Assembly: GCF_000412185.1 (NCBI RefSeq)
Contig: NZ_ASJA01000005.1
Span: forward strand, 124,001-188,000
Length of the DNA: 64,000 nt
Direction: 5' to 3'
Origin: Euryhalocaulis caribicus
GTDB taxonomy: Bacteria > Pseudomonadota > Alphaproteobacteria > Caulobacterales > Maricaulaceae
In this document: positions 1 to 64,000 of the stretch, in pieces
How the letters are laid out: each line of letters begins with the position of its first letter
Numbering within the stretch: position 1 is the stretch's first letter
Program-made: the position numbers and the translations under genes
The notes under the pieces: model-generated
What the model saw: only the letters and a program-made list of their open reading frames with translations
What the model was told of the DNA's origin: nothing
Databases searched by the model: none

Positions 1-1
1 G

Positions 2-880
2 GCCGAGATCTATGCCGTTATCGGCAGCCTGCTGATCGTCGGAGTCACGATTTCCGGCTTCAAGGGAATCGACAAGCTGGCCCTGGCGCTGGTCCCGCTC
101 ATGGCGCTTTTCCTGATCTACGCCGCCGCGCTTTCCATCGGCAAAATCGATGGCTGGAGCCTGCCCGCGGACCAGCGCACGCTCAGCTTTTCCTCCGCCG
201 TTTCGGCCGTAATCGGCAGCTATATCGCCGGCGTGATCATCCAGCCGGACTATGCCCGGTTCGCGCGCAACAGGCCGCACGCCATATGGTCCGCCGTGAT
301 CGCGCTGGGCGTCAGTTTTCCCGTGGTGCTCTTGCTGGCGGCCATTCCCAGCGTCGCCATGGGGCAGTCGGACCTGTTCCTGATCATGCTGGGGCTGGGC
401 ATCGGCGTTCCGGCCTTCATCCTGCTGCTGCTCGCCTCCTGGTCCTCAAATGTTCTGTGCCTGTATTCCGCCGGGCTTTCGGTGGCGACCATATTGAAGC
501 GGGTGGATTTGCGGACGATCCTTCTGGCGGCGGGGACCGCCGGGACGGCGCTGGCGATGCTGCACGCGCAGGATTACCTCACCCGCTACCTCATTCTTCT
601 GGGCATCGCGCTGCCCCCGATCGCCAGCATCTATGCGTCCGAAGCGCTGCTGTTCCGGGACGCGTTCTCGCTTGAGGCCCTGAAAACGGAGTCCGCGATC
701 AGCTGGCCGGCCTTCGCCGCATGGGGCGGCGCAGTGGCGGCCGGATACGCGGCCTATTCGGAGCGGGCGAGCTTCACCGGCGTCGCGGCGCTGGATTCCA
801 TCCTCGCCGCCTTCTTGATCTATGCCGGGCTGGGCTATGCCCGCCGCGCCGCCGCGCGGCGCTCCGGCCGGGCCGCCTGA
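2..880 (+). CDS. NCS1-family cytosine/purine permease, C-terminal part
   Basis: The frame is open from the left edge, so the start lies outside the window; about 292 residues remain. The protein is a run of hydrophobic helices separated by short loops. The stretch SYIAGVIIQPDYARFARN resembles the conserved segment in the middle of CodB-like permeases (NCS1, nucleobase:cation symporter-1), which import cytosine, purines or allantoin across the inner membrane. Around nine membrane spans can be seen, and the tail is short and arginine-rich. Family assignment is fairly secure; the substrate cannot be told from this part. The gene is followed by two hairpins and then an unrelated avidin-like gene. 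Confidence 0.75.
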   Translation, partial: AEIYAVIGSLLIVGVTISGFKGIDKLALALVPLMALFLIYAAALSIGKIDGWSLPADQRTLSFSSAVSAVIGSYIAGVIIQPDYARFARNRPHAIWSAVIALGVSFPVVLLLAAIPSVAMGQSDLFLIMLGLGIGVPAFILLLLASWSSNVLCLYSAGLSVATILKRVDLRTILLAAGTAGTALAMLHAQDYLTRYLILLGIALPPIASIYASEALLFRDAFSLEALKTESAISWPAFAAWGGAVAAGYAAYSERASFTGVAALDSILAAFLIYAGLGYARRAAARRSGRAA

Positions 881-893
881 AGCGCGCGGGCGA

Positions 894-959
894 CTACCCG
901 AAAGGGTAGGGGGGCGAACCCCCGGACTATACCGATCTCCTTTGAGTCTATCCGAAACG
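894..959. promoter_or_regulatory. Two adjacent hairpin palindromes plus a half repeat upstream of the avidin-like gene
   Basis: CTACCC-GAAA-GGGTAG (894-909) is immediately followed by GGGGG-CGAA-CCCCC (910-923). A degenerate copy of the first half, CTATCCGAAACG, sits at 948-959 and matches CTACCCGAAAGG at 10 of 12 positions. No T-tract follows, so this does not look like a simple intrinsic terminator for the permease. An operator, or a structured leader for the gene starting at 1036, is more likely. Role inferred. Confidence 0.4.
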
Positions 960-1035
960 CTGATGGCGGAATTCGCCTGAGACGCGCAAGACTCGCCCGT
1001 GAACTGACATCGCGCCTTAAGGGGAGGAAAGATCG

Positions 1036-1824
1036 ATGAGCCTGACGGGAGTTTGGTCGAACAGCTACGGTTCGGTGATGAATTTGAGCCAGTTTGCCGG
1101 CGGTCTGATCGCCGGAACCTATTCATCCTCAACCGGGTCCACCGGAAAATACTATGTCGCCGGGATGGCCGGACCATCCGACCCCACGCCCTCGCTGGGC
1201 CAGAGCGCGGCGCTCTCCATCTACTGGCGGTCCTATACGGGCGGGCAGGGCGACCCTAGCTGGCACTGGGTTTCCGGCCTCAGCGGCCAGTTGAACACCA
1301 GCGGCTCTCAGCCGACGCTCTATCTGATGCACGCCATGGTCGCGACGGACAATTTCCCGAACGTCGCCAATGTCGGCACCTATATCGACAAGCTGATCTA
1401 CACGCCCAAACAGGGTGAGACGGATAGCTCCATCAAGGACGCGCTCAGCGAGGGCGCGAACGGAACCGACCCGATCAGCGGCGTCTGGGTCTGTAACGAG
1501 GAGCCCGGCACGATCATGCAGCTGAGCGTCAGCGGCCCCAGCACCGGCTATGTCACGGGCGATCTGGCCAGCGCGGCGGGGCGCTATGTTCTGGTCGGGT
1601 TTACCGATGTGGACGCACAGTCGGGCGGCATCGCCCGTCAGGGTCTCTCGGTCAGCGTCGGGGTCGGCGACGCCGGCGTCTGTATGAGCATGGCGGGCAG
1701 CCTGGATTTCTCGACCGGGGTGATGACCCTCACGGTCTATGCCAGCCGCGGCACGTCCGCCGACACGATCTATACCCAGACACAGGTCTCTCAGTGGACC
1801 TTTACCAAATCATCCGACGATTGA
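1036..1824 (+). CDS. Tandem two-domain avidin/streptavidin-like protein
   Basis: The protein has 262 aa and a strong Shine-Dalgarno (GGGGAGG, 1021-1027). Domain 1 (about residues 3-130) opens with GVWSNSYGS and then GTYSSSTG, matching streptavidin GTWYNQLGS and GTYESAVG. This keeps the equivalents of biotin contacts N23, S27, Y43 and S45, and a Trp in ALSIYWRSY sits where W79 is expected. Domain 2 (about 145-262) shows GVWVC, GDLASAAGRYVLVG and a closing QWTFTKS, parallel to streptavidin RYVLTG and HDTFTKV. In both domains the Asp128 position and most later tryptophans are replaced. No signal peptide is visible. Streptavidins are normally single-domain tetramers, so a fused pair is unusual. 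Family membership is inferred from motif alignment by eye; biotin binding is possible for domain 1 and doubtful for domain 2. Confidence 0.7.
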   Translation: MSLTGVWSNSYGSVMNLSQFAGGLIAGTYSSSTGSTGKYYVAGMAGPSDPTPSLGQSAALSIYWRSYTGGQGDPSWHWVSGLSGQLNTSGSQPTLYLMHAMVATDNFPNVANVGTYIDKLIYTPKQGETDSSIKDALSEGANGTDPISGVWVCNEEPGTIMQLSVSGPSTGYVTGDLASAAGRYVLVGFTDVDAQSGGIARQGLSVSVGVGDAGVCMSMAGSLDFSTGVMTLTVYASRGTSADTIYTQTQVSQWTFTKSSDD

Positions 1825-1849
1825 TTCCACCGCAGGGGAGGCGAGGGAC

Positions 1850-3166
1850 ATGACCCATCAATTTAACAGGAAAGCAGCTTTTCTCGCGGCGGCGGTTTCG
1901 GCGTTGCTGCCGGCGGCCTGCGCGACGGGGGGCGAGGCTCCGCCGGATACGGGCGCCATGCTGACCGTGCCCATGAAACTCGGCCAGATGGCCGATTACG
2001 GCGCGACGCCCTGGTACACCGATGCGATCACGCTGGGCTCCAGCCCCATGCATCTGGCGATCGACAGCGGCGCGAATTTTTTCTGGGCCACGTCAGACAA
2101 GTGCCAGACCACGGCCTGCAACGCGCATCTGAAGGTGAACACCACGCAGCCCGGCTTCACCTGGATTGATACCAGCTCGACCAAGCGCTCGTTCGGACCG
2201 TGGGGCGACATGTATACCTGGACCGGTTCGGTCCCGGTCGGGATCAATGGCGTTTCATACCAGGCGAGCAATTTCTTTGCTTCGGTCCAGTATGAGGGGC
2301 CGAAGTTTGAATATCTCGCCTGGGGCGGCGGAATCGGCATGCCTTCGACCTCCACCTGGGTGGAACAGGGATCAGGCTTCCTGATGGGCGAACTGTTCAA
2401 ATCCGGCGTTCTGGCCCAGCCGGAGTTTGCCATGGTGACCGAACCCTCGACGGGGATGGGCTATACCTATCTGGGCGGGCCGGGGGATCCCTCTCAATAT
2501 GTCCAGCAAACCGAGGCGCGGCTGGCCCCGAAAAAGGCGGCGATCGGTTATCTCTGGGGAACCGAGCTGGCGAACGTCTTCCTGGGGGGCACGCCGCTTC
2601 CCGCGCTTCAGGGGCAGACCTTCTTCCTCGATTCCGGCTCGTCCCGGTTCAAGGGCGATGCGCAATATCTCTATCCGATCATGACTCCGCTCTCGCAGAT
2701 GACGGGGCCTGACGGACAGCCGATCTTTACGCGCACCTATGACGAGAACGGCAACTGGACGGGTCTTTATTACACCAAAGGCGGACCCTCCGATTACCAG
2801 TTGCCGGACGTGACACTGAACATGGGCGAAACCTGCTACGGTTATTCAGCCTACCAGCTTCAGATCACCCTCTCGCCGGAGCAATATTCCTACTATGTGC
2901 AGGAAGGCGACCAGGCGGGGAAATGGGCGCTGGCTTTCCACCGGCTTGACGGGGTGGGCGGCCTGCTGGTCGGGTCGACCTTCATGGACCTGGTCTATTC
3001 CCGCTTCACATACGGCCTCGCGCCGGAGGGGCAATTGATCCAGAGCGATATGTATCTCTACCGGAAGAGCGGCGGCGCGCAGCCCAAGACCTATACCTGC
3101 ATCTATACCGATACGGGCGAGGCCGTGCCGGCCGAGGAGCTGGCCCGGCGGGGTTCCGATTCCTGA
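1850..3166 (+). CDS. Pepsin-like (family A1) aspartic protease, secreted
   Basis: The protein has 438 aa from the ATG at 1850, which is preceded by AGGGGAGGCGAGG; a longer frame starting at 1739 would overlap the gene before it and lose the signal peptide. Residues 1-24 form a signal peptide ending in LPAAC, a possible but imperfect lipobox. Two catalytic loops typical of bilobed pepsins are present: IDSGANFFW with Asp72 and LDSGSSRF with Asp261. The C-terminal GGLLVGSTFMDLVYSRF resembles the pepsin segment around ILGDVFLRNYYTVFD. Four or more cysteines suggest disulfides and an extracytoplasmic site. A1 proteases are rare in bacteria. It starts 25 bp after the avidin-like gene, so the two are probably co-transcribed. 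The substrate is unknown. Confidence 0.8.
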   Translation: MTHQFNRKAAFLAAAVSALLPAACATGGEAPPDTGAMLTVPMKLGQMADYGATPWYTDAITLGSSPMHLAIDSGANFFWATSDKCQTTACNAHLKVNTTQPGFTWIDTSSTKRSFGPWGDMYTWTGSVPVGINGVSYQASNFFASVQYEGPKFEYLAWGGGIGMPSTSTWVEQGSGFLMGELFKSGVLAQPEFAMVTEPSTGMGYTYLGGPGDPSQYVQQTEARLAPKKAAIGYLWGTELANVFLGGTPLPALQGQTFFLDSGSSRFKGDAQYLYPIMTPLSQMTGPDGQPIFTRTYDENGNWTGLYYTKGGPSDYQLPDVTLNMGETCYGYSAYQLQITLSPEQYSYYVQEGDQAGKWALAFHRLDGVGGLLVGSTFMDLVYSRFTYGLAPEGQLIQSDMYLYRKSGGAQPKTYTCIYTDTGEAVPAEELARRGSDS

Positions 3167-3181
3167 AAGCGCCGCCAGCGC

Positions 3182-3241
3182 GCGATACCGGGGCGGTTGA
3201 GTATGGGACATCTCACTGCGGGGAGGCCGTCCCGGTATCGC
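3182..3241. repeat. Inverted repeat between convergent genes
   Basis: Perfect 11-bp arms GCGATACCGGG (3182-3192) and CCCGGTATCGC (3231-3241) are separated by 38 nt. They lie between the protease stop and the end of the esterase, and the right arm is inside the esterase coding region. It could act as a bidirectional, factor-dependent termination structure; there is no T-tract. Confidence 0.35.
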
Positions 3242-4904
3242 AGCCTGGCGCGGCGTTGACGCCCACATTGACGAACCATTGTTGCCCCGCCTCCCGGCGG
3301 CGTTGGACAAGTTCGTCCTGCATCTCGAACATGCCGGGCAGCGGGTCGCGGGCGGCGGCGGGCATGTCGGCGATATGCAGATAGGACTGACCGTCGGAAT
3401 AGGGACGCCAGTGCGGGCCGTTCCGGCTCTCCGGCATTCCGGTTCTGGCGAAAGACGCCCAGTAATCCATCATCGCCGAAGAAAGCGCCGCTTCCCCATC
3501 GCCCTCCGGAACCGGCCAGTTGGGCGGGAACGCCGCCTCATTGCCCGTCTTGCCGAAAACAAAGGGCAATTCGCTGGCGTGGAAGGCGCAGAGATCACGC
3601 GCCCGGGCCGCCGGGTAGCAATGGTCGAAGATATAGAGATAGGCGGGCAGGCCGTCTGAAGACTGTTCGCGGATCATGCGCTCCACGGCCCAGCCATAAA
3701 TGGCGTCGCGCAGCGTATCCAGTATCGATTGTCCGATGTTGGATGCCGGATAAAGGTCCAGAAATGCGTCAGCCAGATCGCCATAACCGCAGCGAATGGC
3801 GGTTTCATAGGCCGCCGCGTCCTCCGGCGCCGGCGGCAGAAAAATCCTCTGGGAGCGCAGTTCGCCGCTATTGAACCCGGCCAGTAAAGGCGTGCTGGCC
3901 TGCGCCTCGTCCTCGAACGCCTCGATCACTTGTCGGGGAAGCGACCAGCCGTCGATGGTCCCCTGACTGGGGAAACGCTTCCTGGCGGCGGCGTCCGTCA
4001 GGGTTTGCGCATCCATCGCGCGCAGCTCTTCAACGCCGGGATGGCCAAGACCGGCGGCCAGCTTCGCGCCGATCGCCTCCGCTGACGGCAAGCCATGGGC
4101 GGAGCGGGTGAGGTGCGGCACGGCCCGGATATTTGGACTTTGCGCGATGGCCTTGTGAAACAGGCCGCGGGCCAGCGGGCTGCTCATCAGATAGGTGACG
4201 CTCAGCGCCCCGGCGGATTCCCCCATGATCGTGACATTGTCCGCATTACCGCCGAACGCGGCGGCGTTCTTCTGGACCCAGCGCAGCGCCGCGATCTGGT
4301 CCAGCAGGCCATAATTGCCCGATGCGGCGTTCGGCGACTCCGCGCTCAAACCGGGGTGCGCCAGCCACCCCAGAACCCCGAGGCGGTAATTGATCGAGAC
4401 GAGCACAATTCCACGGCTCGCCAGCTCCGCCCCGTCATAGAGCGGCTCGGCGGCGCCCCCAATGCGCAGGGATCCGCCATGTATCCAGACGATGACGGGC
4501 GCGTTTTCCGCGTCTTCCGGCGCCCAGACATTCAGGCTCAGGCAATCCTCTGACGCGGCCTCCGGCGGGTCGTAATAAATGCTGGTTCGCGGAATCGCCG
4601 GCTGGATACAGCTGGGCCCGAACGCCGAGGCATCGCGCACGCCCTCCCAGGGCGGTGCGGCTTGCGGGGCGCGCCAGCGCAACGGGCCGACGGGCGCCGC
4701 CGCGTAGGGAATGTTCTTAAAGACCGTCAGTCCGTCTTTCTGGACGCCTTCAACGCGGCCTTGGGCCGTTGCAACAACCGGGTTGGCCGCCGGCGCTTCC
4801 GCCGCGGCCCCCGCCGCACAGGCGGCAAGGGCAGGCAGGACAAGGACGGGGCAGATCGCGCGAGCCGCGCGAAACACGAGGGTCAATCCGGGCAGTCCAG
4901 ACAT
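3213..4904 (-). CDS. Type-B carboxylesterase, lipoprotein
   Basis: The protein has 563 aa from the ATG at 4904, which has GGGAGG just upstream; longer frames run into the neighbouring gene. The signal peptide ends in the lipobox LAAC (Cys29). The alpha/beta-hydrolase core shows WIHGGSL (oxyanion hole), the nucleophile motif GESAG with Ser230, NSGE with the likely acidic residue, and FHASELPF with the likely catalytic His. These are hallmarks of the COesterase (cholinesterase-like) family, which hydrolyses carboxylic esters. It is the last gene of a three-gene minus-strand operon and starts 1 nt after the M28-like gene stops. It is a clear paralogue of the esterase at 12706-14364; both end with a DxLPGMFE...WNVGV-type segment. 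The likely site is the periplasm or outer membrane. Confidence 0.9.
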   Translation of the reverse strand: MSGLPGLTLVFRAARAICPVLVLPALAACAAGAAAEAPAANPVVATAQGRVEGVQKDGLTVFKNIPYAAAPVGPLRWRAPQAAPPWEGVRDASAFGPSCIQPAIPRTSIYYDPPEAASEDCLSLNVWAPEDAENAPVIVWIHGGSLRIGGAAEPLYDGAELASRGIVLVSINYRLGVLGWLAHPGLSAESPNAASGNYGLLDQIAALRWVQKNAAAFGGNADNVTIMGESAGALSVTYLMSSPLARGLFHKAIAQSPNIRAVPHLTRSAHGLPSAEAIGAKLAAGLGHPGVEELRAMDAQTLTDAAARKRFPSQGTIDGWSLPRQVIEAFEDEAQASTPLLAGFNSGELRSQRIFLPPAPEDAAAYETAIRCGYGDLADAFLDLYPASNIGQSILDTLRDAIYGWAVERMIREQSSDGLPAYLYIFDHCYPAARARDLCAFHASELPFVFGKTGNEAAFPPNWPVPEGDGEAALSSAMMDYWASFARTGMPESRNGPHWRPYSDGQSYLHIADMPAAARDPLPGMFEMQDELVQRRREAGQQWFVNVGVNAAPGCDTGTASPQ

Positions 4905-4905
4905 G

Positions 4906-6234
4906 TCAGCCTCCCTGTAGAGCGCGCTCCAGCAGGCGCTGGAACGCCGTAACGGTCGCCGCGACATTCTCGCCGGACACACAGCGTTCATCGTCCTCCG
5001 CCACGTGATGAAAACGGTGAACTCCGAAAACGCCGGCGACCGGGGCATAGCCCGCTTCGATGATATTGGTCAGCTCGCCGGCCGAAAGCTGATCGCTTCC
5101 ATAAGGCGCCTCCAGTCCCGCCAGGCCGGAAAATTCCTTTCTCGCGGCGGGAAGAAGTCCGGGGCTGACCACCAGATAGCGTTGGGAATCCGCGCCGGGC
5201 AGCGGGCTGCGCGACCCGACCCCGTCATGCCAGTCGCGCGAGGCGAGATTGGCTCCCAGATGGAGCCAGAACGCGGTCTTTTCCGGTGGCGGCGCCACAT
5301 TGTGCAGCAATTCCTCGGCGCCCAGATACTGGTATTCGTGACCGCTATTGCACACGAAGGCGAGGTCGTAACCCGGCGCCGCGCGGCCCGCCCAGCGGGC
5401 CAGGTGAAGCCATGCGGCGATGCCCCCGCCGCGCTCCCCCGCGCAGGTGAACCAGCCCGAGCGCGGGGTGGAGACGACCAGCCAGCGGCCATGGCCGCGG
5501 TCCAGCTTCCCGACCAGATTGAAGGCCTGTCTGCGCCCGCCTTGTCCGGTCAGTCTCAGGGTGGCTTCCCGGCCTTCCATGGCCGCGGCGAAGAAAGGCG
5601 CGGCGTCTTCGGGCGCCAGCAAAGCCATGGGTTTTGGATGAAGCGGCTCACGGCCATCGGTGTTCAGCGCGATGACCTTGCCGGTCGGCCCGTTGGTGAC
5701 GATCACGCAAGCGGCCGCGCCCCCGGCGAAAGCGGCGTCCACGGGTTTGCGGACCGGCTCCCAGAACATGGATGACCAGCGGCCGGCGGGCGGGTCGATC
5801 AGCGCAATGGCGCCTTGCAGCGGCTGTGCGGCGAGTCCCTGCGCGTCCACTCGCACGATGGGGGCGGTTATCCCCTCCGCCGGGGTGGTCTGCACAATCG
5901 GTTGCGGCCACAGCGCGGCTCGCGCGTCACCGGCGGCAAGGTCTGCCTGTTCGGCTTCAAACCAGGGCGCGGAGAAATATTGGCGGTCTGTTTTAAAGCC
6001 CGCCCTGGCAAGTTCGGCTTCCAGCCACGCGCCGCAGGCCTCATCGCCCGGACCGCCCGATTGTTTGCCGCCAAACCCGATATATCGCTGCAAATCGGCG
6101 GCGACGGCGCCGGCATGGTCCGGCGCGGCTGCGGCCAGATTGCCCCCGGCGATCAGGGGCGTGGCGGCCGAGGCGGCCAGAAAGCGTCGGCGCGTCGTCG
6201 TCCCTTCTTCGGCGCGGCGTGTCTGATCAGTCAT
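4906..6234 (-). CDS. M28-peptidase-like protein with Tat signal, metal site degenerate
   Basis: The protein has 442 aa. A twin-arginine signal (TRRRFLAAS, residues 14-22) directs export of a folded protein. A PA-like insertion (about 115-230) is followed by an M28 aminopeptidase-like domain. CNSGHEYQYLGAEELL corresponds to the Glu-rich stretch of active M28 enzymes and FGVHRFHHVAEDD to the terminal histidine region. However, where active enzymes have His-x-Asp and a Gly-Ala-Asp-Asp-Asn segment, this protein reads STPRSGWFTCAGERGGG, so first-shell zinc ligands appear lost. It overlaps the transporter gene by 8 nt. It may be a binding protein or an enzyme with different chemistry. Family clear, activity uncertain. 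Confidence 0.7.
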   Translation of the reverse strand: MTDQTRRAEEGTTTRRRFLAASAATPLIAGGNLAAAAPDHAGAVAADLQRYIGFGGKQSGGPGDEACGAWLEAELARAGFKTDRQYFSAPWFEAEQADLAAGDARAALWPQPIVQTTPAEGITAPIVRVDAQGLAAQPLQGAIALIDPPAGRWSSMFWEPVRKPVDAAFAGGAAACVIVTNGPTGKVIALNTDGREPLHPKPMALLAPEDAAPFFAAAMEGREATLRLTGQGGRRQAFNLVGKLDRGHGRWLVVSTPRSGWFTCAGERGGGIAAWLHLARWAGRAAPGYDLAFVCNSGHEYQYLGAEELLHNVAPPPEKTAFWLHLGANLASRDWHDGVGSRSPLPGADSQRYLVVSPGLLPAARKEFSGLAGLEAPYGSDQLSAGELTNIIEAGYAPVAGVFGVHRFHHVAEDDERCVSGENVAATVTAFQRLLERALQGG

Positions 6235-7894
6235 CGATATTCCTCCGGAATGTTTCTGGAAGGAAGACGATGCCGACCACCGCGGTCATCCCCGCGACCA
6301 GCACCGGGTACCACAGGCCATAATGAATATTGCCCGTTGCGGCGACCAGCGCGAAGGCGGTGGTCGGCAGGAAGCCGCCGAACCAGCCATTGCCGATATG
6401 ATAGGGCAACGACATCGAGGTGTAGCGGATGCGCGCCGGGAAAAGCTCCACCAGCATCGCGGCCAGCGGCGCGTAGGACGCGGTCACCATCAGCATGATT
6501 GTCACGATGATCGCGATAACCAGCGGCCGGTTGATTTTCTGCGGATCGGCCTCGCTCGGATATCCCGCCGCGATCAGTTGTTCGCTGATCCGGCTCTGGA
6601 AATTCTCGATCTCCGCCGCCAGTTCGGTTTCGCCCTGGCTGGCGGGGTCGGGAACGGGGATGACCGTCTCGCCGATCCCCACCTGCGCCGGTGTTCTGGC
6701 CGGCGCGTCCGCATTGGAATAATTGATGCCGTTGCGGGCCAGATAGGCTTTCGCGATATCGCAGCTGGTCTCGTCAAACGTGTTCTTCCCGACCGGGTCG
6801 AACTGGAAAGAACACTCATCTGCATGGGCGACCACGGTGACCGGCGCATCCCGCACCGCCCGGGCGAAATCCGGATTGGCCGCGTTGGTCAGCGCCTTGA
6901 AGAGCGGGAACAGGGTCAGGGCGGCGAGAACGCACGCCGTCATGACGATTTTCTTGCGCCCGATCTTGTCGCTCAACCAGCCGAAGAACACGAAGGTCGG
7001 CGTGGCGATGATCAGCGCGATGACCAGCAGGATATTGGATGTCGCCGGATCGACGTCCGCGATGCGCTCCAGATAGAACAGCGTATAGAACTGCCCCGTA
7101 TAGCCAATGTCGCCCTGCCCGGCGACGGCCCCGAAAAGGGCGATCAGCACGAATTTCAGGTTGGACCAGCGTCCGAAGGCTTCCCTCAAGGGCGTCTTGG
7201 AGGTCGAGCCTTCGTCTTTCATCTTCTGGAAAACCGGACTCTCGGCCAGTTGCAGCCGGATCCAGAGCGAAATCGCCAGGAGAAAGATCGAGAGCAGGAA
7301 CGGGATCCGCCAGCCCCAGTCGGCGAACGCCCCTTCCCCCATCACCGTGCGCAGGCCGATCACCAGAAGCAGGGCGGTGAAAAGCCCGATGGTCGCGGTG
7401 GTCTGGATGAAGCTGGTGAAAAAGCCCCGCCGGCCCTTTGGCGCGTGCTCGGCCACATAGGTCGCGGCGCCGCCATATTCCCCGCCGACGGCCAGGCCTT
7501 GCAGCAGGCGCAGCGCGACAAGGATGATCGGCGCGGCAATGCCGATGGAGTCATAGCTGGGCAGGAAGCCGACCGCGAAGGTCGACAGGCCCATCAATCC
7601 CATCGTGACCAGAAACGTGTATTTGCGCCCGACGATGTCGCCCACGCGCCCGAAGACGATGGAGCCGAACGGCCGGACGGCGAAACCGGCGGCGAAGGCG
7701 GCCAGCGCCAGGATGAAGGCTGTCGTTTCGTTGACGCCGGAAAAGAATTGCGTGGAAATATACCCGGCCAGCAGGCCGTAGAGATAAAAATCAAACCACT
7801 CGAACATGGTCCCCAGCGACGACGCCAGGATAACCATGACCTTGCTCTGCTTCGGGTCATGAGTGGCCGGCGCCGCGTTTTCCCCGACAGCCAT
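6227..7894 (-). CDS. MFS transporter, metabolite:H+ symporter (MHS) type
   Basis: The protein has 555 aa. The N-terminal SSLGTMFEWFDFYLYG and the loop GRVGDIVGRKYTF are signature features of the MHS branch (shikimate, proline/betaine and dicarboxylate H+ symporters). GWLSDKIGRKK repeats the loop motif in the second half. A hydrophilic insert of roughly 110 residues (about 345-460, containing two Cys) interrupts the C-terminal half, longer than in the classic members I know. It is the first gene of the operon with the M28-like protein and the esterase, so it probably imports the product released by them. The promoter should lie in 7895-8090. Substrate unknown. Confidence 0.85.
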   Translation of the reverse strand: MAVGENAAPATHDPKQSKVMVILASSLGTMFEWFDFYLYGLLAGYISTQFFSGVNETTAFILALAAFAAGFAVRPFGSIVFGRVGDIVGRKYTFLVTMGLMGLSTFAVGFLPSYDSIGIAAPIILVALRLLQGLAVGGEYGGAATYVAEHAPKGRRGFFTSFIQTTATIGLFTALLLVIGLRTVMGEGAFADWGWRIPFLLSIFLLAISLWIRLQLAESPVFQKMKDEGSTSKTPLREAFGRWSNLKFVLIALFGAVAGQGDIGYTGQFYTLFYLERIADVDPATSNILLVIALIIATPTFVFFGWLSDKIGRKKIVMTACVLAALTLFPLFKALTNAANPDFARAVRDAPVTVVAHADECSFQFDPVGKNTFDETSCDIAKAYLARNGINYSNADAPARTPAQVGIGETVIPVPDPASQGETELAAEIENFQSRISEQLIAAGYPSEADPQKINRPLVIAIIVTIMLMVTASYAPLAAMLVELFPARIRYTSMSLPYHIGNGWFGGFLPTTAFALVAATGNIHYGLWYPVLVAGMTAVVGIVFLPETFRRNIDD

Positions 7895-8023
7895 AAGCGT
7901 TCCTCCCCATTTATGGCCTGGCCGGTCTTGCGCCGGCTTTCAGACCTTGATTGCCGCGGTCTTGCTTATGATCCCTGTTTCATGGATGCGCCTCGATCCG
8001 CGTCGTTTCGTGAAATATTATTC

Positions 8024-8045
8024 GTTCGCTCTCTTGTGAGTTAAT
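8024..8045. promoter_or_regulatory. Candidate TetR operator, copy A
   Basis: CTCTTGTGAGTTAAT (8031-8045), with GTTCGC seven bases to its left, matches the element at 8983-9004 in 17 of 22 positions. It lies about 130 bp upstream of the MHS transporter start. Seen in sequence; assignment to the neighbouring TetR protein is inference. Confidence 0.4.
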
Positions 8046-8093
8046 GCATGAAACGCGACGTGCGCCAAGCCGTCGCGGTCCGGGTTCATTCGA

Positions 8094-8789
8094 TCAGCCG
8101 GTTTCCTGTTCCGGCTTGCCGCAAATCCTGTAGAAGCCCGCGGCCATGAAATGCGCCATGCGCGCCTTGACGGCCGCGTAGTCGCTGGATTTGCACAATC
8201 CGCCGGACAGCTTGTCGATCCGCCCCGTGCGCGCCAGCGTCAGCATCAGCGCGCCGGACACGAAGTGGTAGCTCCAGAAAATATCTTCTTCCGCGGCGTC
8301 CGGCAGGGCCTGTTTCAACAGCTCGATAAGGCGCAGGACCACTGGATCGAAATGCTGATCCATCATGTCTGCGCCCCATTCCGGCGTGTTGGCGACTTGG
8401 GCGCTCAACGCGCCGTAATTGCGCCATCCCTCGCCCCCTTCGATATAGAGATCGAGGTCGGTATCCAGGAAGGCGTGAAGCGCGCCCTCGACCGTGGGCT
8501 TGCCGCCGGTCTCCGCGTCATAGGCGTCCAGCGCCTTCATGCGGCGCTCGCTGGTCACCGCGGCGCGGCGCGCGAAAACCGCATCGAACAATTTCTGCTT
8601 GTCGTCGAAATAATAGTTCAGAAGCGTGTGGTGAACGCCCACGCGCTTGGCGACGTCCTTAAGCGTGACGCCGTGCAAGCCATTCCTTGAAAACAGGTAT
8701 TCCGCCACATCGAGAATTTGCTCGATGGTTTCGGCGCGTTTCTCCGCCTTGGTCTGGCGTTTGCGCTGCGGATTAGGATTTGCTGGCAA
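8094..8789 (-). CDS. TetR/AcrR-family transcriptional regulator
   Basis: The protein has 231 aa. The N-terminal helix-turn-helix covers about residues 17-63, with the DNA-reading end VGVHHTLLNYYFDDKQKLFDAVF typical of TetR. The C-terminal ligand domain contains EGALHAFLDTDLDLYIEGG and HFVSGALMLTLARTGRIDKLSGG. It is a close paralogue of the regulator at 16002-16736, with long identical stretches in both domains. It sits between two operons, the MHS/M28/esterase set and the receptor/MFS/esterase/ligase set, and probably represses one or both in response to a shared acyl or ester ligand. Similar elements occur upstream of both operons. Confidence 0.9.
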   Translation of the reverse strand: MPANPNPQRKRQTKAEKRAETIEQILDVAEYLFSRNGLHGVTLKDVAKRVGVHHTLLNYYFDDKQKLFDAVFARRAAVTSERRMKALDAYDAETGGKPTVEGALHAFLDTDLDLYIEGGEGWRNYGALSAQVANTPEWGADMMDQHFDPVVLRLIELLKQALPDAAEEDIFWSYHFVSGALMLTLARTGRIDKLSGGLCKSSDYAAVKARMAHFMAAGFYRICGKPEQETG

Positions 8790-8982
8790 GATAACCCCTT
8801 TCCCGCCGCCTTTGCTTTACGGGAGCGAAGGCTACCGCATTGTTCATAAACAGTTGAATTTTAACCGCAACCGGACAGGCCGCGTGTTCCGCCCCAGGCA
8901 CCGGATAGAACGCTTCATTCGCGCTGGTAAATTCAGAAACCATCCTTTCGGGGATAGCTCCCGGCTTGGAGGGGCGCAAGTC

Positions 8983-9004
8983 ATTCACACTCTTGTCAGT
9001 GAAT
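8983..9004. promoter_or_regulatory. Candidate TetR operator, copy B
   Basis: Inverted repeat ATTCAC (8983-8988), ten-base spacer, GTGAAT (8999-9004). The stretch CTCTTGTCAGTGAAT (8990-9004) shares 13 of 15 bases with 8031-8045. It is centred about 75 bp upstream of the TonB receptor start, where a repressor could block the promoter. Confidence 0.5.
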
Positions 9005-9067
9005 ATTATTTTCAGTAGCGTGCCGGGAATAGTCGGCAACAGACCGGCTAATGGGGAGGATAAGGTT

Positions 9068-11341
9068 ATGAAAAACGTGCTGTTTGCGTCCGCGTCTGCG
9101 GTCGCGTTTCTTGCTTCGCCAGCCGCCGTTATGGCGCAGACCGCGCCGGACCAGTCCGGTGAAATCCGGACACAAACGGGCGCGGCGGACGAAATTGTCG
9201 TGACGGCGACCCGCCGTGAAATGAACCTTCAGGACGTGCCGCTCAGCGTGACCGCCTTCACGCAGGAAGAGCTGACCACCAAGGGGATTGTCGGCTATGA
9301 GGGGCTGGCGCTCGAAACGCCGGGCGCGGTCCTCAACAAACCGACCGCGAACTTCAATACATTCTCCGTGCGCGGCATCGCCACGAACGGCTACCAGGCG
9401 AACCTGCAGAATTCGGTCGCGGTCTATATCGACGAATTGCCGATCTCGGCGAACGGCAACTCCACCCAGCTGGACTCGACGCTGTTCGACGTTGAACGGG
9501 TGGAATTCCTTCGCGGTCCGCAGGGCACGCTGTTCGGCTCAGGCTCGCTGGCCGGCGCGGTTCGCATCATCACCAAAAGCCCGGATCTGAATGATTTTGA
9601 CGCCCAGGCGCTGGTCGATTTCGGCCTGACGGACGGCGACTCGTTCCGTCAACGCTATAACGGAATGGTCAATCTGCCGCTGGTCGAGGACAAGCTGGCG
9701 CTCCGCGTCGTCGGTTTCTACCGGAACGAGGAAGGCTGGGTCGAGAATATCGGCACCGGCGAGGATAATGCGAATACGCTGGAGAACTGGGGCGGCCGCG
9801 CAGTCCTGCTGTGGGAGCCGACCAGCAAGGCCTCGGTGCGCCTGATGGCTCTGCATGAGAAAAGCGAGCCCGAAGACTCACAGCTCATAAACCCGAATCT
9901 CGACCCGGACCGCGAAACGCGGAACACGCGCCGCCCGGACGTCTTTGGCGGGGATCTCGACTCCTATAACGCCACGTTCGAGTACGATCTGGGCTTCGCG
10001 AATTTCACCAGCTCGACGACATACTCCTACTACGCGCAATCCTTCATCATCGATCTGGACGCCACCTTCGGCGGCGCGATTCCCTTTGCTCTCGACGCTT
10101 TCGCCTATGACAAGGCGTTCGTCGAGGAGGCGCGGCTGGTTTCCAGCGGGGACAGCCGTCTGCAATGGATCGTGGGCGGGTTCTATTATTACAAGCGGCG
10201 GGACACGGACCTTTTCTACCGCTCCGACCCCGCCTTCCTTGACGCATTCGGGATGACCGGCCTGCCGGACGAATATTACCAGCGCGCCTTCAACCACACG
10301 AATTCGGAAGAGATCGCCGCCTTTGGCGAGGCGACCTATAATTTCAGCGACCGCTTCTGGCTCACGGGCGGCTTGCGCTACGGCTCTCTGGACGTCCAGA
10401 GCTTTGCCGAGGGCGGCTATAACAGCAACTATCTGACGAATGCGCTCTTCGGCATTCCCGGCCCGCTCACGGTTACCCAGATCCAGCCGGCGACGGGGGA
10501 AAAGGGCACCGAAAAGGGCTTCTCCTACAAGCTGAGCGCATCATTCAAACCGGTCGACAATGTCACGACCTATGCGACTTATTCGACCGGTTTCCGCGCG
10601 CCGGCGGTCAATGCGCGCGCCGGCCTTCCCAGCTCCGTCGACCCGAACGACATCATCATTCCCGACGGGGCCTCTTCGGATGATCTGAAGAACTACGAAA
10701 TCGGCGTGAAGGGGAACTGGTTCAACGGCAAGCTGTCGGCCAACCTCGCCGCCTATTATATCGACTGGAGCAATATTCAGGTTCAGGCCAACCGCGTGTC
10801 CGACCAGGTGCAATTCGCCACCAATATCGGCGGCGCCACCAGCAAGGGCATAGAGTTCGAGATGACCGCTAGGCCGGTCGATGGGCTGAGCATCGGTCTG
10901 AACGGCTCGTTCAACGATTCCGAAGTCACGGACCTGACCCCTGAAGAGGCGGCGATTTCCGGCGCCGTGAAGGGCATCCAGCTGGCCTTCCCGGAGTTTC
11001 AGGGCGGGGCTTACCTGACCTATACCAGACCGCTCACGGCGACCGTGGACGGTTTCCTTTCAGTCAATGCGCGTCACGTTCAGGGATATCCGAACCAGTT
11101 CCCCAACGTGCCGGGTCAACCGGGCGTGCAATCGCCCACATACGCGCCGACCGAAGCCTATGAGACCGTGAACATGTCGGCCGGGGCCGATTTCGGCGAT
11201 CACTTCAAGGCGACCTTGTATGTTGAGAACGCCTTCGACGATCACTCGCTGATCTATTCCCATCCGGAAGGCTTTGCCGACGCCCGGTTCAGCACCCTGC
11301 GGCCGCGCACATTCGGCGTCCGGCTGAACTATAAATACTGA
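9068..11341 (+). CDS. TonB-dependent outer-membrane receptor
   Basis: The protein has 757 aa from the ATG at 9068, followed by a clean signal peptide ending in VMAQ. The TonB box DEIVVTA precedes a plug domain (about residues 45-165) with the motif VERVEFLRGPQGTLFGSGS, and a 22-strand-type barrel ends in an aromatic tail (NYKY). The plug style matches the large receptor group used for carbohydrates, aromatics and other complex nutrients rather than siderophore receptors. It heads an operon with an MFS transporter, esterase and acyl-CoA ligase, so it probably imports the ester substrate. Likely regulated by the adjacent TetR. Confidence 0.9.
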   Translation: MKNVLFASASAVAFLASPAAVMAQTAPDQSGEIRTQTGAADEIVVTATRREMNLQDVPLSVTAFTQEELTTKGIVGYEGLALETPGAVLNKPTANFNTFSVRGIATNGYQANLQNSVAVYIDELPISANGNSTQLDSTLFDVERVEFLRGPQGTLFGSGSLAGAVRIITKSPDLNDFDAQALVDFGLTDGDSFRQRYNGMVNLPLVEDKLALRVVGFYRNEEGWVENIGTGEDNANTLENWGGRAVLLWEPTSKASVRLMALHEKSEPEDSQLINPNLDPDRETRNTRRPDVFGGDLDSYNATFEYDLGFANFTSSTTYSYYAQSFIIDLDATFGGAIPFALDAFAYDKAFVEEARLVSSGDSRLQWIVGGFYYYKRRDTDLFYRSDPAFLDAFGMTGLPDEYYQRAFNHTNSEEIAAFGEATYNFSDRFWLTGGLRYGSLDVQSFAEGGYNSNYLTNALFGIPGPLTVTQIQPATGEKGTEKGFSYKLSASFKPVDNVTTYATYSTGFRAPAVNARAGLPSSVDPNDIIIPDGASSDDLKNYEIGVKGNWFNGKLSANLAAYYIDWSNIQVQANRVSDQVQFATNIGGATSKGIEFEMTARPVDGLSIGLNGSFNDSEVTDLTPEEAAISGAVKGIQLAFPEFQGGAYLTYTRPLTATVDGFLSVNARHVQGYPNQFPNVPGQPGVQSPTYAPTEAYETVNMSAGADFGDHFKATLYVENAFDDHSLIYSHPEGFADARFSTLRPRTFGVRLNYKY

Positions 11342-11344
11342 TCG

Positions 11345-12709
11345 ATGACGGCGCGCTCGCCATCGATAGAAGCCGCCGATACGCCCGCCTCAGGCCCCGC
11401 CGCGACGGCGCGGCCGGGCGGGCGCGCCTGGTGGACGCTGGGCATGTTGTGCTTCGTCTATGTCCTGAACTTTCTTGACCGCCAGCTCCTGTCGATCCTG
11501 GCCAAACCGATCCAGGACGATCTGGGCGTCACGGACGGTCAGCTGGGCCTGATCGGCGGTCTGTATTTTGCGCTCTTCTATTGCCTGATCGCCATTCCGG
11601 TCGGCTGGCTGGCGGACAAGACCAATCGCGTCCGCGTTCTGGGCTTTGCCTGCTTCCTGTGGAGCGCGGCGACCATTGCCTGTGGACTGTCGCGAAACTA
11701 TCCGCAGCTTGTCATCGCCCGTATGACGGTCGGCATCGGGGAGGCGGGCGGCGTGCCGCCGTCCTACGCCATTATTTCGGATTATTTCCCCTCCGGCATG
11801 CGGGGGCGGGCGCTCGGTATTTATAATATGGGGCCGCCGATCGGCGCCGCCCTCGGGGTGGCTTTCGGCGCCTCCATCGCGGCGGCGTTCAGCTGGCGCG
11901 ACGCGTTCGTCTCGATCGGCATTGTCGGCGTGGTGACCGCGCTGGCGGTTCTGGTCTTCGTGCGCGAGCCCAAACGCGGCGGCCTCGACGCCGGACCGGT
12001 TGCCGATACGCCCGCTCCCGCGCCGGCGCCGGCCGCCGCGCCGCCGCAGGAAAGCTTTCGCGCGACCTGCAAGATGTTCTTTGCGCATCCCTCGCTACGG
12101 CTCATCGCGTTCGCCAGCGGCGCCACACAGTTCGTGACCTATGCCGTGATCAATTTCACCACGCTCTTCCTGATGCGTGAAAAGGGCATGACGCTGGGCG
12201 AAATCGCCATCTATTACGCGTTGTTGCTGGGGCTGGGCGTCAGCGCCGGCATGTATGTGTCCGGGCGGCTGGTCGACTGGCTGTCGCGGCGCACGAAAGC
12301 GGCCTACGCCTATGTCCCGGCGGCGGGCCTCGTGGTCGCGGTGCCGTTTTTCATCGGCTTTGTCTGGGCGCCCACATGGCCCCTCGCCATGGCGTTCCTC
12401 ACCGTGCCGACGGTTCTGAATTATTTCTACCTGTCGCCCGCCGTGGCGCTGGTCCAGGAAGAGGTCAAGCCGAACCAGCGCGTGCTGTCGGGGGCGCTTT
12501 TGCTGCTGGTGATGAATTTGATCGGCCTTGGCCTGGGGCCGACCTATCTCGGGGCGGCCAGCGATTTCTTCCGCGACAGCCACCCTGACAATTCACTGCA
12601 GATCGCCTTCTATACGCTCATCCCGTTCTATTTTCTCGCGATTGCGCTCTTCCTCTGGTTGGGCCGCATTCTGAGCCGCGAAACCGAAGCCGGAGGACGC
12701 TCCCGATGA
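11345..12709 (+). CDS. MFS transporter, Spinster-like
   Basis: The protein has 454 aa and twelve predicted spans. NFLDRQLLSILAKPIQDDLGVTD, GWLADKTNRVRV and ARMTVGIGEAGGVPPSYAIISDYF are typical of the Spinster-like MFS group common in sphingomonads and Caulobacterales catabolic clusters. A proline/alanine-rich loop (about residues 215-235) joins the halves. It starts 3 nt after the receptor stop and overlaps the next gene by ATGA. It is probably the inner-membrane step for the compound brought in by the receptor. It is related to the transporter at 49676-50989. Confidence 0.85.
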   Translation: MTARSPSIEAADTPASGPAATARPGGRAWWTLGMLCFVYVLNFLDRQLLSILAKPIQDDLGVTDGQLGLIGGLYFALFYCLIAIPVGWLADKTNRVRVLGFACFLWSAATIACGLSRNYPQLVIARMTVGIGEAGGVPPSYAIISDYFPSGMRGRALGIYNMGPPIGAALGVAFGASIAAAFSWRDAFVSIGIVGVVTALAVLVFVREPKRGGLDAGPVADTPAPAPAPAAAPPQESFRATCKMFFAHPSLRLIAFASGATQFVTYAVINFTTLFLMREKGMTLGEIAIYYALLLGLGVSAGMYVSGRLVDWLSRRTKAAYAYVPAAGLVVAVPFFIGFVWAPTWPLAMAFLTVPTVLNYFYLSPAVALVQEEVKPNQRVLSGALLLLVMNLIGLGLGPTYLGAASDFFRDSHPDNSLQIAFYTLIPFYFLAIALFLWLGRILSRETEAGGRSR

Positions 12710-14364
12710 CCCTGCTATCCCGTATCGCGCCTGCCCTGTCGGCGGCCATTCTAGTTGCGGCGACCGCCGCCTGCGCCAGCACCGCCGAAAGCGGCGATGC
12801 TGTTGTCGACACCGCATCGGGACCGGTCCGGGGCGTGGCCCGGGACGGCCTGAAGATTTTCAAGGGCATCCCCTTCGCCGCGCCGCCCACCGGGGATGCG
12901 CGCTGGACGCCGCCTGCGCCGGCTCCCGCGTGGGATGATGCGCTCGACGCCAGCGAATTCGGCAATGCCTGCATGCAGCCCCGCCGGCGCGGCTTCAGCA
13001 TCTATGCCGATTCATCGCTGCCCGACACGAGCGAGGATTGCCTGAATCTGAATGTCTGGGCCCCGGAAAACGCCGCGAACGCGCCGGTTTTTGTCTGGAT
13101 TCACGGCGGGTCGCTGACCAGCGGCGCGGGCAGCCAGTCCCTCTATAACGGCGCCGAGTTCGCCAAGCGCGGCATCGTCTATGTCTCGATCAATTATCGC
13201 CTCGGCGTTCTGGGCTATCTGGCCCATCCCGAACTCAGCGCGGAATCGCCGGACGGCGTCTCCGGCAATTACGGCCTCCTGGACCAGATCGCCGCGCTGG
13301 AATGGGTGGAGGACAATATCGCCGCGTTCGGCGGCGACCCGGACAATGTGACAATTGCCGGCGAGTCGGCAGGCGCCCTCAGCGTCACCTATCTGATGAC
13401 CGCACCGGCGGCGCGCGGCCTGTTCGACAAAGCGATTGCGCAGAGCGCCTACATGCTCTCCACGCCCGAACTCAAGGAGGCGAGCTTCGGCGCGCCTTCC
13501 GCGGAAACCACGGGCGCTTATGTCGCCGGAAAAGTCGGGGCGGAAGACCTTGCGGCGCTCCGCGCGATGGAGCCGCAGACCCTGATCGAGAAGGCGGCGC
13601 AGGCTGGCTATATTCCCTGGGGCACGGTCGACGGTCTTACGCTTCCGGGGCAGCCCGTGAACGTCTTCGATGAAGGCCAACAGGCGCCGGTCCCGGTCAT
13701 GGCCGGCTTCAATAGCGGTGAAATCCGGTCTTTGCGCTTCCTCCTGCCCAAGGCGCCGTCGAACGCCGAAGACTATGAAGCGGCAATCCGGAAAGGCTAT
13801 GGCGATCTCGCCGGCGCCGCCCTGGAACACTATCCCTCACGGGACATCGACGAGGCCATGCTCGCTGCGACCCGCGACGCCATGTATGGCTGGACGGCGG
13901 AGCGCCTTGTTCGCAAGCAGGGGGATATCGGTCAGCCCGGTTTCCTCTACATCTTCGATCACGGCTATCCCGCGGCGGACCAGAACGGGCTCAACGCCTT
14001 CCACGCCAGCGAACTGCCCTACATGTTCGGCAATCTCGACCGCATTTCAGAGTTCTGGCCGGCGCCCCCCGATACGGCGGAGGAGCGTGCGCTCTCCGAA
14101 GCGATGATCGGCTACTGGACGTCTTTCGCGCGCGATGGCGCGCCCGCCGCGGCGGACCAGCCCGCATGGCGGCCTTATGGCGCGGACGAAGCCTATATGT
14201 ATTTCGCGGATGCGCCTCACGGCGCGGACACCGATCTTCTGCCGGGCATGTTCGAACTGCATGAAGAGGTGATGTGCCGCCGCCGCGCGGCCGATGTCGG
14301 ATGGACGTGGAATGTCGGCGTCATCGCGCCGCCATTGCCTCCGCAGGTTCCCGAATGCCAGTGA
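12706..14364 (+). CDS. Type-B carboxylesterase
   Basis: The protein has 552 aa and starts within the transporter stop (ATGA). A signal peptide ends near TAAC (Cys23), an atypical lipobox. Motifs are WIHGGSL for the oxyanion hole, GESAG with Ser221, FNSGE for the acidic residue and FHASELPY for the catalytic histidine. It is a paralogue of the lipoprotein esterase at 3213-4904. The downstream gene is an acyl-CoA ligase, so the carboxylic acid released is probably activated to its CoA thioester. Exact ester unknown. Confidence 0.9.
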   Translation: MTLLSRIAPALSAAILVAATAACASTAESGDAVVDTASGPVRGVARDGLKIFKGIPFAAPPTGDARWTPPAPAPAWDDALDASEFGNACMQPRRRGFSIYADSSLPDTSEDCLNLNVWAPENAANAPVFVWIHGGSLTSGAGSQSLYNGAEFAKRGIVYVSINYRLGVLGYLAHPELSAESPDGVSGNYGLLDQIAALEWVEDNIAAFGGDPDNVTIAGESAGALSVTYLMTAPAARGLFDKAIAQSAYMLSTPELKEASFGAPSAETTGAYVAGKVGAEDLAALRAMEPQTLIEKAAQAGYIPWGTVDGLTLPGQPVNVFDEGQQAPVPVMAGFNSGEIRSLRFLLPKAPSNAEDYEAAIRKGYGDLAGAALEHYPSRDIDEAMLAATRDAMYGWTAERLVRKQGDIGQPGFLYIFDHGYPAADQNGLNAFHASELPYMFGNLDRISEFWPAPPDTAEERALSEAMIGYWTSFARDGAPAAADQPAWRPYGADEAYMYFADAPHGADTDLLPGMFELHEEVMCRRRAADVGWTWNVGVIAPPLPPQVPECQ

Positions 14365-15995
14365 CCGACGGGGCGATGCAGCCCTATGCGCTGACCCTCA
14401 ACAAGTTCATCGAGCACGCCGCCAAATGGCATCCGGAGGCGGAAGTCGTGACCGGGCGCGGGGGGGACGCGGTCGACCGGACAGGATATGCGGCGCTGAA
14501 GGCGCGGGCTTTGCGGGTTTCCGCGGCTCTGGCCGGGCGCGGCGTCCTGTTCGGCGACCGCGTTGCAACGCTGGCCTGGAATACCCAGGCTCATGTCGAG
14601 GCCTGGTACGCCATCATGGGGATGGGGGCGGTTTGCCACACGCTCAATCCCCGCCTGACCGCCGCGCAGCTGGCCGCCATGCTGAACCAGTCAGAGGCGC
14701 GCGTGCTGATCGTCAGCGCCGACCTCGCCCCGCTGGCCCGCAAGATCGTGGCGGAGGCCGCCTCCGTTTCACAAATTCTGGTGATCGATGGTCCGGCGCC
14801 GGACTGGCGCGGCGAAGACCCGGACTTGTCCGTCTCCACGCTGGAAGACGCCCTCGCCGGGGCTGACGGTCATGTCGTCTGGGGCGATTTCGACGAGACC
14901 TCGCCTTCCGGCCTGTGTTTCACTTCCGGCACGACAGGGTCGCCGAAGGGCGTCACCTATACTCACCGCTCCGGTTATCTTCATACGCTGCGGCAACTAC
15001 AGGCCGACGTCATGGGGCTCACCGCCGCCGATGCCGTCCTGACCGTGGTGCCGATGTTCCACGCCAATGCCTGGGGCCTGCCTTTCGCCGCGCCCGCGGC
15101 GGGGGCGAAACTGGTGCTTCCCGGCCGTATGGCGGATGGCGCCAGTCTGGCGCGGCTGATCGAATCCGAAGGCGTGACGATGGCCGTCGGCGTGCCCACT
15201 GTCTGGCTTGGTCTGCTGGAGCATGTCGAGGCAACCGGCGGCGACCTGCCGACGCTCAGGCGGATCATGGTGGGCGGCGCCGCCCTGGCGCCCGCCCTGA
15301 TGGACCGGATAGAGCGGCGGCTGGGCGTGACCGTTCAGACCAGCTGGGGCATGACCGAACTTTCGCCGCTGGGCGTCAGCGCGGCGCCCGGCGACAGCGA
15401 CCGCAAGGCCTGGATGTCCGGCCGACCAGCCGTCGGCGTGGACCTCCTGCTGACCGACGCGGAAGGGGAGCCTCTGGCGGATCAGCGCGCCGCGGAGGGG
15501 CATCTGCGGGTGAGGGGCTCCGCCGCGATAGAGCGTTATTTCGGCCATGATGAAGCGGCGACCGACGAAGAGGACTGGTTCGATACCGGCGACCTCGCCC
15601 GGATAGACACCCGCGGAAACCTTATCATCACGGGCCGCGCCAAGGATCTGATCAAGTCGGGCGGCGAGTGGATAAATCCGTCAGAGATCGAGGCCATTGT
15701 CGGCGCCCTGCCGCAGGTTTCGCAGGCCGCCGTCATCGGCCGGTCGGACGAAAAATGGGGCGAGCGTCCAATCCTTCTGGTCGAGCTGGCGGAGAACCAG
15801 TCCGTGACCGATGACGAATTGCTGGAGCCGTTGCGTGGCCGCGTGGCGTCTTGGTGGCTTCCCGATGCGGTCATGCGGCTGGACAACATGCCGCTGGGAC
15901 CGACGGGCAAAATTGACAAGCTTCGCCTGAGGTCAGACTACAGGGACGCGTCCAGCGCCGAGGGTCAGTTTTCCGGCAAGCGGGCGGTTTCCTGA
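14355..15995 (+). CDS. Acyl-CoA ligase (AMP-forming)
   Basis: The protein has 546 aa. The start chosen is the ATG at 14355, overlapping the esterase by 10 nt and giving MPVTDGAMQPYALTLNKFIEH; the ATG at 14376 is an alternative. The adenylate-forming core has the P-loop-like FTSGTTGSPKGVTYTH (about residue 190), QTSWGMTELSP, the DTGDLARID hinge region and the C-terminal PTGKIDKLRLR with the catalytic lysine. These define the ANL superfamily, medium/long-chain fatty-acid or aryl-acid CoA ligases. It is the last gene of the receptor operon; the product would enter beta-oxidation or a CoA-dependent route encoded elsewhere. Confidence 0.9.
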   Translation: MPVTDGAMQPYALTLNKFIEHAAKWHPEAEVVTGRGGDAVDRTGYAALKARALRVSAALAGRGVLFGDRVATLAWNTQAHVEAWYAIMGMGAVCHTLNPRLTAAQLAAMLNQSEARVLIVSADLAPLARKIVAEAASVSQILVIDGPAPDWRGEDPDLSVSTLEDALAGADGHVVWGDFDETSPSGLCFTSGTTGSPKGVTYTHRSGYLHTLRQLQADVMGLTAADAVLTVVPMFHANAWGLPFAAPAAGAKLVLPGRMADGASLARLIESEGVTMAVGVPTVWLGLLEHVEATGGDLPTLRRIMVGGAALAPALMDRIERRLGVTVQTSWGMTELSPLGVSAAPGDSDRKAWMSGRPAVGVDLLLTDAEGEPLADQRAAEGHLRVRGSAAIERYFGHDEAATDEEDWFDTGDLARIDTRGNLIITGRAKDLIKSGGEWINPSEIEAIVGALPQVSQAAVIGRSDEKWGERPILLVELAENQSVTDDELLEPLRGRVASWWLPDAVMRLDNMPLGPTGKIDKLRLRSDYRDASSAEGQFSGKRAVS

Positions 15996-16001
15996 GCGGC
16001 A

Positions 16002-16736
16002 TTGCTCTTGATCGGTGACGGAAAAGCTCAAGTTTTGTCTTCTGATGATGCGAAATCCGGGCGCAAGCCCCAGACAAGGGCGGAGCGCCGCGCTGAATCC
16101 ATAGAGCTTATCCTCGATTCAGCCGAGGCCCTGTTCTCCAGGCGCGGTTTTTATGGCGTTACGCTGAAGGACATCGCCAAGCACGCCGATGTTCATCACA
16201 CGCTGATCCATTATTATTTCGACGACAAGAAAGCCCTGTTCGACGCGGTGTTTTCCCGCCGCGCCCCGGTCTCGAGAGAGCGCCGGATGAAGGCGCTGGA
16301 CGAATACGAAAAGTCGGCGAACGGCAAGCCGACCGTGGAAGGCGCGCTGCACGCCTTTCTGGATACCGATTTCGATCTCTATATCGAGGGCGGAAAGGCG
16401 TGGAAGAACGCGCTCGCCGTCGCCGCGCAAGTGGCGAACACCCCCGAATGGGGGGCCGAGCTGATGGAAAAGCACTTCGATTCCGTGGTCTTGCGCCTGA
16501 TCGATATTCTCAAGAAAGCGCTCCCCGACTGTTCGGAGGAAGACATTTTCTGGGGCTATCACTTCGTGACCGGCGCGCTCATGCTGACGCTGGCGCGCAC
16601 GGGCCGGATCGACAAACTCTCCGGCGGCGTCTGCGACTCCGATGACTTCCCGGCCGTCAAGGAACGCATGGCCGAGTTCATGGCGGCCGGATTCCACGCC
16701 GTCTGTGAAGAGCGGAAATCAGACCGAGCGACCTGA
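16002..16736 (+). CDS. TetR/AcrR-family regulator, paralogue; non-ATG start
   Basis: The helix-turn-helix (KPQTRAERRAESIEL through DVHHTLIHYYFDDKKALFDAVF) and ligand domain closely match the regulator at 8094-8789. No ATG or GTG is available between the in-frame stop at 15993 and the DNA-binding domain. Translation must therefore begin at TTG 16002, TTG 16008 or TTG 16035, probably coupled to the ligase gene ending 6 nt earlier. Up to 244 aa. It likely co-regulates the ester catabolic operons; the low-efficiency start would keep repressor levels modest. Confidence 0.85.
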   Translation: MLLIGDGKAQVLSSDDAKSGRKPQTRAERRAESIELILDSAEALFSRRGFYGVTLKDIAKHADVHHTLIHYYFDDKKALFDAVFSRRAPVSRERRMKALDEYEKSANGKPTVEGALHAFLDTDFDLYIEGGKAWKNALAVAAQVANTPEWGAELMEKHFDSVVLRLIDILKKALPDCSEEDIFWGYHFVTGALMLTLARTGRIDKLSGGVCDSDDFPAVKERMAEFMAAGFHAVCEERKSDRAT

Positions 16737-16779
16737 AAAGCGCCAGCCGCGAAACCGGGGATATGGTGCGGTCTGAGTC

Positions 16780-17406
16780 CTATTGCCGGGGCGGGTGGCC
16801 GAACTTGGGGGAGGGGATGTTGAACAGGATAGACGCCCCGCGAATGGCGAACGTGATCAGGGCCGCCAGCGGCGCCGCCGCGGCGGCGGCGAGGCCAAGC
16901 TCCAGCAGCCCGATATAGGCGGCCGCGCCCAGCATGGCGGCGGTGGCGTAGATATCCTGCTTCAGGATCAGCGGCGGTTCGTTCAGCAGCACGTCGCGCA
17001 CCACCCCGCCGAACGTAGCGGTGACCGCGCCCATGAATATCGCGATCACCGGATGCGCGCCCGCGCCCAGCGCCGATTGCGCGCCCAGAATGGCGAAGGC
17101 GGACAGGCCCAGCGCATCGGCCCAGATCAGCGCCTTGATGCGGGAATCCAGAACCGACTGGGCCAGCGTAGCCACGATGGCGCCGGCTAGGCAGATGAAC
17201 ACCGCCGATATATTCTCGATCCACCAGACCGGGAAGAAGCCCAGCAACACGTCGCGGATCGTGCCGCCGCCGACGCCGGTGACAAAGGCCAGCAGGGCCA
17301 CGCCGAAGAAATCCATGTCCTGGCGCAGCGCCCGCAGCGCGCCGGAAATCGCGAAAACGAACAGTCCGAAGATATTCAGGATTTCCAAGACGTTCAGGGT
17401 GCTCAC
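16780..17406 (-). CDS. TRIC/UPF0126 (YicG-like) membrane protein
   Basis: The protein has 208 aa and about seven membrane helices built as a duplicated three-helix unit. GVALLAFVTGVGGGTIRDVLLG in the first half is echoed by IFMGAVTATFGGVVRDVLLNEPP in the second. The paired GGG(T/V)xRD motifs are diagnostic of the bacterial TRIC family (trimeric intracellular-cation-type channels; some members are glycine transporters). Convergent with the TetR gene, 43 bp apart. Role in this strain unknown. Confidence 0.9.
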   Translation of the reverse strand: MSTLNVLEILNIFGLFVFAISGALRALRQDMDFFGVALLAFVTGVGGGTIRDVLLGFFPVWWIENISAVFICLAGAIVATLAQSVLDSRIKALIWADALGLSAFAILGAQSALGAGAHPVIAIFMGAVTATFGGVVRDVLLNEPPLILKQDIYATAAMLGAAAYIGLLELGLAAAAAAPLAALITFAIRGASILFNIPSPKFGHPPRQ

Positions 17407-17487
17407 GGGCGCGCTCGCTTGTGGAGAGGAAAGGGGAACCGGGACTGGTTCTAGGTCAGGCGCGCGGCCCGGCGCAATCGCGCGCGC

Positions 17488-18684
17488 CTAGTCCGCCTCC
17501 GCCGCCGCGGCGGCGCTGGCCCACGCCCACTGGAAATTATAACCGCCCAGCCAGCCGGTCACGTCCACGCACTCGCCGATGAAATAGAGGCCGGAGACAA
17601 GGCGGCTCTCCATGGTCTTTGACGAGAGCTGATCGGTATCGAGGCCCCCGACCGTGACCTCCGCCGTGCGCCAGCCTTCCGTGCCGGAGGGCTGCAGGCG
17701 CCAGTCCGACAAATCCGCCGCGACCGCGTCCAGATGCGCATGGGAGAGATCGGCCATGCGCGGCGCGTCCTTCACCACGCCGCGCGCCTTCAGGCACTCC
17801 GCCAGGCGCTTGGGCAGAAGCGCCTCCAGCGCGCCGCTCAGCGATTTCATCGGGTGTTGCGCCTTCAGGTCCCGCAGGGCCGCCGCGCCGTCGCCGCCGC
17901 CGAACAGGTCGATTGAGACCGGCTCCCCGGGCCTCCAATAGGAGGAAACCTGCAGGATGGCCGGGCCGGACAGGCCGCGATGGGTGAACAGCATGGCTTC
18001 GTCGAAGCTCGTCCCGCCCGCCTGCGCGCGCACCGGACAGGCCACGCCGGAGATCGCGGCGAAGGCCTCCTTGTCCGCGCCCTCGAAGGTAAAGGGGACA
18101 AGGCCCGCAACGGGTTTGACGATACGGTGGCCGAGTTGCTCCGCGAGGTCGTAGGCAAAGCCGGTTGCGCCCATTTTCGGGATGGAAAGCCCGCCGGTGG
18201 CGACCACCAAGCGTCCGGCGTCCAGCGGCCCGTCCGGCGTCTGCAGCCGGAACCCCTCCGGCGTCTTCTCGACAGCGCTGATAGGTGTGGAAAGCCGCAG
18301 CTCGCCGCCCGCGGCGGCCAGTTCGTCCAGCAGCATCTGGATAATCGCGCCGGAGCGTTCGTCGCAGAAAAGCTGGCCCAGCGTTTTCTCGTGCCAGCCA
18401 ATGCCGTGCCGCGCCATCAGGTCCAGAAAATCCTGCGGCGTGTAGCGCGCCAGCGCCGATTTCGCGAAATGCGGGTTTTGCGACAGAAAGCGTTCGGGCC
18501 GCGTATGGATATTGGTGAAGTTGCAGCGTCCGCCGCCGGAAATACGCACCTTCTCCGCCGGCTTGGCGGCGTGGTCGATGACCAGAACGCGCCGCCCGCG
18601 CTGGCCGGCCAGCGCGCCGTGGAACAGGCCGGCGGCCCCGGCGCCGATCACGACGGTATCGAAAGATGTCTCGCGGGCTGTCAT
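17488..18684 (-). CDS. HI0933/YhiN-family FAD-dependent oxidoreductase
   Basis: The protein has 398 aa from the ATG at 18684; a longer frame only adds arginine-rich low-quality sequence. The Rossmann motif VVIGAGAAGLFHGALAGQRG is near the N-terminus, followed by KVRISGGGRCNFTN, the signature of this flavoprotein family. The C-terminus TGWLGGYNFQWAWASA is the conserved FAD-contacting end. Enzymatic substrate is unknown in the family as far as I know. Not obviously linked to neighbours. Confidence 0.9.
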   Translation of the reverse strand: MTARETSFDTVVIGAGAAGLFHGALAGQRGRRVLVIDHAAKPAEKVRISGGGRCNFTNIHTRPERFLSQNPHFAKSALARYTPQDFLDLMARHGIGWHEKTLGQLFCDERSGAIIQMLLDELAAAGGELRLSTPISAVEKTPEGFRLQTPDGPLDAGRLVVATGGLSIPKMGATGFAYDLAEQLGHRIVKPVAGLVPFTFEGADKEAFAAISGVACPVRAQAGGTSFDEAMLFTHRGLSGPAILQVSSYWRPGEPVSIDLFGGGDGAAALRDLKAQHPMKSLSGALEALLPKRLAECLKARGVVKDAPRMADLSHAHLDAVAADLSDWRLQPSGTEGWRTAEVTVGGLDTDQLSSKTMESRLVSGLYFIGECVDVTGWLGGYNFQWAWASAAAAAEAD

Positions 18685-18745
18685 GGGAACAGGACTTGGC
18701 TGAAAGCCCCCGAAATGTCGACGGCGCAGCGCGCACGCGGCGCCG

Positions 18746-19990
18746 CTATTTCCCGTCCGGGCAGGTGGGCGGCGCCGGCGCGGTTGCGCCGCCCGCATCC
18801 TCGAAAGGCGTCTCCAGCCAGGGCGGTCCCGCTTCGCCCAGCCTCTCGGCGTAATCGTAGAGCGTGCGCAGATATTGCTGCTGGAAAGGTTTCGCGGCGT
18901 CGCATTTGAACGTCTCGGGGATCAGGGCGAGATGAAAATTGAAGCCGTCGCGCTGCGCCAGATAATAGATGCGGGTAATGTCGGACATCGCCTGATAGCT
19001 CAGCAGCACCTCCAGAGACCGGTTGGTCAGGCGGTACCAGACCGGTCTCGGCGGGTCATAATCCGGCAGTCCCCGGCCATTGCGGATGACATAGATATCC
19101 AGGCCCACTTCGAAATCGGCGGCGTCCAGCAACTGCCCCAGCTGCACCTGCGGCTGGTAGGCAAAGACCTGTGACGTCACCCCGCCATCGGCGTGCAGCT
19201 CGGTATAGGTTTCGCCATTGGCGCGCACCCGGATCGCCACCGGCGGAAACAGGCCGGGAATGGCGGAAGAGGCCAGCAATACGTCCCGGAACAATTGCAG
19301 GGAATCCGGGCGGCCGCTGACGGCGATCGCGCCGAGATCCCAGACCACGGGCCGCCCGGCGTCCAGATTGGTGGTGGCGACCAGAAGACGGCGGCCCTTC
19401 CGGTGCTCGCGGGCGACGTCTCTCATCAATTGCGGCGTGGCATAGCGATTGACCAGCGCGCGCAGCGGCGCGGCGTCGGCCAGCGCCGGACCGTTGATCA
19501 TGTTGGGCAGGACCGCCGCCTGATAGACGTCGGACGGCCCGATTTCGGTATAGGCTTCCTTCAGTTCGGCGTCATAGCCGGTCCCCAGAAACGCCAGCGG
19601 CGCAATGATGGCGCCCGTGCTGACGCCTGTGACAATCTGGAATTCCGGGCGCGTCCCGGTTTTCGTCCAGCCATTCAGCAGGCCCGCCCCGAACGCGCCA
19701 TTGCCGCCGCCGCCCGACAGCGCCAGGAAATCGATCTCCACCGTTTCGCCGCGCGCGATGCGCTCGGCGTTGCGGGTGCGGATATGGCGCAGGTTTTCCG
19801 CCGCCGATTCCTCGATCCGCGGCGGCGCGGCGTCGCCCCAGTAGCGGATCTCGTCAAAGCCGGGCACTTGCGCGCTGTCGGCCAGCGCCTCCGGCACGGC
19901 GGTTCTGATCGGCGCGGCGCAGCCGGCCAGCAGGCTGGCGCCCATAAACGCGGCGAGAATCCAGATACGCATGAAGGCTGCTCGTCTCAT
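18746..19990 (-). CDS. Patatin-like phospholipase, lipoprotein
   Basis: The protein is up to 414 aa; ATGs at 19990 and 19972 are both possible, and both give the lipobox LLAGC. The patatin domain holds the oxyanion loop LSGGGGNGAFGAGLLNGW, the nucleophile elbow GVSTG and the dyad motif ADGG. Such Ser/Asp enzymes hydrolyse acyl groups of phospholipids or lipid esters. Lipid attachment places it in the envelope. It is transcribed away from the response-regulator gene at 20119. Confidence 0.88.
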   Translation of the reverse strand: MRRAAFMRIWILAAFMGASLLAGCAAPIRTAVPEALADSAQVPGFDEIRYWGDAAPPRIEESAAENLRHIRTRNAERIARGETVEIDFLALSGGGGNGAFGAGLLNGWTKTGTRPEFQIVTGVSTGAIIAPLAFLGTGYDAELKEAYTEIGPSDVYQAAVLPNMINGPALADAAPLRALVNRYATPQLMRDVAREHRKGRRLLVATTNLDAGRPVVWDLGAIAVSGRPDSLQLFRDVLLASSAIPGLFPPVAIRVRANGETYTELHADGGVTSQVFAYQPQVQLGQLLDAADFEVGLDIYVIRNGRGLPDYDPPRPVWYRLTNRSLEVLLSYQAMSDITRIYYLAQRDGFNFHLALIPETFKCDAAKPFQQQYLRTLYDYAERLGEAGPPWLETPFEDAGGATAPAPPTCPDGK

Positions 19991-20029
19991 CGGGCGTCCG
20001 CCCTTAAAACAGCACCGCCAAGGGGCGGG

Positions 20030-20041
20030 GACAAGCTTGTC
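20030..20041. promoter_or_regulatory. Perfect 12-bp palindrome between divergent genes
   Basis: GACAAGCTTGTC lies between the patatin gene (minus) and the receiver-protein gene (plus). It is a candidate operator from symmetry and position only. Confidence 0.3.
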
Positions 20042-20118
20042 TGACGCATATCCGGCCTTAAAATAGTCACGCCGCCGGCAATAAAACCGTGATTTTTCCG
20101 GACCGGACGGCGGGTTTT

Positions 20119-20529
20119 ATGATGGCCGATATCGATGTTGAAGAGGGCGGCAAGTCCGTCGACCTGACGGGGAAACGGGTCCTTGTCGTTGAGGATGAGC
20201 TTCTGATCGGGCTGGAGCTCGAACAGAGCCTGACCGACGCCGGATGCGCTGTCGCGGGACCGGCTGAATCCGTCGACCAGGCGAGAGAATTGATCGACGG
20301 CGCGGCGCTGGACGCCGCGCTTCTGGACGTCAATCTGGACGGTCGGCCCGTGGACGAGATCGCCGGACTTCTGGCGGAGCGCGATATTCCATTCGCCTTC
20401 GCGACCGGATGGGCCGCCGATAATCTGCCGCGCCCTTTCGCTGATCGTCCCGTCTTGCAAAAGCCGTTCAGCCCGCAGGACGTTGTGGCCGTATTACGCC
20501 TGCTTCTGGACCGGCCTTCGGCGGTCTAG
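20119..20529 (+). CDS. Single-domain response regulator (CheY-like)
   Basis: The protein has 136 aa from the ATG at 20119; ATG 20122 or GTG 20089 are alternatives. The receiver fold shows the acidic pair in VLVVEDE, the phosphoacceptor Asp70 in LLDVNL, and Lys115 in LQKPF. There is no output domain, so it acts by protein contact or as a phosphate carrier. It is convergent with the hybrid kinase gene and shares its stop through CTAG at 20526-20529. The kinase is a plausible partner; this is inference. Confidence 0.88.
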   Translation: MMADIDVEEGGKSVDLTGKRVLVVEDELLIGLELEQSLTDAGCAVAGPAESVDQARELIDGAALDAALLDVNLDGRPVDEIAGLLAERDIPFAFATGWAADNLPRPFADRPVLQKPFSPQDVVAVLRLLLDRPSAV

Positions 20530-22307
20530 GCTCCGCCATTGCCGTTTGGTGAGGGTTTCAGGCGCCGCGCCAGGGCGCGATCCAGATCCTCCATCGCATA
20601 GGGTTTTCTCAGGATCGTGAAATCGGCGGTCAGGGTCAGCTCGTCCTCGCTATATCCCGTGGTCAGGATGATCGGCAGGTCCGGCCAGGTTTCGCGCACG
20701 CGTTCGGCCAGTTCCAGACCGTTCATTCCGCCCGGCATGACGATGTCGGAAAACATGATGTCGAAATCACGGTTTTCCTCCAGCGCCGTCAGCGCCTCGG
20801 CGGCGGAGGAAACGCGGCGGCAGTCATGGCCCAGAAGCTCGACCAGTTCGCAAACCATGCGCGCGACATTGTCGTCGTCCTCGACCAGCAGCACCCGCGC
20901 CGCCCCATGCGCGGCCGACGGGGCCGGGGTTTCGTCCCGCTGGCCGTCGTCAGCCGGCGCTTCCTTCGAACGCGGCAGGATCAGGCTGATCGTCGTGCCC
21001 TGGTCCAGGGCGCTGTCGATCTCCGCCCAGCCGCCGGACTGGGACGCAAAACCATAGACTTGCGACAGACCCAGACCCGTTCCCTTGTCCACGTCCTTTG
21101 TCGTGAAGAAGGGCTCAAACGCCCGTGCCACGGTTTCTTCCGACATGCCGGCCCCGGTATCGGTGACGGACAGGCGCACCATTTCCCGGTCGCGGCCGTC
21201 CTCGGCATGAATGATATTCTCGCCTTCGATGGTCAGGGCGCCGCCATTGGGCATGGCGTCGCGCGCATTCACCGCGAGATTCAGAATGACCAGTTCGAAT
21301 TGTCCTGAATCCACCTTGATGGGCCACAGCGTTTCCGGTGTCCGCAGGGTGACGCTGATATCCTCGCGCAGGGATCGCTCCAGCAGCTCGCGCATCCCTT
21401 CGACCTGCTTGCCGGGATGGATCACCTGCGGCTTGAGTTTCTGACGCCGCGCGAACGCCAGCAATTGCCGTGTCAGGCCCGCGCCCCTGTCCACCGCCTT
21501 TTCGATGCTCTCCAGGATCATGTTGCGGCGCTCGCCGTCGGCGCTTTTCTCCAGCAGCCGCAACCCGCTGGAGACGGTCATCAGAAGATTGTTGAAATCA
21601 TGCGCCACGCCGCCCACCAGCTGGCCCATCGCCTCCATTTTCTGGCTCTGCCGCAGCGCCTGTTCGGCCCGCTCGCGTTCATCGATCTGCACGCGCAGCG
21701 CATCGTTTGCGGCGGCCAGCTCCCGCGCGCGCAAATCCAGATTGGCGTTGGCCCGCCGAAGCGCGGTGTGGGCGATGCCCAGAACCACGACCACCAGCGC
21801 CGCCATGAAGACCAGCATCGCCATGACGCCATACCGGATCAGGCGGCTGATCAGCGGAATCGTCACCACGCGCAGATAGACAGCGCCAAAAACGCTTTCC
21901 CCGCGTCTCACCGGCGCGGCCGCCACGGCGCGCCCGTTCTCGAGATGCGGGGCGGCGCGGATAATATTGGTGGTCGGCAGCTCCACGTTCGGGCCGGACG
22001 TATAGGACGCCACCATCATGCCGGTTTCGTCATAGACCGCGGACGCCTCGATATCGGGATTGGCGCGCAGCGCGTTCACATAGTCCTGGGCGGTCTGGTT
22101 GTCGTCGAACGCCAGCGGCGCGCTCAGGCTGTCGGCCAGGATCTCGACCTGCACCCGGACTTCTTTCAGCTTCTGCTGCTCATAGAAACGTTCGCTATAG
22201 ATCACCGTCGCCAGACCGCCGATCAGCAGCAGGAACGCCGCGCTGAGGGCGGCGATCTCGGGAACGCGCCACAGGCGCGAACGCGGCCGGGCCGGCGCCT
22301 GGGTCAT
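20526..22307 (-). CDS. Hybrid sensor histidine kinase with C-terminal receiver
   Basis: The protein has 593 aa. A first helix (about 18-36), a periplasmic segment of about 115 residues resembling a CHASE8-type sensor, and a second helix (about 158-178) are followed by a coiled region. The dimerisation box QLVGGVAHDFNN contains His236. The ATPase domain has NLAVNARDAMPNGG, DTGAGM and GTGLGLSQVYG. A receiver with Asp521 (FSDIVMP) ends the protein. It overlaps the YfiR gene by 4 nt and lies downstream of a TonB receptor, suggesting that it senses an envelope signal conveyed by those proteins. No DNA-binding partner is seen; the lone receiver at 20119 is the obvious candidate. Confidence 0.92.
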   Translation of the reverse strand: MTQAPARPRSRLWRVPEIAALSAAFLLLIGGLATVIYSERFYEQQKLKEVRVQVEILADSLSAPLAFDDNQTAQDYVNALRANPDIEASAVYDETGMMVASYTSGPNVELPTTNIIRAAPHLENGRAVAAAPVRRGESVFGAVYLRVVTIPLISRLIRYGVMAMLVFMAALVVVVLGIAHTALRRANANLDLRARELAAANDALRVQIDERERAEQALRQSQKMEAMGQLVGGVAHDFNNLLMTVSSGLRLLEKSADGERRNMILESIEKAVDRGAGLTRQLLAFARRQKLKPQVIHPGKQVEGMRELLERSLREDISVTLRTPETLWPIKVDSGQFELVILNLAVNARDAMPNGGALTIEGENIIHAEDGRDREMVRLSVTDTGAGMSEETVARAFEPFFTTKDVDKGTGLGLSQVYGFASQSGGWAEIDSALDQGTTISLILPRSKEAPADDGQRDETPAPSAAHGAARVLLVEDDDNVARMVCELVELLGHDCRRVSSAAEALTALEENRDFDIMFSDIVMPGGMNGLELAERVRETWPDLPIILTTGYSEDELTLTADFTILRKPYAMEDLDRALARRLKPSPNGNGGA

Positions 22308-22897
22308 GTATCGGTCCTCCGGACGCTCACCGCGATGCCCAGCAGGCGCGAACTGACTTTCAGCCCGTGCCGGGTCGCCTGCATGTCGTCGACATGAAAC
22401 CGCACCCGATTGTCTATGACCTCGAAATGGATGACGCCCCGCGCCTCGTCTCCGGCCGCGCTGTCAGTCACGGTCAGCACGGGCGTCTCCCCGCTGGCGG
22501 CCAGCCCGTCAGCGACGCTCTGATAGCCGGAGCCGGACAGATAGGCGACGTGACACCCTGAATCGCGCCCGATGCGGTGCAGGCGATGGACGGAAAGCGG
22601 CCGTCCGGCGGCGGTCTGTTCCTCGACCATCCTGTCCAGCAACACGCCGAACGGATCCTCGCCGATAATGCAGATGCGAACGGGCGTGGCAGGGCTGGGA
22701 AAGGCCTCGGCGGGCCATGAAATGAAATCCGCGAAGCGATAGAGGAAGGTCGCCTTGATCGGCGCTTCCAGCGACTCGCCGCTATCCTGCGCCGCGGCCT
22801 GCGGGGAGGCGGCCGCCAGGACGATCGCAAGCAAAGCCAGGCCTTTGACCGCCAGCCTGACCGGGGATGCGCCTGTCAGCACCTCTAGAAACCCCAC
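22304..22897 (-). CDS. YfiR-family periplasmic protein
   Basis: The protein has 197 aa with a signal peptide (residues 1-35). YRFADFISWPAEAF followed by VRICIIGEDPFG is the hallmark start of YfiR (DUF4154), and CHVAYLSGSGY and the final RLLGIAV also fit. In Pseudomonas, YfiR is a periplasmic inhibitor of the diguanylate cyclase YfiN. Here no cyclase is present; instead the gene lies between a TonB receptor (13-nt overlap) and a hybrid kinase (4-nt overlap). It probably modulates the kinase's periplasmic domain. Confidence 0.88.
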   Translation of the reverse strand: MGFLEVLTGASPVRLAVKGLALLAIVLAAASPQAAAQDSGESLEAPIKATFLYRFADFISWPAEAFPSPATPVRICIIGEDPFGVLLDRMVEEQTAAGRPLSVHRLHRIGRDSGCHVAYLSGSGYQSVADGLAASGETPVLTVTDSAAGDEARGVIHFEVIDNRVRFHVDDMQATRHGLKVSSRLLGIAVSVRRTDT

Positions 22898-24783
22898 CTC
22901 AGACCCACATGAACCCCGCGGCGCGCCTCCTGCGCGAAATTGGCGGCGTCGGTTTCCGGATGGCTTTCGTCAAGCAGATTGATACCGGCCAGGGTCAGCT
23001 CCACGTCGTCGGTCACCATCCATCCTATGCGCGCATCCAGTTCCACATAACCGGGAATGGCCGGGTTGGGCAGGTCATCAATCCAGCGCAGGTCCGCGTC
23101 CAGACGCAGGCGTTCATTGATATCCATGCGGGAATGGATTTTCGCCTGCCAGGACGGATCGTTGCCGGTGGAAGGCGGGCTGGCGATATTGGTCGCGCCC
23201 GGCTCCAGATCGAAATCCTTTTCCAGCGTGGTCAGGCCGGCGCTCAGCCGCCACCAGTCCGTTGCCTGCCAGTCGCCCCAGACTTCCACGCCATAGGTCT
23301 GGCCGTGAAGCTGGTTGAGGAATTGCGCGGGAAAACCGCCGTCTGCGGACAGGGCGGTGTTGCGCAGATCGTCATAGTCATTGAGGAAGACCGATACGGA
23401 AACGGAAGTGTTTTGCGTGGGCCGGCCGCGATAACCGGCCTCATAGGCGATCAATTCCTCGCTGCCGAAATTCGGCCCGCCCAGGAATATTCCCTCCGCC
23501 ACAAGGTCCCGGTCCACCCGCACCGGCGTCCGGATCGCGCGGGATGCGGCGGCCCACAGAAGCGTTCTGTCATTGGGCGTCCAGGCCAGCCGCGCGCTCG
23601 GCAGATAGTCGAAATCGGAATAGGAGCTGTATTCGAATTTCACGCCCAGCGTCAGGGTCAGCGTTTCTTTCAGGCTGATCTCGTCCTGCAGGAAGAGATT
23701 GGCCAGCTCCTGATGATCCTGTTCCGGATCCAGGGTGAAGGCGCCGGGGGCGCGGAAAATATCGTGGATATAGCGATAGCCGCCGCCCCAGTTCAGCTGG
23801 TGACGGCCCAGCGGCGCCAGCGCGTTCTGGAAGAAGATGTCCGCGGTTTCCGTCTCGTCATAGAGCGCGACATCCTCCCGCGTGGAGGTGTCGTAATAGG
23901 CGCGGATCATGGTCCAGCCGCCATTATCCAGATCGTGCGTCCAGCGGCCCAGAAGATTGCCGCCGCTGAGATCGCCCGCGCCGATATTGTCGTCGAAGAA
24001 ATCGCCCTGGAAGGTGAAGCGGTTGGAGCCGGCCTGCCAGTCGGTGCGGAATCCGCCGGTCACGCCGTCATAGCCGTCCATCGCGTCGCCGCCCCCCGGC
24101 GCCAGCGTATGCTCGCGATTGAAAGCGTTTGCATAGACGCGGAACGAGGCGTTTTCGCCAACCTTGCCGCCAAAACGGGCGGTCGCGGTGCGGTCCAGCG
24201 ACCCGTAAGTGCCGCGCGCGGCCCAGCCCTGCGTGTCGGCGGAATTCTTGGTGATGACGCTGATCACGCCATTGACCGCGTTCGCGCCCCATGTCGCGCC
24301 GCCGGGGCCGCTGATCACCTCGATGCGGCGCACGTCCTCCAGCAGCACGTGTTCTTCGTCCCAGAAGACCCCGGAATGAAGCGGCGCATAGACGCTGCGC
24401 CCATCGATCACGACCAGCAGCTTGTTCGCGGTTTCAACCGAATTGAACCCGCGCGCGGAGATGGCGTATTGCGAGGCGCTGTCCCGCGCGACGTGAAGGT
24501 TCGGGGCCAGGCGCAACGCTTCGGGAAGGCTGGTCACGCCGGAGCGGCGTATTTCCTCGGGCGTGATGACATAAATCGCGGACGGGGCTTCGCTGATCGG
24601 CTCGCGGCGCCGGGAGACGGAGAAAATTTCCAGCCGGGCCAGTTCCTCGATGGAATAATCGCGGAGATCCTCAACCTGCGCCGCCGCCGCCGCTGCCGGG
24701 GCGGGGGAAAGAAACGTCGCGGTCATGGCGGCGGACAGCGCGCACATCGCTTTGCGGTGCAGGCGATTTGCCCGGAAAATCAT
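22885..24783 (-). CDS. TonB-dependent receptor, first gene of receptor-YfiR-kinase operon
   Basis: The protein has 632 aa with a signal peptide ending near APAAAAA. The early motif SIEELARLEIFSVSRR, the plug with SARGFNSV, VVIDGRSVYAPLHSGVFWDEE and VRRIEVISGPGGATWGANAVNGVI, and a barrel ending in LRWGF identify the receptor group often found near YfiR genes. No long N-terminal signalling domain is present, so signalling would go through YfiR and the kinase rather than an anti-sigma factor. Ligand unknown. Confidence 0.88.
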   Translation of the reverse strand: MIFRANRLHRKAMCALSAAMTATFLSPAPAAAAAAQVEDLRDYSIEELARLEIFSVSRRREPISEAPSAIYVITPEEIRRSGVTSLPEALRLAPNLHVARDSASQYAISARGFNSVETANKLLVVIDGRSVYAPLHSGVFWDEEHVLLEDVRRIEVISGPGGATWGANAVNGVISVITKNSADTQGWAARGTYGSLDRTATARFGGKVGENASFRVYANAFNREHTLAPGGGDAMDGYDGVTGGFRTDWQAGSNRFTFQGDFFDDNIGAGDLSGGNLLGRWTHDLDNGGWTMIRAYYDTSTREDVALYDETETADIFFQNALAPLGRHQLNWGGGYRYIHDIFRAPGAFTLDPEQDHQELANLFLQDEISLKETLTLTLGVKFEYSSYSDFDYLPSARLAWTPNDRTLLWAAASRAIRTPVRVDRDLVAEGIFLGGPNFGSEELIAYEAGYRGRPTQNTSVSVSVFLNDYDDLRNTALSADGGFPAQFLNQLHGQTYGVEVWGDWQATDWWRLSAGLTTLEKDFDLEPGATNIASPPSTGNDPSWQAKIHSRMDINERLRLDADLRWIDDLPNPAIPGYVELDARIGWMVTDDVELTLAGINLLDESHPETDAANFAQEARRGVHVGLRWGF

Positions 24784-24928
24784 ACGCTTCCCCCCACGGT
24801 CCCGCGCTCCCCTTAAGAACCTTGATTACCCGCGATCTGGAAATGCGGATAAAACTGACCGTAAGCCTATACGTGTCGCGGCGGGGAAGGTTCCTGCGCA
24901 ATGGCGCCTGCGCCGGGAAAGCGTTCCG

Positions 24929-26347
24929 TCAGGCGGCTTTTCGCGTCAGCCCGGCGGCCAGGAACCCGGCGGCGAGGAGGACGGCGGCCAGATTGACCGC
25001 CAGCGCCGCATCTTGCGCCGCATAAGCTCCGAAAAGGATGGCGTGACACAGCGCAACGCCCGCCAGCGCCGCCGCGGACGCCAGCATCAGGATCCGCACG
25101 GTCCGGTCCTGATTCATAAACAGGGAAAGACCGGCCGCCGCCGCCATGACCGCCCAGAAACAGCCCGCCGGAGATAGCGGCAGGGCCAGCGCCGCAATGG
25201 CCGACAGGGCCAGCGCCACCGGCGCGCCCCAGACAAAGCCGGACCACAGCCTGTTGATGACGTCCTTCTTGCCGCGCTTGGCCAGCCAGATATTGATCCC
25301 GGTCACCGAAACCACGCTCAGCGCGAGCCCGAAAATCCCGTAGAAAACCTTCGAAAGCATCCCGCCAAACTGGCCGAAATGTGCCTGATAGACGGAGAAA
25401 ATGACCTGTTGCCCGGCCTCGCCGTCGGCGAAACCGGCCGGGCCTAGATAGTTTCCGGCTGCGTCGAAGCGGTATTGTTCGGCATAGATCAGGCGGCCCG
25501 GATGGGTGGCGCCGATAATCATGTATTGCTGCGGCGTGCCGGCGTCCTCGATGGTCAGATAGAAGGGTTCGGCCTGCGGCGCTATTTCGTCCATCCGGGT
25601 CAGGGCGGCGCTGAGGCCGACCGGCTCCATGTCCTGCGCCAGCGCGGGTTCCGCGCCATAGAGCGCGGCCATGGCCTGTGTCCGGTCGCCGTCAAAATAG
25701 GTCTGCGAAAGCGGCCCCATCACCAGCCCGAAGAAGCCGAAAAACGCGCCTGTCACGGCGATCACAAGGTGAAACGGCGCGCTCCAGACGCTCAGCCGGT
25801 TATGGATGTCGGTCTGTTCCAGCTGCCGCGATCCGCCCAGCCGCAGATTGAACGCATCCTTGAGGATACGGGGATGGGCGAAGAAGCCGGAAACGATCAG
25901 CCCGCAAAGGATCGCCCCGAACGCGCTGACGAAAATCATCCCGATATTGCGCGGCAGGTGCAGGTAAAGGTGCAGATTGACCAGCATATCGGTCCATTCA
26001 TGCGCCACTTCCGCGCCCAGCGTGCCGTCCGGATGCACCAGCCAGGTCTGGTTTTCCGATGAAATCGTCAGGCGCGGACGCTTCTCCGTCGGCAGCATGA
26101 CGAACATGTGGTGGGTGACTTCCACCCCGCTGGCGGTCAGTTCGTTATAGGTGGTCTCCAACGCCTGCGGGTCGAATTCGGTGAAAGTGTCGCCGCGCGG
26201 CTGCTCCCATTGCTGCAATTCCTGACCAAAAACCGCCAGCGTTCCCGACAGGCAGATCAGATACATCAGCGCGCCGGTCATCAGGCCCAGCCAGGAATGG
26301 CTGGCCAGGGAGCGCTTTACGAAGCCGGAAGGAAGGGAAAATTTCAT
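24929..26347 (-). CDS. PepSY-associated transmembrane protein, ferric-reductase-like
   Basis: The protein has 472 aa. FVKRSLASHSWLGLMTGALMYLICLSGTLAVF is the typical first helix of PepSY_TM proteins. Further helices occur near residues 145-165, 190-215 and 330-350, plus a four-helix C-terminal block. A large periplasmic region lies between helices. Relatives near siderophore receptors are thought to reduce or release iron at the inner membrane. It starts 13 nt after the small membrane protein and is the last gene of the iron-uptake operon. Confidence 0.85.
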   Translation of the reverse strand: MKFSLPSGFVKRSLASHSWLGLMTGALMYLICLSGTLAVFGQELQQWEQPRGDTFTEFDPQALETTYNELTASGVEVTHHMFVMLPTEKRPRLTISSENQTWLVHPDGTLGAEVAHEWTDMLVNLHLYLHLPRNIGMIFVSAFGAILCGLIVSGFFAHPRILKDAFNLRLGGSRQLEQTDIHNRLSVWSAPFHLVIAVTGAFFGFFGLVMGPLSQTYFDGDRTQAMAALYGAEPALAQDMEPVGLSAALTRMDEIAPQAEPFYLTIEDAGTPQQYMIIGATHPGRLIYAEQYRFDAAGNYLGPAGFADGEAGQQVIFSVYQAHFGQFGGMLSKVFYGIFGLALSVVSVTGINIWLAKRGKKDVINRLWSGFVWGAPVALALSAIAALALPLSPAGCFWAVMAAAAGLSLFMNQDRTVRILMLASAAALAGVALCHAILFGAYAAQDAALAVNLAAVLLAAGFLAAGLTRKAA

Positions 26348-26360
26348 CGAAGGGCGCGTT

Positions 26361-26915
26361 TTACAGATAGATCAGCGCGGCGCCAGCGGCCCCGGCGGCA
26401 ATAATGGCGGCCGCCGGACGGACCAGTTTCGTGTCGGCAATGGTCCAGTAAGCGGCGATTCCCCACACCACCGGGATCAGAAGGAAGGAAAACGCCATGC
26501 GGTTTGCCGCGCTTCCGGGCAGCAGCTTCAGCGCCGCGATGGTGAAAAGCGCGGAGGACACCGCCGCAACCGGGGTCGAAATCAGGAAAAGAAGGCCGTG
26601 CCGGACCAGGCGATTCATGCGCCCGCGCGTGGCGTGCACCGGCCCGGAAGGCTTCCTTTCAACACGGGCGCGGCTGAATTTGGCGCGGGGGAGCACCGCG
26701 ATCCAAGCCAAAAAGCCCATCGTCAGAAGGGCGTAAGCCGTCCCGTATTCGGGGCCCGAGGCGGCGATCCAGAGCGGCAGGGAGGCCGCGATCAGCGCCC
26801 AGCCGGCGATAACCGGCAGGGTGCGGCCCGGTTTGGGCCGCCGTTTCCAGGCAAAATGCAGGCAGAACACGCCCGCAATGGCGCTCAGAACGGCTGCGAA
26901 CCCGGCCCAGATCAT
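26361..26915 (-). CDS. Small multi-span membrane protein in iron operon
   Basis: The protein has 184 aa. Six hydrophobic segments can be counted, split by a basic loop (about residues 78-100). I recognise no named family; similar proteins occur between siderophore receptors and PepSY proteins. It lies 44 bp after the receptor and 13 bp before the PepSY gene, which argues for an accessory role in iron uptake. Confidence 0.7.
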   Translation of the reverse strand: MIWAGFAAVLSAIAGVFCLHFAWKRRPKPGRTLPVIAGWALIAASLPLWIAASGPEYGTAYALLTMGFLAWIAVLPRAKFSRARVERKPSGPVHATRGRMNRLVRHGLLFLISTPVAAVSSALFTIAALKLLPGSAANRMAFSFLLIPVVWGIAAYWTIADTKLVRPAAAIIAAGAAGAALIYL

Positions 26916-26959
26916 GCGGTTTTTGGGTCGAAATCAGTCAAGAAAGGCTCCGTTTCCGC

Positions 26960-29137
26960 CTAGAAATCGGCCGAAACCGACACGAAGACGCTGCGCGGCG
27001 CGCTCAGCACCAGGTAATTCGCGCCCGGAAAGCCGCCCGCCGAAGCCCAGTAGGACTCGTCGGTGAGGTTCTCCATGCGCGCCCGGAAGGTCACGCCGCG
27101 GTCATAGAGCGTGGTCTCATAGCGCACGCCGGCGTCCAGACGGGTCCAGGAATCCAGCTGGATCGTGTTCGCCTGATTGGTTTCCTGCTCGCCGGTATAG
27201 ATGATGCGGCCATCAAGGGTCAGGCCGGGCACGGCCGGAACGTCCCATTCGGCGTTCAGATTGGCCTGAACCTCGGGCACGCCGATGGCGGTCTTGCCGT
27301 CGAACTGGCCGTTCTGGGTGCGCGAAAGCTCCGCGTCCAGAAGCGTCAGGCCGCCTAGAAGACGGACATTTTCGGCCAGTTCGCCGAACACGCTCAACTC
27401 GATCCCGGTGTTTTCCTGCTCTCCGGCGACCGAGAAGACATTGTTTTCGACAAAGGCGCTGGGCAGCGTGGTCGAAAACGCGCTCAGCGTGCCGCCGAAT
27501 CCGTCCCAGTCCACCTTGATCCCGGCCTCATACTGCTCGGCGGTGAAGGGGGCGAAGACCTCGCCGGCATTCTCCACCGGCGCGCCGCCGCTGGTGGCCG
27601 GGGCGGTCTGGCCGGGGATCAGCGCCTCGGCATAGTTGGCGTAGAGCGAAACCCGGTCGCTGGCGCGATAGACCAGCGCGAAAGCCGGGGTGATCGCGTC
27701 ATCCTCATACCGCGAAAGCTCCGCGCCGGTATTATAATCAAAGGAGGCGGTCTCGATATTCTGATAGCGCGCGCCCAGCGTCGCCAGCAGGCGGCCGTCG
27801 AACAGCGACACGATATCGGCGATGGCGAGGCTGGAATTATCCACTTCCTCGGTCACCAGCGGATCGGACAGATCGCCGCCGACAAAGAAATCCGGGGCCG
27901 GCGGGGCGACCGCGAACGGGTCATAGAGATCGCCCGCGAAACCGGCGAAACTGGAAAAGGCGTAGGCATTTTCAGATTCCGACGAAATGGCGGAGCCGGA
28001 CGCGATCAGGCGGTGGCCGATGGCGCCGGTTTCGAACTCCGCCCGCACGCCGGCGTCGGCGGAGAGGATATTGTCCTCCCGCACATTGTCGAAGCGATAG
28101 GCGGTGGTGACCCCGTCCGCCTGGGCGCTGGGATTGGCCAGCACATTGTCCTCTTCGCCATTGCGCGCGCCGGCCGCAGCCCAGACGGTGACATTGTCCG
28201 TCAGGTCGAATTCGCCGCGCACCGCGCCGAACAGCTGGCGCTCGTCCGTATAGGTCCAGGGCTGGGCGAAATTGACGCTGGCGTCCGGCGGCTCCGGGAT
28301 CTCGCCCAGCGGGGTGACGCTGGGGCGCGGGGCGTCGATGCGGTGGTCCTGAAAGCCGATATCGGCGGAGAAGCGGAAGCGCGGGCCCTGATAATCGGCT
28401 CCGGCGGACAGCACCGTCAGCTCCCGGTCCTGATTGTCCACGGCGGTCTCGCCGTCGCGGCGCACGGCGTTCACGCGCAGGCCCAGCGCGTCATCGGCGC
28501 CGAAGCGGCGGCCGATATCCAGCGCGCCATAGCCCTGTCCCTGGTTGCCATAACCAACGGTCAGGCGGGTGAGGGGATCGTCCGGGGCGCGCTTGGGCAC
28601 AAGGTTGAAGGCGCCGCCCACGCCGCTGCCGCCGGGCGCGGCGCCGTTCAGGAAGGAATTGGCGCCGCGGAAGACCTCCACGCGCTCCAGCATCTCGGCG
28701 GCCACGAACTGGCGCGGCAGGATGCCGTAGACGCCGTTATAGGTCATGTCGTCCGAATAGACCGGGAAGCCGCGGATGACATAAAGCTCCTGAAAATTGC
28801 CGAAGCCGCGCGCCACGCGCACGACCGGATCGTTCTGGAGGACATCGGCCACGCTTTCGGCCTGCTGGTCGCGGATCAGCTTTTCGGTGTAGGCGGTGGC
28901 GTTGAACGGCAGGTCCATGAAATCGACATTGCCCAGCATGCCCGCGCGTCCGCCGCGCGCCACCTGACCGCCTTCATATTCGTTCAGAAGGCCGACCTGG
29001 GAGCCGTCGCCCAGCACGATGATGGTGTCGAGCGCCGCGGTCTGCGTTTCCGCATTCTCCGCATCCTGCGCCTGCGCGCCCAAGCCCGCCGCGCCCGCCA
29101 GCGCCATCGCCGAAACGGTGGTGATAAGGAATTTCAT
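26960..29137 (-). CDS. TonB-dependent siderophore receptor
   Basis: The protein has 725 aa from the ATG at 29137, with GGGGGC just upstream and a signal peptide ending in AQAQ. The plug contains LYVIRGFPVYSDDMTYNGVYGI and LERVEVFRGANSFLNGAAPGGSGVGGAFN, characteristic of ferric-siderophore receptors. The barrel includes VSLYANYAEALIPGQTAP and closes with a phenylalanine (VSADF). Imports a ferric siderophore through TonB/ExbBD. A Fur-like palindrome lies 40-54 bp upstream of the start. The next two genes of the operon are a membrane protein and a PepSY protein. Confidence 0.93.
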   Translation of the reverse strand: MKFLITTVSAMALAGAAGLGAQAQDAENAETQTAALDTIIVLGDGSQVGLLNEYEGGQVARGGRAGMLGNVDFMDLPFNATAYTEKLIRDQQAESVADVLQNDPVVRVARGFGNFQELYVIRGFPVYSDDMTYNGVYGILPRQFVAAEMLERVEVFRGANSFLNGAAPGGSGVGGAFNLVPKRAPDDPLTRLTVGYGNQGQGYGALDIGRRFGADDALGLRVNAVRRDGETAVDNQDRELTVLSAGADYQGPRFRFSADIGFQDHRIDAPRPSVTPLGEIPEPPDASVNFAQPWTYTDERQLFGAVRGEFDLTDNVTVWAAAGARNGEEDNVLANPSAQADGVTTAYRFDNVREDNILSADAGVRAEFETGAIGHRLIASGSAISSESENAYAFSSFAGFAGDLYDPFAVAPPAPDFFVGGDLSDPLVTEEVDNSSLAIADIVSLFDGRLLATLGARYQNIETASFDYNTGAELSRYEDDAITPAFALVYRASDRVSLYANYAEALIPGQTAPATSGGAPVENAGEVFAPFTAEQYEAGIKVDWDGFGGTLSAFSTTLPSAFVENNVFSVAGEQENTGIELSVFGELAENVRLLGGLTLLDAELSRTQNGQFDGKTAIGVPEVQANLNAEWDVPAVPGLTLDGRIIYTGEQETNQANTIQLDSWTRLDAGVRYETTLYDRGVTFRARMENLTDESYWASAGGFPGANYLVLSAPRSVFVSVSADF

Positions 29138-29168
29138 GATTTTGCCCCCGCGAACCCTGCCGCCATTC

Positions 29169-29199
29169 AATGAGATTGCGAGTAATTCGCATTATTGTT
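29169..29199 (-). promoter_or_regulatory. Fur-like operator upstream of the siderophore receptor
   Basis: TGCGA-GTAAT-TCGCA (29177-29191) is a perfect inverted repeat inside a longer AT-rich, partly symmetric stretch (29169-29199) with ATGAGA and TTATTG flanks. Its form and position suit an alphaproteobacterial Fur box. Regulation by iron is inferred. Confidence 0.6.
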
Positions 29200-29275
29200 T
29201 GTGCGGTGCAAGACAGCGACGTGCAAGTCGCGCGCGGCGTCCGGTCACGGGGGGAAGCGTTGCGGCGGCCCGGCG

Positions 29276-30160
29276 TCAGCCAGCGGCGCGGAGCCGGGCC
29301 TTGCGGCGCGCCCGCATGACGGCGTTGAGCTGCGCGCCGAGGCAGATGACATAGGACGACACCCACATCCACATCAGCAGCGCGGCCACCGCGCCCAGCG
29401 ACCCGAAGGTTTTGTTGTAATTGGCGAAATCGGCCGCGTAGATCGAGAACAGCCCCGAGGCGGCGATCCAGACAATGGCGGCGAACAGGGCGCCGGGGGT
29501 GAACCATTTGAAACGGCGGTCCCGCTTGTGCGCCGGCGCCCACTGATAAAGCGCGGCGACCGCGGTCATGAACAGCAGGATCACGCCCGCCCAGCGCGCC
29601 AGATGGATCAGGATTTCGCTGAGCGTGCCGATCCGCAGCGCCTCCAGCACGGGCGGGATGGCAGCGATGGCGGTCACCGAAAGAAGGGCGAAGATCACCC
29701 CGCCCACGGTGAAGCCCAGAGACATGATGTAATGTTTCACCATGCCGCGCGTCTCCTCCACCTCATAGGCGACATTCAGCGCCGCGATCAGCGCCCGCGC
29801 GCCCTTGGACGAGGCCCAGAACGCGAAGGCCAGCGCCAGAATCGCGCCAAACCCGGCGCCGGCCTTGTCGGCGGAGGCTATGGATTCAAGCTGGTCGGAG
29901 ATGATGGAATAGGCGTCCGGCGGCATCAGGGTTTGCAGGATCTGCATCTGGCGGAAAACCGCCTCCGGGTCGGCGAAGAATCCCCAGATGGTCAGGGCCG
30001 CGCCCAGCGCCGGAAACACCGCCAGAAAACCGAAAAAGGCGACGCCCGCCGCCAGAAGCCCCAGATTGTTCCGGCCGACGCGGTCCATGACCTGCCGTCC
30101 GATGGAAAATGCGATCCGAAGCCCGGCCCGGGCGCGGGCCAGCGGTTTTGCGTGCGTCAT
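29276..30160 (-). CDS. YihY/BrkB-family membrane protein
   Basis: The protein has 294 aa. NNLGLLAAGVAFFGFLAVFPALGA is the conserved first helix, and further helices include LALAFAFWASSKGARALIAALNVAYEVEETRG and the C-terminal FGSLGAVAALLMWMWVSSYVICLGAQLNAV. These define the YihY/BrkB family (formerly mis-called ribonuclease BN). Function in general is unresolved, possibly envelope transport. It is divergent from the phospholipase D-type gene at 30338. Confidence 0.92.
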   Translation of the reverse strand: MTHAKPLARARAGLRIAFSIGRQVMDRVGRNNLGLLAAGVAFFGFLAVFPALGAALTIWGFFADPEAVFRQMQILQTLMPPDAYSIISDQLESIASADKAGAGFGAILALAFAFWASSKGARALIAALNVAYEVEETRGMVKHYIMSLGFTVGGVIFALLSVTAIAAIPPVLEALRIGTLSEILIHLARWAGVILLFMTAVAALYQWAPAHKRDRRFKWFTPGALFAAIVWIAASGLFSIYAADFANYNKTFGSLGAVAALLMWMWVSSYVICLGAQLNAVMRARRKARLRAAG

Positions 30161-30337
30161 GGGCGCAATAGCGATTCATTGGCGCGCCGGGTTCCCGGCG
30201 CGCGACACTTTGACAGCCAATCTGGCAAAGCGCAGACCTTGAAACCATTCCGGCGCGGCGGCGTTGCAATCGCGTCCCGTCCAGAAAGAGTTGCAGGACC
30301 ATAGCGATGGCAAGACACCGCGTGCGGAAATCCGCTC

Positions 30338-31768
30338 ATGGATGACTCCCGTTTTCTGATACCGGGCCAGACATGCTGGCGGGTCGAGCAGGCCGGCAAG
30401 TTCTCCGTGCTGATCGACGGGTGCGATTATTACCGCGCCCTGAAACGCTGCATTCTCCAGGCGCGGGAGCAGGTCCTGATGATCGGCTGGGACTTCGATA
30501 CGCGGATCGAGTTCGAGCCCGAGGGAAAAACCCTGGAAGGCCCCAACAAGCTGGGCCCGTTCCTGAACTGGCTGACAGAGACGCGGCCGGATCTGGAAGT
30601 CCGTTTGCTGCGCTGGAATCTGGGGCTGTGGGAGGCGCTGAAACGCGGCGAGACCCCGCTATTCCTGTTGCGCTGGATGATGGGCGAGGAAGTTCATATC
30701 CGGCTGGACGCGGCGCATCCCCCGGCGGCCAGCCATCACCAGAAATTCGTTGTGATCGACGATGCGCTGGCCTTTTGCGGCGGCATCGATTTGACCAAGG
30801 GCCGCTGGGACACGCGCGAACACCTGGACCGCAACCCGTCCCGCCGGTCGGGCCGCGGCGCGCCGCTGGGCCCGTGGCATGACGCGACGACCTGCGTCGA
30901 TGGCGAAGCCGCCAAGGCGCTGGGCGATCTGGGGCGGATCCGCTGGAAGCGGGCCACCGGCGAGGAGCTTACGGCCCCGGAAAGCAAGCACACGCTGTGG
31001 CCCGAGGATATCGAACCCACCCTGACCGGGGTGGAGCTGGGCATATCCCGGACCATGGGCTCGTTCGACAAATATCCCGAGACGCTGGAGATCGAGACGC
31101 TGACCCTCAAGGCGATCCGCGAGGCGAGGAAGACCCTTTATATCGAGAGCCAGTATTTTGCCTCCCGCCGCATCGCCGAGGCGATGATCGAGCGCCTTCA
31201 GGAGGAGGATGGACCGGAAATCGTGGTGGTGACGCCCGAGTCGCAGGCGGGCTGGCTGGAGGAAAAGACCATGGGGTCGGCCCGCGCCAAGCTGCTGAGC
31301 CTGGTCGAGAAATCCGATCCGCATGACCGCTTCCGCATCTTTTATCCGGTGACCGCGAAGGGGACGCCGGTCTATGTCCACGCCAAGATCATGGCGGTGG
31401 ACGACCGGCTGTTGAAGATCGGGTCCGCCAATCTGAACAACCGCTCCATGGGATACGACACCGAATGCGACATCTCGCTGGAGGCGGGGGCGGAAGACGG
31501 ACACTTGCAGCGGACCATAACCGGGGTCCGGAATGACCTTCTGGCCGAGCATCTGGGCCTCAGCGTGGAAGACGTGGAAAAGCGGCTGGAAGAGGCGGAC
31601 GGCTCCATCATCGCGGTGATCGATTCCGGCCGCGAAGGCCGGCATCTGGAGCCGCTGCCCATCCGGCAGCTGGACGCGGCGGACGAGGTAATGTCCGAAC
31701 AGGAAATGCTGGATCCGATCCGGCCCTTCTCGCTGCGGCGCGCCATTCGCCGGCGTATCGGCCTCTGA
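30338..31768 (+). CDS. Phospholipase D / cardiolipin-synthase-like protein
   Basis: The protein has 476 aa with two HKD motifs. The first is HHQKFVVIDDALAFCGGIDL (His134, Lys136, Asp141) and the second is VHAKIMAVDDRLLKIGSANLNNRSMG (His348, Lys350, Asp355). Both are intact, so phosphodiester transfer or hydrolysis activity is likely. No N-terminal membrane helices are visible, unlike typical cardiolipin synthase; eukaryotic-type PLD-like bacterial proteins have this layout. The spacer from the YihY gene (177 bp) probably holds divergent promoters. Confidence 0.9.
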   Translation: MDDSRFLIPGQTCWRVEQAGKFSVLIDGCDYYRALKRCILQAREQVLMIGWDFDTRIEFEPEGKTLEGPNKLGPFLNWLTETRPDLEVRLLRWNLGLWEALKRGETPLFLLRWMMGEEVHIRLDAAHPPAASHHQKFVVIDDALAFCGGIDLTKGRWDTREHLDRNPSRRSGRGAPLGPWHDATTCVDGEAAKALGDLGRIRWKRATGEELTAPESKHTLWPEDIEPTLTGVELGISRTMGSFDKYPETLEIETLTLKAIREARKTLYIESQYFASRRIAEAMIERLQEEDGPEIVVVTPESQAGWLEEKTMGSARAKLLSLVEKSDPHDRFRIFYPVTAKGTPVYVHAKIMAVDDRLLKIGSANLNNRSMGYDTECDISLEAGAEDGHLQRTITGVRNDLLAEHLGLSVEDVEKRLEEADGSIIAVIDSGREGRHLEPLPIRQLDAADEVMSEQEMLDPIRPFSLRRAIRRRIGL

Positions 31769-31842
31769 TTGCCGGTCGCGTCATCTTGCTCTCGCCGCCC
31801 CGATGCGCCAGCTAGAGAAGCGGCAAGAACGGGGTTTCAGCG

Positions 31843-32751
31843 ATGAGTGACCAGTCCGGAGACAACCAGAGCGCATCGGATATGCCCAGCAGCGAGGATC
31901 TGGCCGCGCGGCTGGTCCGGCTGCTGCAGGTCGAGACGCTGGACACCGATCTCTATCGCGGTCCGCGCAATCCCGGCGGGCAGGGCCGCGTGTTTGGCGG
32001 GCAGGTGATCGGCCAGGCGCTGATGGCCGCGACCGGCTCCATCGAGGACGACAAGGTCGCCCATTCCCTGCACGCCTATTTCATGCGGCCCGGGGACGAG
32101 CAGTTGCCCATCATCTACCGCGTGGAGCGCGACCATGACGGCGGCAGCTTCGCCACGCGGCGCATCATCGCCATCCAGAACGGCAAGCCGATCCTGAACA
32201 TGGCGGCGTCGTTCCAGCGGCCGGAGACGGGCCTGTCGCACCAGTTCGACATGCCGGAGGCGCCGGACCCGGACACGCTGCCCACCGAGAGCGAGGTGGT
32301 GTTGCGCCACCGCGACCGGCTGCCCGAGCCCTTTGTCGAATTCATCACGCGCCGCAGGCCGATCGAAGTGCGCCACGCGGATGAATGGACTCTGGCCAGT
32401 CCGCGGAAGGGGGAGCCCCGCCGCCGCCTGTGGTTCCGCGCCGCCGGGCCGCTGGGCGATGATCCGAAAATGCACCGCGCCGTGCTGTCCTACGCCTCGG
32501 ACATGGCGCTGATGGGGGCCTGCATGCAGCCGCACGGGGTGAGCTGGCTGACCGACCGGATGCAGACGGCCAGCCTGGATCACGCCGTCTGGCTGCATGA
32601 CGATTTCCGGGCCGATGAGTGGCTGCTCTACGCGACCGACAGCCCGTGGTCGGGCGGCGGGCGCGGCTTCAATCGCGGCCAGATATTCACCCGTGACGGG
32701 CGGCTGGTCGCCAGCACCGCGCAGGAAGCCCTGATCCGCCTGAAGGACTAG
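31843..32751 (+). CDS. tesB: Acyl-CoA thioesterase II
   Basis: The protein has 302 aa. The double hot-dog fold begins with LLQVETLDTDLYRGPRNPGGQGRVFGGQVIGQAL and includes HSLHAYFMRPGDEQLPIIYRVERDHDGGSFATRRI. The second half has LSYASDMALMGACMQPHG and DHAVWLHDDFRADEWLLYATDSPWSGGGRGFNRGQIF. These are all strongly conserved in TesB. It hydrolyses medium- to long-chain acyl-CoA in the cytoplasm. Convergent with the XRE gene, sharing CTAG at 32748-32751. Confidence 0.93.
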   Translation: MSDQSGDNQSASDMPSSEDLAARLVRLLQVETLDTDLYRGPRNPGGQGRVFGGQVIGQALMAATGSIEDDKVAHSLHAYFMRPGDEQLPIIYRVERDHDGGSFATRRIIAIQNGKPILNMAASFQRPETGLSHQFDMPEAPDPDTLPTESEVVLRHRDRLPEPFVEFITRRRPIEVRHADEWTLASPRKGEPRRRLWFRAAGPLGDDPKMHRAVLSYASDMALMGACMQPHGVSWLTDRMQTASLDHAVWLHDDFRADEWLLYATDSPWSGGGRGFNRGQIFTRDGRLVASTAQEALIRLKD

Positions 32752-33410
32752 TCGGAGACCGGCTCGGCCTTGCGTTCGGCTTCCATCCGGCGGGCCTGCA
32801 GCAGCGTCTCGAGATGGATGTCGCCGCTGCCGCCGCACACGCCCATGATCATCGCTTCCTCGCCCTCGCCGACGATGTAGGCGTGGCCCATATTGGAGTC
32901 GATATAGAAGGACTCCCATTTGCGCAGGATCACCGGATCGTAGAATTCGGTATGAACCTCGACCACGCCTTCCAGCACGAAAATATATTCCTCGCCGGCG
33001 TGGCGGACCAGCTCGCCAAATTCCTCGATCGACTTGGCGCGGACCTTGGTCATGATCGGAATCATGCGCTTCTTACGAAGGTCCGTGCACAGATAATAGT
33101 AATCGTAGTTCGGGGTTTCGACGCGCAGGGCGTCGTCCATCGTGCCCTTGCTCTTGCGGCCCGTGATGGCGCCGTTGGCGGCGCTTTCCGGCGGGGTGCT
33201 GAACAGGTCCGACATGGGAATCGACAGGCGCTGGCTGAGCTGTTGCAGCTTGTCGTAGGTCAGCGTCAGGCGGTCGTGTTCGATCTTGGACAGCGTGGAT
33301 AGCGGGATGCCCGATTGCGCGCTCATCTCCTTGAGCGTCCAGCCGTTGCGCTTGCGTATGTCGCGTACGACCGTGCCCAGCGTGGCGCGCGACTCCCCGT
33401 CTTCACTCAT
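32748..33410 (-). CDS. XRE-family regulator with C-terminal cupin
   Basis: The protein has 220 aa. The helix-turn-helix covers about residues 10-66 (WTLKEMSAQSGIPLSTLSKIEHDRLTLTYDKL). The cupin covers about 120-195, with RHAGEEYIFVLEGVVEVH and a later GHAYIVGEGEE that supply candidate metal or ligand residues. This two-domain type commonly regulates amino-acid or peptide catabolism. It is divergent from the M19-like gene at 33689 with 278 bp between, so it likely controls the downstream D-amino-acid locus. Confidence 0.88.
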   Translation of the reverse strand: MSEDGESRATLGTVVRDIRKRNGWTLKEMSAQSGIPLSTLSKIEHDRLTLTYDKLQQLSQRLSIPMSDLFSTPPESAANGAITGRKSKGTMDDALRVETPNYDYYYLCTDLRKKRMIPIMTKVRAKSIEEFGELVRHAGEEYIFVLEGVVEVHTEFYDPVILRKWESFYIDSNMGHAYIVGEGEEAMIMGVCGGSGDIHLETLLQARRMEAERKAEPVSD

Positions 33411-33619
33411 CCGAACTCTCCACTCGAAACGGCTCGTCTGGCCGGACCCCGATTTCCCGATTGGAAAATCCTGACCCGAACAGGATCAAACCTAATCGCC
33501 CCGGCCGGGCTTTGCAAAAACCCTTTGAAGTCAGGGGGCTGCGCCGGGCGCTTCAGGCCCGCGGGGCGCGACTCAAAACGTCCTGTAACAGCTAAAATTA
33601 TCATATTAGAGAAACTTGG

Positions 33620-33648
33620 TTGACAATTTTCTGATCGGGATCATTCTG
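33620..33648 (+). promoter_or_regulatory. Possible promoter of the M19-receptor-hydrolase locus
   Basis: TTGACA at 33620-33625 is followed after 17 bases by ATTCTG, a weak -10. The inverted repeat AGAAA...TTTCT spans it, with the same half-site as the palindrome at 47078-47095. The M19-like start is at 33689. Confidence 0.35.
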
Positions 33649-33688
33649 TGCGGTTAACGGGAGAGACGAAGGAAAAGAGGGGAAGCCA

Positions 33689-34909
33689 ATGGGCGCGTTT
33701 GCCGCAAAAGGCCGGGGGATCGCATCGCCGTCCCGGCGCGGTCTGCTGAAGGGATTTGGCGCCGCCGCCCTGGTTTCCGCCCCGGGCATGGCCTGGGCGC
33801 AGCAGGCGCTGCTGGCCGATGTTTCCGGTCCGGCCAAGGCCCTGATGGACCGGGCGGTGGTGATCGACATGCTCGGCCCGCTCAGCCTGGATTTCACCTC
33901 TGATGCTTTCCGCGACGCCCTGACCCCGGAAGAGGCCGAGGAATTCAGAACCTCCGGCGTCACCGCCTTTCACAATTCCTATGGCGTGGGCGGACCGGAC
34001 GCGCACCAGAGCGTGCTGCAATACATGGCCGCCTGGAACGGCTTCGTGGCGCGCAATGCCGGCTTGTTCACGCTGGTCGACCGCGCCGAAGACATTCAGG
34101 CCGCCAAGGATTCGGGCAAGATCGCCGTCATCATGGGCGTGCAGAACTCCTCTCATTTCCGCACCGCGGACGATGTCGAGCTGTTCTACGATCTGGGCCA
34201 GCGCGTATCCCAGCTGACCTATAATTCCCAGAACCGGCTGGGCTCCGGCAGCACGGACCGCGTGGATGGCGGGGTCAGCGATTTCGGCGCCTCCATCATC
34301 GCGAAAATGAACGAGATCGGGATGCTGGTCGATGTCTCCCATTGCGGCGACCAGACCACGCTGGACGCGATCGAGATTTCAGAGCGTCCCATCGCCATAA
34401 CCCATTCCAATTGCCGGGCGCTGAACGATCACCCGCGCCTGAAGACCGACGAGGCGATCCGCAAGCTGGCCGCCAAGGGCGGCGTGATGGGCATTACCGG
34501 GGTGCGCAATTTCGTGCGCGGCGAGGAGCCCACGAGCGTCGAGCATATTGTCGACCACATCGACCATGTCGCGCAGCTGACGGGGGTCGAGCATGTGGGC
34601 GTTGGCACGGACACCGATCTCAACGGCTATGACGATATGAGCCCGGAGATGAACAAGATGCTCCGCGCTTCCTACAAGGGGTCCTACGCCTTCCGCGACA
34701 AGCTGGACACGGACGGCTTCGACGATCCCGCGAAATTCTACCACCTGACCGAGGCGCTGCTGCGCCGGGGCTACGGGGACGATGATGTCCTTCTGATCAT
34801 GGGCGGCAACTTCCAGAGGCTGCTCACGGAAATCTGGTCCGATCACGACGCGTATCTGGAAAAGAAAGCCGCGAAAGAAGCCGAAAAGGCCAGCGGCGAC
34901 GGGGAGTAG
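33689..34909 (+). CDS. M19 dipeptidase-like protein with altered metal site
   Basis: The protein has 406 aa with a Tat-type signal (SRRGLLKGFGAAALVSAPGMAWA). The fold is renal-dipeptidase-like: VDVSHCGDQTT has His218, ITHSNCRALNDHPR has His239, and HVGVGTDTDL is also present. Canonical enzymes begin DGHND; here it is VIDMLGPL, and the bridging Glu (EGxH) is replaced by Gln152 in GVQNSSHF. Two of the usual metal-ligand positions are therefore lost while the later histidines remain. M19 enzymes cleave dipeptides, often with a C-terminal D-residue, which suits this locus. SD AGGGGAAG. A single-metal or non-peptidase activity is possible. Confidence 0.8.
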   Translation: MGAFAAKGRGIASPSRRGLLKGFGAAALVSAPGMAWAQQALLADVSGPAKALMDRAVVIDMLGPLSLDFTSDAFRDALTPEEAEEFRTSGVTAFHNSYGVGGPDAHQSVLQYMAAWNGFVARNAGLFTLVDRAEDIQAAKDSGKIAVIMGVQNSSHFRTADDVELFYDLGQRVSQLTYNSQNRLGSGSTDRVDGGVSDFGASIIAKMNEIGMLVDVSHCGDQTTLDAIEISERPIAITHSNCRALNDHPRLKTDEAIRKLAAKGGVMGITGVRNFVRGEEPTSVEHIVDHIDHVAQLTGVEHVGVGTDTDLNGYDDMSPEMNKMLRASYKGSYAFRDKLDTDGFDDPAKFYHLTEALLRRGYGDDDVLLIMGGNFQRLLTEIWSDHDAYLEKKAAKEAEKASGDGE

Positions 34910-34910
34910 C

Positions 34911-34928
34911 GGCGTCGGACGCCTTTTT
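34911..34928 (+). terminator. Short hairpin with T-tract after the M19-like gene
   Basis: GGCGT-CGG-ACGCC then TTTTT. The 5-bp stem is weak; it may be a partial terminator that lowers expression of the following receptor operon. Confidence 0.4.
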
Positions 34929-34955
34929 CTGAAATCTCGATGGGGGAGATTGAAC

Positions 34956-37178
34956 ATGACTATCCGGACTTTGCGTAACAGCCTGTTCTGCGGGGCGGCT
35001 GGCCTGGCCATGGCGGCCGGGGCGGCGATGGCGCAGGAGGCCTCGGCCAGCGAGGACGAACCGCAGGCTTCGCGCGTTCGCGACGTCATCGTCGTCACCG
35101 CGCAGAAGCGCGAGGAAACCATTCAGGACATACCGGCCTCGATCAGCGTGATCGGGGGCGCTCAACTGGAAAATCTGGCGGCCAAGTCGCTGACCGATTA
35201 CGCCGCCTATGCGCCGGGCTTCAATGTCGATGGCGGGGGCAGTCCGGGGCAGGCGTCATTGACGCTGCGGGGCGTCGCGCCAATCGGGCCGGGCTCCACG
35301 GTGGGCACCTATATCGACGACGCGCCGCTGGGCTCCAGCGCCAATTACGCGCGCGCTTCGGCCTTCGCGCTGGACCTCTTCCCTTACGATATCCAGCAGG
35401 TCGAATTGCTGCGCGGGCCGCAGGGCACGCTCTACGGCGCAAGCACGATGGGCGGCCTTCTGAAATACGTCTCCAAGAAACCCAATCTCAGCGAAACCGA
35501 GGTTCGCGCCGGTCTGGAATTCCTGACCATCGAGGACGCCAAGCGCCTGGGCATGGGCGCCCGCGCGCAGGTGAACGCGCCGCTGGTGACCGACAAGCTG
35601 GGCGTTCAGGCCAGCATCTATCACCAGTACACGCCGGGCTATATCGACAATGCGCTCAACGGCAATGACGATGAGAACGAGGTCCGCCAGAGCGGCGGGC
35701 GCTTCGCCCTGCGCTGGGCGCCGAACGCGGACGTGACCGTTGATCTCAACGCCATGATCCAGAGCATCGAGTCCGAAAATAACGCCTATGTCTCTCTGGA
35801 TACGGTGACCCAGGAACCGGTCGGGGGCGAGGGGCTGACGTCTTCCCGCGTGCTGGACCAGCCGTTCGAGAAAGACGTCCAGTTCTTCTCCGGCCGGGTG
35901 GCCTGGGATCTGGGCTGGGCCGATTTTACTTCGGTCAGCAGCTTTTCGCGCACCGAACAGCTACAGACGCAGGACGCCACGCCGATCTTCGGCGTGCTGT
36001 TCCCGCTGCTGACGGGCGGCGCCGTTCCGGCGGGGCAGTCCCTGTTCACCATCCAGCTGGATCTGGACAAGTACACGCAGGAATTCCGTCTGGCCTCATC
36101 CGGCGAAAGCCGGCTGGAATGGCTCGCGGGGGCTTTCTACACCCATGAGGACAGCACCAACCGGCAGCTCGCCGGCGCCTCTGACAATAACGGCGTTCCC
36201 ATTCCGGGCCTGGATCCGCTGGCCACGGTCGCGCTGCCGACGACGTATGAGGAATACGCGGCCTTCGGCAATCTGACCTATAATTTCACGGACCGTCTGG
36301 ATGTCACTGTGGGCGGCCGCGTGGCGCACAATAATCAGGACTACACCCAGATCAGCAGCGGCGCGATCATCGGCGGCGATCAGGTTGTTCCGGGCGAATC
36401 CTCGGAAACCGTTTTCACCTACATGGCGAACGCCAGCTATGACCTGATGGATCAGACCATGATCTATGCCCGGGTCGCCAGCGGCTATCGTCCGGGCGGG
36501 CCCAATGTCGCCCTGCCGGGCGTTCCGCCGACCGTGGATTCCGATACGCTGGTGAACTACGAGGCCGGCGTGAAATCCGAATTCTGGGATGGCCGCGCCC
36601 TGGTCGAGGCCACGGTCTTCTGGATCGACTGGGAAGACATCCAGATCACGTCCAGCTCCGGCGGCATCAGCTTCCTTACCAATGGCGGCATGGCGCGCAG
36701 CCGGGGCGTCGAATTTTCATCGGTGTTCTCGCCGGTCGATGGCCTGCGTCTGGGCGCAAACGCCGCCTATACCGATTCCGAGCTGACAGAGGACGTGCCC
36801 GACCTTCAGGGCGTGGACGGCGACTCGCTTCCGGGCGTGCCGGAATACAACGCCTCGCTTACCGCCGATTACACCTGGCCAGTCATGCAGGACTGGGACG
36901 CCAGCGCGGGCGGCGGCGTGCGTTTTGTCGGCGAGCGGAATACGAATTTCCCGGCCGACTTCCGCAATGTCGTGATCGACAGCTATGGGGCGCTGGACCT
37001 TCACGCCCAGATTGCGAACGACACCTGGACGCTGCGCGCCTACGTCAAGAACGTCACCAACGAAGACGACTTCCTCAATGTCGGCTTTGTCGAGGACGGG
37101 CTGGGCGGACCCGTGGAGCTTCAGGGCTTCGTCCTGCAACCGCGTACAATCGGGGTCAGCCTGGACGCCCGCTTCTAG
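34956..37178 (+). CDS. TonB-dependent outer-membrane receptor of the D-peptide locus
   Basis: The protein has 740 aa from the ATG at 34956 (GGGGGAG upstream); a TTG two codons earlier is less likely. The signal peptide ends in AMAQ. The TonB box is RDVIVVTA; the plug contains LTLRGVAPIGPGSTVGTYIDDAPLG and VELLRGPQGTLYGASTMGG; the barrel ends in LDARF. It is followed 41 bp later by two membrane-anchored serine hydrolases. Context suggests import of peptides with D-residues; no direct ligand evidence. Confidence 0.9.
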   Translation: MTIRTLRNSLFCGAAGLAMAAGAAMAQEASASEDEPQASRVRDVIVVTAQKREETIQDIPASISVIGGAQLENLAAKSLTDYAAYAPGFNVDGGGSPGQASLTLRGVAPIGPGSTVGTYIDDAPLGSSANYARASAFALDLFPYDIQQVELLRGPQGTLYGASTMGGLLKYVSKKPNLSETEVRAGLEFLTIEDAKRLGMGARAQVNAPLVTDKLGVQASIYHQYTPGYIDNALNGNDDENEVRQSGGRFALRWAPNADVTVDLNAMIQSIESENNAYVSLDTVTQEPVGGEGLTSSRVLDQPFEKDVQFFSGRVAWDLGWADFTSVSSFSRTEQLQTQDATPIFGVLFPLLTGGAVPAGQSLFTIQLDLDKYTQEFRLASSGESRLEWLAGAFYTHEDSTNRQLAGASDNNGVPIPGLDPLATVALPTTYEEYAAFGNLTYNFTDRLDVTVGGRVAHNNQDYTQISSGAIIGGDQVVPGESSETVFTYMANASYDLMDQTMIYARVASGYRPGGPNVALPGVPPTVDSDTLVNYEAGVKSEFWDGRALVEATVFWIDWEDIQITSSSGGISFLTNGGMARSRGVEFSSVFSPVDGLRLGANAAYTDSELTEDVPDLQGVDGDSLPGVPEYNASLTADYTWPVMQDWDASAGGGVRFVGERNTNFPADFRNVVIDSYGALDLHAQIANDTWTLRAYVKNVTNEDDFLNVGFVEDGLGGPVELQGFVLQPRTIGVSLDARF

Positions 37179-37219
37179 CGGGCGGCCCTGACGCCGCAAA
37201 TATAAGAGGGGGAGTATTC

Positions 37220-39220
37220 ATGTTTGACCGTATCCGCCGGCGTTTCGCCGTTCCGGCTCTGATCGGCGCGAGTCTTGGCCTTGCCGGTTTTTCGGCCGCT
37301 TGGGCGCAGAGCGAGACCCAGCCGCTGACGCCCGAACCTGCGGCGTCCGAAACGGACATGCCGGAGATCGAGCCGGCAGAAGGCGGTCTGACGCGGGACG
37401 ACGTGGAAGGCTTCCTCGACGGCTTTGTTCCCTATGCGCTGAGCGAGGGGGACATTGCCGGGGCGGTGGTCACCGTGGTCGAGGACGGCGAAATCCTCCT
37501 CAGCAAGGGCTATGGCTATTCCGATCTGGAAACCCGCGCGCCGGTCGATCCGGCCCGCACCCTGTTCCGGCCGGGCTCCATCTCCAAGCTGTTCACCTGG
37601 ACGGCGGTGATGCAGCTGGTCCAGAGCGGCGACGTCAGTCTGGACGAGGACGTCAACGCCTATCTGGATTTTGAAATTCCCGAGCATGAAGGCGGGCCGA
37701 TCACGCTGCGTCATGTCATGACCCATACCGCCGGTTTCGAGGAAACGGCGAAATGGATCCTGCTTGAGGATCTGGAGCAATTCCCCGATCTCGAGACGTA
37801 TCTGAAGGAAAACCTGCCGCCGCGCGTCTTCGATTCCGGGACGATGCCGGCCTATTCCAACTACGCCACCGCGCTGGCCGGCTATATCGTCGCCCAGGTC
37901 TCCGGGGTCTCTTTCGACGACTATCTGGACGCCAATATCTTCGACCCGCTGGGCATGACGCGCTCCACCTTCCGTCAGCCGATTCCGGACGATCTCGATG
38001 CGGAAATGTCGAAAGGCTACATGACGGCCTCCGACGGCGAGCCCCGCGAATTCGAGCTGGTCACACCGGCCCCGGCCGGATCCCTGTCCGCCACGGGCGA
38101 GGATATGGGCCGCTTCATGATCGCGCATCTGCAGGGCGGGGGCGCGCTGCTGGACAGCGCCACGGCCGAACAGATGCACACCACGGCGGACCGTAAATTC
38201 CCGCCGCTGAACGCCATGATGCTGGGCTTCTACGAACAGGACCGCAACGGCTATTCGGTGATCGGGCATGGCGGCGACACGATCGCCTTCCACTCCGATC
38301 TCAGCCTGTTCCTGGATGAGGGCGTGGGCCTGTATATCTCCATGAACAGCGCCGGGGCGGAGGGCGCGTCCGGCAAGATCCGGTCCGCCCTCTATGAAGC
38401 CTTCGCCGACCGGTATTTCCCGGATGAGGATGAACAGGATGCGCCCACGCTGGACACGGCCGCCGAGCACGGCGCCATGGTGGCGGGGCTGTATGAAAGC
38501 TCGCGCGGCTCTTTCCACAATTTTCTGACCTCGCTGTCCCTGGTCGGGCAGCTGAAAGTCAGCATGAACGAGGATAACGAGCTGATCGCCCCGCTGATCA
38601 CCGAAACCAGCGGCGCCCCGACGCGCTGGCGCGAGGTGGAGCCGTTTGTCTGGCAGGCGGTCAATGGTCAGGATCGCCTGACCGCGAAAATGGAGGACGG
38701 CGAGGTGGTCGCCCTGACCATGGAGCCGGTCTCCCCGATCATGGCCCTTTTGCCCGTGCCGTGGTGGAAATCTTCGGGCCTGCTGATGCCGCTTCTGGTC
38801 GTGGCGCTGATCGCGCTGGCGCTGACCGCCCTGCTTTGGCCCGTCCGCGCCATCGTGCGCTGGCGCTACCGTTCGCCGTTCCCGCTGGAGGGACGCACGG
38901 CGGCGGCCTATCGCGCGGTGCGCGCGGTCAGCGGACTGACGCTGGTCTATCTGGGGCTGTGGGCGTTCCTGATCATCTTCCTGATGTCGGATTTCACGCG
39001 CCTGACGGACGCCACGCATCTGCCGCTGCGCCTGTTGCAGTTTGCCATGATCATTCCGCTGGGCGGGCTTGTCCTGTCGCTGTGGAACGCTTTCCAGGTC
39101 TGGACCGGCGCGTCCAGCTGGTTCGGCAAGCTGTGGAGCGTGGTCCTGGTCGTGGCCTTCCTTATCGTCATCTGGTTCGCCAGCGCCGGTAATCTCTTCA
39201 GTTTCACCCTGCAGTTCTAG
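37220..39220 (+). CDS. Class C beta-lactamase-fold serine hydrolase with C-terminal membrane domain
   Basis: The protein has 666 aa with a signal peptide ending in AWAQ. Catalytic motifs of the family are GSISK (Ser120, Lys123), YSN (Tyr212, Asn214) and HGG (His350). After about residue 510 come four transmembrane helices, anchoring the enzyme with its catalytic domain in the periplasm. Such proteins act on D-amino-acid peptides or esters (D-aminopeptidase, DD-peptidase and esterase relatives). It is a paralogue of the next gene, 9 nt downstream. Substrate inferred from the DgcA/DgcN neighbours. Confidence 0.88.
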   Translation: MFDRIRRRFAVPALIGASLGLAGFSAAWAQSETQPLTPEPAASETDMPEIEPAEGGLTRDDVEGFLDGFVPYALSEGDIAGAVVTVVEDGEILLSKGYGYSDLETRAPVDPARTLFRPGSISKLFTWTAVMQLVQSGDVSLDEDVNAYLDFEIPEHEGGPITLRHVMTHTAGFEETAKWILLEDLEQFPDLETYLKENLPPRVFDSGTMPAYSNYATALAGYIVAQVSGVSFDDYLDANIFDPLGMTRSTFRQPIPDDLDAEMSKGYMTASDGEPREFELVTPAPAGSLSATGEDMGRFMIAHLQGGGALLDSATAEQMHTTADRKFPPLNAMMLGFYEQDRNGYSVIGHGGDTIAFHSDLSLFLDEGVGLYISMNSAGAEGASGKIRSALYEAFADRYFPDEDEQDAPTLDTAAEHGAMVAGLYESSRGSFHNFLTSLSLVGQLKVSMNEDNELIAPLITETSGAPTRWREVEPFVWQAVNGQDRLTAKMEDGEVVALTMEPVSPIMALLPVPWWKSSGLLMPLLVVALIALALTALLWPVRAIVRWRYRSPFPLEGRTAAAYRAVRAVSGLTLVYLGLWAFLIIFLMSDFTRLTDATHLPLRLLQFAMIIPLGGLVLSLWNAFQVWTGASSWFGKLWSVVLVVAFLIVIWFASAGNLFSFTLQF

Positions 39221-39229
39221 GAGGCTCGC

Positions 39230-41266
39230 ATGCTCCGCCTTATCAGCCTTGCCTGCCTGGCTGCGGGCCTCGCTCTCCAGCCGGCGCTCGCGCAGACGCC
39301 GGAAACCGAAGCGCCGCAAGACGCGGGGGCGCAGGAAACGGCGCCGGAAACCGGCGCGCCTGCGGAACCGCCGCTGGAAGAGCCGGCCGCCGCGCCATCC
39401 CGCCTTCCCGCCGATCAGCTGGAAGCCTTTGTGGACGGCCTTGTGCGGGACGCGATGGAGGCGGAGCATTATGCCGGCGTGCATGTGGCCGTGGTGGAAG
39501 GCGGCGAGACCCGCCTTCTGAAAGGCTATGGCGCGGCGAGCCTCGAGCCCTATCGGGAGGTCGATCCGCAGCGCAGCCTGTTCCGCATCGGCTCGCTGTC
39601 CAAGACCTTCACCTGGATCGCCCTGATGCAGGCGGTCGAAGACGGGCTGGTCGACCTGGAAGCCCCGGTGAATGACTATCTGCCGGAGGATTTGCAGGTT
39701 CCGGACGAGGGCTATGGGCCGATCCGCGTGATCGACCTGATGAGCCATGCGCCGGGTTTCGAGGACAGCGCGCTGGGTCATCTCTTCGCGGGACGCGAGG
39801 ACGACATCATGTCGCCGGAGGCCTATGAGGCGGCGCACCGCCCGGACCGCGTGCGCGAGCCGGGGCAGTTCTCCACCTATTCCAATTATGGGGTCCTGCT
39901 TGCCGGACGGATCATCGCCGAGGTCTATGGAGCCGATTTCCCGACCGTGATCGACGAGCAAATCTTCGACCCGCTGGGCCTGACCCGCACCACGTTCCGC
40001 GAGCCTTACGCCCCGCGCGACGACCTGCCCGCGCCGATGGACGAGGATATCGCCGGCGATGCGGCGACGGGGTTCGAGTGGAAGGGCGGAGTCTTCCAGC
40101 CGCGCAAATATGAATACGCCACACAGGTCGCCGCCGCCGGCTCGGTTTCCGCCAGCGCCGCGGACATGGCGGCCTATATGAAGCTGTTGCTGAACGATGG
40201 CGAACTGGACGGCGTGCGCATCTATTCGCCGGATACGGCCGAGGCGTTCCGCACCCCGATCATCGACACGCCCGACACGGCCAATGGCTGGGCGCACGGC
40301 TTCATCGTCAGCACCTTTCCCGGCGGCTATGAGGGCTATGGCCATGGCGGCGCGACGATGTGGTTCCGCACCTATCTGGTCGTGGTGCCGGAGCTGGATC
40401 TGGGCGTCTATGTCTCGGTCAACACCAATACGGGCCGCTCGCTCGGCCTGCGCCTGCCCAGCCTGATCATCGAGCGTTTCTATCTGGATGAAGACACGCC
40501 GGCCTGGCGGCCTGGCGATGAGGCGTTTCTCGAGACGGCGGATCTCTATACCGGGCAATATACGCCGACGCGGCGCGCCTATTCGGGCCTCGAGAAATTC
40601 GTGATGCTCATGAACGGCGTGCAGACCGTCAGCGCCAGCAGCGAAGGCTATCTGGTGGTCGGCTCCGGCCCCGGCAGTCACGCCTGGGTTCCCACCGATC
40701 AGCCGGGGCGCTTCCTGTCCGCAAACAGCGCCGAGGTCCTGACTTTCGAGACGGATGAAAGCGGCAAGGCGGTCGCCTTTATCGGCCCGCTCGGCACGCT
40801 GATGTATCAGCGCGCGCCCTTTCTGCTGAAACCCGGGCTGCTGACGGTTTTCTTCGCCCTGACGATGATCGCCGCCGCGGCCACCCTGATCGGCGCGCTG
40901 ACCCGGCTGGGCCGGCCTGTCGCGCCCACGCCCTGCCAGCGCTGGGCCAGCATCGCTTCGCTGGCGACGGCCGGGCTGTGGGTGCTGGCCGCCGTGATGT
41001 TCCTGCTGTGGGCGCAAGGCGCCAGCGACAGCGAGGGCCTGATGTATGACTGGCCGAACGGGCCGTTGCCGCTGGCCTCCACGCTGGCGCTGCTGGCGTC
41101 CATTGGCGCGGTGGTCATGGCCGGTCTGACGGTCTGTGTGTGGAGCGGCCGGTCTGCCGGGGGCTGGAGCCTGTGGCGCAAGCTTCGCTACAGCGTGACG
41201 CCGCCCGTCTATCTGATTTTCGCCATCGTGCTGATCGCCCGCGGCGGTCTGTTCCCCTGGGCCTGA
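39230..41266 (+). CDS. Second class C-type serine hydrolase with C-terminal membrane domain
   Basis: The protein has 678 aa. A signal peptide (ending ALAQ) and a proline/glutamate-rich linker (25-60) precede the catalytic domain with GSLSK (Ser122, Lys125), YSNY (Tyr217, Asn219) and GHGG (His372). The C-terminal region from about residue 530 carries four helices. It shares layout and motifs with the preceding gene, evidently by duplication. The two may trim different peptide ends. It ends 6 nt before the racemase gene, indicating one operon. Confidence 0.88.
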   Translation: MLRLISLACLAAGLALQPALAQTPETEAPQDAGAQETAPETGAPAEPPLEEPAAAPSRLPADQLEAFVDGLVRDAMEAEHYAGVHVAVVEGGETRLLKGYGAASLEPYREVDPQRSLFRIGSLSKTFTWIALMQAVEDGLVDLEAPVNDYLPEDLQVPDEGYGPIRVIDLMSHAPGFEDSALGHLFAGREDDIMSPEAYEAAHRPDRVREPGQFSTYSNYGVLLAGRIIAEVYGADFPTVIDEQIFDPLGLTRTTFREPYAPRDDLPAPMDEDIAGDAATGFEWKGGVFQPRKYEYATQVAAAGSVSASAADMAAYMKLLLNDGELDGVRIYSPDTAEAFRTPIIDTPDTANGWAHGFIVSTFPGGYEGYGHGGATMWFRTYLVVVPELDLGVYVSVNTNTGRSLGLRLPSLIIERFYLDEDTPAWRPGDEAFLETADLYTGQYTPTRRAYSGLEKFVMLMNGVQTVSASSEGYLVVGSGPGSHAWVPTDQPGRFLSANSAEVLTFETDESGKAVAFIGPLGTLMYQRAPFLLKPGLLTVFFALTMIAAAATLIGALTRLGRPVAPTPCQRWASIASLATAGLWVLAAVMFLLWAQGASDSEGLMYDWPNGPLPLASTLALLASIGAVVMAGLTVCVWSGRSAGGWSLWRKLRYSVTPPVYLIFAIVLIARGGLFPWA

Positions 41267-41272
41267 CCGGGA

Positions 41273-42325
41273 ATGGAGAAGAACTTGGCTCACGACACCG
41301 GCGGCGCGCTGGCCATGGAGGTTTCGCTTGAAACCTGGCCGATGAAATCGCCCTTCCGCATTACCGGCTTCACCTTTCACGAGATTCCCCTTGTCGTGGT
41401 GACGCTGCGGCAGGGTGGTTTCACGGCCCGGGGGGAGGCCTGCGGCGTTTTCTATCTGGACGACACGCCCGAGGGGATCGTGTCGCAGCTGGAAGAATTG
41501 CGGCCCGAGATCGAGGCGGGTCTGACGCGCGAAGCATTGCAGGCGCGCGTCCCGGCGGGCGGCGCGCGCAATGCGCTGGACTGCGCGATGTGGGAGCTGG
41601 AAGCGAAAAAATCCGGAACCCCGGTCTGGAAACTGGCCGGTCTGGAGGAGCCAAAACCGCTGCTGACAACCTTCACGCTGGGCGCGGACGAGCCGGACGT
41701 GATGGGCAAACGCGCGGCGGAAATCCCCTATGCCCGCGCCCTGAAGCTGAAACTCACCGGCGACGGCGCCGATGCGGCCCGCGTGAGCGCGGTGCGCAAG
41801 GCGCGCCCGGATGTCTGGCTGGGCGTGGACGGCAATCAGGGCTTTGACCGCGCGTCTCTGGAAAAATTGATCCCGCATATGGTCGAAAATGATGTCGCGC
41901 TGGTCGAGCAGCCCTGCCGGCGGGGTGACGAGGAATCGCTGGCCGGGCTGGATGCGCCCATGCCGCTGGCGGCCGATGAAAGCGCGCTGACGCTGGCCGA
42001 TATCGCGCCGCTGAAATCGCTTTTTGATGTCATCAATATCAAGCTGGACAAGTGCGGCGGCCTGACCGAAGGCCTGGCCATGGCGCGCGAGGCGCGGCGG
42101 CTGGGCCTGGACGTGATGGTTGGCAACATGATGGGCACGTCATGGTCCGCCGCTCCGTCTTTCCTTGTCGGACAGCTTTGCGATGTCGTCGATCTGGACG
42201 GTCCGTGGCTTCTGGCCGCTGACCGCGACCCCGGCGTCGTTTACGAAAACGGGTATGTGGAATGCCCGCCAGGCGTCTGGGGCGGTCCGTCCTCCCAAAC
42301 CCCAACACCAGGGACTGCCCCATGA
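41273..42325 (+). CDS. dgcA: Enolase-superfamily racemase, DgcA-like (N-acetyl-D-glutamate racemase / dipeptide epimerase)
   Basis: The protein has 350 aa (ATG 41273; ATG 41315 possible). The catalytic framework of the Ala-Glu epimerase subgroup is present: Lys158-x-Lys160 in ALKLKL, Asp186 in GVDGNQG, Glu212 in VEQP, Asp235 in ADES, and lysines in IKLDKCGG. Alone it could be an L-Ala-D/L-Glu epimerase. The next gene overlaps by ATGA and encodes a DUF1611 protein, which is the DgcN partner. In the described D-glutamate route DgcN makes N-acetyl-D-Glu and DgcA racemises it to N-acetyl-L-Glu. Assignment rests on this pairing. Confidence 0.82.
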   Translation: MEKNLAHDTGGALAMEVSLETWPMKSPFRITGFTFHEIPLVVVTLRQGGFTARGEACGVFYLDDTPEGIVSQLEELRPEIEAGLTREALQARVPAGGARNALDCAMWELEAKKSGTPVWKLAGLEEPKPLLTTFTLGADEPDVMGKRAAEIPYARALKLKLTGDGADAARVSAVRKARPDVWLGVDGNQGFDRASLEKLIPHMVENDVALVEQPCRRGDEESLAGLDAPMPLAADESALTLADIAPLKSLFDVINIKLDKCGGLTEGLAMAREARRLGLDVMVGNMMGTSWSAAPSFLVGQLCDVVDLDGPWLLAADRDPGVVYENGYVECPPGVWGGPSSQTPTPGTAP

Positions 42326-43344
42326 CGCCGCTTGATTTGCCCCAGCCCTATCTGGTCTTCCTCGGCGATGTGACGGAGGTCGCCTACGCCAAGACGGCGG
42401 CCGGCCTGCGTGACTGGGCGCCGGACCAGTGCGTGGGCGAATATGGTCTGCCCAAGGGCGATTTCACGCTGGGCCTGCCTGTGCTGAGCCCCGCCGAAGC
42501 CTATGAAAAAGGCGCGCGGGCCGTTGTCATCGGGGTCGCCCCGATGGGCGGGGGGCTGAATAATGGCTGGGTCGCGCCGCTGGTCGAGGCGCTGGAGGCC
42601 GGGCTGGACATCATCAGCGGCATGCACGCGCCGCTGGCCGGCGTGCCGGCGCTGAAGGAAACCGCCGAACGGCTGGGCCGCCGCCTGATCGATGTGCGCC
42701 GGCCGCCCGCGGGCCTGCCCATCGCCAACGGCAAAAAGCGCGCCGGGAAACGCCTGCTGACCGTCGGGACCGATTGCGCGCTGGGCAAGAAATACACCGC
42801 GCTCGCCATCGCGGAGGCGTTCCGGAAACGGGGCGTGGCGACCGATTTCCGCGCCACGGGCCAGACCGGCGTGATCATCGCGGGCGGCGGCATACCGATG
42901 GATTCAGTGGTTGCTGATTTCCTGGCCGGGGCGGCCGAAGTGCTCAGCCCGGACGCCGCGCCCGATCACTGGGACATCGTGGAAGGCCAGGGATCGCTGT
43001 TCCATCCGGCCTATGCCGGGGTGTCGCTGGGCCTGCTGCATGGCAGTCAGCCCGATGTTCTGGTTGTCTGTCACCAGATCGGGCGCGACCATGTTCTGGG
43101 CATGGGCGAGACCTATCCGCTGCCTTCTGTCGAGGAGACGATCGAGATCAATCTCTATCACGCACGCCGGGTGAACCGCGAAGCGCGCTGCGCCGGGATA
43201 AGCCTGAACACCGCAAGCCTGGACGATGAAGCGGCGGCGAAAGCCATCGCCGAATATTCGGAGCGCACGGGCCTGCCCTGCGCCGATCCGATCCGGGGCG
43301 GGGCGGCGTTCGCCCGGCTGGTCGATTCCTGCCTTAACCCATGA
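42322..43344 (+). CDS. dgcN: DUF1611 protein, DgcN-like D-glutamate N-acetyltransferase
   Basis: The protein has 340 aa from the ATG at 42322 inside the racemase stop. The N-terminal part (YLVFLGDVTEVAYAKTAAGLRDW) and the C-terminal P-loop-like GTDCALGKKYT (149-159) are typical of DUF1611. QTGVIIAGGGIPMDSVVADFLAGAAE and WDIVEGQGSLFHPAYAGVSLGLLHGSQPD also fit. Characterised marine homologues N-acetylate D-glutamate. It overlaps the next gene by 4 nt. The P-loop suggests nucleotide or CoA binding; this is inference. Confidence 0.85.
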   Translation: MTPLDLPQPYLVFLGDVTEVAYAKTAAGLRDWAPDQCVGEYGLPKGDFTLGLPVLSPAEAYEKGARAVVIGVAPMGGGLNNGWVAPLVEALEAGLDIISGMHAPLAGVPALKETAERLGRRLIDVRRPPAGLPIANGKKRAGKRLLTVGTDCALGKKYTALAIAEAFRKRGVATDFRATGQTGVIIAGGGIPMDSVVADFLAGAAEVLSPDAAPDHWDIVEGQGSLFHPAYAGVSLGLLHGSQPDVLVVCHQIGRDHVLGMGETYPLPSVEETIEINLYHARRVNREARCAGISLNTASLDDEAAAKAIAEYSERTGLPCADPIRGGAAFARLVDSCLNP

Positions 43345-44474
43345 GCAACGCCGCCGGTCCCAGCCTCTTCCAGCGTTTCCTGTTGCCGGGGCTCGCCTTC
43401 AAGGCGGTCGTCATCGGCGGGGGCTACGCCACGGGGCGGGAGCTGGCGGAGTTCTTCTTCCCCGCCGGTCCGGCGGGCGGGCTGCTGGGCCTTCTTCTGG
43501 CGATGGGCGTGTGGAGCCTGGTCTGCGCGGTCACTTTCCTGTTCGCGCGGGCCACCCATTCGGACGACTACCGGGTCTTCTTTCGTCACCTCCTGGGGCC
43601 GTTCTGGCCGGCGTTCGAATTTGCCTATGTCTGTTTCCTGTTCCTGATCCTGTCCGTCTTCGGGGCCGCGGCCGGGGAGATCGGGGCGGCGGTGTTCGGT
43701 CTGCCGCTCTGGGCCGGGTCCGTCTTCCTCGCCGCCGGCATCCTGTTCTTTGCCGCGCTCGGCACGGACACGATCGAGCGATTGTTCAAATACGCCTCGA
43801 TCTTCCTCTATTCGGTCTATGTGATCTTCGTGGCGATGAGCTTCAGCCAGTTCGGCGGCGACATCATCGACACGCTGAACGGCGCAGCGATAAACGGCGC
43901 CTGGTTCTCCGGCGGTCTGACCTATGCGGGATATAATATCGTCGGCGCGGTCATCATCCTGCCGATCCTGCGCCACCTGACCAGCAATCGCGACGCCGTC
44001 ACGGCGGGCCTGCTGGCCGGGCCGCTGGCCATGCTGCCGGCCATACTCTTCTTCCTCTGCATGCTGGCTTTCTACCCGCAGATCGGCGGGGAGGCGCTGC
44101 CCTCCAACTATATCCTGGAGCGGCTGGGCTCCCCGGTTTTCCAGATCGCTTTCCAGTTCATGATCTTCGTGGCCCTGCTGGAAACCAGCGTCAGCGCCGT
44201 GCATGCGGTGAACGAGCGGATCGACGGCGTCACCAGGCGGCCGCTGGGGCATGGCGCGCGGCTGGCCATCGCCGCGGTGATCGTAGTGTTCGCGATGTTC
44301 CTTGCGCAGCGTTTTGGCCTGATCGATCTGATCGCCAAGGGCTACCGGGCGCTCGCCTACATGATCCTGCTGACCTATGTGCTGCCGCTTCTGACGCTGG
44401 GCGTGTGGAAGCTGTGGCGCTGGTCGAAGCGTGGGAAAGCCGCAAGCCCGGTGCAAGATTCCGCAAACTCCTGA
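43341..44474 (+). CDS. YkvI-type membrane protein, probable amino-acid transporter
   Basis: The protein has 377 aa and ten or eleven hydrophobic segments. The first, FKAVVIGGGYATGRELAEFFF, has a glycine-rich break like the unwound helix 1 of APC/LeuT-fold transporters, and MIFVALLETSVSAVHAVNERID is a later conserved stretch. It resembles the poorly characterised YkvI family. Its position in the same overlapping operon as DgcA/DgcN suggests uptake of D-glutamate or a small peptide product across the inner membrane. Confidence 0.75.
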   Translation: MSNAAGPSLFQRFLLPGLAFKAVVIGGGYATGRELAEFFFPAGPAGGLLGLLLAMGVWSLVCAVTFLFARATHSDDYRVFFRHLLGPFWPAFEFAYVCFLFLILSVFGAAAGEIGAAVFGLPLWAGSVFLAAGILFFAALGTDTIERLFKYASIFLYSVYVIFVAMSFSQFGGDIIDTLNGAAINGAWFSGGLTYAGYNIVGAVIILPILRHLTSNRDAVTAGLLAGPLAMLPAILFFLCMLAFYPQIGGEALPSNYILERLGSPVFQIAFQFMIFVALLETSVSAVHAVNERIDGVTRRPLGHGARLAIAAVIVVFAMFLAQRFGLIDLIAKGYRALAYMILLTYVLPLLTLGVWKLWRWSKRGKAASPVQDSANS

Positions 44475-44492
44475 AAAAGAAGGGGAGCCGTC

Positions 44493-45500
44493 ATGGCCGC
44501 CAGAAACCTGTTATACGCCGCGCTGATCGCCGCTGCGCTCGGCGCGGGCGCGCCCGCCCATGAGGCCATGGCGGCTCAGGCCCCGGCGGCGGAGGCGCGG
44601 GACCGGAGCCTGGAGCATCATCTGGCGCGTATCGCCGGGAATCTGGACGGCGTCGTCGGCGTCTCCATCCGCGATCTCTCCAGCGGCGCGGCGTTCGGGC
44701 TGAACGCCGATGAGGCGTTCCCGATGGCCAGCACGTTCAAGATCGCGGTGGCCGGGGCCATTCTGGAGCAGGTGGACTCAGGCGAGCTGACGCTGGAACA
44801 GATGGTCACGGTCGACCCGGACATGCATGTGCCGTCGGAAATCATCGCCGACCGCTTCATCCATCCGGGCGTTTCCCTGTCTGTCGCGAACCTGATGGAG
44901 CTGATGCTGACCCAGAGCGACAATACCGCCACGGATGTTCTGACCGAACTGGCGGGCGGGCCGGCGGCGGTGACCGGCTGGCTGGCGTCCATTGGCGTCG
45001 AAGGCCAGCGCGTGGACCGGGACACCGCCGGCTTGCTGCGCGATTTCTTCCAGTTGCCGGAGGGGCCGCTGGCCCAGACGGCCGCCGCCGCCCTGGCCGA
45101 GGATCCGGGCTTTTTCGATGACGGCCTGACGCCGCGCGAAGCCTTCTATAACGACCCGAAGGACACCTCCACGCCGGACGCGATGGCCGACCTGCTGACC
45201 CGGATCGTGCAGGGCGAGGCGCTGGGCGCGGACAGCACGGAATTTCTTGTCGGGGTGATGGAGCGGTGCCGCACTGGCGAGGGGCGGCTGAAAGGCCTGC
45301 TGCCGGAAGGCGTTACGGTGGCGCACAAGACCGGAACGGTCGGCGGCACGGTGAACGATGTCGGCGTCATGACCCTGCCCGGCGGGCGTCAGGTGGTGAT
45401 CGCGGTCTTCGTCAAGGCCAGCCCGGCCCCGGCGGAAGCGCGGGAGCGGACGATCGCCGAGATCGCCCGCACCGCCTACGACTATTTCCTGTTCAACTAG
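44493..45500 (+). CDS. Class A beta-lactamase-fold serine hydrolase
   Basis: The protein has 335 aa with a signal peptide (about 1-28) and an AGGGGAG ribosome site. STFK (Ser80, Lys83), SDN (142-144) and KTG (279-281) are all present. The omega-loop segment reads DRDTAGLLRDF, where class A beta-lactamases have DRWEPELN, so both deacylating Glu166 and Asn170 appear missing. It is therefore unlikely to be an efficient beta-lactamase and more likely a periplasmic D-peptidase or amidase, or a penicillin-sensitive hydrolase. It follows YkvI by 18 nt and shares its stop (CTAG) with the deacylase gene. Confidence 0.85.
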   Translation: MAARNLLYAALIAAALGAGAPAHEAMAAQAPAAEARDRSLEHHLARIAGNLDGVVGVSIRDLSSGAAFGLNADEAFPMASTFKIAVAGAILEQVDSGELTLEQMVTVDPDMHVPSEIIADRFIHPGVSLSVANLMELMLTQSDNTATDVLTELAGGPAAVTGWLASIGVEGQRVDRDTAGLLRDFFQLPEGPLAQTAAAALAEDPGFFDDGLTPREAFYNDPKDTSTPDAMADLLTRIVQGEALGADSTEFLVGVMERCRTGEGRLKGLLPEGVTVAHKTGTVGGTVNDVGVMTLPGGRQVVIAVFVKASPAPAEARERTIAEIARTAYDYFLFN

Positions 45501-47053
45501 TCCTGACTGGCGACCGTGCCGCGGATTGCGACGCCGGGCAGGACGGCGGTGTTCATTTCGCCGCCATCCACGACCGGCACACCGCCGACCAGCACATAGT
45601 CATAGCCCACAGAGGCCTGCGCCGGCTTGGCGAAGGTCGCCTTGTCGGCCACCGTTTCCGGATCGAAGACCACGATATCGGCGTCCGCGCCCGGCTGAAT
45701 ACGGCCGCGCGTGCGCATTTGCGGGACCGATGTCTCCAGGATTTTCGCCGGATAATAGCTGGTCTTGGCAATGGCTTCCGGCCAGTCGATCACGCCGCGC
45801 TCGCGCACATAGATGCGCAGGAAGCGGCTGAACGTGCCGGCGCTGCGCGGATGCGATTGCGCCTCTTCCGGGATCGGCCACGTCTGGCCCGTAACCATGC
45901 CGTCTTCGGTTTCCCAGTCGCCGCCGTCGGAGGCGATGGCCCCGCCCGGATACAGGATCGAGCGGTCCAGATAGCCCTGATCGGCCTCGTTCTCGTCCGG
46001 ATTCAGGAAATGGACGATGATGCCCGTGCCCGGCGCATTGGCCTGCAGATCATCAAAGCGCGCCTTGTCCAGCGGCTCGCCGTTCACGGTGAAGGCGGAA
46101 TAGTCGATGCCGCCCATGCGGTCCCGCCAGCCTTCGCCGCGGAACATCGCCGCGCCGATGCCGGTCGCGCCCGCGCCATAGGGATAGGCTTCGACCGTAA
46201 TGTTGACGCCATTGTCCTGCGCGCCGGAGATCATGTCGGCGATGGCGTTGATATCGGTCAGGCTGATGGAGTTGAGGTGGCTGATATGCATGTGCGCGCC
46301 GGTCGCGGCGGCCACGGCCACCATTTCCTCATACCCCTCGAAGGAGCTGTCGGGCTCGGTCGTGCTGAGGAAGCGGGCATGGGTCCAGGTGGGGACGCCG
46401 CGCTCGGCGGCCAGTTCGTTGACCGCATAATATTCCTTGCGGCCCGATCCCGGCGCATAGCCAACCAGTATGCCGACGCCCAGACCGCCCTGGTCCAGAC
46501 CCTCGCTCACCCGGCCCAGAATTTCTTCCAGCTCTTCGTCCGTGGCGACATCTTCCTGCCAGTCCGGATCCTTGAAGTGGGAGAAGAACCAGTCGACGTC
46601 GGCGGAAGGTTCGTCCTCCTCGATCGTGGCGATGCGGGCGTGCGCCCAGCTGACGGCGCTGCCATAATTGATTGGCCGGCCTTCGGCGCCCGCGCTGTCA
46701 TAGAAATCATTGATCGGCAGGATGCCGGCTTCCAGCTCCAGCGTCGTGGTCACGCCGTCCAGCGCCTGCATGCGTCCGGCCGGGATGGACTGGCCGTGGC
46801 CGTGTAGGTCGATAAAACCCGGGGCGACAATGCGGCCCGTGGCGTCGATCACCCGTTCGCCGTCCAGCGCGCCTTCGGAAATCTCGGCCACCTTGCCGTC
46901 GCTGATGCCGATGCTGCGAACCCCGTCCGTGCCGCTGGCCGGATCGATCAGGCGGCCATTCTCGATCACCAGATCGTATGACGCGTCCTGCGCCATGGCG
47001 GCGCCGCCCAGAAGGGCGCTGGCCGCCGCGGCCAGAGCGAATGTTCGTTTCAT
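45497..47053 (-). CDS. N-acyl-D-amino-acid deacylase (D-aminoacylase), exported
   Basis: The protein has 518 aa from the ATG at 47053, giving a signal peptide ending in AMAQ; a longer frame from 47119 lacks support. The amidohydrolase fold shows YDLVIENGRLIDPASG, the metal motif APGFIDLHGHGQ (His-x-His), HISHLNS, YPYGAGATG and a C-terminal RGRIQPGADADIVVFDPETV. These features match the D-aminoacylase group that hydrolyses N-acyl-D-amino acids such as N-acetyl-D-Glu. It lies next to DgcN/DgcA and can act on the same chemical class, though in the periplasm. An 18-bp palindrome lies 25 bp upstream. Confidence 0.87.
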   Translation of the reverse strand: MKRTFALAAAASALLGGAAMAQDASYDLVIENGRLIDPASGTDGVRSIGISDGKVAEISEGALDGERVIDATGRIVAPGFIDLHGHGQSIPAGRMQALDGVTTTLELEAGILPINDFYDSAGAEGRPINYGSAVSWAHARIATIEEDEPSADVDWFFSHFKDPDWQEDVATDEELEEILGRVSEGLDQGGLGVGILVGYAPGSGRKEYYAVNELAAERGVPTWTHARFLSTTEPDSSFEGYEEMVAVAAATGAHMHISHLNSISLTDINAIADMISGAQDNGVNITVEAYPYGAGATGIGAAMFRGEGWRDRMGGIDYSAFTVNGEPLDKARFDDLQANAPGTGIIVHFLNPDENEADQGYLDRSILYPGGAIASDGGDWETEDGMVTGQTWPIPEEAQSHPRSAGTFSRFLRIYVRERGVIDWPEAIAKTSYYPAKILETSVPQMRTRGRIQPGADADIVVFDPETVADKATFAKPAQASVGYDYVLVGGVPVVDGGEMNTAVLPGVAIRGTVASQD

Positions 47054-47077
47054 GATAAATTCTCCCCGAGTAGAATA

Positions 47078-47095
47078 ATTTTCTAAAAAGAAAAT
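47078..47095. promoter_or_regulatory. 18-bp palindrome upstream of the deacylase
   Basis: ATTTTCT-AAAA-AGAAAAT has perfect 7-bp arms, in an AT-rich patch between the deacylase (minus) and the dioxygenase (plus). Candidate operator; the half-site AGAAA also occurs near the promoter of the M19-like gene (33609-33632). Confidence 0.45.
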
Positions 47096-47244
47096 ATCGT
47101 GCCTGAAGGGTCGCGGCAATGTCGGGGCTTGCGATTTTTTGCGCTGGCGAGAACATGGGCGTTCGCGTTTCCATGCTTGAATCCGCCGCTCACAAAAGTA
47201 TGGTTATGCAAGTAAAGTTTCGCGCCCGGCGCAAGGATCCTCCT

Positions 47245-48705
47245 ATGACCAACATACTCAGCCAGACCGACATCAATATCGATTCCGAAGGCAATCCGTT
47301 GCTGGAGGGCGGCTACGCGCCGGTCGAACGGGAAATCGAGGCGGGCGACCTGAAGACCACGGGCGACATGCCGGCGGACATTGCCGGGACCTATGTGCGC
47401 AACGGGCCGAACCCGCGCTTCCAGCCGCGCGGCCGCTATCACCTGTTCGACGGCGACGGCATGCTGCACAGCGCCACGCTGGCCGATGGCAAGGTGACCT
47501 ACCGCAATCGCTGGATCCGCACCGAAGGGTTTGAGGCGGAGCGCCGCGAGGGCAAGTCGATCTGGCCGGGCCTGATGGAAATGCCGGACCGCGATTTGCC
47601 AAGGGGCTGGGGTTCGCACCACTGGCTGAAGGATGCGGCCAATACCGACATCGTCCCGCATAACGGCCGCCTGCTGACCACCTATTACCAGTGCGGCGTG
47701 CCCTACATCATCGACGCCGCCACGCTGGAAACCGAAGGCCCGATGGACGTGGAGGGTCTGAAAATCCGCCAGGTCTCGGCGCATTCGCGCACCGATCTTT
47801 CGACCGGCGAATTCATGTTCTTCGATTACAATGTCACCGCGCCCTACATGACCTATGGCGTGCTGGACGCGGACGGGAAGCTGGCGCATTTCACCGATAT
47901 CGAATTGCCCGGGCCGCGCCTGCCGCACGACATGGCGATCACGCCGACATATTCGGTGCTGATGGATCTGCCGCTGTTCTGGAACGAGAGCCTGCTGGAG
48001 CGCGACATCCACAAGGTCGAGTTCCACGAGGACATGCCGTCCCGCTTCGCCATCCTGCCGCGCCATGGCGGGAATGCCGACATCAAATGGTTCGAGGCGG
48101 ACCCGGCCTATATCTATCACGTCATCAATTGCTGGGAGGAGGGCGACGAGGTGGTCCTCGACGTCTGCCGCATGCGCACCCCGGCGCCGGACGAAAGCAA
48201 GATCCGCGGCGGGCCTTACGCCGCGCTGGTCGCCTGGGCGAACATGGACGCCCAGCATTACCGCTATCGCTTCAACATGAAGACGGGCGAGACGCGCGAG
48301 CACGCGGTGGACGACCAGTTCATCGAGTTCCCGACGATCAACCAGACGTATCAGGGCCAAAAGACGCGCCATTCCTGGCACGGCTATATCCCGCAGGGCG
48401 AAACGCTGCGCCTTGGCGGCCTGGTGCATTTCGACGCCGAGACCAACAAGCGCGACGGATATCACTATGGCGCGGGCGTCTATGGCTCGGAGCCGGTGTT
48501 CGCGCCGCGCATCGGCGCGAAGCACGAAACGGACGGCTATGTGATGAATTTCGTCTCCGACCATAATGAGGGCGGCAGGACGGAGCTTCACATCTTCGAT
48601 CCCGAGAATGTTTCGGACGGCCCGATCGCCCGCGCGGAAATCCCGCAACGAATCCCGGTCGGCTTCCATGCCTGCTGGATGGACGCCAGCGGGGCGGCGG
48701 CATGA
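47245..48705 (+). CDS. Carotenoid-oxygenase-family dioxygenase 1
   Basis: The protein has 486 aa from the ATG at 47245 (AAGGA upstream); longer frames add unrelated residues. The seven-bladed propeller family is identified by YVRNGPNPRF, FDGDGMLHS and the four iron histidines: His180 (VSAH), His228 (LPHDM), His292 (YHVINCWEEGDE) and His475 (VGFHACW). Enzymes of this family cleave alkene double bonds of carotenoids or stilbenes with O2. At the segment that in lignostilbene enzymes carries the substrate-binding Lys, this protein has TTYYQCG (145-151). It overlaps the SDR gene by ATGA. Related to the protein at 56357-57862. Confidence 0.9.
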   Translation: MTNILSQTDINIDSEGNPLLEGGYAPVEREIEAGDLKTTGDMPADIAGTYVRNGPNPRFQPRGRYHLFDGDGMLHSATLADGKVTYRNRWIRTEGFEAERREGKSIWPGLMEMPDRDLPRGWGSHHWLKDAANTDIVPHNGRLLTTYYQCGVPYIIDAATLETEGPMDVEGLKIRQVSAHSRTDLSTGEFMFFDYNVTAPYMTYGVLDADGKLAHFTDIELPGPRLPHDMAITPTYSVLMDLPLFWNESLLERDIHKVEFHEDMPSRFAILPRHGGNADIKWFEADPAYIYHVINCWEEGDEVVLDVCRMRTPAPDESKIRGGPYAALVAWANMDAQHYRYRFNMKTGETREHAVDDQFIEFPTINQTYQGQKTRHSWHGYIPQGETLRLGGLVHFDAETNKRDGYHYGAGVYGSEPVFAPRIGAKHETDGYVMNFVSDHNEGGRTELHIFDPENVSDGPIARAEIPQRIPVGFHACWMDASGAAA

Positions 48706-49679
48706 GCGGGCTCACCGGGTTCGCCAAGCTGGTCAATTTCTATGGCCGTTTCCTGCCCACCTTCTCGCGCACCGGCTTCTGGCTGCGCGGGCTGGCCTTC
48801 CAGCCGGTCAAGGCGGACTTCTCCGGCCAGACCTGGGTGGTTACCGGCGCCAGCGGGGGCATCGGGCGCGCCGCGACGCTGGGCGCGGCGGAGCGGGGCG
48901 CGCATGTGATCGCCGTGGCGCGGAGCGAGGAAAAGCTCGCCGCGCTGAAGGCCGAACTGCCTGCCGATGCGAAGGGGGCTATCGAGACCGTCCGCTGCGA
49001 CCTGTCCGTAATGGGCGAGGTCGGGCCGATGGCCGACGCCCTGGCGCGGGACGGGCGGAAAATCGACGTTCTGGTCAATAATGTCGGCATACTGGCGCGC
49101 CAGTATGCGAAGACGCCGGAAGGATTCGAGACGTCCTACGCAACCAATGTTCTGGGCCATTTCCTGCTGACCGAGAAACTGCTGGCGGGCCGCGCCCTGA
49201 CAGAGAAAGCGGCGATCATCAATGTCACCTCCGGCGGCCTCTATAACGCGCCGCTGAACGAGGCGATGCTCGACCGCCCGGAGGAGAAATTCTCCGGCGT
49301 TTTCGCGTACGCCACGCACAAGCGCGCCCAGCTGACCCTGACCGATCACTGGGATGACGATCCGACGGAGGGCGGCGTTTCTTCCTACGCCATGCATCCG
49401 GGCTGGGCCGATACGGGCGGGGTCAAAGGCTCCATGCCGAAATTCCGCAAGAATCTGCAACTGGTCCTTCGCAACGAGGCGGAAGGCGCGGACACCATTA
49501 TCTGGCTGGCCGCCAACCGCCCGCCGACCGAACCGGACACGGTCTGGTTCGACCGCAAGATGCGCGGTGCGCATGTTTATGACCGCACGCGCACCCCGGC
49601 GATCACGCCGGAGCGGCTGCTGGAGCGTCTGGACGAGGATCTGGCCAAGGCCGGCGCCAGCCGCGCGGCGGCTTCGTGA
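48702..49679 (+). CDS. Short-chain dehydrogenase, DHRS12-like
   Basis: The protein has 325 aa. An N-terminal extension of about 45 residues (NFYGRFLPTFSRTGFWLRGLAF) precedes the Rossmann motif VVTGASGGIGRAA, as in DHRS12-type SDRs. NNVGIL and the catalytic YATHK follow, and AMHPGWADTGGVKGSMP is a further conserved stretch. It oxidises or reduces an alcohol/aldehyde pair with NAD(P). Located between a dioxygenase and a transporter with 4-nt overlaps, it likely handles the aldehyde products of alkene cleavage. Confidence 0.88.
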   Translation: MSGLTGFAKLVNFYGRFLPTFSRTGFWLRGLAFQPVKADFSGQTWVVTGASGGIGRAATLGAAERGAHVIAVARSEEKLAALKAELPADAKGAIETVRCDLSVMGEVGPMADALARDGRKIDVLVNNVGILARQYAKTPEGFETSYATNVLGHFLLTEKLLAGRALTEKAAIINVTSGGLYNAPLNEAMLDRPEEKFSGVFAYATHKRAQLTLTDHWDDDPTEGGVSSYAMHPGWADTGGVKGSMPKFRKNLQLVLRNEAEGADTIIWLAANRPPTEPDTVWFDRKMRGAHVYDRTRTPAITPERLLERLDEDLAKAGASRAAAS

Positions 49680-50989
49680 GCGCGGACACTCCGCAGGAAG
49701 CGGCGGAAACCCATCCCGGCGCGGGCTTCAAGCCCTGGTACCGGAACTATGTCCTGCTGCTTTTGCTGCTGGTCTATATTTTCAATTTCATCGACCGGCA
49801 GGTCATCGCCATCCTGTCGCCGGCCATCAAGGCCGATCTGGGCGTTTCCGACACCCAGCTCGGGCTTCTCAAGGGGCTGGCCTTCGCGCTGCTCTACTCG
49901 ATTCTGGGCCTGCCCATTGCGCGTCTGGCGGACCGCCGCAACCGGGTGAATATCGTCACCATATCCCTGACTTTGTGGAGCGTTTTCACCGCGATGTCCG
50001 GCCTGGCCGCGAACTTCATACAGCTGGCCGCCGCGCGCTTTGCCGTGGGCATCGGGGAGGCGGGCTGCGCGCCGCCATCGCACTCGCTGATCTCCGATTA
50101 TTTCTCGCGCAAGCGCCGCTCTACGGCGCTGGCCGTGTTTTCCATGGGCATACCGCTGGGCGTCATGTTCGCCTTCCTCGCCGGCGGGGTGCTGGCCAAT
50201 GCCCTGGGCTGGCGCTGGACATTCGTGGCGGTGGGCCTGCCGGGCCTGCTGCTGGCCGTTATTCTGAAACTGACGGTAAAGGAGCCGCCGCGCGGCGCCT
50301 CGGCCAGCGGGCTGGAGGCCGCGCCGCCCTTCATGGAAAGCATCAAGCTGCTGCTTTCCCTGAAATCCTACGTGCTGCTGTCTGTCGCCTCGGCCATCGC
50401 CTCCATGTCGGCCTTCGCGCTGGCGACATGGGTAGTGGATTTCTATGTCCGCGTGCACGAAATCGGCTTCCTGCAGATCACCACGCCGCTGGGCTTCATC
50501 ATCGGCGGCGGCATGGCGGCGGGCATCTTCATCGGCGGACAGCTGGGCGACCGGTTCGGGCCGAAGGATTCGCGTTACTATATGTGGATACCGGCGGCCG
50601 GATTCCTTCTGGCCTTCCCGCTGATCATGCTGGCGATTTATGCGGAGACCAGCCTGGCCTCGTTCCTGTGGCTGGCCGCGGGCTATATTCTCGCCGGGCT
50701 ATATGCCGGCCCGGTTTTCGCCTCCATCCAGAATCTGGCGCCGGTGCGCCTGCGGGCCTTCGCCGTGGCGCTGTTCCTGCTGATCGTCAATATCGGCGGG
50801 GCGGGCATGGGGCCGCTGGTGGCGGGCATCCTCAGCGATCTGATGCTGGCCGCCCACGGCCCGGCGGAAGGGCTGCGCCTGTCGCTGGCCCTGACGACGC
50901 TGGGCTTTGTCGTGGCGGCGTTTATCTACTGGATGGCGTCGCGCACGATCACTGAGGAACTGGCCGCCGCGCCCGATCAGGATCTCTAG
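49676..50989 (+). CDS. MFS transporter, Spinster-like
   Basis: The protein has 437 aa and twelve spans. VYIFNFIDRQVIAILSPAIKADLGVSD and FAVGIGEAGCAPPSHSLISDYFSRKRRS match the Spinster-like group and the protein at 11345-12709. The start codon overlaps the SDR stop (a GTG or the ATGA-type junction; GTGAGC is read at 49676). It probably imports the substrate of the dioxygenase pathway. Its stop is shared with the thiolase gene through CTAG at 50986-50989. Confidence 0.85.
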   Translation: MSADTPQEAAETHPGAGFKPWYRNYVLLLLLLVYIFNFIDRQVIAILSPAIKADLGVSDTQLGLLKGLAFALLYSILGLPIARLADRRNRVNIVTISLTLWSVFTAMSGLAANFIQLAAARFAVGIGEAGCAPPSHSLISDYFSRKRRSTALAVFSMGIPLGVMFAFLAGGVLANALGWRWTFVAVGLPGLLLAVILKLTVKEPPRGASASGLEAAPPFMESIKLLLSLKSYVLLSVASAIASMSAFALATWVVDFYVRVHEIGFLQITTPLGFIIGGGMAAGIFIGGQLGDRFGPKDSRYYMWIPAAGFLLAFPLIMLAIYAETSLASFLWLAAGYILAGLYAGPVFASIQNLAPVRLRAFAVALFLLIVNIGGAGMGPLVAGILSDLMLAAHGPAEGLRLSLALTTLGFVVAAFIYWMASRTITEELAAAPDQDL

Positions 50990-52182
50990 ACGCGTTCGAT
51001 TACCATGGCGGTGCCAACGCCGGCGGCGCCGGATATGGCGACCAGGCCGCGCTTGAGATTCTGACGCTCCAGCTCGTCTATCAGCATGCCGATCAGCATG
51101 CCGCCCGTGGCGCCCATCGGGTGGCCCAGCGCAATGGCGCCGCCATTGACGTTCACCTGTTCGGGCGAAGCGCCGATATCGCGGATGAAGCACAGGGTTG
51201 GCGCAGCGAACGCCTCGTTCACCTCGACCAGATCGATATCGTCCATGGTCAGCCCGGCCCGTTCCATGACCTTTCGGGCCGCGTGCGTTCCGCCGGTCAG
51301 AGCGGTCAGGGAGTCGGCGGCGGCCGAGGCGCTGGCCACGATCCGCGCCCGCGGCGTCAAGCCGCCGGCTTTCCCCGCCGCTTCGGATCCGATCAGCACA
51401 AGCGAAGCGCCGTCCACCATGCCCGGGGAATTGCCGACGTGATGGATGTGGTTTACGGCGTCGAATTGCGGATAGGCTTCAAGGAAATAGGCATCGGCCC
51501 ATTTCTCGCCCAGCTCCTGAAAGATCGGCGGCAGCGTCCCCAGTTTCTCCACCGTCAGGCTGCCCCGGATCGCCTGATCGTGTTCGACCGTTTTCCCCTC
51601 GGGCGTCTGGACGGGGATAATGCTCCTGAAGCGGCCGTCATCGCGGGCCCGCGCGGCGCGCTGCTGCGACTGGATGGCGTAGGCGTCCGCCTCTTCACGG
51701 CTGACGCCTTCCAGCGTGGCGATGTAATCTGCCGCTTCGCCCATCGGCACGAATTTGGTCTGGACCGCGATTTCGCGATCCGCGTAATACGGCCCCTGAT
51801 CGGACAGGATGGCGACACGGGACATGCTCTCCACGCCTCCGCCCAGCGCCAGCGCCGCCTGGCCCGCTTCCACGGCGTTGGCCGCCGTCACGCACGCATC
51901 CAGCGCGGAGGCGCAATAACGATTGACCGCCATGGCCGGAATGGCTTCGGGCCAGCCCGCGCGCAGCAGCGCCGTCTTGGCGATATTGCCGCCCTGTTCG
52001 CCGGTCTGGGTGACACAGCCCAGGAAAACTTCCTCGATGGTTTCGGGGTTCGCCCCGGCGCGTTCGGGAAGCGCCTTCAGCAAACCGCCGACAAGGTCGA
52101 CCGGCTTCACCGAATTCAGCGCGCCGCCCTCCTTGGCCTGGCCCCGCGGCGTCCGTATGGCGTCGAAAATAAAGGCTGACAT
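50986..52182 (-). CDS. Thiolase-family protein, second catalytic Cys replaced by Ser
   Basis: The protein has 398 aa. The thiolase fold has the acyl-accepting Cys90 in VNRYCASALDA and His354 in GGAIALGHPMGATGG. In biosynthetic and degradative thiolases the C-terminal segment reads RGLATLCIGGG; here it is RGLVAISGAAG, so the proton-transfer Cys aligns with Ser384. Activity in C-C bond cleavage or formation may be changed or lost. It probably takes part in CoA-dependent breakdown of the pathway product. Divergent from the HxlR-type gene. Confidence 0.88.
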   Translation of the reverse strand: MSAFIFDAIRTPRGQAKEGGALNSVKPVDLVGGLLKALPERAGANPETIEEVFLGCVTQTGEQGGNIAKTALLRAGWPEAIPAMAVNRYCASALDACVTAANAVEAGQAALALGGGVESMSRVAILSDQGPYYADREIAVQTKFVPMGEAADYIATLEGVSREEADAYAIQSQQRAARARDDGRFRSIIPVQTPEGKTVEHDQAIRGSLTVEKLGTLPPIFQELGEKWADAYFLEAYPQFDAVNHIHHVGNSPGMVDGASLVLIGSEAAGKAGGLTPRARIVASASAAADSLTALTGGTHAARKVMERAGLTMDDIDLVEVNEAFAAPTLCFIRDIGASPEQVNVNGGAIALGHPMGATGGMLIGMLIDELERQNLKRGLVAISGAAGVGTAMVIERV

Positions 52183-52333
52183 AGGCCGCGCTCCCCCAAG
52201 CCTGTTTCATCACTTGCAATACCATACCGTTTGCGCCGGGCGAGGCTTTGTCAATCTTTCTATCTCCGTAAAAACGGGGTTTGCGGGGATATTTTCCCCT
52301 CACAGACGATGCGGGCTTTTGAATTTTCGCTTT

Positions 52334-52370
52334 AGCGGGTTTAATAAACGAAGCGGGTTTGAGTCCCGCT
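52334..52370. promoter_or_regulatory. Direct and inverted repeats between thiolase and double-HxlR gene
   Basis: AGCGGGTTTAA (52334-52344) and AGCGGGTTTGA (52352-52362) form a direct repeat. AGCGGG-TTTGAGT-CCCGCT (52352-52370) is an inverted repeat ending 29 bp before the HxlR-type start. A possible autoregulatory operator. A second small hairpin, GGGGA-TATTT-TCCCC, is at 52285-52299. Confidence 0.4.
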
Positions 52371-52398
52371 GGCCCTCAAGCGATTCGAAAGGCTTTAC

Positions 52399-53373
52399 GT
52401 GGCCGAAAAGAAATTCATCCGTACCTGTTCCATCTGGCGCGCGCTGGAGACGGTGGGCGATACGCCGACGCTGCTGATTATCGAATCAAGCTGGCTGGGC
52501 GCGCGGCGCTTCGACGATTTCCGCCGCCGGACAGGCTTGCTGAAGGCGCTGCTTTCCAGCCGCCTGAAACAACTGGTCGCGGCCAAGGTCTTCAAGAAGG
52601 TTCCGTATTCGGACTCGCCCAAGCGCTACGAATACCGGGTGACCCAGAAGGGCCGGGCGCTCTACTGGACCTCGCTGATGATGCTGCGGTGGGAGCGCCG
52701 CTGGGGCAATCGCGACGGCAAGATCAATATCGTGCTGCGCCACAAGACCTGCGGAAACCTGTTCGACCCGACGCCCAGCTGCAAATCCTGCCACGGCGAA
52801 GTCGTGGCCCGCGACGTGGACTGGGAAGAAGGTCCGGGCGTGGGCTGGATGGCGGCCACCTATAGCCGCCGCCGCCGGCAGCGTGATCTGGGCGGATCGG
52901 AAGCGCGCACGACGCTGATGGATGAAGTGGCGCAGCTTACGGGCGATCGCTGGTCCAGCCTGATCCTGCGCTCGGTCTTCACCGGTCTGCGCAAGTTCGA
53001 CGAGATCCGCAAGGATACGGCCATCGCGACCAATATCCTGTCCGAGCGCCTGTCCTGGCTGGTCAATATGGACGTGCTGGAGCCGCATGCCTATTCCACC
53101 TCGCCGCAGCGTTTCGAGTACCGGCTGACCGAGAAGGGCATCGATTATTATCCGGTCCTGCTCATGCTGATGCAGTGGGGCGATTCCTGGTACGCCGCGC
53201 CGGAAGGCCCGCCGCTGATCCTTCAGCATCGTCCGTGCGGCAACGAACTTCAGACCGAAGTGACATGCTCGGCCTGTGGCGAGCCGATCGATCCGAAGGA
53301 TGTCGAGTTCACGGTCGAGGAAGCCGCCGGGGCCAGCGACGACGCAGATGAGTCGATCCGCGAGGCGTCCTGA
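52399..53373 (+). CDS. Duplicated HxlR-type regulator with two zinc-ribbon segments
   Basis: The protein has 324 aa and a GTG start at 52399. Unit 1 (about 8-120): IWRALETVGDTPTLLIIESSW, RFDDFRRRTGLLKALLSSRLKQL, YEYRVTQKGRALY, then HKTCGN...CKSCHGEV. Unit 2 (about 175-300): LTGDRWSSLILRSVFTGLRKFDEIRKDTAIATNILSERLSWL, FEYRLTEKGIDYY, then HRPCGN...CSACGEPI. Each unit is an HxlR winged helix followed by a Cys-x2-Cys pair. Normal HxlR proteins are about 100-150 aa and dimerise, so this chain looks like a covalent dimer. Likely local regulator of the thiolase and the operon at 53522. Confidence 0.88.
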   Translation: MAEKKFIRTCSIWRALETVGDTPTLLIIESSWLGARRFDDFRRRTGLLKALLSSRLKQLVAAKVFKKVPYSDSPKRYEYRVTQKGRALYWTSLMMLRWERRWGNRDGKINIVLRHKTCGNLFDPTPSCKSCHGEVVARDVDWEEGPGVGWMAATYSRRRRQRDLGGSEARTTLMDEVAQLTGDRWSSLILRSVFTGLRKFDEIRKDTAIATNILSERLSWLVNMDVLEPHAYSTSPQRFEYRLTEKGIDYYPVLLMLMQWGDSWYAAPEGPPLILQHRPCGNELQTEVTCSACGEPIDPKDVEFTVEEAAGASDDADESIREAS

Positions 53374-53415
53374 AGCCGGGGCGCATCGGCACGCGTCAGA
53401 AAAGTCACTTTCATT

Positions 53416-53446
53416 ATCGAACCCGAGTCGTTAATCTCGGGCCGAT
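53416..53446. promoter_or_regulatory. Palindrome upstream of the DapB-like operon
   Basis: CCCGAG (53422-53427), eight-base loop TCGTTAAT, CTCGGG (53436-53441), with outer ATCG and CGAT also pairing. Centred about 90 bp before the start at 53522; candidate operator or, less likely, a terminator of the HxlR-type gene. Confidence 0.45.
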
Positions 53447-53521
53447 GGTGGTTTACACAGATACGAATTATGACGCCTGCGCCCGCGGAAACGCGGCCGG
53501 GGGCGGGGACGGCGCGCGCTG

Positions 53522-54577
53522 ATGGGCTATCGCGTTATCCAGTGGGCGACGGGCGCGATGGGCAAGACCTGTCTGCGCGGCGTCATCGATCATCCCGATC
53601 TCGAGCTGGTCGGGCTGAAAGTCTACAACCCGAAAAAGGTTGGCGCGGATGCGGGCGATATCGCCCGCCGCGATCCCACGGGCGTCAAGGCCGTGATGGA
53701 TATCGAGGATATTCTGAAGCTGGACGCCGACGTGGTGATCCATGCGCCGCGCATCACGCCGCCGGCCGGCAGCCATGACGGCGACATCCAGCGCCTTCTG
53801 GCGTCGGGCAAGAATGTCATATCCATCAACGGCCATACCTGGCCGCAGCACTGGGGCGGGGGCCACTTCAAGGCGTTCGAGGACGCCTGCAAGGAGGGCG
53901 GGACCAGCCTGCTGGGCGCGGGCCTGAACCCGGGGTGGGCGATGGAAAAGATGGCGGCCGCGGCCACCGGCCTCTGCACGCAGCTTGACCATGTGAAGGT
54001 CAGCGAGACCGTGCTCTGCAATTCCATTCCCAGTCCGGAATATATTTTCGACGTGCTGGGTTTCGGCTCCACGCCGGGCGCGGTGGATCCCAACGATCCG
54101 GACTGGCCGCCGGCGCAGATGCTCAATGTCATGTTCACCGAGGTGGTCGCCCAGATGGTGCACCGCCTTGGCCGCCCGCTGGATCGTGTTCAGACCGCGC
54201 ACGAGATGTTCGCCGCCGAGACGGACGTCCCCACCGCGGCCGGCACGATTCCGGCGGGAACGGTCAGCCACACCGGCTGGCGCTGGCTGGGCGTGTCGGA
54301 GGGCAAGACGCTGGTGACGCTGGCCATCGACTGGATGATGGACGACACGCACCTGCAGAACCCGGACGAGAGCCTGTGGAAGGTCGAGATTTCGGGCGTG
54401 CCGGATATCCGCATCCGTCTGGACATGACCAAGCCGGATCATATCCAGGCCCGCACCCATGCCGAGCAGTTCGGCGTGGCGGGCTCCGTGCTCAATTCCA
54501 TTCCGCTGGTCTGCGCCGCCCCGCCGGGCGTCGTGGAAGCGCCGGGGATCACGCTGCACCACAAACACTTCAAATAA
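53522..54577 (+). CDS. DapB-like NAD(P)H-dependent reductase
   Basis: The protein has 351 aa. The Rossmann start YRVIQWATGAMGKTCLRGVIDHPDLELVG, then DADVVIHAPR and GAGLNPGWAMEKM, match dihydrodipicolinate-reductase-like proteins of the type related to 2,4-diaminopentanoate dehydrogenase, not true DapB of lysine synthesis. These occur repeatedly in catabolic clusters with SnoaL and carotenoid-oxygenase genes. First gene of a six-gene plus-strand operon ending at 58392. The reaction is unknown. Confidence 0.82.
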   Translation: MGYRVIQWATGAMGKTCLRGVIDHPDLELVGLKVYNPKKVGADAGDIARRDPTGVKAVMDIEDILKLDADVVIHAPRITPPAGSHDGDIQRLLASGKNVISINGHTWPQHWGGGHFKAFEDACKEGGTSLLGAGLNPGWAMEKMAAAATGLCTQLDHVKVSETVLCNSIPSPEYIFDVLGFGSTPGAVDPNDPDWPPAQMLNVMFTEVVAQMVHRLGRPLDRVQTAHEMFAAETDVPTAAGTIPAGTVSHTGWRWLGVSEGKTLVTLAIDWMMDDTHLQNPDESLWKVEISGVPDIRIRLDMTKPDHIQARTHAEQFGVAGSVLNSIPLVCAAPPGVVEAPGITLHHKHFK

Positions 54578-54607
54578 AGAAGAAAACTCCTGGGGAGGAG
54601 AAAAACG

Positions 54608-55036
54608 ATGGGTCAAAAAATCGAGATTCTGAAACGCCTCACCGATGTGTGGCGGGAGACGCAGGACATCGACGCGGTCCTGGAATTCCTGACCGACGAT
54701 ATCGAGTGGCACTATTCCGCCGTCACCAAGCCGCCCAAGCACGGCAAGGACGGGGCGAGGGAATTCCTGGACGCCTACAAGGCCAAGGTTCGCAATCCGA
54801 ACTGGCGCATCTTCAACTACGCCGAAAAAGGCGACCAGCTTCTGGTCGAGGGCGTGGACGAGTTTGACCTGGCCGAAGGCGGTCATGTGGCGGTGCCCTA
54901 TATGGGCATCTACGAATTCCGCGGCGACAAGATCTGCAGCTGGCGCGACTATTTCGACCGCGGCGTCGCCGACATGTCCGGCGATGACGAACTGCCGGAC
55001 TACGCGAAAGCCCTTCTCGACAAGCCGGCGGTGTAA
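54608..55036 (+). CDS. NTF2-like protein resembling limonene-1,2-epoxide hydrolase
   Basis: The protein has 142 aa with a good ribosome site (GGGGAGG). The cone-shaped NTF2 fold is indicated by LTDVWRETQDIDAVLEFLTDDIEWHYS and FRGDKICSWRDYFD. The WRDYFD end matches limonene-epoxide hydrolase, where it holds a catalytic Asp. The Arg-x-Asp partner of that enzyme appears here as Gly-Val-Asp (LVEGVDEF), so the Asp is kept but the Arg is not. It could hydrate an epoxide or act as an isomerase. Confidence 0.72.
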   Translation: MGQKIEILKRLTDVWRETQDIDAVLEFLTDDIEWHYSAVTKPPKHGKDGAREFLDAYKAKVRNPNWRIFNYAEKGDQLLVEGVDEFDLAEGGHVAVPYMGIYEFRGDKICSWRDYFDRGVADMSGDDELPDYAKALLDKPAV

Positions 55037-55039
55037 GTC

Positions 55040-55579
55040 ATGAGCGAGACGAAACGCGATCCCGAGATTCAGGCGCTGCTGGACAAGCAGGCCATCAACG
55101 AAGTGCTGGTCAGCTATTGCCGCGGCGCCGACCGCGGCGATGCGGACCTGATCGCCGCCGCCTATCATCCCGGCGCGATCGAGGATCATGGCGGCACGTT
55201 CCTGGGCACGGGCGAGGAATATGTCGCCATGCTGCGGGAGGTCTTCCCGACCGCCCCGCGCATGACGCACCTGATCACCAATATCGCCATCGAGCTGGAA
55301 GGCCCCGACAAGGCGCTGACCGAATGCTATTTCCTGGCCTTCTCCCGGCGCGAGGAAAATGGCGAGCCGTTCGACCATCTTTCCTGCTGCCGCGCCGTCG
55401 ACAAGTTCGAAAAGCGCGACGGCAAATGGGCCATCGCCCATCGCCGCATGTGCTGGGAATGGGGCCACGAGATGGAGACCAAGGAAACCTGGAGCCGCGG
55501 CCAGACCGCGCCCGACCCGTCCGCGCTTGTCCGGGGCGGCAAGAAGCCGAACGACATTCTCTACGAGATGGGAGGCTAG
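55040..55579 (+). CDS. SnoaL-like (NTF2 fold) protein A
   Basis: The protein has 179 aa and starts 3 nt after the preceding stop. DKQAINEVLVSYCRGADRGDADLIAAAYHPGAIEDHG is the SnoaL_4 signature, with tyrosine, arginine, aspartate and histidine positions used for catalysis in dehydratases and isomerases of this fold. VDKFEKRDGKWAIAHRRMCWEW closes the domain. It closely resembles the protein at 57859-58392. Probable small-molecule dehydratase, isomerase or hydrolase of the pathway. Confidence 0.82.
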   Translation: MSETKRDPEIQALLDKQAINEVLVSYCRGADRGDADLIAAAYHPGAIEDHGGTFLGTGEEYVAMLREVFPTAPRMTHLITNIAIELEGPDKALTECYFLAFSRREENGEPFDHLSCCRAVDKFEKRDGKWAIAHRRMCWEWGHEMETKETWSRGQTAPDPSALVRGGKKPNDILYEMGG

Positions 55580-55588
55580 GGTTCCGCC

Positions 55589-56329
55589 ATGGGCATGAAT
55601 GTGAAAGGGGCTGTGGGGCTGGTCACCGGCGGCAATCGCGGCATCGGAAACGCCTTTGTCCGCGAGATGCTGGAGGCGGGCGCCGCCAAGGTCTATCTGG
55701 CCGCGCGCAAGCTGTCCGACGCGGAAGAGGCGGCGGGCGGGGACGACCGCATCGTCCCCATCCAGCTGGATGTTTCGAACGCGGACGAAGTGGCCGCGGC
55801 GGCCGAGCGCTGCACCGATGTTTCCATCCTTGTGAACAATGCCGGCGCCTATGCGCACAAGCGGCTGATCGGGGCGGAGGACATGTCCGGCCTTCGGCAG
55901 GAGATGGAAGTCAATTTCTTCGGTCTGGTCGCCATGTGCCGGGCCTTTGCGAAGACGCTGGGCGCCAATGGCGGCGGGGCGATCATCAATGTCCTGTCCG
56001 CGGGCGGGATCATCGCCGTGCCGGACATGGGCGGATACAGCCCGTCCAAATTCGCCGCGCGGGCGGCCTCCAATTCCATCCGGGCCGAGCTGATGCCGCA
56101 GGGCACGCAGGTGACCGCGCTGATCGTCGGGGCCGTGGATACGCGCATGGCCTCCCACGTCACGCGGCACAAGACGCCGCCGGAAGACATCGCCAAAGCC
56201 GGGCTGCAAGCCATCGCCGCCGGCATTGACGAGCACGACACCGATCCACACGCCGTCGCCATACGCGCCGCGCTGGCCCGCGATCCCAAGGGTCTGGAGC
56301 GCGACATGGCCGAACGGCTGAATTCCTAA
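55589..56329 (+). CDS. Short-chain dehydrogenase/reductase
   Basis: The protein has 246 aa of classical SDR size. GLVTGGNRGIGNAFVREML is the cofactor motif, NNAGAYAH follows, and the catalytic region is VLSAGGIIAVPDMGGYSPSK. It lies in the operon between SnoaL-like protein A and dioxygenase 2. Likely oxidises or reduces a pathway alcohol or carbonyl. Confidence 0.88.
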   Translation: MGMNVKGAVGLVTGGNRGIGNAFVREMLEAGAAKVYLAARKLSDAEEAAGGDDRIVPIQLDVSNADEVAAAAERCTDVSILVNNAGAYAHKRLIGAEDMSGLRQEMEVNFFGLVAMCRAFAKTLGANGGGAIINVLSAGGIIAVPDMGGYSPSKFAARAASNSIRAELMPQGTQVTALIVGAVDTRMASHVTRHKTPPEDIAKAGLQAIAAGIDEHDTDPHAVAIRAALARDPKGLERDMAERLNS

Positions 56330-56356
56330 TCGAGACGAGAGGTCAGGACGCGAATT

Positions 56357-57862
56357 ATGACTGCGCACCTCATCAATACCGTGCCCCATACGCTGGAGCC
56401 GACCGACCACCCCTATATGACCGGGGCCTGGACGCCGAATTTCGACGAATATGACGCCCATGACATGGAAGTCATCGGCGAGATCCCGAAGGACATTGAC
56501 GGGGTCTATGTGCGGAACACGGAAAACCCGATCCACAAGCCGATCGGCACGTATCACCCGTTCGACGGCGATGGCATGATCCACATCATGTCGTTCCGCG
56601 ATGGCAAGGCCTTCTACCGCAACCGCTTCGTCCGCACCAAGGCGTTCGAGGAGGAAATGAAGGAAGGCGGGGCCATCTGGGCCGGCATCGCCGAGAACCC
56701 GAAAAAATCCAAGCGCGAAGGCTGGGGCGCGCAGGGCCGGCTGAAGGATTCGTCCTCCACCGACGTAGTGGTCCATGCCGGCCGGGTGCTGAGCACCTTC
56801 TATCAGTGCGGCGACGGTTACCGGCTGGACCCGTACACGCTGGATCAGTCCGGTCCCGAAAGCTGGGTGCCGTCCGATTATGGCATTTCGGCGCATCCCA
56901 AAGTGGACGAGCGGACGGGGGAGTTGATGTTTTTCAACTACTCCAAGGAAGCGCCGTACATGCATTACGGCGTCGTGGACAAGGATAACCAGCTGACGCA
57001 CTACGTGCCGATCGAGCTGCCGGGGCCGCGCCTGCCGCATGACATGGCCTATACGGAAAACTATTCCATCCTGGCCGACCTGCCGCTGTTCTGGGACCCG
57101 GACGCGCTGGCCAAGGGTTTTCACGCCAGCCGCTTCTTCCGCGATCTGCCGACGCGCTTTGCGATCATCCCGCGCCACGGCCAGCCGGAGGACATCAAGT
57201 GGTTCGAGGCGGACCCGACCTATGTGCTGCACTGGATGAACGCCTATGAGGAGGGCGACGAGATTATCCTGGACGGCTATTTCCAGGAGGAGCCGCAGCC
57301 GCAGCCGCTGGAGCACATGCACCCGGAGCTGGGGCAGATGATGGCGTTCCTGGACGAGCATTCCTTCCGTCCGAAACTTCATCGCTGGCGCTTCAACCTG
57401 AAGACGGGCGAGACGAAGGAAGAGCATCTGGACGACCGCATTCTGGAGTTCGGCTCCTTCAATCAGGACATTGGCGGGACCAAGGGACGCTATCTCTATT
57501 CCACCACCACCAAGCCGGGCTGGTTCCTGTTCGACGGCGTGGTCAAGCATGATTTCGAGACCGGCCAGTCCCAGTCCGTAAGCTTTGGCGACAACCGCTT
57601 CGGCAGCGAGGCGCCGTTCGCCCCGCGCCAGAATGCGCAGGACGAGGATGACGGCTATCTGGTCAGCTTCATCACCGACATGAACGAGAACCGCTCGGAA
57701 TGCGTGCTGATCGACGCCAAGAATATCGAGGATGGCCCGGTGTGCCGGATCATCCTGCCGCGCCGGATTTCCAGCGGCACGCACGCCACCTGGGCTGACG
57801 GCCCGCGCCTGCGCGAGACGCAATCGCGGCTGGGCATCACGGCCGGGGAGATGGCGGCATGA
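56357..57862 (+). CDS. Carotenoid-oxygenase-family dioxygenase 2
   Basis: The protein has 501 aa. Iron ligands: His180 (ISAHPKVD), His228 (LPHDM), His292 (LHWMNAYEEGDE) and His476 (SGTHATW). YVRNTENP and FDGDGMIHI are the family N-terminal motifs. STFYQCGDGY (146-155) replaces the Lys-containing segment of lignostilbene dioxygenases, exactly as in dioxygenase 1 (YQCG in both), so the two share an unusual substrate pocket. It overlaps SnoaL-like protein B by ATGA. Expected to cleave an alkene bond with O2. Confidence 0.9.
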   Translation: MTAHLINTVPHTLEPTDHPYMTGAWTPNFDEYDAHDMEVIGEIPKDIDGVYVRNTENPIHKPIGTYHPFDGDGMIHIMSFRDGKAFYRNRFVRTKAFEEEMKEGGAIWAGIAENPKKSKREGWGAQGRLKDSSSTDVVVHAGRVLSTFYQCGDGYRLDPYTLDQSGPESWVPSDYGISAHPKVDERTGELMFFNYSKEAPYMHYGVVDKDNQLTHYVPIELPGPRLPHDMAYTENYSILADLPLFWDPDALAKGFHASRFFRDLPTRFAIIPRHGQPEDIKWFEADPTYVLHWMNAYEEGDEIILDGYFQEEPQPQPLEHMHPELGQMMAFLDEHSFRPKLHRWRFNLKTGETKEEHLDDRILEFGSFNQDIGGTKGRYLYSTTTKPGWFLFDGVVKHDFETGQSQSVSFGDNRFGSEAPFAPRQNAQDEDDGYLVSFITDMNENRSECVLIDAKNIEDGPVCRIILPRRISSGTHATWADGPRLRETQSRLGITAGEMAA

Positions 57863-58392
57863 GCCTGGACGCCCCGAACACGACCGAAGACCTGCTGGCC
57901 AAGGAAGACATCCGCGACGTGCTGGCCCGCTATGCGCGCGGCATCGACCGGGCGGACGGCGAGCTGCTGAAAAGCTGCTATCACGCGGACGCGCAGGAAG
58001 AGCACGGCAGCACCTATGCCGGCCCGGCGCACCCCTATATCGACGGCGCGGTGGCGCGGATGAAGAAGAACCCGCACCCGATGGCGCACTATATCTGCAA
58101 CACGCATGTGGAGCGGGACGGCGATACCGCCTTCGTCGAGACCTATGTCCTGACCTTTGCGCGGTTCGAAAAGGACGGCGAACCCTATGACACGCTGACC
58201 GGCGGGCGGCTGTTCGACAAGTTCGAAAAGCGCGACGGCAAGTGGAAGATCGCCCACCGCAAGATGACCTTCGACTGGAACCGCGACGCGCCCTCCGCCG
58301 AGGGCTGGTGCTTGGGGGTGTTCGACCCCGAAGACCCCAAGATGAATATGTGGGGCCGCGACGGACAAGACCTGACCTATACGCGGTTTTAG
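57859..58392 (+). CDS. SnoaL-like (NTF2 fold) protein B
   Basis: The protein has 177 aa. DIRDVLARYARGIDRADGELLKSCYHADAQEEHG is the SnoaL_4 N-terminus, and LFDKFEKRDGKWKIAHRKMTFDWNRD nearly repeats the ending of protein A. Start overlaps the dioxygenase stop. It is the last gene of the operon and is followed by an intrinsic-type terminator at 58499-58530. Confidence 0.83.
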   Translation: MSLDAPNTTEDLLAKEDIRDVLARYARGIDRADGELLKSCYHADAQEEHGSTYAGPAHPYIDGAVARMKKNPHPMAHYICNTHVERDGDTAFVETYVLTFARFEKDGEPYDTLTGGRLFDKFEKRDGKWKIAHRKMTFDWNRDAPSAEGWCLGVFDPEDPKMNMWGRDGQDLTYTRF

Positions 58393-58498
58393 GCGGTTTT
58401 TTTCTTTTACGGGGGGCTGGCAGGATTGCGTGTAGCCGCCTGACCACCCCTCTCCCATTCCGTCATCCAAAGCCCTTGCGGCCTTTGGGACTTCATTA

Positions 58499-58530
58499 CC
58501 CTCTCCCCTTCTTAAGGGGCGAGGGTTTTT
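58499..58530 (+). terminator. Intrinsic terminator of the dioxygenase 2 operon
   Basis: CCCTC-t-CCCCTT loop CTT, AAGGGG-c-GAGGG, followed by TTTTT. An 11-bp stem with one mismatch and a T-tract on the plus strand. Confidence 0.7.
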
Positions 58531-58599
58531 CTCTTTCGCCCACCGCCAGCCTCCACCGTCATCCTCCGGGTGATAGCGAGCGCGCGTTGCCTTTGTGAC

Positions 58600-58646
58600 G
58601 GCCCTTCGAGACGCCGCGCTCTGGCGCGGCTCCTCAGGGTGAGGGT
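58600..58646. repeat. REP-like palindrome, copy A
   Basis: CCTTCGAGACG, hairpin GCCGCGC-TCTG-GCGCGGC (58613-58630), then TCCTCAGGGTGAGG. Matches copy B at 58695-58730 in opposite orientation. Confidence 0.7.
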
Positions 58647-58694
58647 GATGGGAGCGGGGGTTAGACCATTAATGCTTTCAATCCCCAAACCTTA

Positions 58695-58730
58695 GCCTGA
58701 GGAGCTGCGGAGCAGCGTCTCGAAGGCGAG
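58695..58730. repeat. REP-like palindrome, copy B (inverted)
   Basis: CCTGAGGAGCTGCGGAGCAG then CGTCTCGAAGG: the reverse complement of copy A's conserved ends CTTCGAGACG and CTCCTCAGG with a different inner stem. The two copies form a head-to-head pair as in bacterial interspersed mosaic elements. Confidence 0.7.
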
Positions 58731-58780
58731 GTCCAGAAAGCACAAACTTCCCGGCAAACTCCGCGAAACTTCCCCGCAAA

Positions 58781-58814
58781 AGAAAAGACCGCAGGCCGTT
58801 GGCGGCCTGCGGTC
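58781..58814 (-). terminator. Intrinsic terminator of the TonB receptor pseudogene
   Basis: GACCGCAGGCC (58787-58797), loop, GGCCTGCGGTC (58804-58814). Read on the minus strand the stem is followed by TTTTCTTTT. Perfect 11-bp stem. Confidence 0.85.
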
Positions 58815-58850
58815 GTCCCCCCGCAAAAGATCCTTTTACGGATCTGTTCG

Positions 58851-61176
58851 CTAGAACTGGTAGCTCAGCTCCACGCCATAGGTGCGCGGGGCGCCGAGGC
58901 GGGACATTTCGTCGCCGAGGAACGGAATGAGGTTCACGCGGTGGAACTCGTCGGTGAGGTTGCGGCCCCAGACGGACACGCCCCAGGGCTGATCCGGCGG
59001 AGACAGGGTGAGGTTGGCGTTCAGGAGGCCGTAGGCTTCCTCTTTCTGAATGTTTTCAGGCGACCAGAACAGCTCGCCCTGATGGGCGTAGGTCACGCGG
59101 GCGGTAAGCGCATCGCGCCACTGGCCGGCGTCCAGCGTCAGCTCCGCCCCGATATTATACTGGTATTCCGGGGTGCGCTGCAGCTTGTTGCCGGAGGCGT
59201 CGAGACCGTTGGAGTCGATGAACTCCAGATATTCGGTGTCGAGCACGGTCACCGCGCCGAACAGGAAGAGGTTTTCGGTCGCCTGCAGCTGGAACTCGCC
59301 CTCGAAGCCGAGGATTTCGGCGTCGGCGGCGTTGTCGGTGATGTTGCACAGGCACCCGTCATCGGTCTGGGTGACCTGCAGGTCCTTGTACTCCATGAAG
59401 AAGCCCGCGAGGTTCAGGCGCGCGCGTCCGTCAAAGAAGTCCCACTTGGCGCCGGCCTCGAAGTTATTGACCGTTTCCGGGTCGTAGGAGGTCTGGGCCG
59501 CGATGGCGTTGGCCGGGTCGTCCTCGAACCCGCCGCCCTTATAGCCGCGCGAATAGGTGAGATAGAGGAAGAGGTCCTCGGTCGGGGTGATCTCCGCCGT
59601 GATCTGCGGGGTCAGCTCCGACCAGCTGTCGTCATAATCGGCGGTGAAGGACTCGCCCTCCAGGAAGGTGGCGGCGAGCGGCGTGGCCGCGACCGGGTCA
59701 TCCGGGTTGAACTTGTCGCCGGTTTCGACGGCGGTGCCGGTGACCGTGCCTTCCTTCTTGTCGTGCGAATAGCGCAGGCCGCCGACGATGCGGAACATGT
59801 CGTTGAAGGTGTAGCCCACCTGTCCGAAGGCGGCGTAGGAGGTGGTGTTCGCCTTGTTGTCCCAGTGGGATTCGCCGTTCAGCGTCGGCAGGCCCAGAAG
59901 GTTTTCCACCCAGAACTTGTCGTATTTCTTCACGTCGTCGTGCTGGAAATACACGCCCGCGATCCAGTCGAACGGGCTGTCGCCCAGCGACGATGTCAGG
60001 CGGAGCTCCTGGCTGAACTGAACGATGGCCTCCTTCTCGTTCACCGGGAATTCGAAGGTGAGCGGACTGGCGACGCCGAACGGGCTGTCCGGGCCAAGGC
60101 CGGTCTGACTGTAGATATTGTGGGCTTCGCCGTCGCGATAGCCGGTGATGCTGGACAGGGTCGCGTTGTTATTGGCGACCGGAACGTCGATGCCCAGCGT
60201 CACGCCGAAGGCCTCGCGCTCCAGCCCTTGCGAGGTGGGGTCCAGATCGCCCTTGTAGGTCGGGTGTTCGGGCAGGCCTTCGCGCAGGTCCAGACCGCCC
60301 TCCCGCACGCTGTCGATCAGGGCGCGGGTGGCGCTCCACGGTCCCTGGCCCGGCAGGTTCGGGTCGTCCAGGCCAACCGAATGGAAGCCGTTGGATTCGT
60401 CATTCATATAGTCGAAGACGAGACGGGCGCGGGCGTCGCTCTGGTCAGACTCCCAGAGGAGCTGGCCGCGGAACTGCGCCGATTTCAGGTCGTCGAGGTC
60501 GCGGCCGTGGAGGATGTCTTCGTTATAGCCGTCGCGGTCGCGGTACTGGACGGAGAGGCGCGTCGCCAGCGTGTCGGTGATCGGGCCGGTCCAGTGGCCG
60601 GAAATGAATTTGGAGCTGTAATTGCCGTAGCCGACGCGGATCGCGCCGCCGGGTTCGAACTCCGGCTCGCGCGTGATGACGGAAATGGCGCCGCCGACGA
60701 CGTTGCGGCCCAGCAGCACGCCTTGCGGCCCGCGAATGACCGACGCGCTCGATATCGAAGAAATCGGTGTTCAGAAGGCCGGAACGGCCGACATAGACAT
60801 TGTGGATGAAAATGCCGATCGACTGGTCGGCCGAGGGCGAGTCGAGGCGCGTATTGGTGATGCCGCGGATATTGTATTCGTTGTCCAGCGGGGTCAGCGC
60901 GGTGAAGGACAGCGAGGCGACGCTGCGCGCCAGATCCTCATAGGACTGGATATTGTCGTTCTCCAGATTTTCGCCGGTCACGGCGGCGACGGCGACGGAG
61001 GTGTTCTGAAGGCCGGTTTCGCGGCGTTGCGCGGTGACCATGATTTCGTCCAGCGCGAAGCCTGATTGCGCCTGGTCCTGGGCGGGCGGGCCCTGGTCCT
61101 GCGCCATGGCGGCGGACGGCGCGGCGGCCAGGGCGGCGGCAAGCGCAATGAGAGACGGCGTGATGCTGGAACGCAT
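58851..61176 (-). pseudogene. TonB-dependent receptor broken by an apparent 2-nt deletion
   Basis: Start ATG 61176 (GGGGAGG upstream), signal peptide ending in AMAQ, TonB box LDEIMVTA, plug with IRGITNTRL and FDIERV in one frame. After FDIERV (minus strand, near 60741) the frame changes. Reading shifts to VIRGPQGVLLGRNVVGGAISV and a complete barrel ending LSYQF in the other frame. Family consensus and the other receptors here predict a GAG codon for Glu at this point; two of its bases are missing (GTCGGTCATT instead of GTCGAGGTCATT). Repaired length would be about 775 aa. The rest is intact, so the lesion is recent, a sequencing error, or phase-variable. Associated with the dioxygenase island. 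Confidence 0.88.
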
Positions 61177-61252
61177 GAATTTTTCCTCCCCGTTGCCGGG
61201 CCGCGTAACTGCCGCGGCTTGGCCGGTTTTGCCCGGCCCGGCGTTATTGATG

Positions 61253-61273
61253 CGCCGAGTCACTGACTCGGCG
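61253..61273. promoter_or_regulatory. 21-bp palindrome upstream of the receptor pseudogene
   Basis: Arms CGCCGAGTCA (61253-61262) and TGACTCGGCG (61264-61273) around a central C; perfect 10-bp arms. About 80 bp upstream of the receptor start, consistent with a repressor operator. Confidence 0.5.
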
Positions 61274-61456
61274 TCAATCAATTGTCATCAGAGAGGGTTT
61301 GGAAATGCAAGTGAAAAAGTCAAAAGCCCCAAGGATAGGGGCGGGGTGTGGCAAGGATGCACGAAGCAAAGCGTCGCCCGAGGGTTGAAATCGCTGCGGT
61401 TCAACGGTTTCCTCTTACCCTAACGGCAACTTTATTGAGTGAAAGCCAGTATATAT

Positions 61457-61471
61457 TGTTGCGATGCAACA
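61457..61471. promoter_or_regulatory. 15-bp palindrome upstream of paaN-like gene
   Basis: TGTTGC-GAT-GCAACA in an AT-rich region 150 bp before the dehydrogenase start; candidate operator. Confidence 0.4.
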
Positions 61472-61620
61472 TTTTTTATTGTGCTTTGCGGCATTGGCGG
61501 GGCTGGGCTTATGCCTGCGCGACTGCCGCGCCGCACCGCGCCAACGGGCTTTAACGCGACTTGCATAACGGATACCAAGGACGACAAAAATCGTTCCTTC
61601 TTGTCGAGGAGACAGACCCC

Positions 61621-63315
61621 ATGACCCAACAGGCCGCCGATCTGGCGCAAACGCACGCCGTCACCCTGGAGAAGGCGCTGGAGGCCTGCCGCACGCGCGC
61701 CTATTGGAGCCCGTTCAAGGAGTCGCCCTCCAGCAAGATTCACGGCAATGAGAAGCCGGCCGAAGGCAAGGCGGCGTTCGAGGCGATGCTGGGCAAGCCT
61801 TTCGAGCTGGACCAGCCGGGGGAGATCGGGCGGACCGGATACGAGGTTTCGCCCTATACGCAGAAACCGCTGGGCATCGATTATCCGAAAGCGGACCCGG
61901 ATGCGCTGTTCGCGGCGGCCAGGGCGGCGATGCCGGGCTGGAACGCCCTGACGCCCGAGGAACGCGCGGGGGTGTGCCTGGAGATGGCGTTCCGGCTGGA
62001 AGACCAGGCCTTCGCCAACGCGCACGCGACCATGCACACGGCCGGGCAATCCTATCTGATGGCGTTTTCCGGCAGCGGGGCGAACGCGCTGGACCGCGGG
62101 GTGGAGGCGCTGGCCTATGGCTACAAGGCGCTGAAGGACATCCCGCAGGAAGCCGAATGGGAAAAGAATTTCGGCGCGGGCGGGGATGTGCGCCTGAAAA
62201 AGACCTATCGCACGCGGCCGCGCGGCGTGGCGGTGGTGATCTGCTGCGCGACCTTTCCGATGTGGAACGCCTATCCGGCGATCTTCGCCAACCTGATGAC
62301 CGGCAATCCGGTGATCCTGAAACCGCACCCGAATGGCATCCTGCCGGTGGCGATGGCGGTGAAGCGGTGCCGGGAGGTTCTGGCGGGCGCCGGGTTCGAC
62401 CCGAACCTTGTGCTGCTGGCCGCCGATACGCGGGAGGCGCCGGCGACGATCGACCTGATCCAGCACGCCGATTGCGCGATCATCGACTATACCGGCAGCC
62501 AGCGCTTCGGGACGTGGATCGAACAGAATTGCCGCGACAAGCTGGTCTATACGGAAACGGCCGGATGCAACGGCGTGGTGATCGAGTCGACGGACGATCT
62601 CGACGGGCTGATCAATGGCCTCGCCAATGTGCTGTGCGGGTTCTCGGCCCAGATGTGCACGACGCCGCAGAACATTCATGTGCCGGCGGAGGGGATTGTC
62701 GCGGACGGCGAGCGGATCACGTTCGACGATTTCGCGGACCGGCTGACAGAGGCGATTGCCGAGCGGACGGGCAATCCGAAGCGCGCCGCGGCGCTGTGCG
62801 CGGCGGTGCAGGCGGAAGCCTCGCTGGAGCTGATCGAGAAATTGCGCGGGGCGGCCGGGAAGGCCGGTCGCGTGCGGCTGGACAGCCGCCCCTATGACCA
62901 CCCGGAGTTTCCGGACGCGCGCACCGCGACGCCGCTGGTGATCGAGACCGATGCGGATCATTCCGAGCTTTATTCGGAGGAGCATTTCGCGCCGGTCGCC
63001 TTCCTGATCCGGGAGGCGGACGCGGATGCGGCGCTGTCCAACGCCGCGCGGCTGGCGCGGGAGAAGGGGGCGATCAGCTCCTACCTTTACTCGGCGCAGC
63101 CGGATTATCTCAGCAAAGCGCAGAACGCGTTTGCCGACGCCGGGGCCTCGCTCTGGTGCAACATGCCGGCGAACATGCCGATCAATTTCGCCGCCGCGTA
63201 CAGCGATTATCACGTCACGGGGCTAAACCCGGCGGGCAATGCGTGCCTGGCGGATCTGGCGTTCGTTGCCAACCGGTTCCGCATCGTGCAGTTCCGCGAA
63301 CCGGCGGCGGCGTGA
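61621..63315 (+). CDS. paaN: PaaN-type aldehyde dehydrogenase
   Basis: The protein has 564 aa from the ATG at 61621. Early EKALEACRTRAYWSPFKESPSSKIHG is typical of PaaN (phenylacetic-acid-degradation aldehyde dehydrogenase-like), as are the length and PRGVAVVICCATFPMWNAYPAIFANLMTGNPVILKPHPN. The catalytic Glu is in VYTETAGCNGVV and the nucleophilic Cys in CGFSAQMCTTPQN. PaaN proteins oxidise a semialdehyde or CoA-linked aldehyde after ring opening. No other paa genes are in the window, so it may instead oxidise aldehydes made by the dioxygenases. It overlaps the next gene by TGATG-type coupling. Confidence 0.82.
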   Translation: MTQQAADLAQTHAVTLEKALEACRTRAYWSPFKESPSSKIHGNEKPAEGKAAFEAMLGKPFELDQPGEIGRTGYEVSPYTQKPLGIDYPKADPDALFAAARAAMPGWNALTPEERAGVCLEMAFRLEDQAFANAHATMHTAGQSYLMAFSGSGANALDRGVEALAYGYKALKDIPQEAEWEKNFGAGGDVRLKKTYRTRPRGVAVVICCATFPMWNAYPAIFANLMTGNPVILKPHPNGILPVAMAVKRCREVLAGAGFDPNLVLLAADTREAPATIDLIQHADCAIIDYTGSQRFGTWIEQNCRDKLVYTETAGCNGVVIESTDDLDGLINGLANVLCGFSAQMCTTPQNIHVPAEGIVADGERITFDDFADRLTEAIAERTGNPKRAAALCAAVQAEASLELIEKLRGAAGKAGRVRLDSRPYDHPEFPDARTATPLVIETDADHSELYSEEHFAPVAFLIREADADAALSNAARLAREKGAISSYLYSAQPDYLSKAQNAFADAGASLWCNMPANMPINFAAAYSDYHVTGLNPAGNACLADLAFVANRFRIVQFREPAAA

Positions 63316-63740
63316 TGGCGCGCGAAGAGGATCTGATCGGGAGCTGGCGTCTGGTCAGCTGGACGATTTCCTATCCCGACGGGCGCAAGACGCATCCGTT
63401 CGGCGAGGCGCCGGAGGGGATGATCCTCTATACCGCGGACGGGGCGATGTCGGCGGCGATTGCGCGTAGCGGTCGGCCGTTGTTCGGGCGCGCCGATATC
63501 CGCAATGCGCCGGAGGGCGAGCGGGCCGCCGCTTACGATTCCTATTTCTCATACGCCGGGCGCTGGACGCTGGACGGCGATCAGGTGCGGCACGAGGTGA
63601 CGCTGGCCCTGAACCCCGACTTCGTCGGCACGACACAGGTGCGCGACGTGCTGCTGGAGGGGGAGACGCTGACCCTGTCAGCGGACGAGGGGACGGGCGC
63701 CAAGGCCCGCCATCACGCCCTGGTCTGGAAGCGGCGCTAG
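63315..63740 (+). CDS. Lipocalin-like domain protein
   Basis: The protein has 141 aa from the ATG at 63315, overlapping the dehydrogenase stop. IGSWRLVSWTISYPDGRKTHPFGEAPEGMILYTADGAMSAAI and the closing HALVWKR are typical of the small lipocalin_5-type family, a beta-barrel that may bind a hydrophobic ligand. No signal peptide, so cytoplasmic. Convergent with the MFS gene through CTAG at 63737-63740. Confidence 0.8.
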   Translation: MAREEDLIGSWRLVSWTISYPDGRKTHPFGEAPEGMILYTADGAMSAAIARSGRPLFGRADIRNAPEGERAAAYDSYFSYAGRWTLDGDQVRHEVTLALNPDFVGTTQVRDVLLEGETLTLSADEGTGAKARHHALVWKRR

Positions 63741-64000
63741 TCCTCGCCCGCGAAGCGCATGGCCAGGAAGAAACAGACGATGGCGACCGCGTAGCCGACG
63801 GGCGAGATGATGGCGATGGAATAGCGGATGCCTTCCTCGCCCGGGAACATCATGTCGGCGAGCGCGGCGACGGCCGGCGGGCCGATCACCAGCCCGACGA
63901 AATTCACCACGAACAGATAGGCCGCCGAGACGGTGGCGCGCATGCGGTTGGGCGCGATCTGTTGCAGCGCGGCGGCGGCGACCCCGATGGGCGTGGCGCC
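63737..64000 (-). CDS. MFS transporter, C-terminal fragment at window edge
   Basis: The last 87 residues only; the frame stays open to the right edge. LQQIAPNRMRATVSAAYLFVVNFVGLVIGPPAVAALADMMF is the usual helix 10-11 region of Spinster-like MFS proteins, followed by a final helix and a short charged tail. It may belong to the dioxygenase island; the substrate is unknown. Confidence 0.75.
   Translation of the reverse strand, partial: GATPIGVAAAALQQIAPNRMRATVSAAYLFVVNFVGLVIGPPAVAALADMMFPGEEGIRYSIAIISPVGYAVAIVCFFLAMRFAGED

Follow-up and report, generated by a model that had tools for sequence, protein, structure and literature searches.

A predicted tandem avidin with one conserved pocket, encoded beside pepsin-like protease and hydantoinase genes

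The window analysed here is a 64,000-nucleotide stretch of an Euryhalocaulis caribicus contig, and one of its genes encodes a tandem avidin. The reading that we prefer, to which we give about an even chance, is that we have here an avidin dimer made naturally as a single chain, in which one site is live and the other dead, and that it serves as the cyclic-ureide-binding part of a ring-opening pathway. The ligand is assigned provisionally, from the conserved urea grip of domain 1 together with the gene neighbours. A preliminary description of the gene had proposed a natural avidin pseudo-dimer in which one of the sites is degraded, and the predicted structure, the profile comparison and 19 sequences including that of the window agree with it. 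The neighbouring genes, a pepsin-like partner and a hydantoinase cluster, had been missed and are the stronger functional evidence.

Results

Two barrels in one chain

The features discussed below are collected in Table 1. The reading frame of the tandem avidin extends at most 5 codons upstream of the ATG (267 aa in total). Because of this short upstream frame, and because the N-terminus leads directly into strand 1 of the first barrel, there is no room for a signal peptide, as had been claimed. A pattern scan of positions 800-3400 revealed no sigma-70 promoter or terminator, and positions 1-4000 have no Rfam match. The permease gene upstream is matched by the NCBIfam cytosine permease and NCS1 models below their cut-offs.

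Table 1. Features of the tandem avidin and its immediate neighbours (positions within the window).
Feature	Position	Strand	Basis or remark
NCS1-family permease gene, 3' part	1..880	+	Pfam Transp_cyt_pur, 48.3 bits; gene begins before the window
Shine-Dalgarno-like ggggaggaa, 5' of tandem avidin	1021-1029	+	Sequence; strong
Tandem avidin ORF	1036-1824	+	ATG, 262 aa
Avidin domain 1, residues 1-126; pocket N9, S13, Y29, S31 with W64, S80	1036..1413	+	Pfam, model, conservation
Inserted loop QGDPSWHWVS between strands 5 and 6, residues 71-80	1246..1275	+	Gap in profile of five single-domain avidins
Inter-barrel linker, residues 127-147	1414..1476	+	Model DSSP; pLDDT dip to 58 at 131-140
Avidin-fold domain 2, residues 148-262 and stop; pocket lost	1477..1824	+	Model, profile, site columns
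Pepsin-like (family A1) aspartic protease, 438 aa	1850..3166	+	Pfam Asp (PF00026), 46.2 bits, cut-off 19.9
Protease catalytic Asp72	2063-2065	+	Predicted
Protease SFGPWG flap-like motif	2189-2206	+	Predicted
Protease catalytic Asp261	2630-2632	+	Predicted

Residues 2-104 in domain 1 match the Pfam Avidin family (PF01382) with 30.7 bits against a cut-off of 24. Domain 2 of the window protein has no Pfam match, and none of 17 domain 2s scanned matched Avidin. When the PDB was searched with phmmer, streptavidins were matched, the best being the engineered tandem streptavidin 6s4q (E 7.5e-6). Structure was predicted by AlphaFold2 from a five-row alignment of the window protein and its relatives. 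The model (pLDDT 82.5, pTM 0.86) has 8 strands in each domain, and the best whole-chain matches found by Foldseek are the engineered single-chain dimeric streptavidins 6s50 and 6s4q. VIA-align placed the model on these two structures with Z scores of 30.3 and 30.2 (2.3-2.4 Å, 228-231 residues). Model residues 1-126 fall on streptavidin 15-134, residues 144-261 match streptavidin 3re6 (Z 15.2, 2.4 Å, 113 residues), and the Z score of each modelled domain against streptavidin is about 15. A second model was made for a Pseudomonas relative with the protease in front. Its tandem part matches 6s50 (Z 28.7, 2.7 Å, 231 residues) and its domain 2 matches 3wyq (Z 15.8, 1.7 Å, 113 residues). In this model, of the L009 fusion, the protease half is poor, and the mean pLDDT of the whole is 52.4.

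Since sequence profiles of known avidins miss domain 2, its kinship was tested against domain 1. The domain 2 profile recovered no avidin from the PDB (best E 0.35, a non-avidin), and against the five single-domain avidins hhalign gave a weak match (probability 14, score 24.1; control maximum 20.0). Comparison of the domain 1 and domain 2 profiles gave a score of 53.3 over 117 columns. The control consisted of 200 column-shuffled profiles, which reached at most 19.6 in the domain 1 comparison and 20.0 with the single-domain avidins. It replaced, with a new seed and settings, a 50-shuffle control whose parsed maxima of 132.5 and 131.7 are unexplained. This profile comparison shows the halves of the tandem avidin to be an internal duplication, with a score far beyond chance. 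Domain 2 is predicted to be an avidin barrel, an identification based on the modelled fold and on its profile kinship with domain 1. The preliminary description of two fused streptavidin-like domains is thus supported by the eight-stranded barrel predicted for both halves and compared with streptavidin, by the whole-chain match to the single-chain dimeric streptavidin (scdSav) and by the match between the domain profiles. An avidin-profile hit was obtained for domain 1 and not for domain 2.

One pocket is conserved

Streptavidin numbering is used for the binding site, in which we take N23, S27, Y43 and S45 to grip the urea group of biotin. The equivalents of these residues and of W79 (N9, S13, Y29, S31 and W64) are kept in domain 1 of all 19 tandem proteins, as the preliminary description had noted for the window protein. 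The T90 place is Ser by alignment in 19/19. At the W108 place (residue 99) 16 proteins have His and 3 have Asn, and at the W92 place (residue 82) the alignment puts Leu, Met, Phe or Tyr. Within the set of tryptophans that hold the ring and tail (79, 92, 108 and 120), W79 is kept and W92 and W108 are replaced in domain 1, in keeping with the loss of late tryptophans described earlier; no counterpart of W120 was located. The inserted loop carries W78 in 19/19 and W76 in 17/19.

In domain 2 the alignment is less certain and gives, at the N23, S27, Y43, S45 and W79 places, mostly Ala, variable residues, mostly Leu, variable residues and Leu/Ile/Val, respectively. Among the 19 proteins the Y43 place is never Tyr and the W79 place never Trp. 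The constancy of the domain 1 pocket (19/19) against the variation in domain 2 indicates that selection maintains one pocket and has released the other.

Asp128 had been described as lost in both domains. This is so in domain 2, where its place is taken by W254 and is Asp in 0/19. For domain 1 the DxF motif allows D118 to be the equivalent of Asp128, and we considered whether the earlier claim was simply wrong. The motif fits this register, but the end offset of the model and the alignment of domain 1 to domain 2 favour L120, as does the conserved aromatic Y122 when it is equated with F130. We regard it as likely that L120, not D118, takes the Asp128 place, so the loss in domain 1 is favoured at that strength. 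Under the L120 register D118 precedes the Asp128 place by two residues and points to the same side of the strand. The urea grip, too, would be weaker if Asp128 has really been lost from domain 1. The pair His99-Asp118 is nearly fixed in domain 1, and two of the three Asn99 proteins have Gln or Glu at 118, hinting from sequence that residues 99 and 118 may work together in the pocket.

Distribution of tandem avidins

Relatives were sought in plasmids, phages, viruses and genomes. The tblastn search of 72,556 plasmid records yielded one full-length relative, in Novosphingobium EMRT-2, and that of 50,697 phage records yielded none. Alignment-based scans found three Pseudomonas loci and one further Novosphingobium among genome contigs and none among viral contigs. 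In whole genomes, tandem avidins were found in 2/398 of the order, the window's own among them, in 11/249 of Pseudomonas, the genus of G785 (one already found), and in 5/398 of the phylum (the window's own, two new ones and two repeats of Pseudomonas matches). Scans with the single protein against genome, viral, phage and relative collections had returned the window alone, as for a unique orphan; this idea was abandoned when plasmids and alignment searches gave a family. The tandem avidin is not an isolated case: homologues occur in Novosphingobium, in Pseudomonas and elsewhere in the phylum.

Once repeats had been removed, the set for comparison comprised 19 tandem proteins (window, L008, L009-L013, L021-L030, L034 and L035). 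They were gathered with tandem queries, and all carry the C-terminal extension. Many of the Pseudomonas loci are orthologous and so do not count independently, and L008 is nearly a copy of L012. In a tree of the 19, G696 and G1065 are grouped with good support, half of the inner branches (8 of 16) are left open, and the window and G1171, both long rows, are placed unsurely. Fused and unfused protease states change at least 2 times on this tree.

A pepsin-like protease accompanies most copies

The protease gene of the window starts 25 nt downstream of the tandem avidin, and its product has, by eye, an export-signal-like N-terminus. The protease family profile matches chymosin 1cms (E 8.5e-20), and both D[ST]G catalytic motifs are present in 15/15 family members. 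The flap tyrosine of pepsin is Tyr75; its place, as set by one chymosin alignment, is Phe in 15/15.

Protease and tandem avidin are fused in 12/19 loci and adjacent in 3, and the protease is absent in 4. The fusions, with the protease in front of the tandem avidin, come from 11 Pseudomonas genomes and G1065. Where the two genes are adjacent they lie on the same strand, with the protease downstream in the window's genome and upstream in G696 and G1171. The loci without the protease are L008, L012, L055 and L056, and no match was found anywhere in G787, G1013, G802 or the L008 plasmid. Two surveys detected the protease, one in 1/220 Sphingomonadales (the window's own) and the other in 6/224 Pseudomonas, all six of them tandem-avidin genomes, so that no protease without a tandem avidin was seen in these 220 and 224 genomes. 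The fused genomes G1020, G1024 and G1030 are missing from the Pseudomonas matches and are believed to lie outside the draw of 224. A PF00026 search of 12 genomes failed to detect the protease of the window itself; its negative results were set aside, and eight genomes or records were searched again with the family alignment. This false-negative weakness may affect other genome-wide misses in the protease and HyuB surveys.

Inspection by eye suggests export signals that cover both parts in G696 and G1065, neither part in Pseudomonas and G1171, and the protease only in the window. Because the window protease looks exported and the avidin does not, one joint avidin-protease complex fits the window badly. 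Directly behind the exported-looking G1065 fusion, L057 encodes at 10591-13269 an AAA_16/TPR protein without a GerE match, reminiscent of the LuxR/MalT-like regulators beside other copies.

Hydantoinase genes lie near most of the tandem avidins compared

The hyuA gene occurs in 15/19 tandem loci and hyuB in 14/19, the L012 stretch ending inside HyuA. Other neighbours are a protease (15), a racemase (13), a LuxR/MalT-like regulator (11), an MFS transporter (11), a TonB receptor (4) and an NCS1 permease (1, the window), as counted over sequence stretches of which several end before the whole cluster. The 13 racemases belong to 11 Pseudomonas and 2 Novosphingobium loci, and none was found at the window's locus or in G696. 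Eleven of the 19 loci have both protease and Hyu genes, 4 have Hyu genes only and 4 have the protease only; the Hyu genes are absent near L047, L051, L057 and L058. Since four loci lack Hyu genes and four lack the protease, neither is obligatory.

Gene order differs among these loci. In the window's genome (G000) it is LuxR/MalT-like regulator, TonB receptor, HyuA, HyuB, NCS1 permease, tandem avidin and protease, the genes before the permease lying upstream of the window. Novosphingobium L008 has avidin, LuxR-type regulator, TonB receptor, Asp/Glu racemase-family gene, HyuA, HyuB and M24 peptidase, and L012 has the same order up to HyuA, where the stretch ends. The order HyuA, HyuB, conserved protein, Asp/Glu/hydantoin racemase, MFS transporter and (protease-)tandem avidin is shared by 11/13 Pseudomonas loci. 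In G696 the order is protease, avidin, LuxR/MalT-like regulator on the other strand, TonB receptor, HyuB and HyuA. Because the Pseudomonas loci are orthologous, the independent evidence lies in the several distinct gene orders and not in the raw count. When 20 cluster proteins were used as queries against the surroundings of five single-domain avidins, no match was found at 1e-5, and the positive control L009 gave ten matches in the same search.

Searching genomes with PF02538 revealed one HyuB each, that of the avidin cluster, in the Pseudomonas genomes G846, G984 and G802. G985 and G1171 have none, G1065 has one elsewhere in the genome, and G000 and G696 have two each. Among solved structures the relatives of HyuA and HyuB are N-methylhydantoinase and 5-oxoprolinase, and the closest model in NCBIfam, that of caprolactamase, scores well under its cut-off. 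Those of the racemase are OpaE, hydantoin racemase and allantoin racemase; since OpaE, which comes from a fungus and acts in oxepinamide synthesis, is the best of these, the label hydantoin racemase is not proven. None of the neighbours that were scanned, a part of the total, was recognised as encoding an N-carbamoyl amino acid hydrolase (hyuC).

Two further features of the clusters were seen. In 11 Pseudomonas loci the hydantoinase cluster includes a conserved protein of about 296 aa (L009 3575-4465 and relatives), which has no Pfam match and an unconvincing best PDB match (E 0.64); the L055 copy has an export-signal-like start. In L018 (G696 contig 4, 89276-96180) two genes of the HyuB type are found within 7 kb, next to the protease-avidin pair, which suggests that the ring-opening module there is duplicated or more complex.

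The window also contains a second block of uptake and catabolism genes at 8094-16736, with a TetR regulator, TonB receptor, MFS transporter, carboxylesterase, AMP-binding ligase and another TetR regulator. Its carboxylesterase is 54% identical to one at 3213-5048. At 4906-6234 on the minus strand is a gene for a 442-aa protein with a twin-arginine-like N-terminus (RRRFLAAS), which has no Pfam match at 1e-3 and a weak match to an NCBIfam aminopeptidase (E 0.0013).

Discussion

The head group of biotin is a cyclic urea. HyuAB-family enzymes act on many cyclic amides, which counts against naming any one substrate for the cluster. Because the urea grip is invariant, the residues that hold the thiophene ring and tail have changed and the neighbours point to cyclic ureides or lactams, a ligand other than biotin is plausible. 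The earlier suggestion, made from sequence, that the tandem avidin perhaps no longer serves for biotin is plausible as well. We propose that domain 1 would bind a 5-substituted hydantoin, a similar ureide or lactam, or a relative of biotin with moderate affinity, and that domain 2 may be a scaffold standing in for the second subunit. The tandem avidin could then be the binding, buffering or sensing part of a pathway for uptake and ring opening. Its other parts would be an outer-membrane receptor, an NCS1 or MFS transporter, a racemase, the ATP-dependent HyuA/HyuB and a LuxR/MalT-like regulator, not all of which are found everywhere. As to the protease, it would most likely act on a ligand-bearing peptide or protein delivered by the avidin, or else ligand binding would control the protease; this step is the more weakly inferred. 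The full scheme, in which a one-site pseudo-dimeric, non-biotin avidin with a cyclic ureide or lactam ligand is the recognition part of a hydantoinase pathway and steers or gates a tethered pepsin, is put forward tentatively, at somewhat less than an even chance.

Three other explanations were weighed against it. If the tandem avidin sequestered biotin, it could starve competitors or predators of the vitamin while the attached protease adds damage. The fully kept urea-binding residues of domain 1 suit such a defence or competition protein, and passages of a 2021 survey deem extended avidins potent biotin binders and tie the peptidase to defence (PMC8033661). However, the W108 and W92 places are replaced and probably that of Asp128 too, a signal peptide would not fit in the window avidin and is not seen by eye in the Pseudomonas fusions, and the recurring neighbours are catabolic and transport genes. 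We consider this explanation unlikely. Scavenging is less likely still. Here the avidin would capture a biotinylated protein or biocytin, the protease would digest the carrier and HyuAB would open the urea ring, which would account for an avidin fold, a protease, transporters and a urea- or lactam-opening hydrolase in one cluster; L008, L050 and L055 have an M24 peptidase as well. Against it, the general scan of neighbours turned up neither a biotinidase nor a biotin-CoA ligase, a racemase of the hydantoin type is more readily accounted for by hydantoins, and L008, L012, L055 and L056 keep avidin and Hyu without the pepsin.

The tandem barrel could instead be a structural module, with no small ligand, through which the protease is assembled or targeted, a role of the kind ascribed to the avidin-like domain of fibropellin. 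The pocket-less domain 2 and the protease fusions at 12/19 loci are consistent with such a role. Four loci are without the protease, however, and the invariance of five pocket residues in 19 proteins, with domain 2 free to vary, indicates selection for ligand binding on domain 1. A purely structural role therefore seems very improbable to us, and the cyclic-ureide reading is retained.

Parts of the system have been described before. According to passages of the 2021 survey, 'extended' avidins of two Pseudomonas species are fused at the N-terminus to a family A1 aspartic peptidase, and those of several species carry a C-terminal extension of about 150 residues on which InterPro and CDD failed; the extended clade was judged likely to consist of potent biotin binders (PMC8033661). 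Our proteins fit this description, in that all 19 have the extension and 12 the fused peptidase. The survey's neighbour analysis covered 500 bp on either side, and the words hydantoin, oxoprolinase and operon do not occur in its main text (PMC8033661). By contrast, the extension is here predicted to be a second, pocket-less avidin barrel, and we find unfused neighbour proteases, which the same passages do not describe. The additions made here are thus the dead avidin barrel that the model predicts for the extension, the unfused protease neighbours and the hydantoinase cluster with most copies. In the open-access literature searched, neither the second barrel nor the hydantoinase link was found: no paper joined avidin with hydantoinase, nothing relevant joined biotin catabolism with hydantoinase, and nothing useful joined avidin with imidazolidone, urea or hydantoin.

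In the man-made scdSav (PDB 6s4q/6s50), too, a single chain forms two streptavidin-type barrels, which are arranged relative to each other as in the window model. This construct joins two nearly identical streptavidins, whereas the window protein is natural, about 22% identical and has lost one pocket. Streptavidin itself shares with domain 1 the fold and N23, S27, Y43, S45 and W79. The window protein differs from it at W92, W108 and probably D128 and has the DPSW[HN]W loop, a second barrel and no signal peptide. Like the Pseudomonas copies as judged by eye, shewasins, described as bacterial pepsins, are A1 proteases without a signal peptide and have both D[ST]G motifs (PMC4814920). The predicted protease described here differs in being fused or adjacent to a tandem avidin and in having SFGPWG at the flap position. 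HyuAB-family enzymes open hydantoin, oxoproline and caprolactam rings with ATP, and HyuAB of Pseudomonas sp. NS671 hydrolyses 5-substituted hydantoins (PMC8453981). NS671 HyuAB and the caprolactamase CapAB belong to the same ATP-dependent HyuA/HyuB family as the present cluster, which adds an avidin and a pepsin that are absent from the descriptions of those enzymes in the sections cited (PMC8453981).

The purpose of bacterial avidins is an open question, for which the survey, in the passages cited, can only suggest defence (PMC8033661). The recurring link to hydantoinase and protease gives concrete ligands and substrates to test, and the second barrel could account for the C-terminal extension seen in the extended clade. 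As a natural counterpart of the engineered scdSav with apparently a single live site, the tandem avidin could serve as a monovalent scaffold. If the proposal is true, avidin would gain a physiological partner pathway, and its urea grip would be older or broader than biotin.

Follow-up and report, generated by a model that had tools for sequence, protein, structure and literature searches.

The window analysed here, a stretch of 64,000 nucleotides (C5:124001–188000; G+C 64.6%) that forms part of the 3.3 Mb genome of Euryhalocaulis caribicus, contains what is best explained as an XRE-cupin-controlled operon for the use of peptides that contain D-amino acids, in which a DgcN-like and a DgcA-like enzyme would acetylate and racemise a neutral or hydrophobic D-amino acid. 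We give this explanation as a whole a probability of about 0.55, and its parts differ in strength. Peptide scavenging is well supported, since a core of genes recurs in about 80 loci, most of which share a promoter-operator. The charged residue expected for D-glutamate is lost in both enzymes, and from this we infer that the real substrate of the pair is probably another, uncharged D-amino acid, neutral and probably hydrophobic.

Within environmental organic matter, D-amino acids are a large pool that is poorly understood, and a conserved operon defined by its operator in many environmental bacteria would open D-peptide turnover to genetic study in a concrete way. DgcN and DgcA are known from the D-glutamate catabolic pathway of Pseudoalteromonas, Rhodobacterales and haloarchaea. 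The window has the same two enzyme families, encoded by adjacent genes and probably with the same acetylate-then-racemise chemistry, but its pair scores below the curated cut-offs, has lost the basic residues and is joined to a receptor, peptide hydrolases, a transporter and an XRE-cupin regulon. The literature searched (open-licence papers), in which DgcN is mentioned together with D-glutamate, gave no account of this locus.

Gene content of the operon

ORF calling and family searches placed eight genes in a tight operon at 33689–45500, all on the + strand; by their coordinates, neighbouring genes are 6 to 41 bases apart or overlap by 4 bases. The operon is flanked at one end by a divergent gene for an XRE-family regulator with a C-terminal cupin domain (32748–33410, − strand; Pfam HTH_3 and Cupin_2), and at the other by a convergent gene for an exported amidohydrolase related to N-acyl-D-amino-acid deacylases (45497–47053, − strand; NF006560 (PRK09061), 684 bits). 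Every gene that an earlier note on this DNA had named was recovered at its place. That note had also treated them as a single locus, which holds for their proximity, although the amidohydrolase gene lies on the opposite strand and outside the + strand operon. The grouping goes beyond chance, as the gene set is found again in about 80 loci and these 13 kb contain three of the 12 PF00144 matches in the genome. Among PDB entries, the amidohydrolase is most closely related to the N-acyl-D-glutamate deacylase 3gip, yet it belongs to a different subfamily (PRK09061), and it is found in the same place in same-family loci (L110–L114).

The first gene of the operon encodes an exported M19-like protein (33689–34909, +). 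Its M19 label is borne out by the PF01244 match (261 bits) but not by the binuclear metal site, where every one of the 28 aligned orthologues has DML for HxD and Gln for the bridging Glu. Having lost three metal-ligand positions, it should not be taken for a typical dipeptidase and its activity is uncertain; a second M19 type, present in some loci, retains HxD and the bridging Glu. A TonB-dependent receptor follows (34950–37178, +; Pfam plug and barrel; alternative start ATG at 34956), relatives of which occur in most loci. Next are two S12 hydrolases of the class C fold (37220–39220 and 39230–41266, both +), which are 32% identical to each other. Both match PF00144, keep the SxSK (SISK in copy 1, SLSK in copy 2), YSN and HGG motifs, and end in about four C-terminal membrane helices, seen in copy 1 as four hydrophobic segments. 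The DgcA-like racemase/epimerase of the enolase superfamily (41273–42325, +) and the DgcN-like N-acetyltransferase (DUF1611; 42322–43344, +, with 42322 as its most likely start) are considered below.

The YkvI-type protein (43341–44474, +) matched no Pfam or NCBIfam model. Its AlphaFold2 model (pLDDT 89.4) has as its best PDB match a bacterial Asc transporter (6f2g; E 9.7e-7, TM 0.71), and the protein is predicted to be an amino-acid transporter of the APC/LeuT type; the literature searched yielded nothing on the substrate of YkvI. The last gene encodes an exported hydrolase of the class A beta-lactamase fold (44493–45500, +; NF033103, 245.5 bits against a cut-off of 200). The class A label stands as far as the fold and the SxxK (STFK), SDN and KTG motifs are concerned, but the Glu166 needed for deacylation is missing, its place (DRDTA) being taken by Thr in 8 of 8 sequences aligned, so the protein should not be assumed to be a typical beta-lactamase. 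Beta-lactam resistance was considered as its function and ruled out by the missing Glu166 and the metabolic setting of the operon. Among its closest structure matches is LRA-5, which likewise has the class A fold and motifs but no Glu166; it differs in having Val166 where the window protein has Thr and an extended Omega-loop region. The beta-lactamase activity of LRA-5, a natural protein without Glu166, has been described as biologically insignificant (PMC12777564). The class A-fold and S12 genes of such loci are readily mis-annotated as beta-lactamases.

Recurrence of the gene set and its promoter-operator

Genome contigs were scanned with the DgcN protein, which gave 78 loci, and 20 further regions were taken from relatives, before gene calling and clustering. 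Since the loci were collected by similarity to the DgcN of this window, and related genomes share gene order and ancestry, the counts that follow do not represent independent events. The same core surrounds DgcN in about 80 loci from more than 30 genera of Sphingomonadales, Lysobacterales, Steroidobacterales, Caulobacterales and relatives, and its repeated members are DgcN, S12 with C-terminal membrane helices, the XRE-cupin regulator, DgcA, YkvI and the TonB receptor. Besides DgcN, 74 of the 80 locus-type loci have the membrane S12 protein, 70 YkvI, 63 the XRE-cupin regulator and 60 the receptor, while the S12 protein, YkvI and the regulator are all absent from five loci with a canonical DgcA. 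The outer flanks vary between taxa, and the gene set thus has sharp limits. Conservation of the gene set had been put forward earlier as a check, and the receptor, the penicillin-fold hydrolases, a D-amidohydrolase, DgcA/DgcN, the transporter and the XRE-cupin regulator all recur across the approximately 80 loci; the coupling of DgcA/DgcN to TonB uptake and hydrolases is likewise conserved, with a shared promoter-operator.

Other recurrent members are a second S12 type (with DUF3471), D-aminoacylase-like amidohydrolases, M19 proteins and POT peptide transporters, the last in 17 loci. Some loci also have an ELFV dehydrogenase of the Trp/Leu type and an Lrp-type regulator, an association that may reflect only two independent events. 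In two loci from Aquisalinus (L072 and L115), an ELFV amino-acid dehydrogenase gene lies inside the operon and adjoins the amidohydrolase gene. The same locus was also seen in an assembly of Chthoniobacterales (Verrucomicrobiota; L052), which suggests either transfer between phyla or mis-binning.

In many loci the regulator has orthologues that are 57–65% identical and in the same divergent position. Most loci also share a promoter-like upstream element, TTGACAATTyTCyrATCAGGATCATTATTG, which was found at 95 sites in 1.98 Mb of loci and at none in shuffles of 40 loci; the sites lie mostly just upstream of genes for S12, M19, the receptor or DgcN, and some loci have a second copy before M19 or the receptor. 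In the window it is represented by TTGACAATTTTCTGATCGGGATCATTCTGT (33620–33649, +), which precedes the M19 gene and the operon as a whole and is the sole such site in this genome at up to 3 mismatches. The element covers a consensus −35 hexamer together with an operator-like core, TCCAATCAGGA, a combination which suggests that the XRE-cupin protein represses the operon through this candidate operator. A weak candidate for a second operator, TTTCCCGATTGGAAA, lies upstream of the regulator gene (33453–33467, no strand assigned) and is an exact palindrome match, with approximately 2.6 chance matches expected in one window when up to 2 mismatches are allowed.

Candidate specificity residues of the DgcA-like and DgcN-like enzymes

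The DgcA-like protein scores 363.8 bits against NF042940 (curated cut-off 400), and the DgcN-like protein, in which both the N- and C-terminal DUF1611 domains (PF17396 and PF07755) were found, scores 440.9 bits against NF041892 (curated cut-off 480). Alignment to 1jpd and 4gfi shows that the DgcA-like protein keeps the catalytic and metal residues, namely the KxK motif, the D/E/D triad and the distal Lys (LKLKL, VDGNQ, VEQP, ADES and NIKLDK). The position that aligns with Arg24 of the E. coli L-Ala-D/L-Glu epimerase (AEE) is occupied by Phe35, and no basic residue is present there. In work by Klenchin from 2004, Arg24 of AEE is said to bind the Glu side chain, and from studies of the E. coli and B. 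subtilis enzymes we take position 35 of DgcA to be the contact for the side-chain carboxylate.

The comparison was checked independently with 30 canonical DgcA proteins above the NF042940 cut-off. All 30 have Arg or Lys at position 35, and DgcN adjoins DgcA in 29 of their loci. The locus-type DgcA proteins form one branch in which position 35 is always hydrophobic. A comparable difference is seen in DgcN at residue 259, which is Leu in the window. Of 47 canonical partners 42 carry Arg there, as against none of 80 locus-type proteins; an initial strict comparison of the DgcN groups had given only three conservative differences, and the Arg259 difference emerged after the 29 canonical partners were added. 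When 124 DgcA/DgcN pairs were matched one to one, a basic DgcA residue occurred with DgcN Arg (39 pairs) or Asn (3), and a hydrophobic one with a hydrophobic DgcN residue (74) or another (6) but never with Arg; no mixed basic/hydrophobic pair was present among the 124. On the tree this co-change amounts to no more than one to three independent contrasts, and a paired change of the two positions is thus suggestive.

A second DgcA-family gene of the same genome (C1:252315–253310; L167) scores 404.9 bits, has Lys at the specificity position and has no DgcN adjoining it. Further DgcN/DgcA lineages (L007, L009, L011, L012, L020 and L025) carry the residue pairs Leu/Gly, Tyr/Asp, Gln/Ser and Ser/Asp, and judging from these residues they may have additional specificities, perhaps for basic D-amino acids.

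Proposed route and rival explanations

According to the proposed route, peptides would be imported into the periplasm by the TonB receptor, D-amino acids or short D-peptides would be freed there by the S12 hydrolases anchored in the membrane, together with the class A-fold enzyme and the exported amidohydrolase, and the product would be moved inward by the YkvI-type transporter. In the cytoplasm, N-acetylation of the D-amino acid would fall to the DgcN-like enzyme, after which the DgcA-like enzyme would racemise the product from the N-acetyl-D to the N-acetyl-L form, to be opened by a general deacetylase. We infer this direction of flow and the reaction of each enzyme, as well as repression by the regulator and the neutral or hydrophobic nature of the amino acid. 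No deacetylase gene lies within the locus; ArgE was considered as a partner, and the genome has five M20 genes, of which three were classified (as DapE, a CpsA/amidohydrolase type and a dipeptidase type). The logic of acylation, racemisation and deacylation, carried out with an enolase-superfamily racemase, resembles the route from D- to L-amino acids through N-succinyl/N-acyl-amino acid racemase (NSAR), an enzyme that accepts neutral amino acids such as methionine (PMC8142540), but the window locus has another racemase subfamily, a DUF1611 acetyltransferase and, within the locus, no NSAR-type deacylase.

The earlier note had instead proposed that the locus scavenges D-Glu or D-Ala peptides, for example muropeptides, with DgcN/DgcA converting D-Glu as in the published pathway. 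DgcA and DgcN are indeed the closest named families, the amidohydrolase has an N-acyl-D-glutamate deacylase as its nearest PDB relative, penicillin-fold hydrolases are typically active near D-Ala, and D-Ala would be compatible with the residue changes in both enzymes. However, both enzymes fall under their cut-offs and each has lost its basic residue, and a canonical DgcA-family gene is present at another place in the genome. Nor was any muropeptide-specific enzyme recognised (NlpC/P60, MpaA, LdcA or AmpG) among the window genes and conserved neighbour clusters annotated. D-Glu or muropeptides are thus less likely as substrate than a neutral D-amino acid, and we regard the explanation as a whole as unlikely. 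The DgcA-like protein might also be a dipeptide epimerase that acts on imported L-Xaa-D-Xaa dipeptides and not on N-acetyl-amino acids, as it belongs to the L-Ala-D/L-Glu epimerase superfamily and shares its fold, catalytic lysines and DLDGP motif with the YcjG/YkfB enzymes of muropeptide recycling. POT peptide transporters in 17 loci would fit such a role, as would a Thermotoga relative that acts on L-Ala-D/L-Phe (PMC5808125). The window protein differs from YcjG/YkfB in having Phe for Arg24 and annotated neighbours among which no muropeptide peptidase was recognised, and epimerisation of dipeptides would leave the acetyltransferase unexplained despite its near-constant pairing with DgcA, which makes this account improbable.

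Degradation of non-ribosomal peptide or lipopeptide antibiotics, for detoxification and nutrition, with the membrane S12 proteins as D-stereospecific peptidases, is in our estimation the least probable of the explanations weighed. An S12 domain in the periplasm followed by membrane helices is the layout described for ClbP, a D-amino peptidase (PMC9889268), cleavage of such antibiotics is known for D-stereospecific peptidases (PMC9541196), and the taxa with the locus include Lysobacter, Luteimonas and Stenotrophomonas. The likeness to ClbP is one of layout, though, and ClbP has three membrane helices where the window S12 proteins have four predicted ones; genes for export, immunity and biosynthesis are absent, there is no biosynthetic cluster, and the conserved core is metabolic. 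Microcystin degradation was considered because several matches come from Sphingopyxis or Sphingosinicella, and was set aside: the locus occurs in many other genera, and the USTB-05 genome paper has nothing on dgcN.

Returning to the acetylation and racemisation of a neutral or hydrophobic D-amino acid, we tentatively propose, with less confidence than we place in that reading itself, that DgcN/DgcA is a module of several specificities, which would here be retuned to neutral D-amino acids and form part of a widespread, self-contained regulon for D-peptide use that has a receptor, periplasmic hydrolases, a transporter and an operator of its own. If this is true, current DgcN/DgcA annotation over-assigns D-glutamate, and metagenome surveys that equate dgcN with D-Glu catabolism may count another substrate.

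Two further groups of genes in the window were named from reading of the sequence. Directly adjoining the locus, at 47119–50989, are a carotenoid-cleavage-oxygenase-like gene, a short-chain dehydrogenase and an MFS transporter, which are not conserved with it. At 8094–16736, TonB-receptor-like, MFS, carboxylesterase-like and AMP-ligase-like genes lie between two similar TetR-like regulators, and this region looks like another catabolic cluster.
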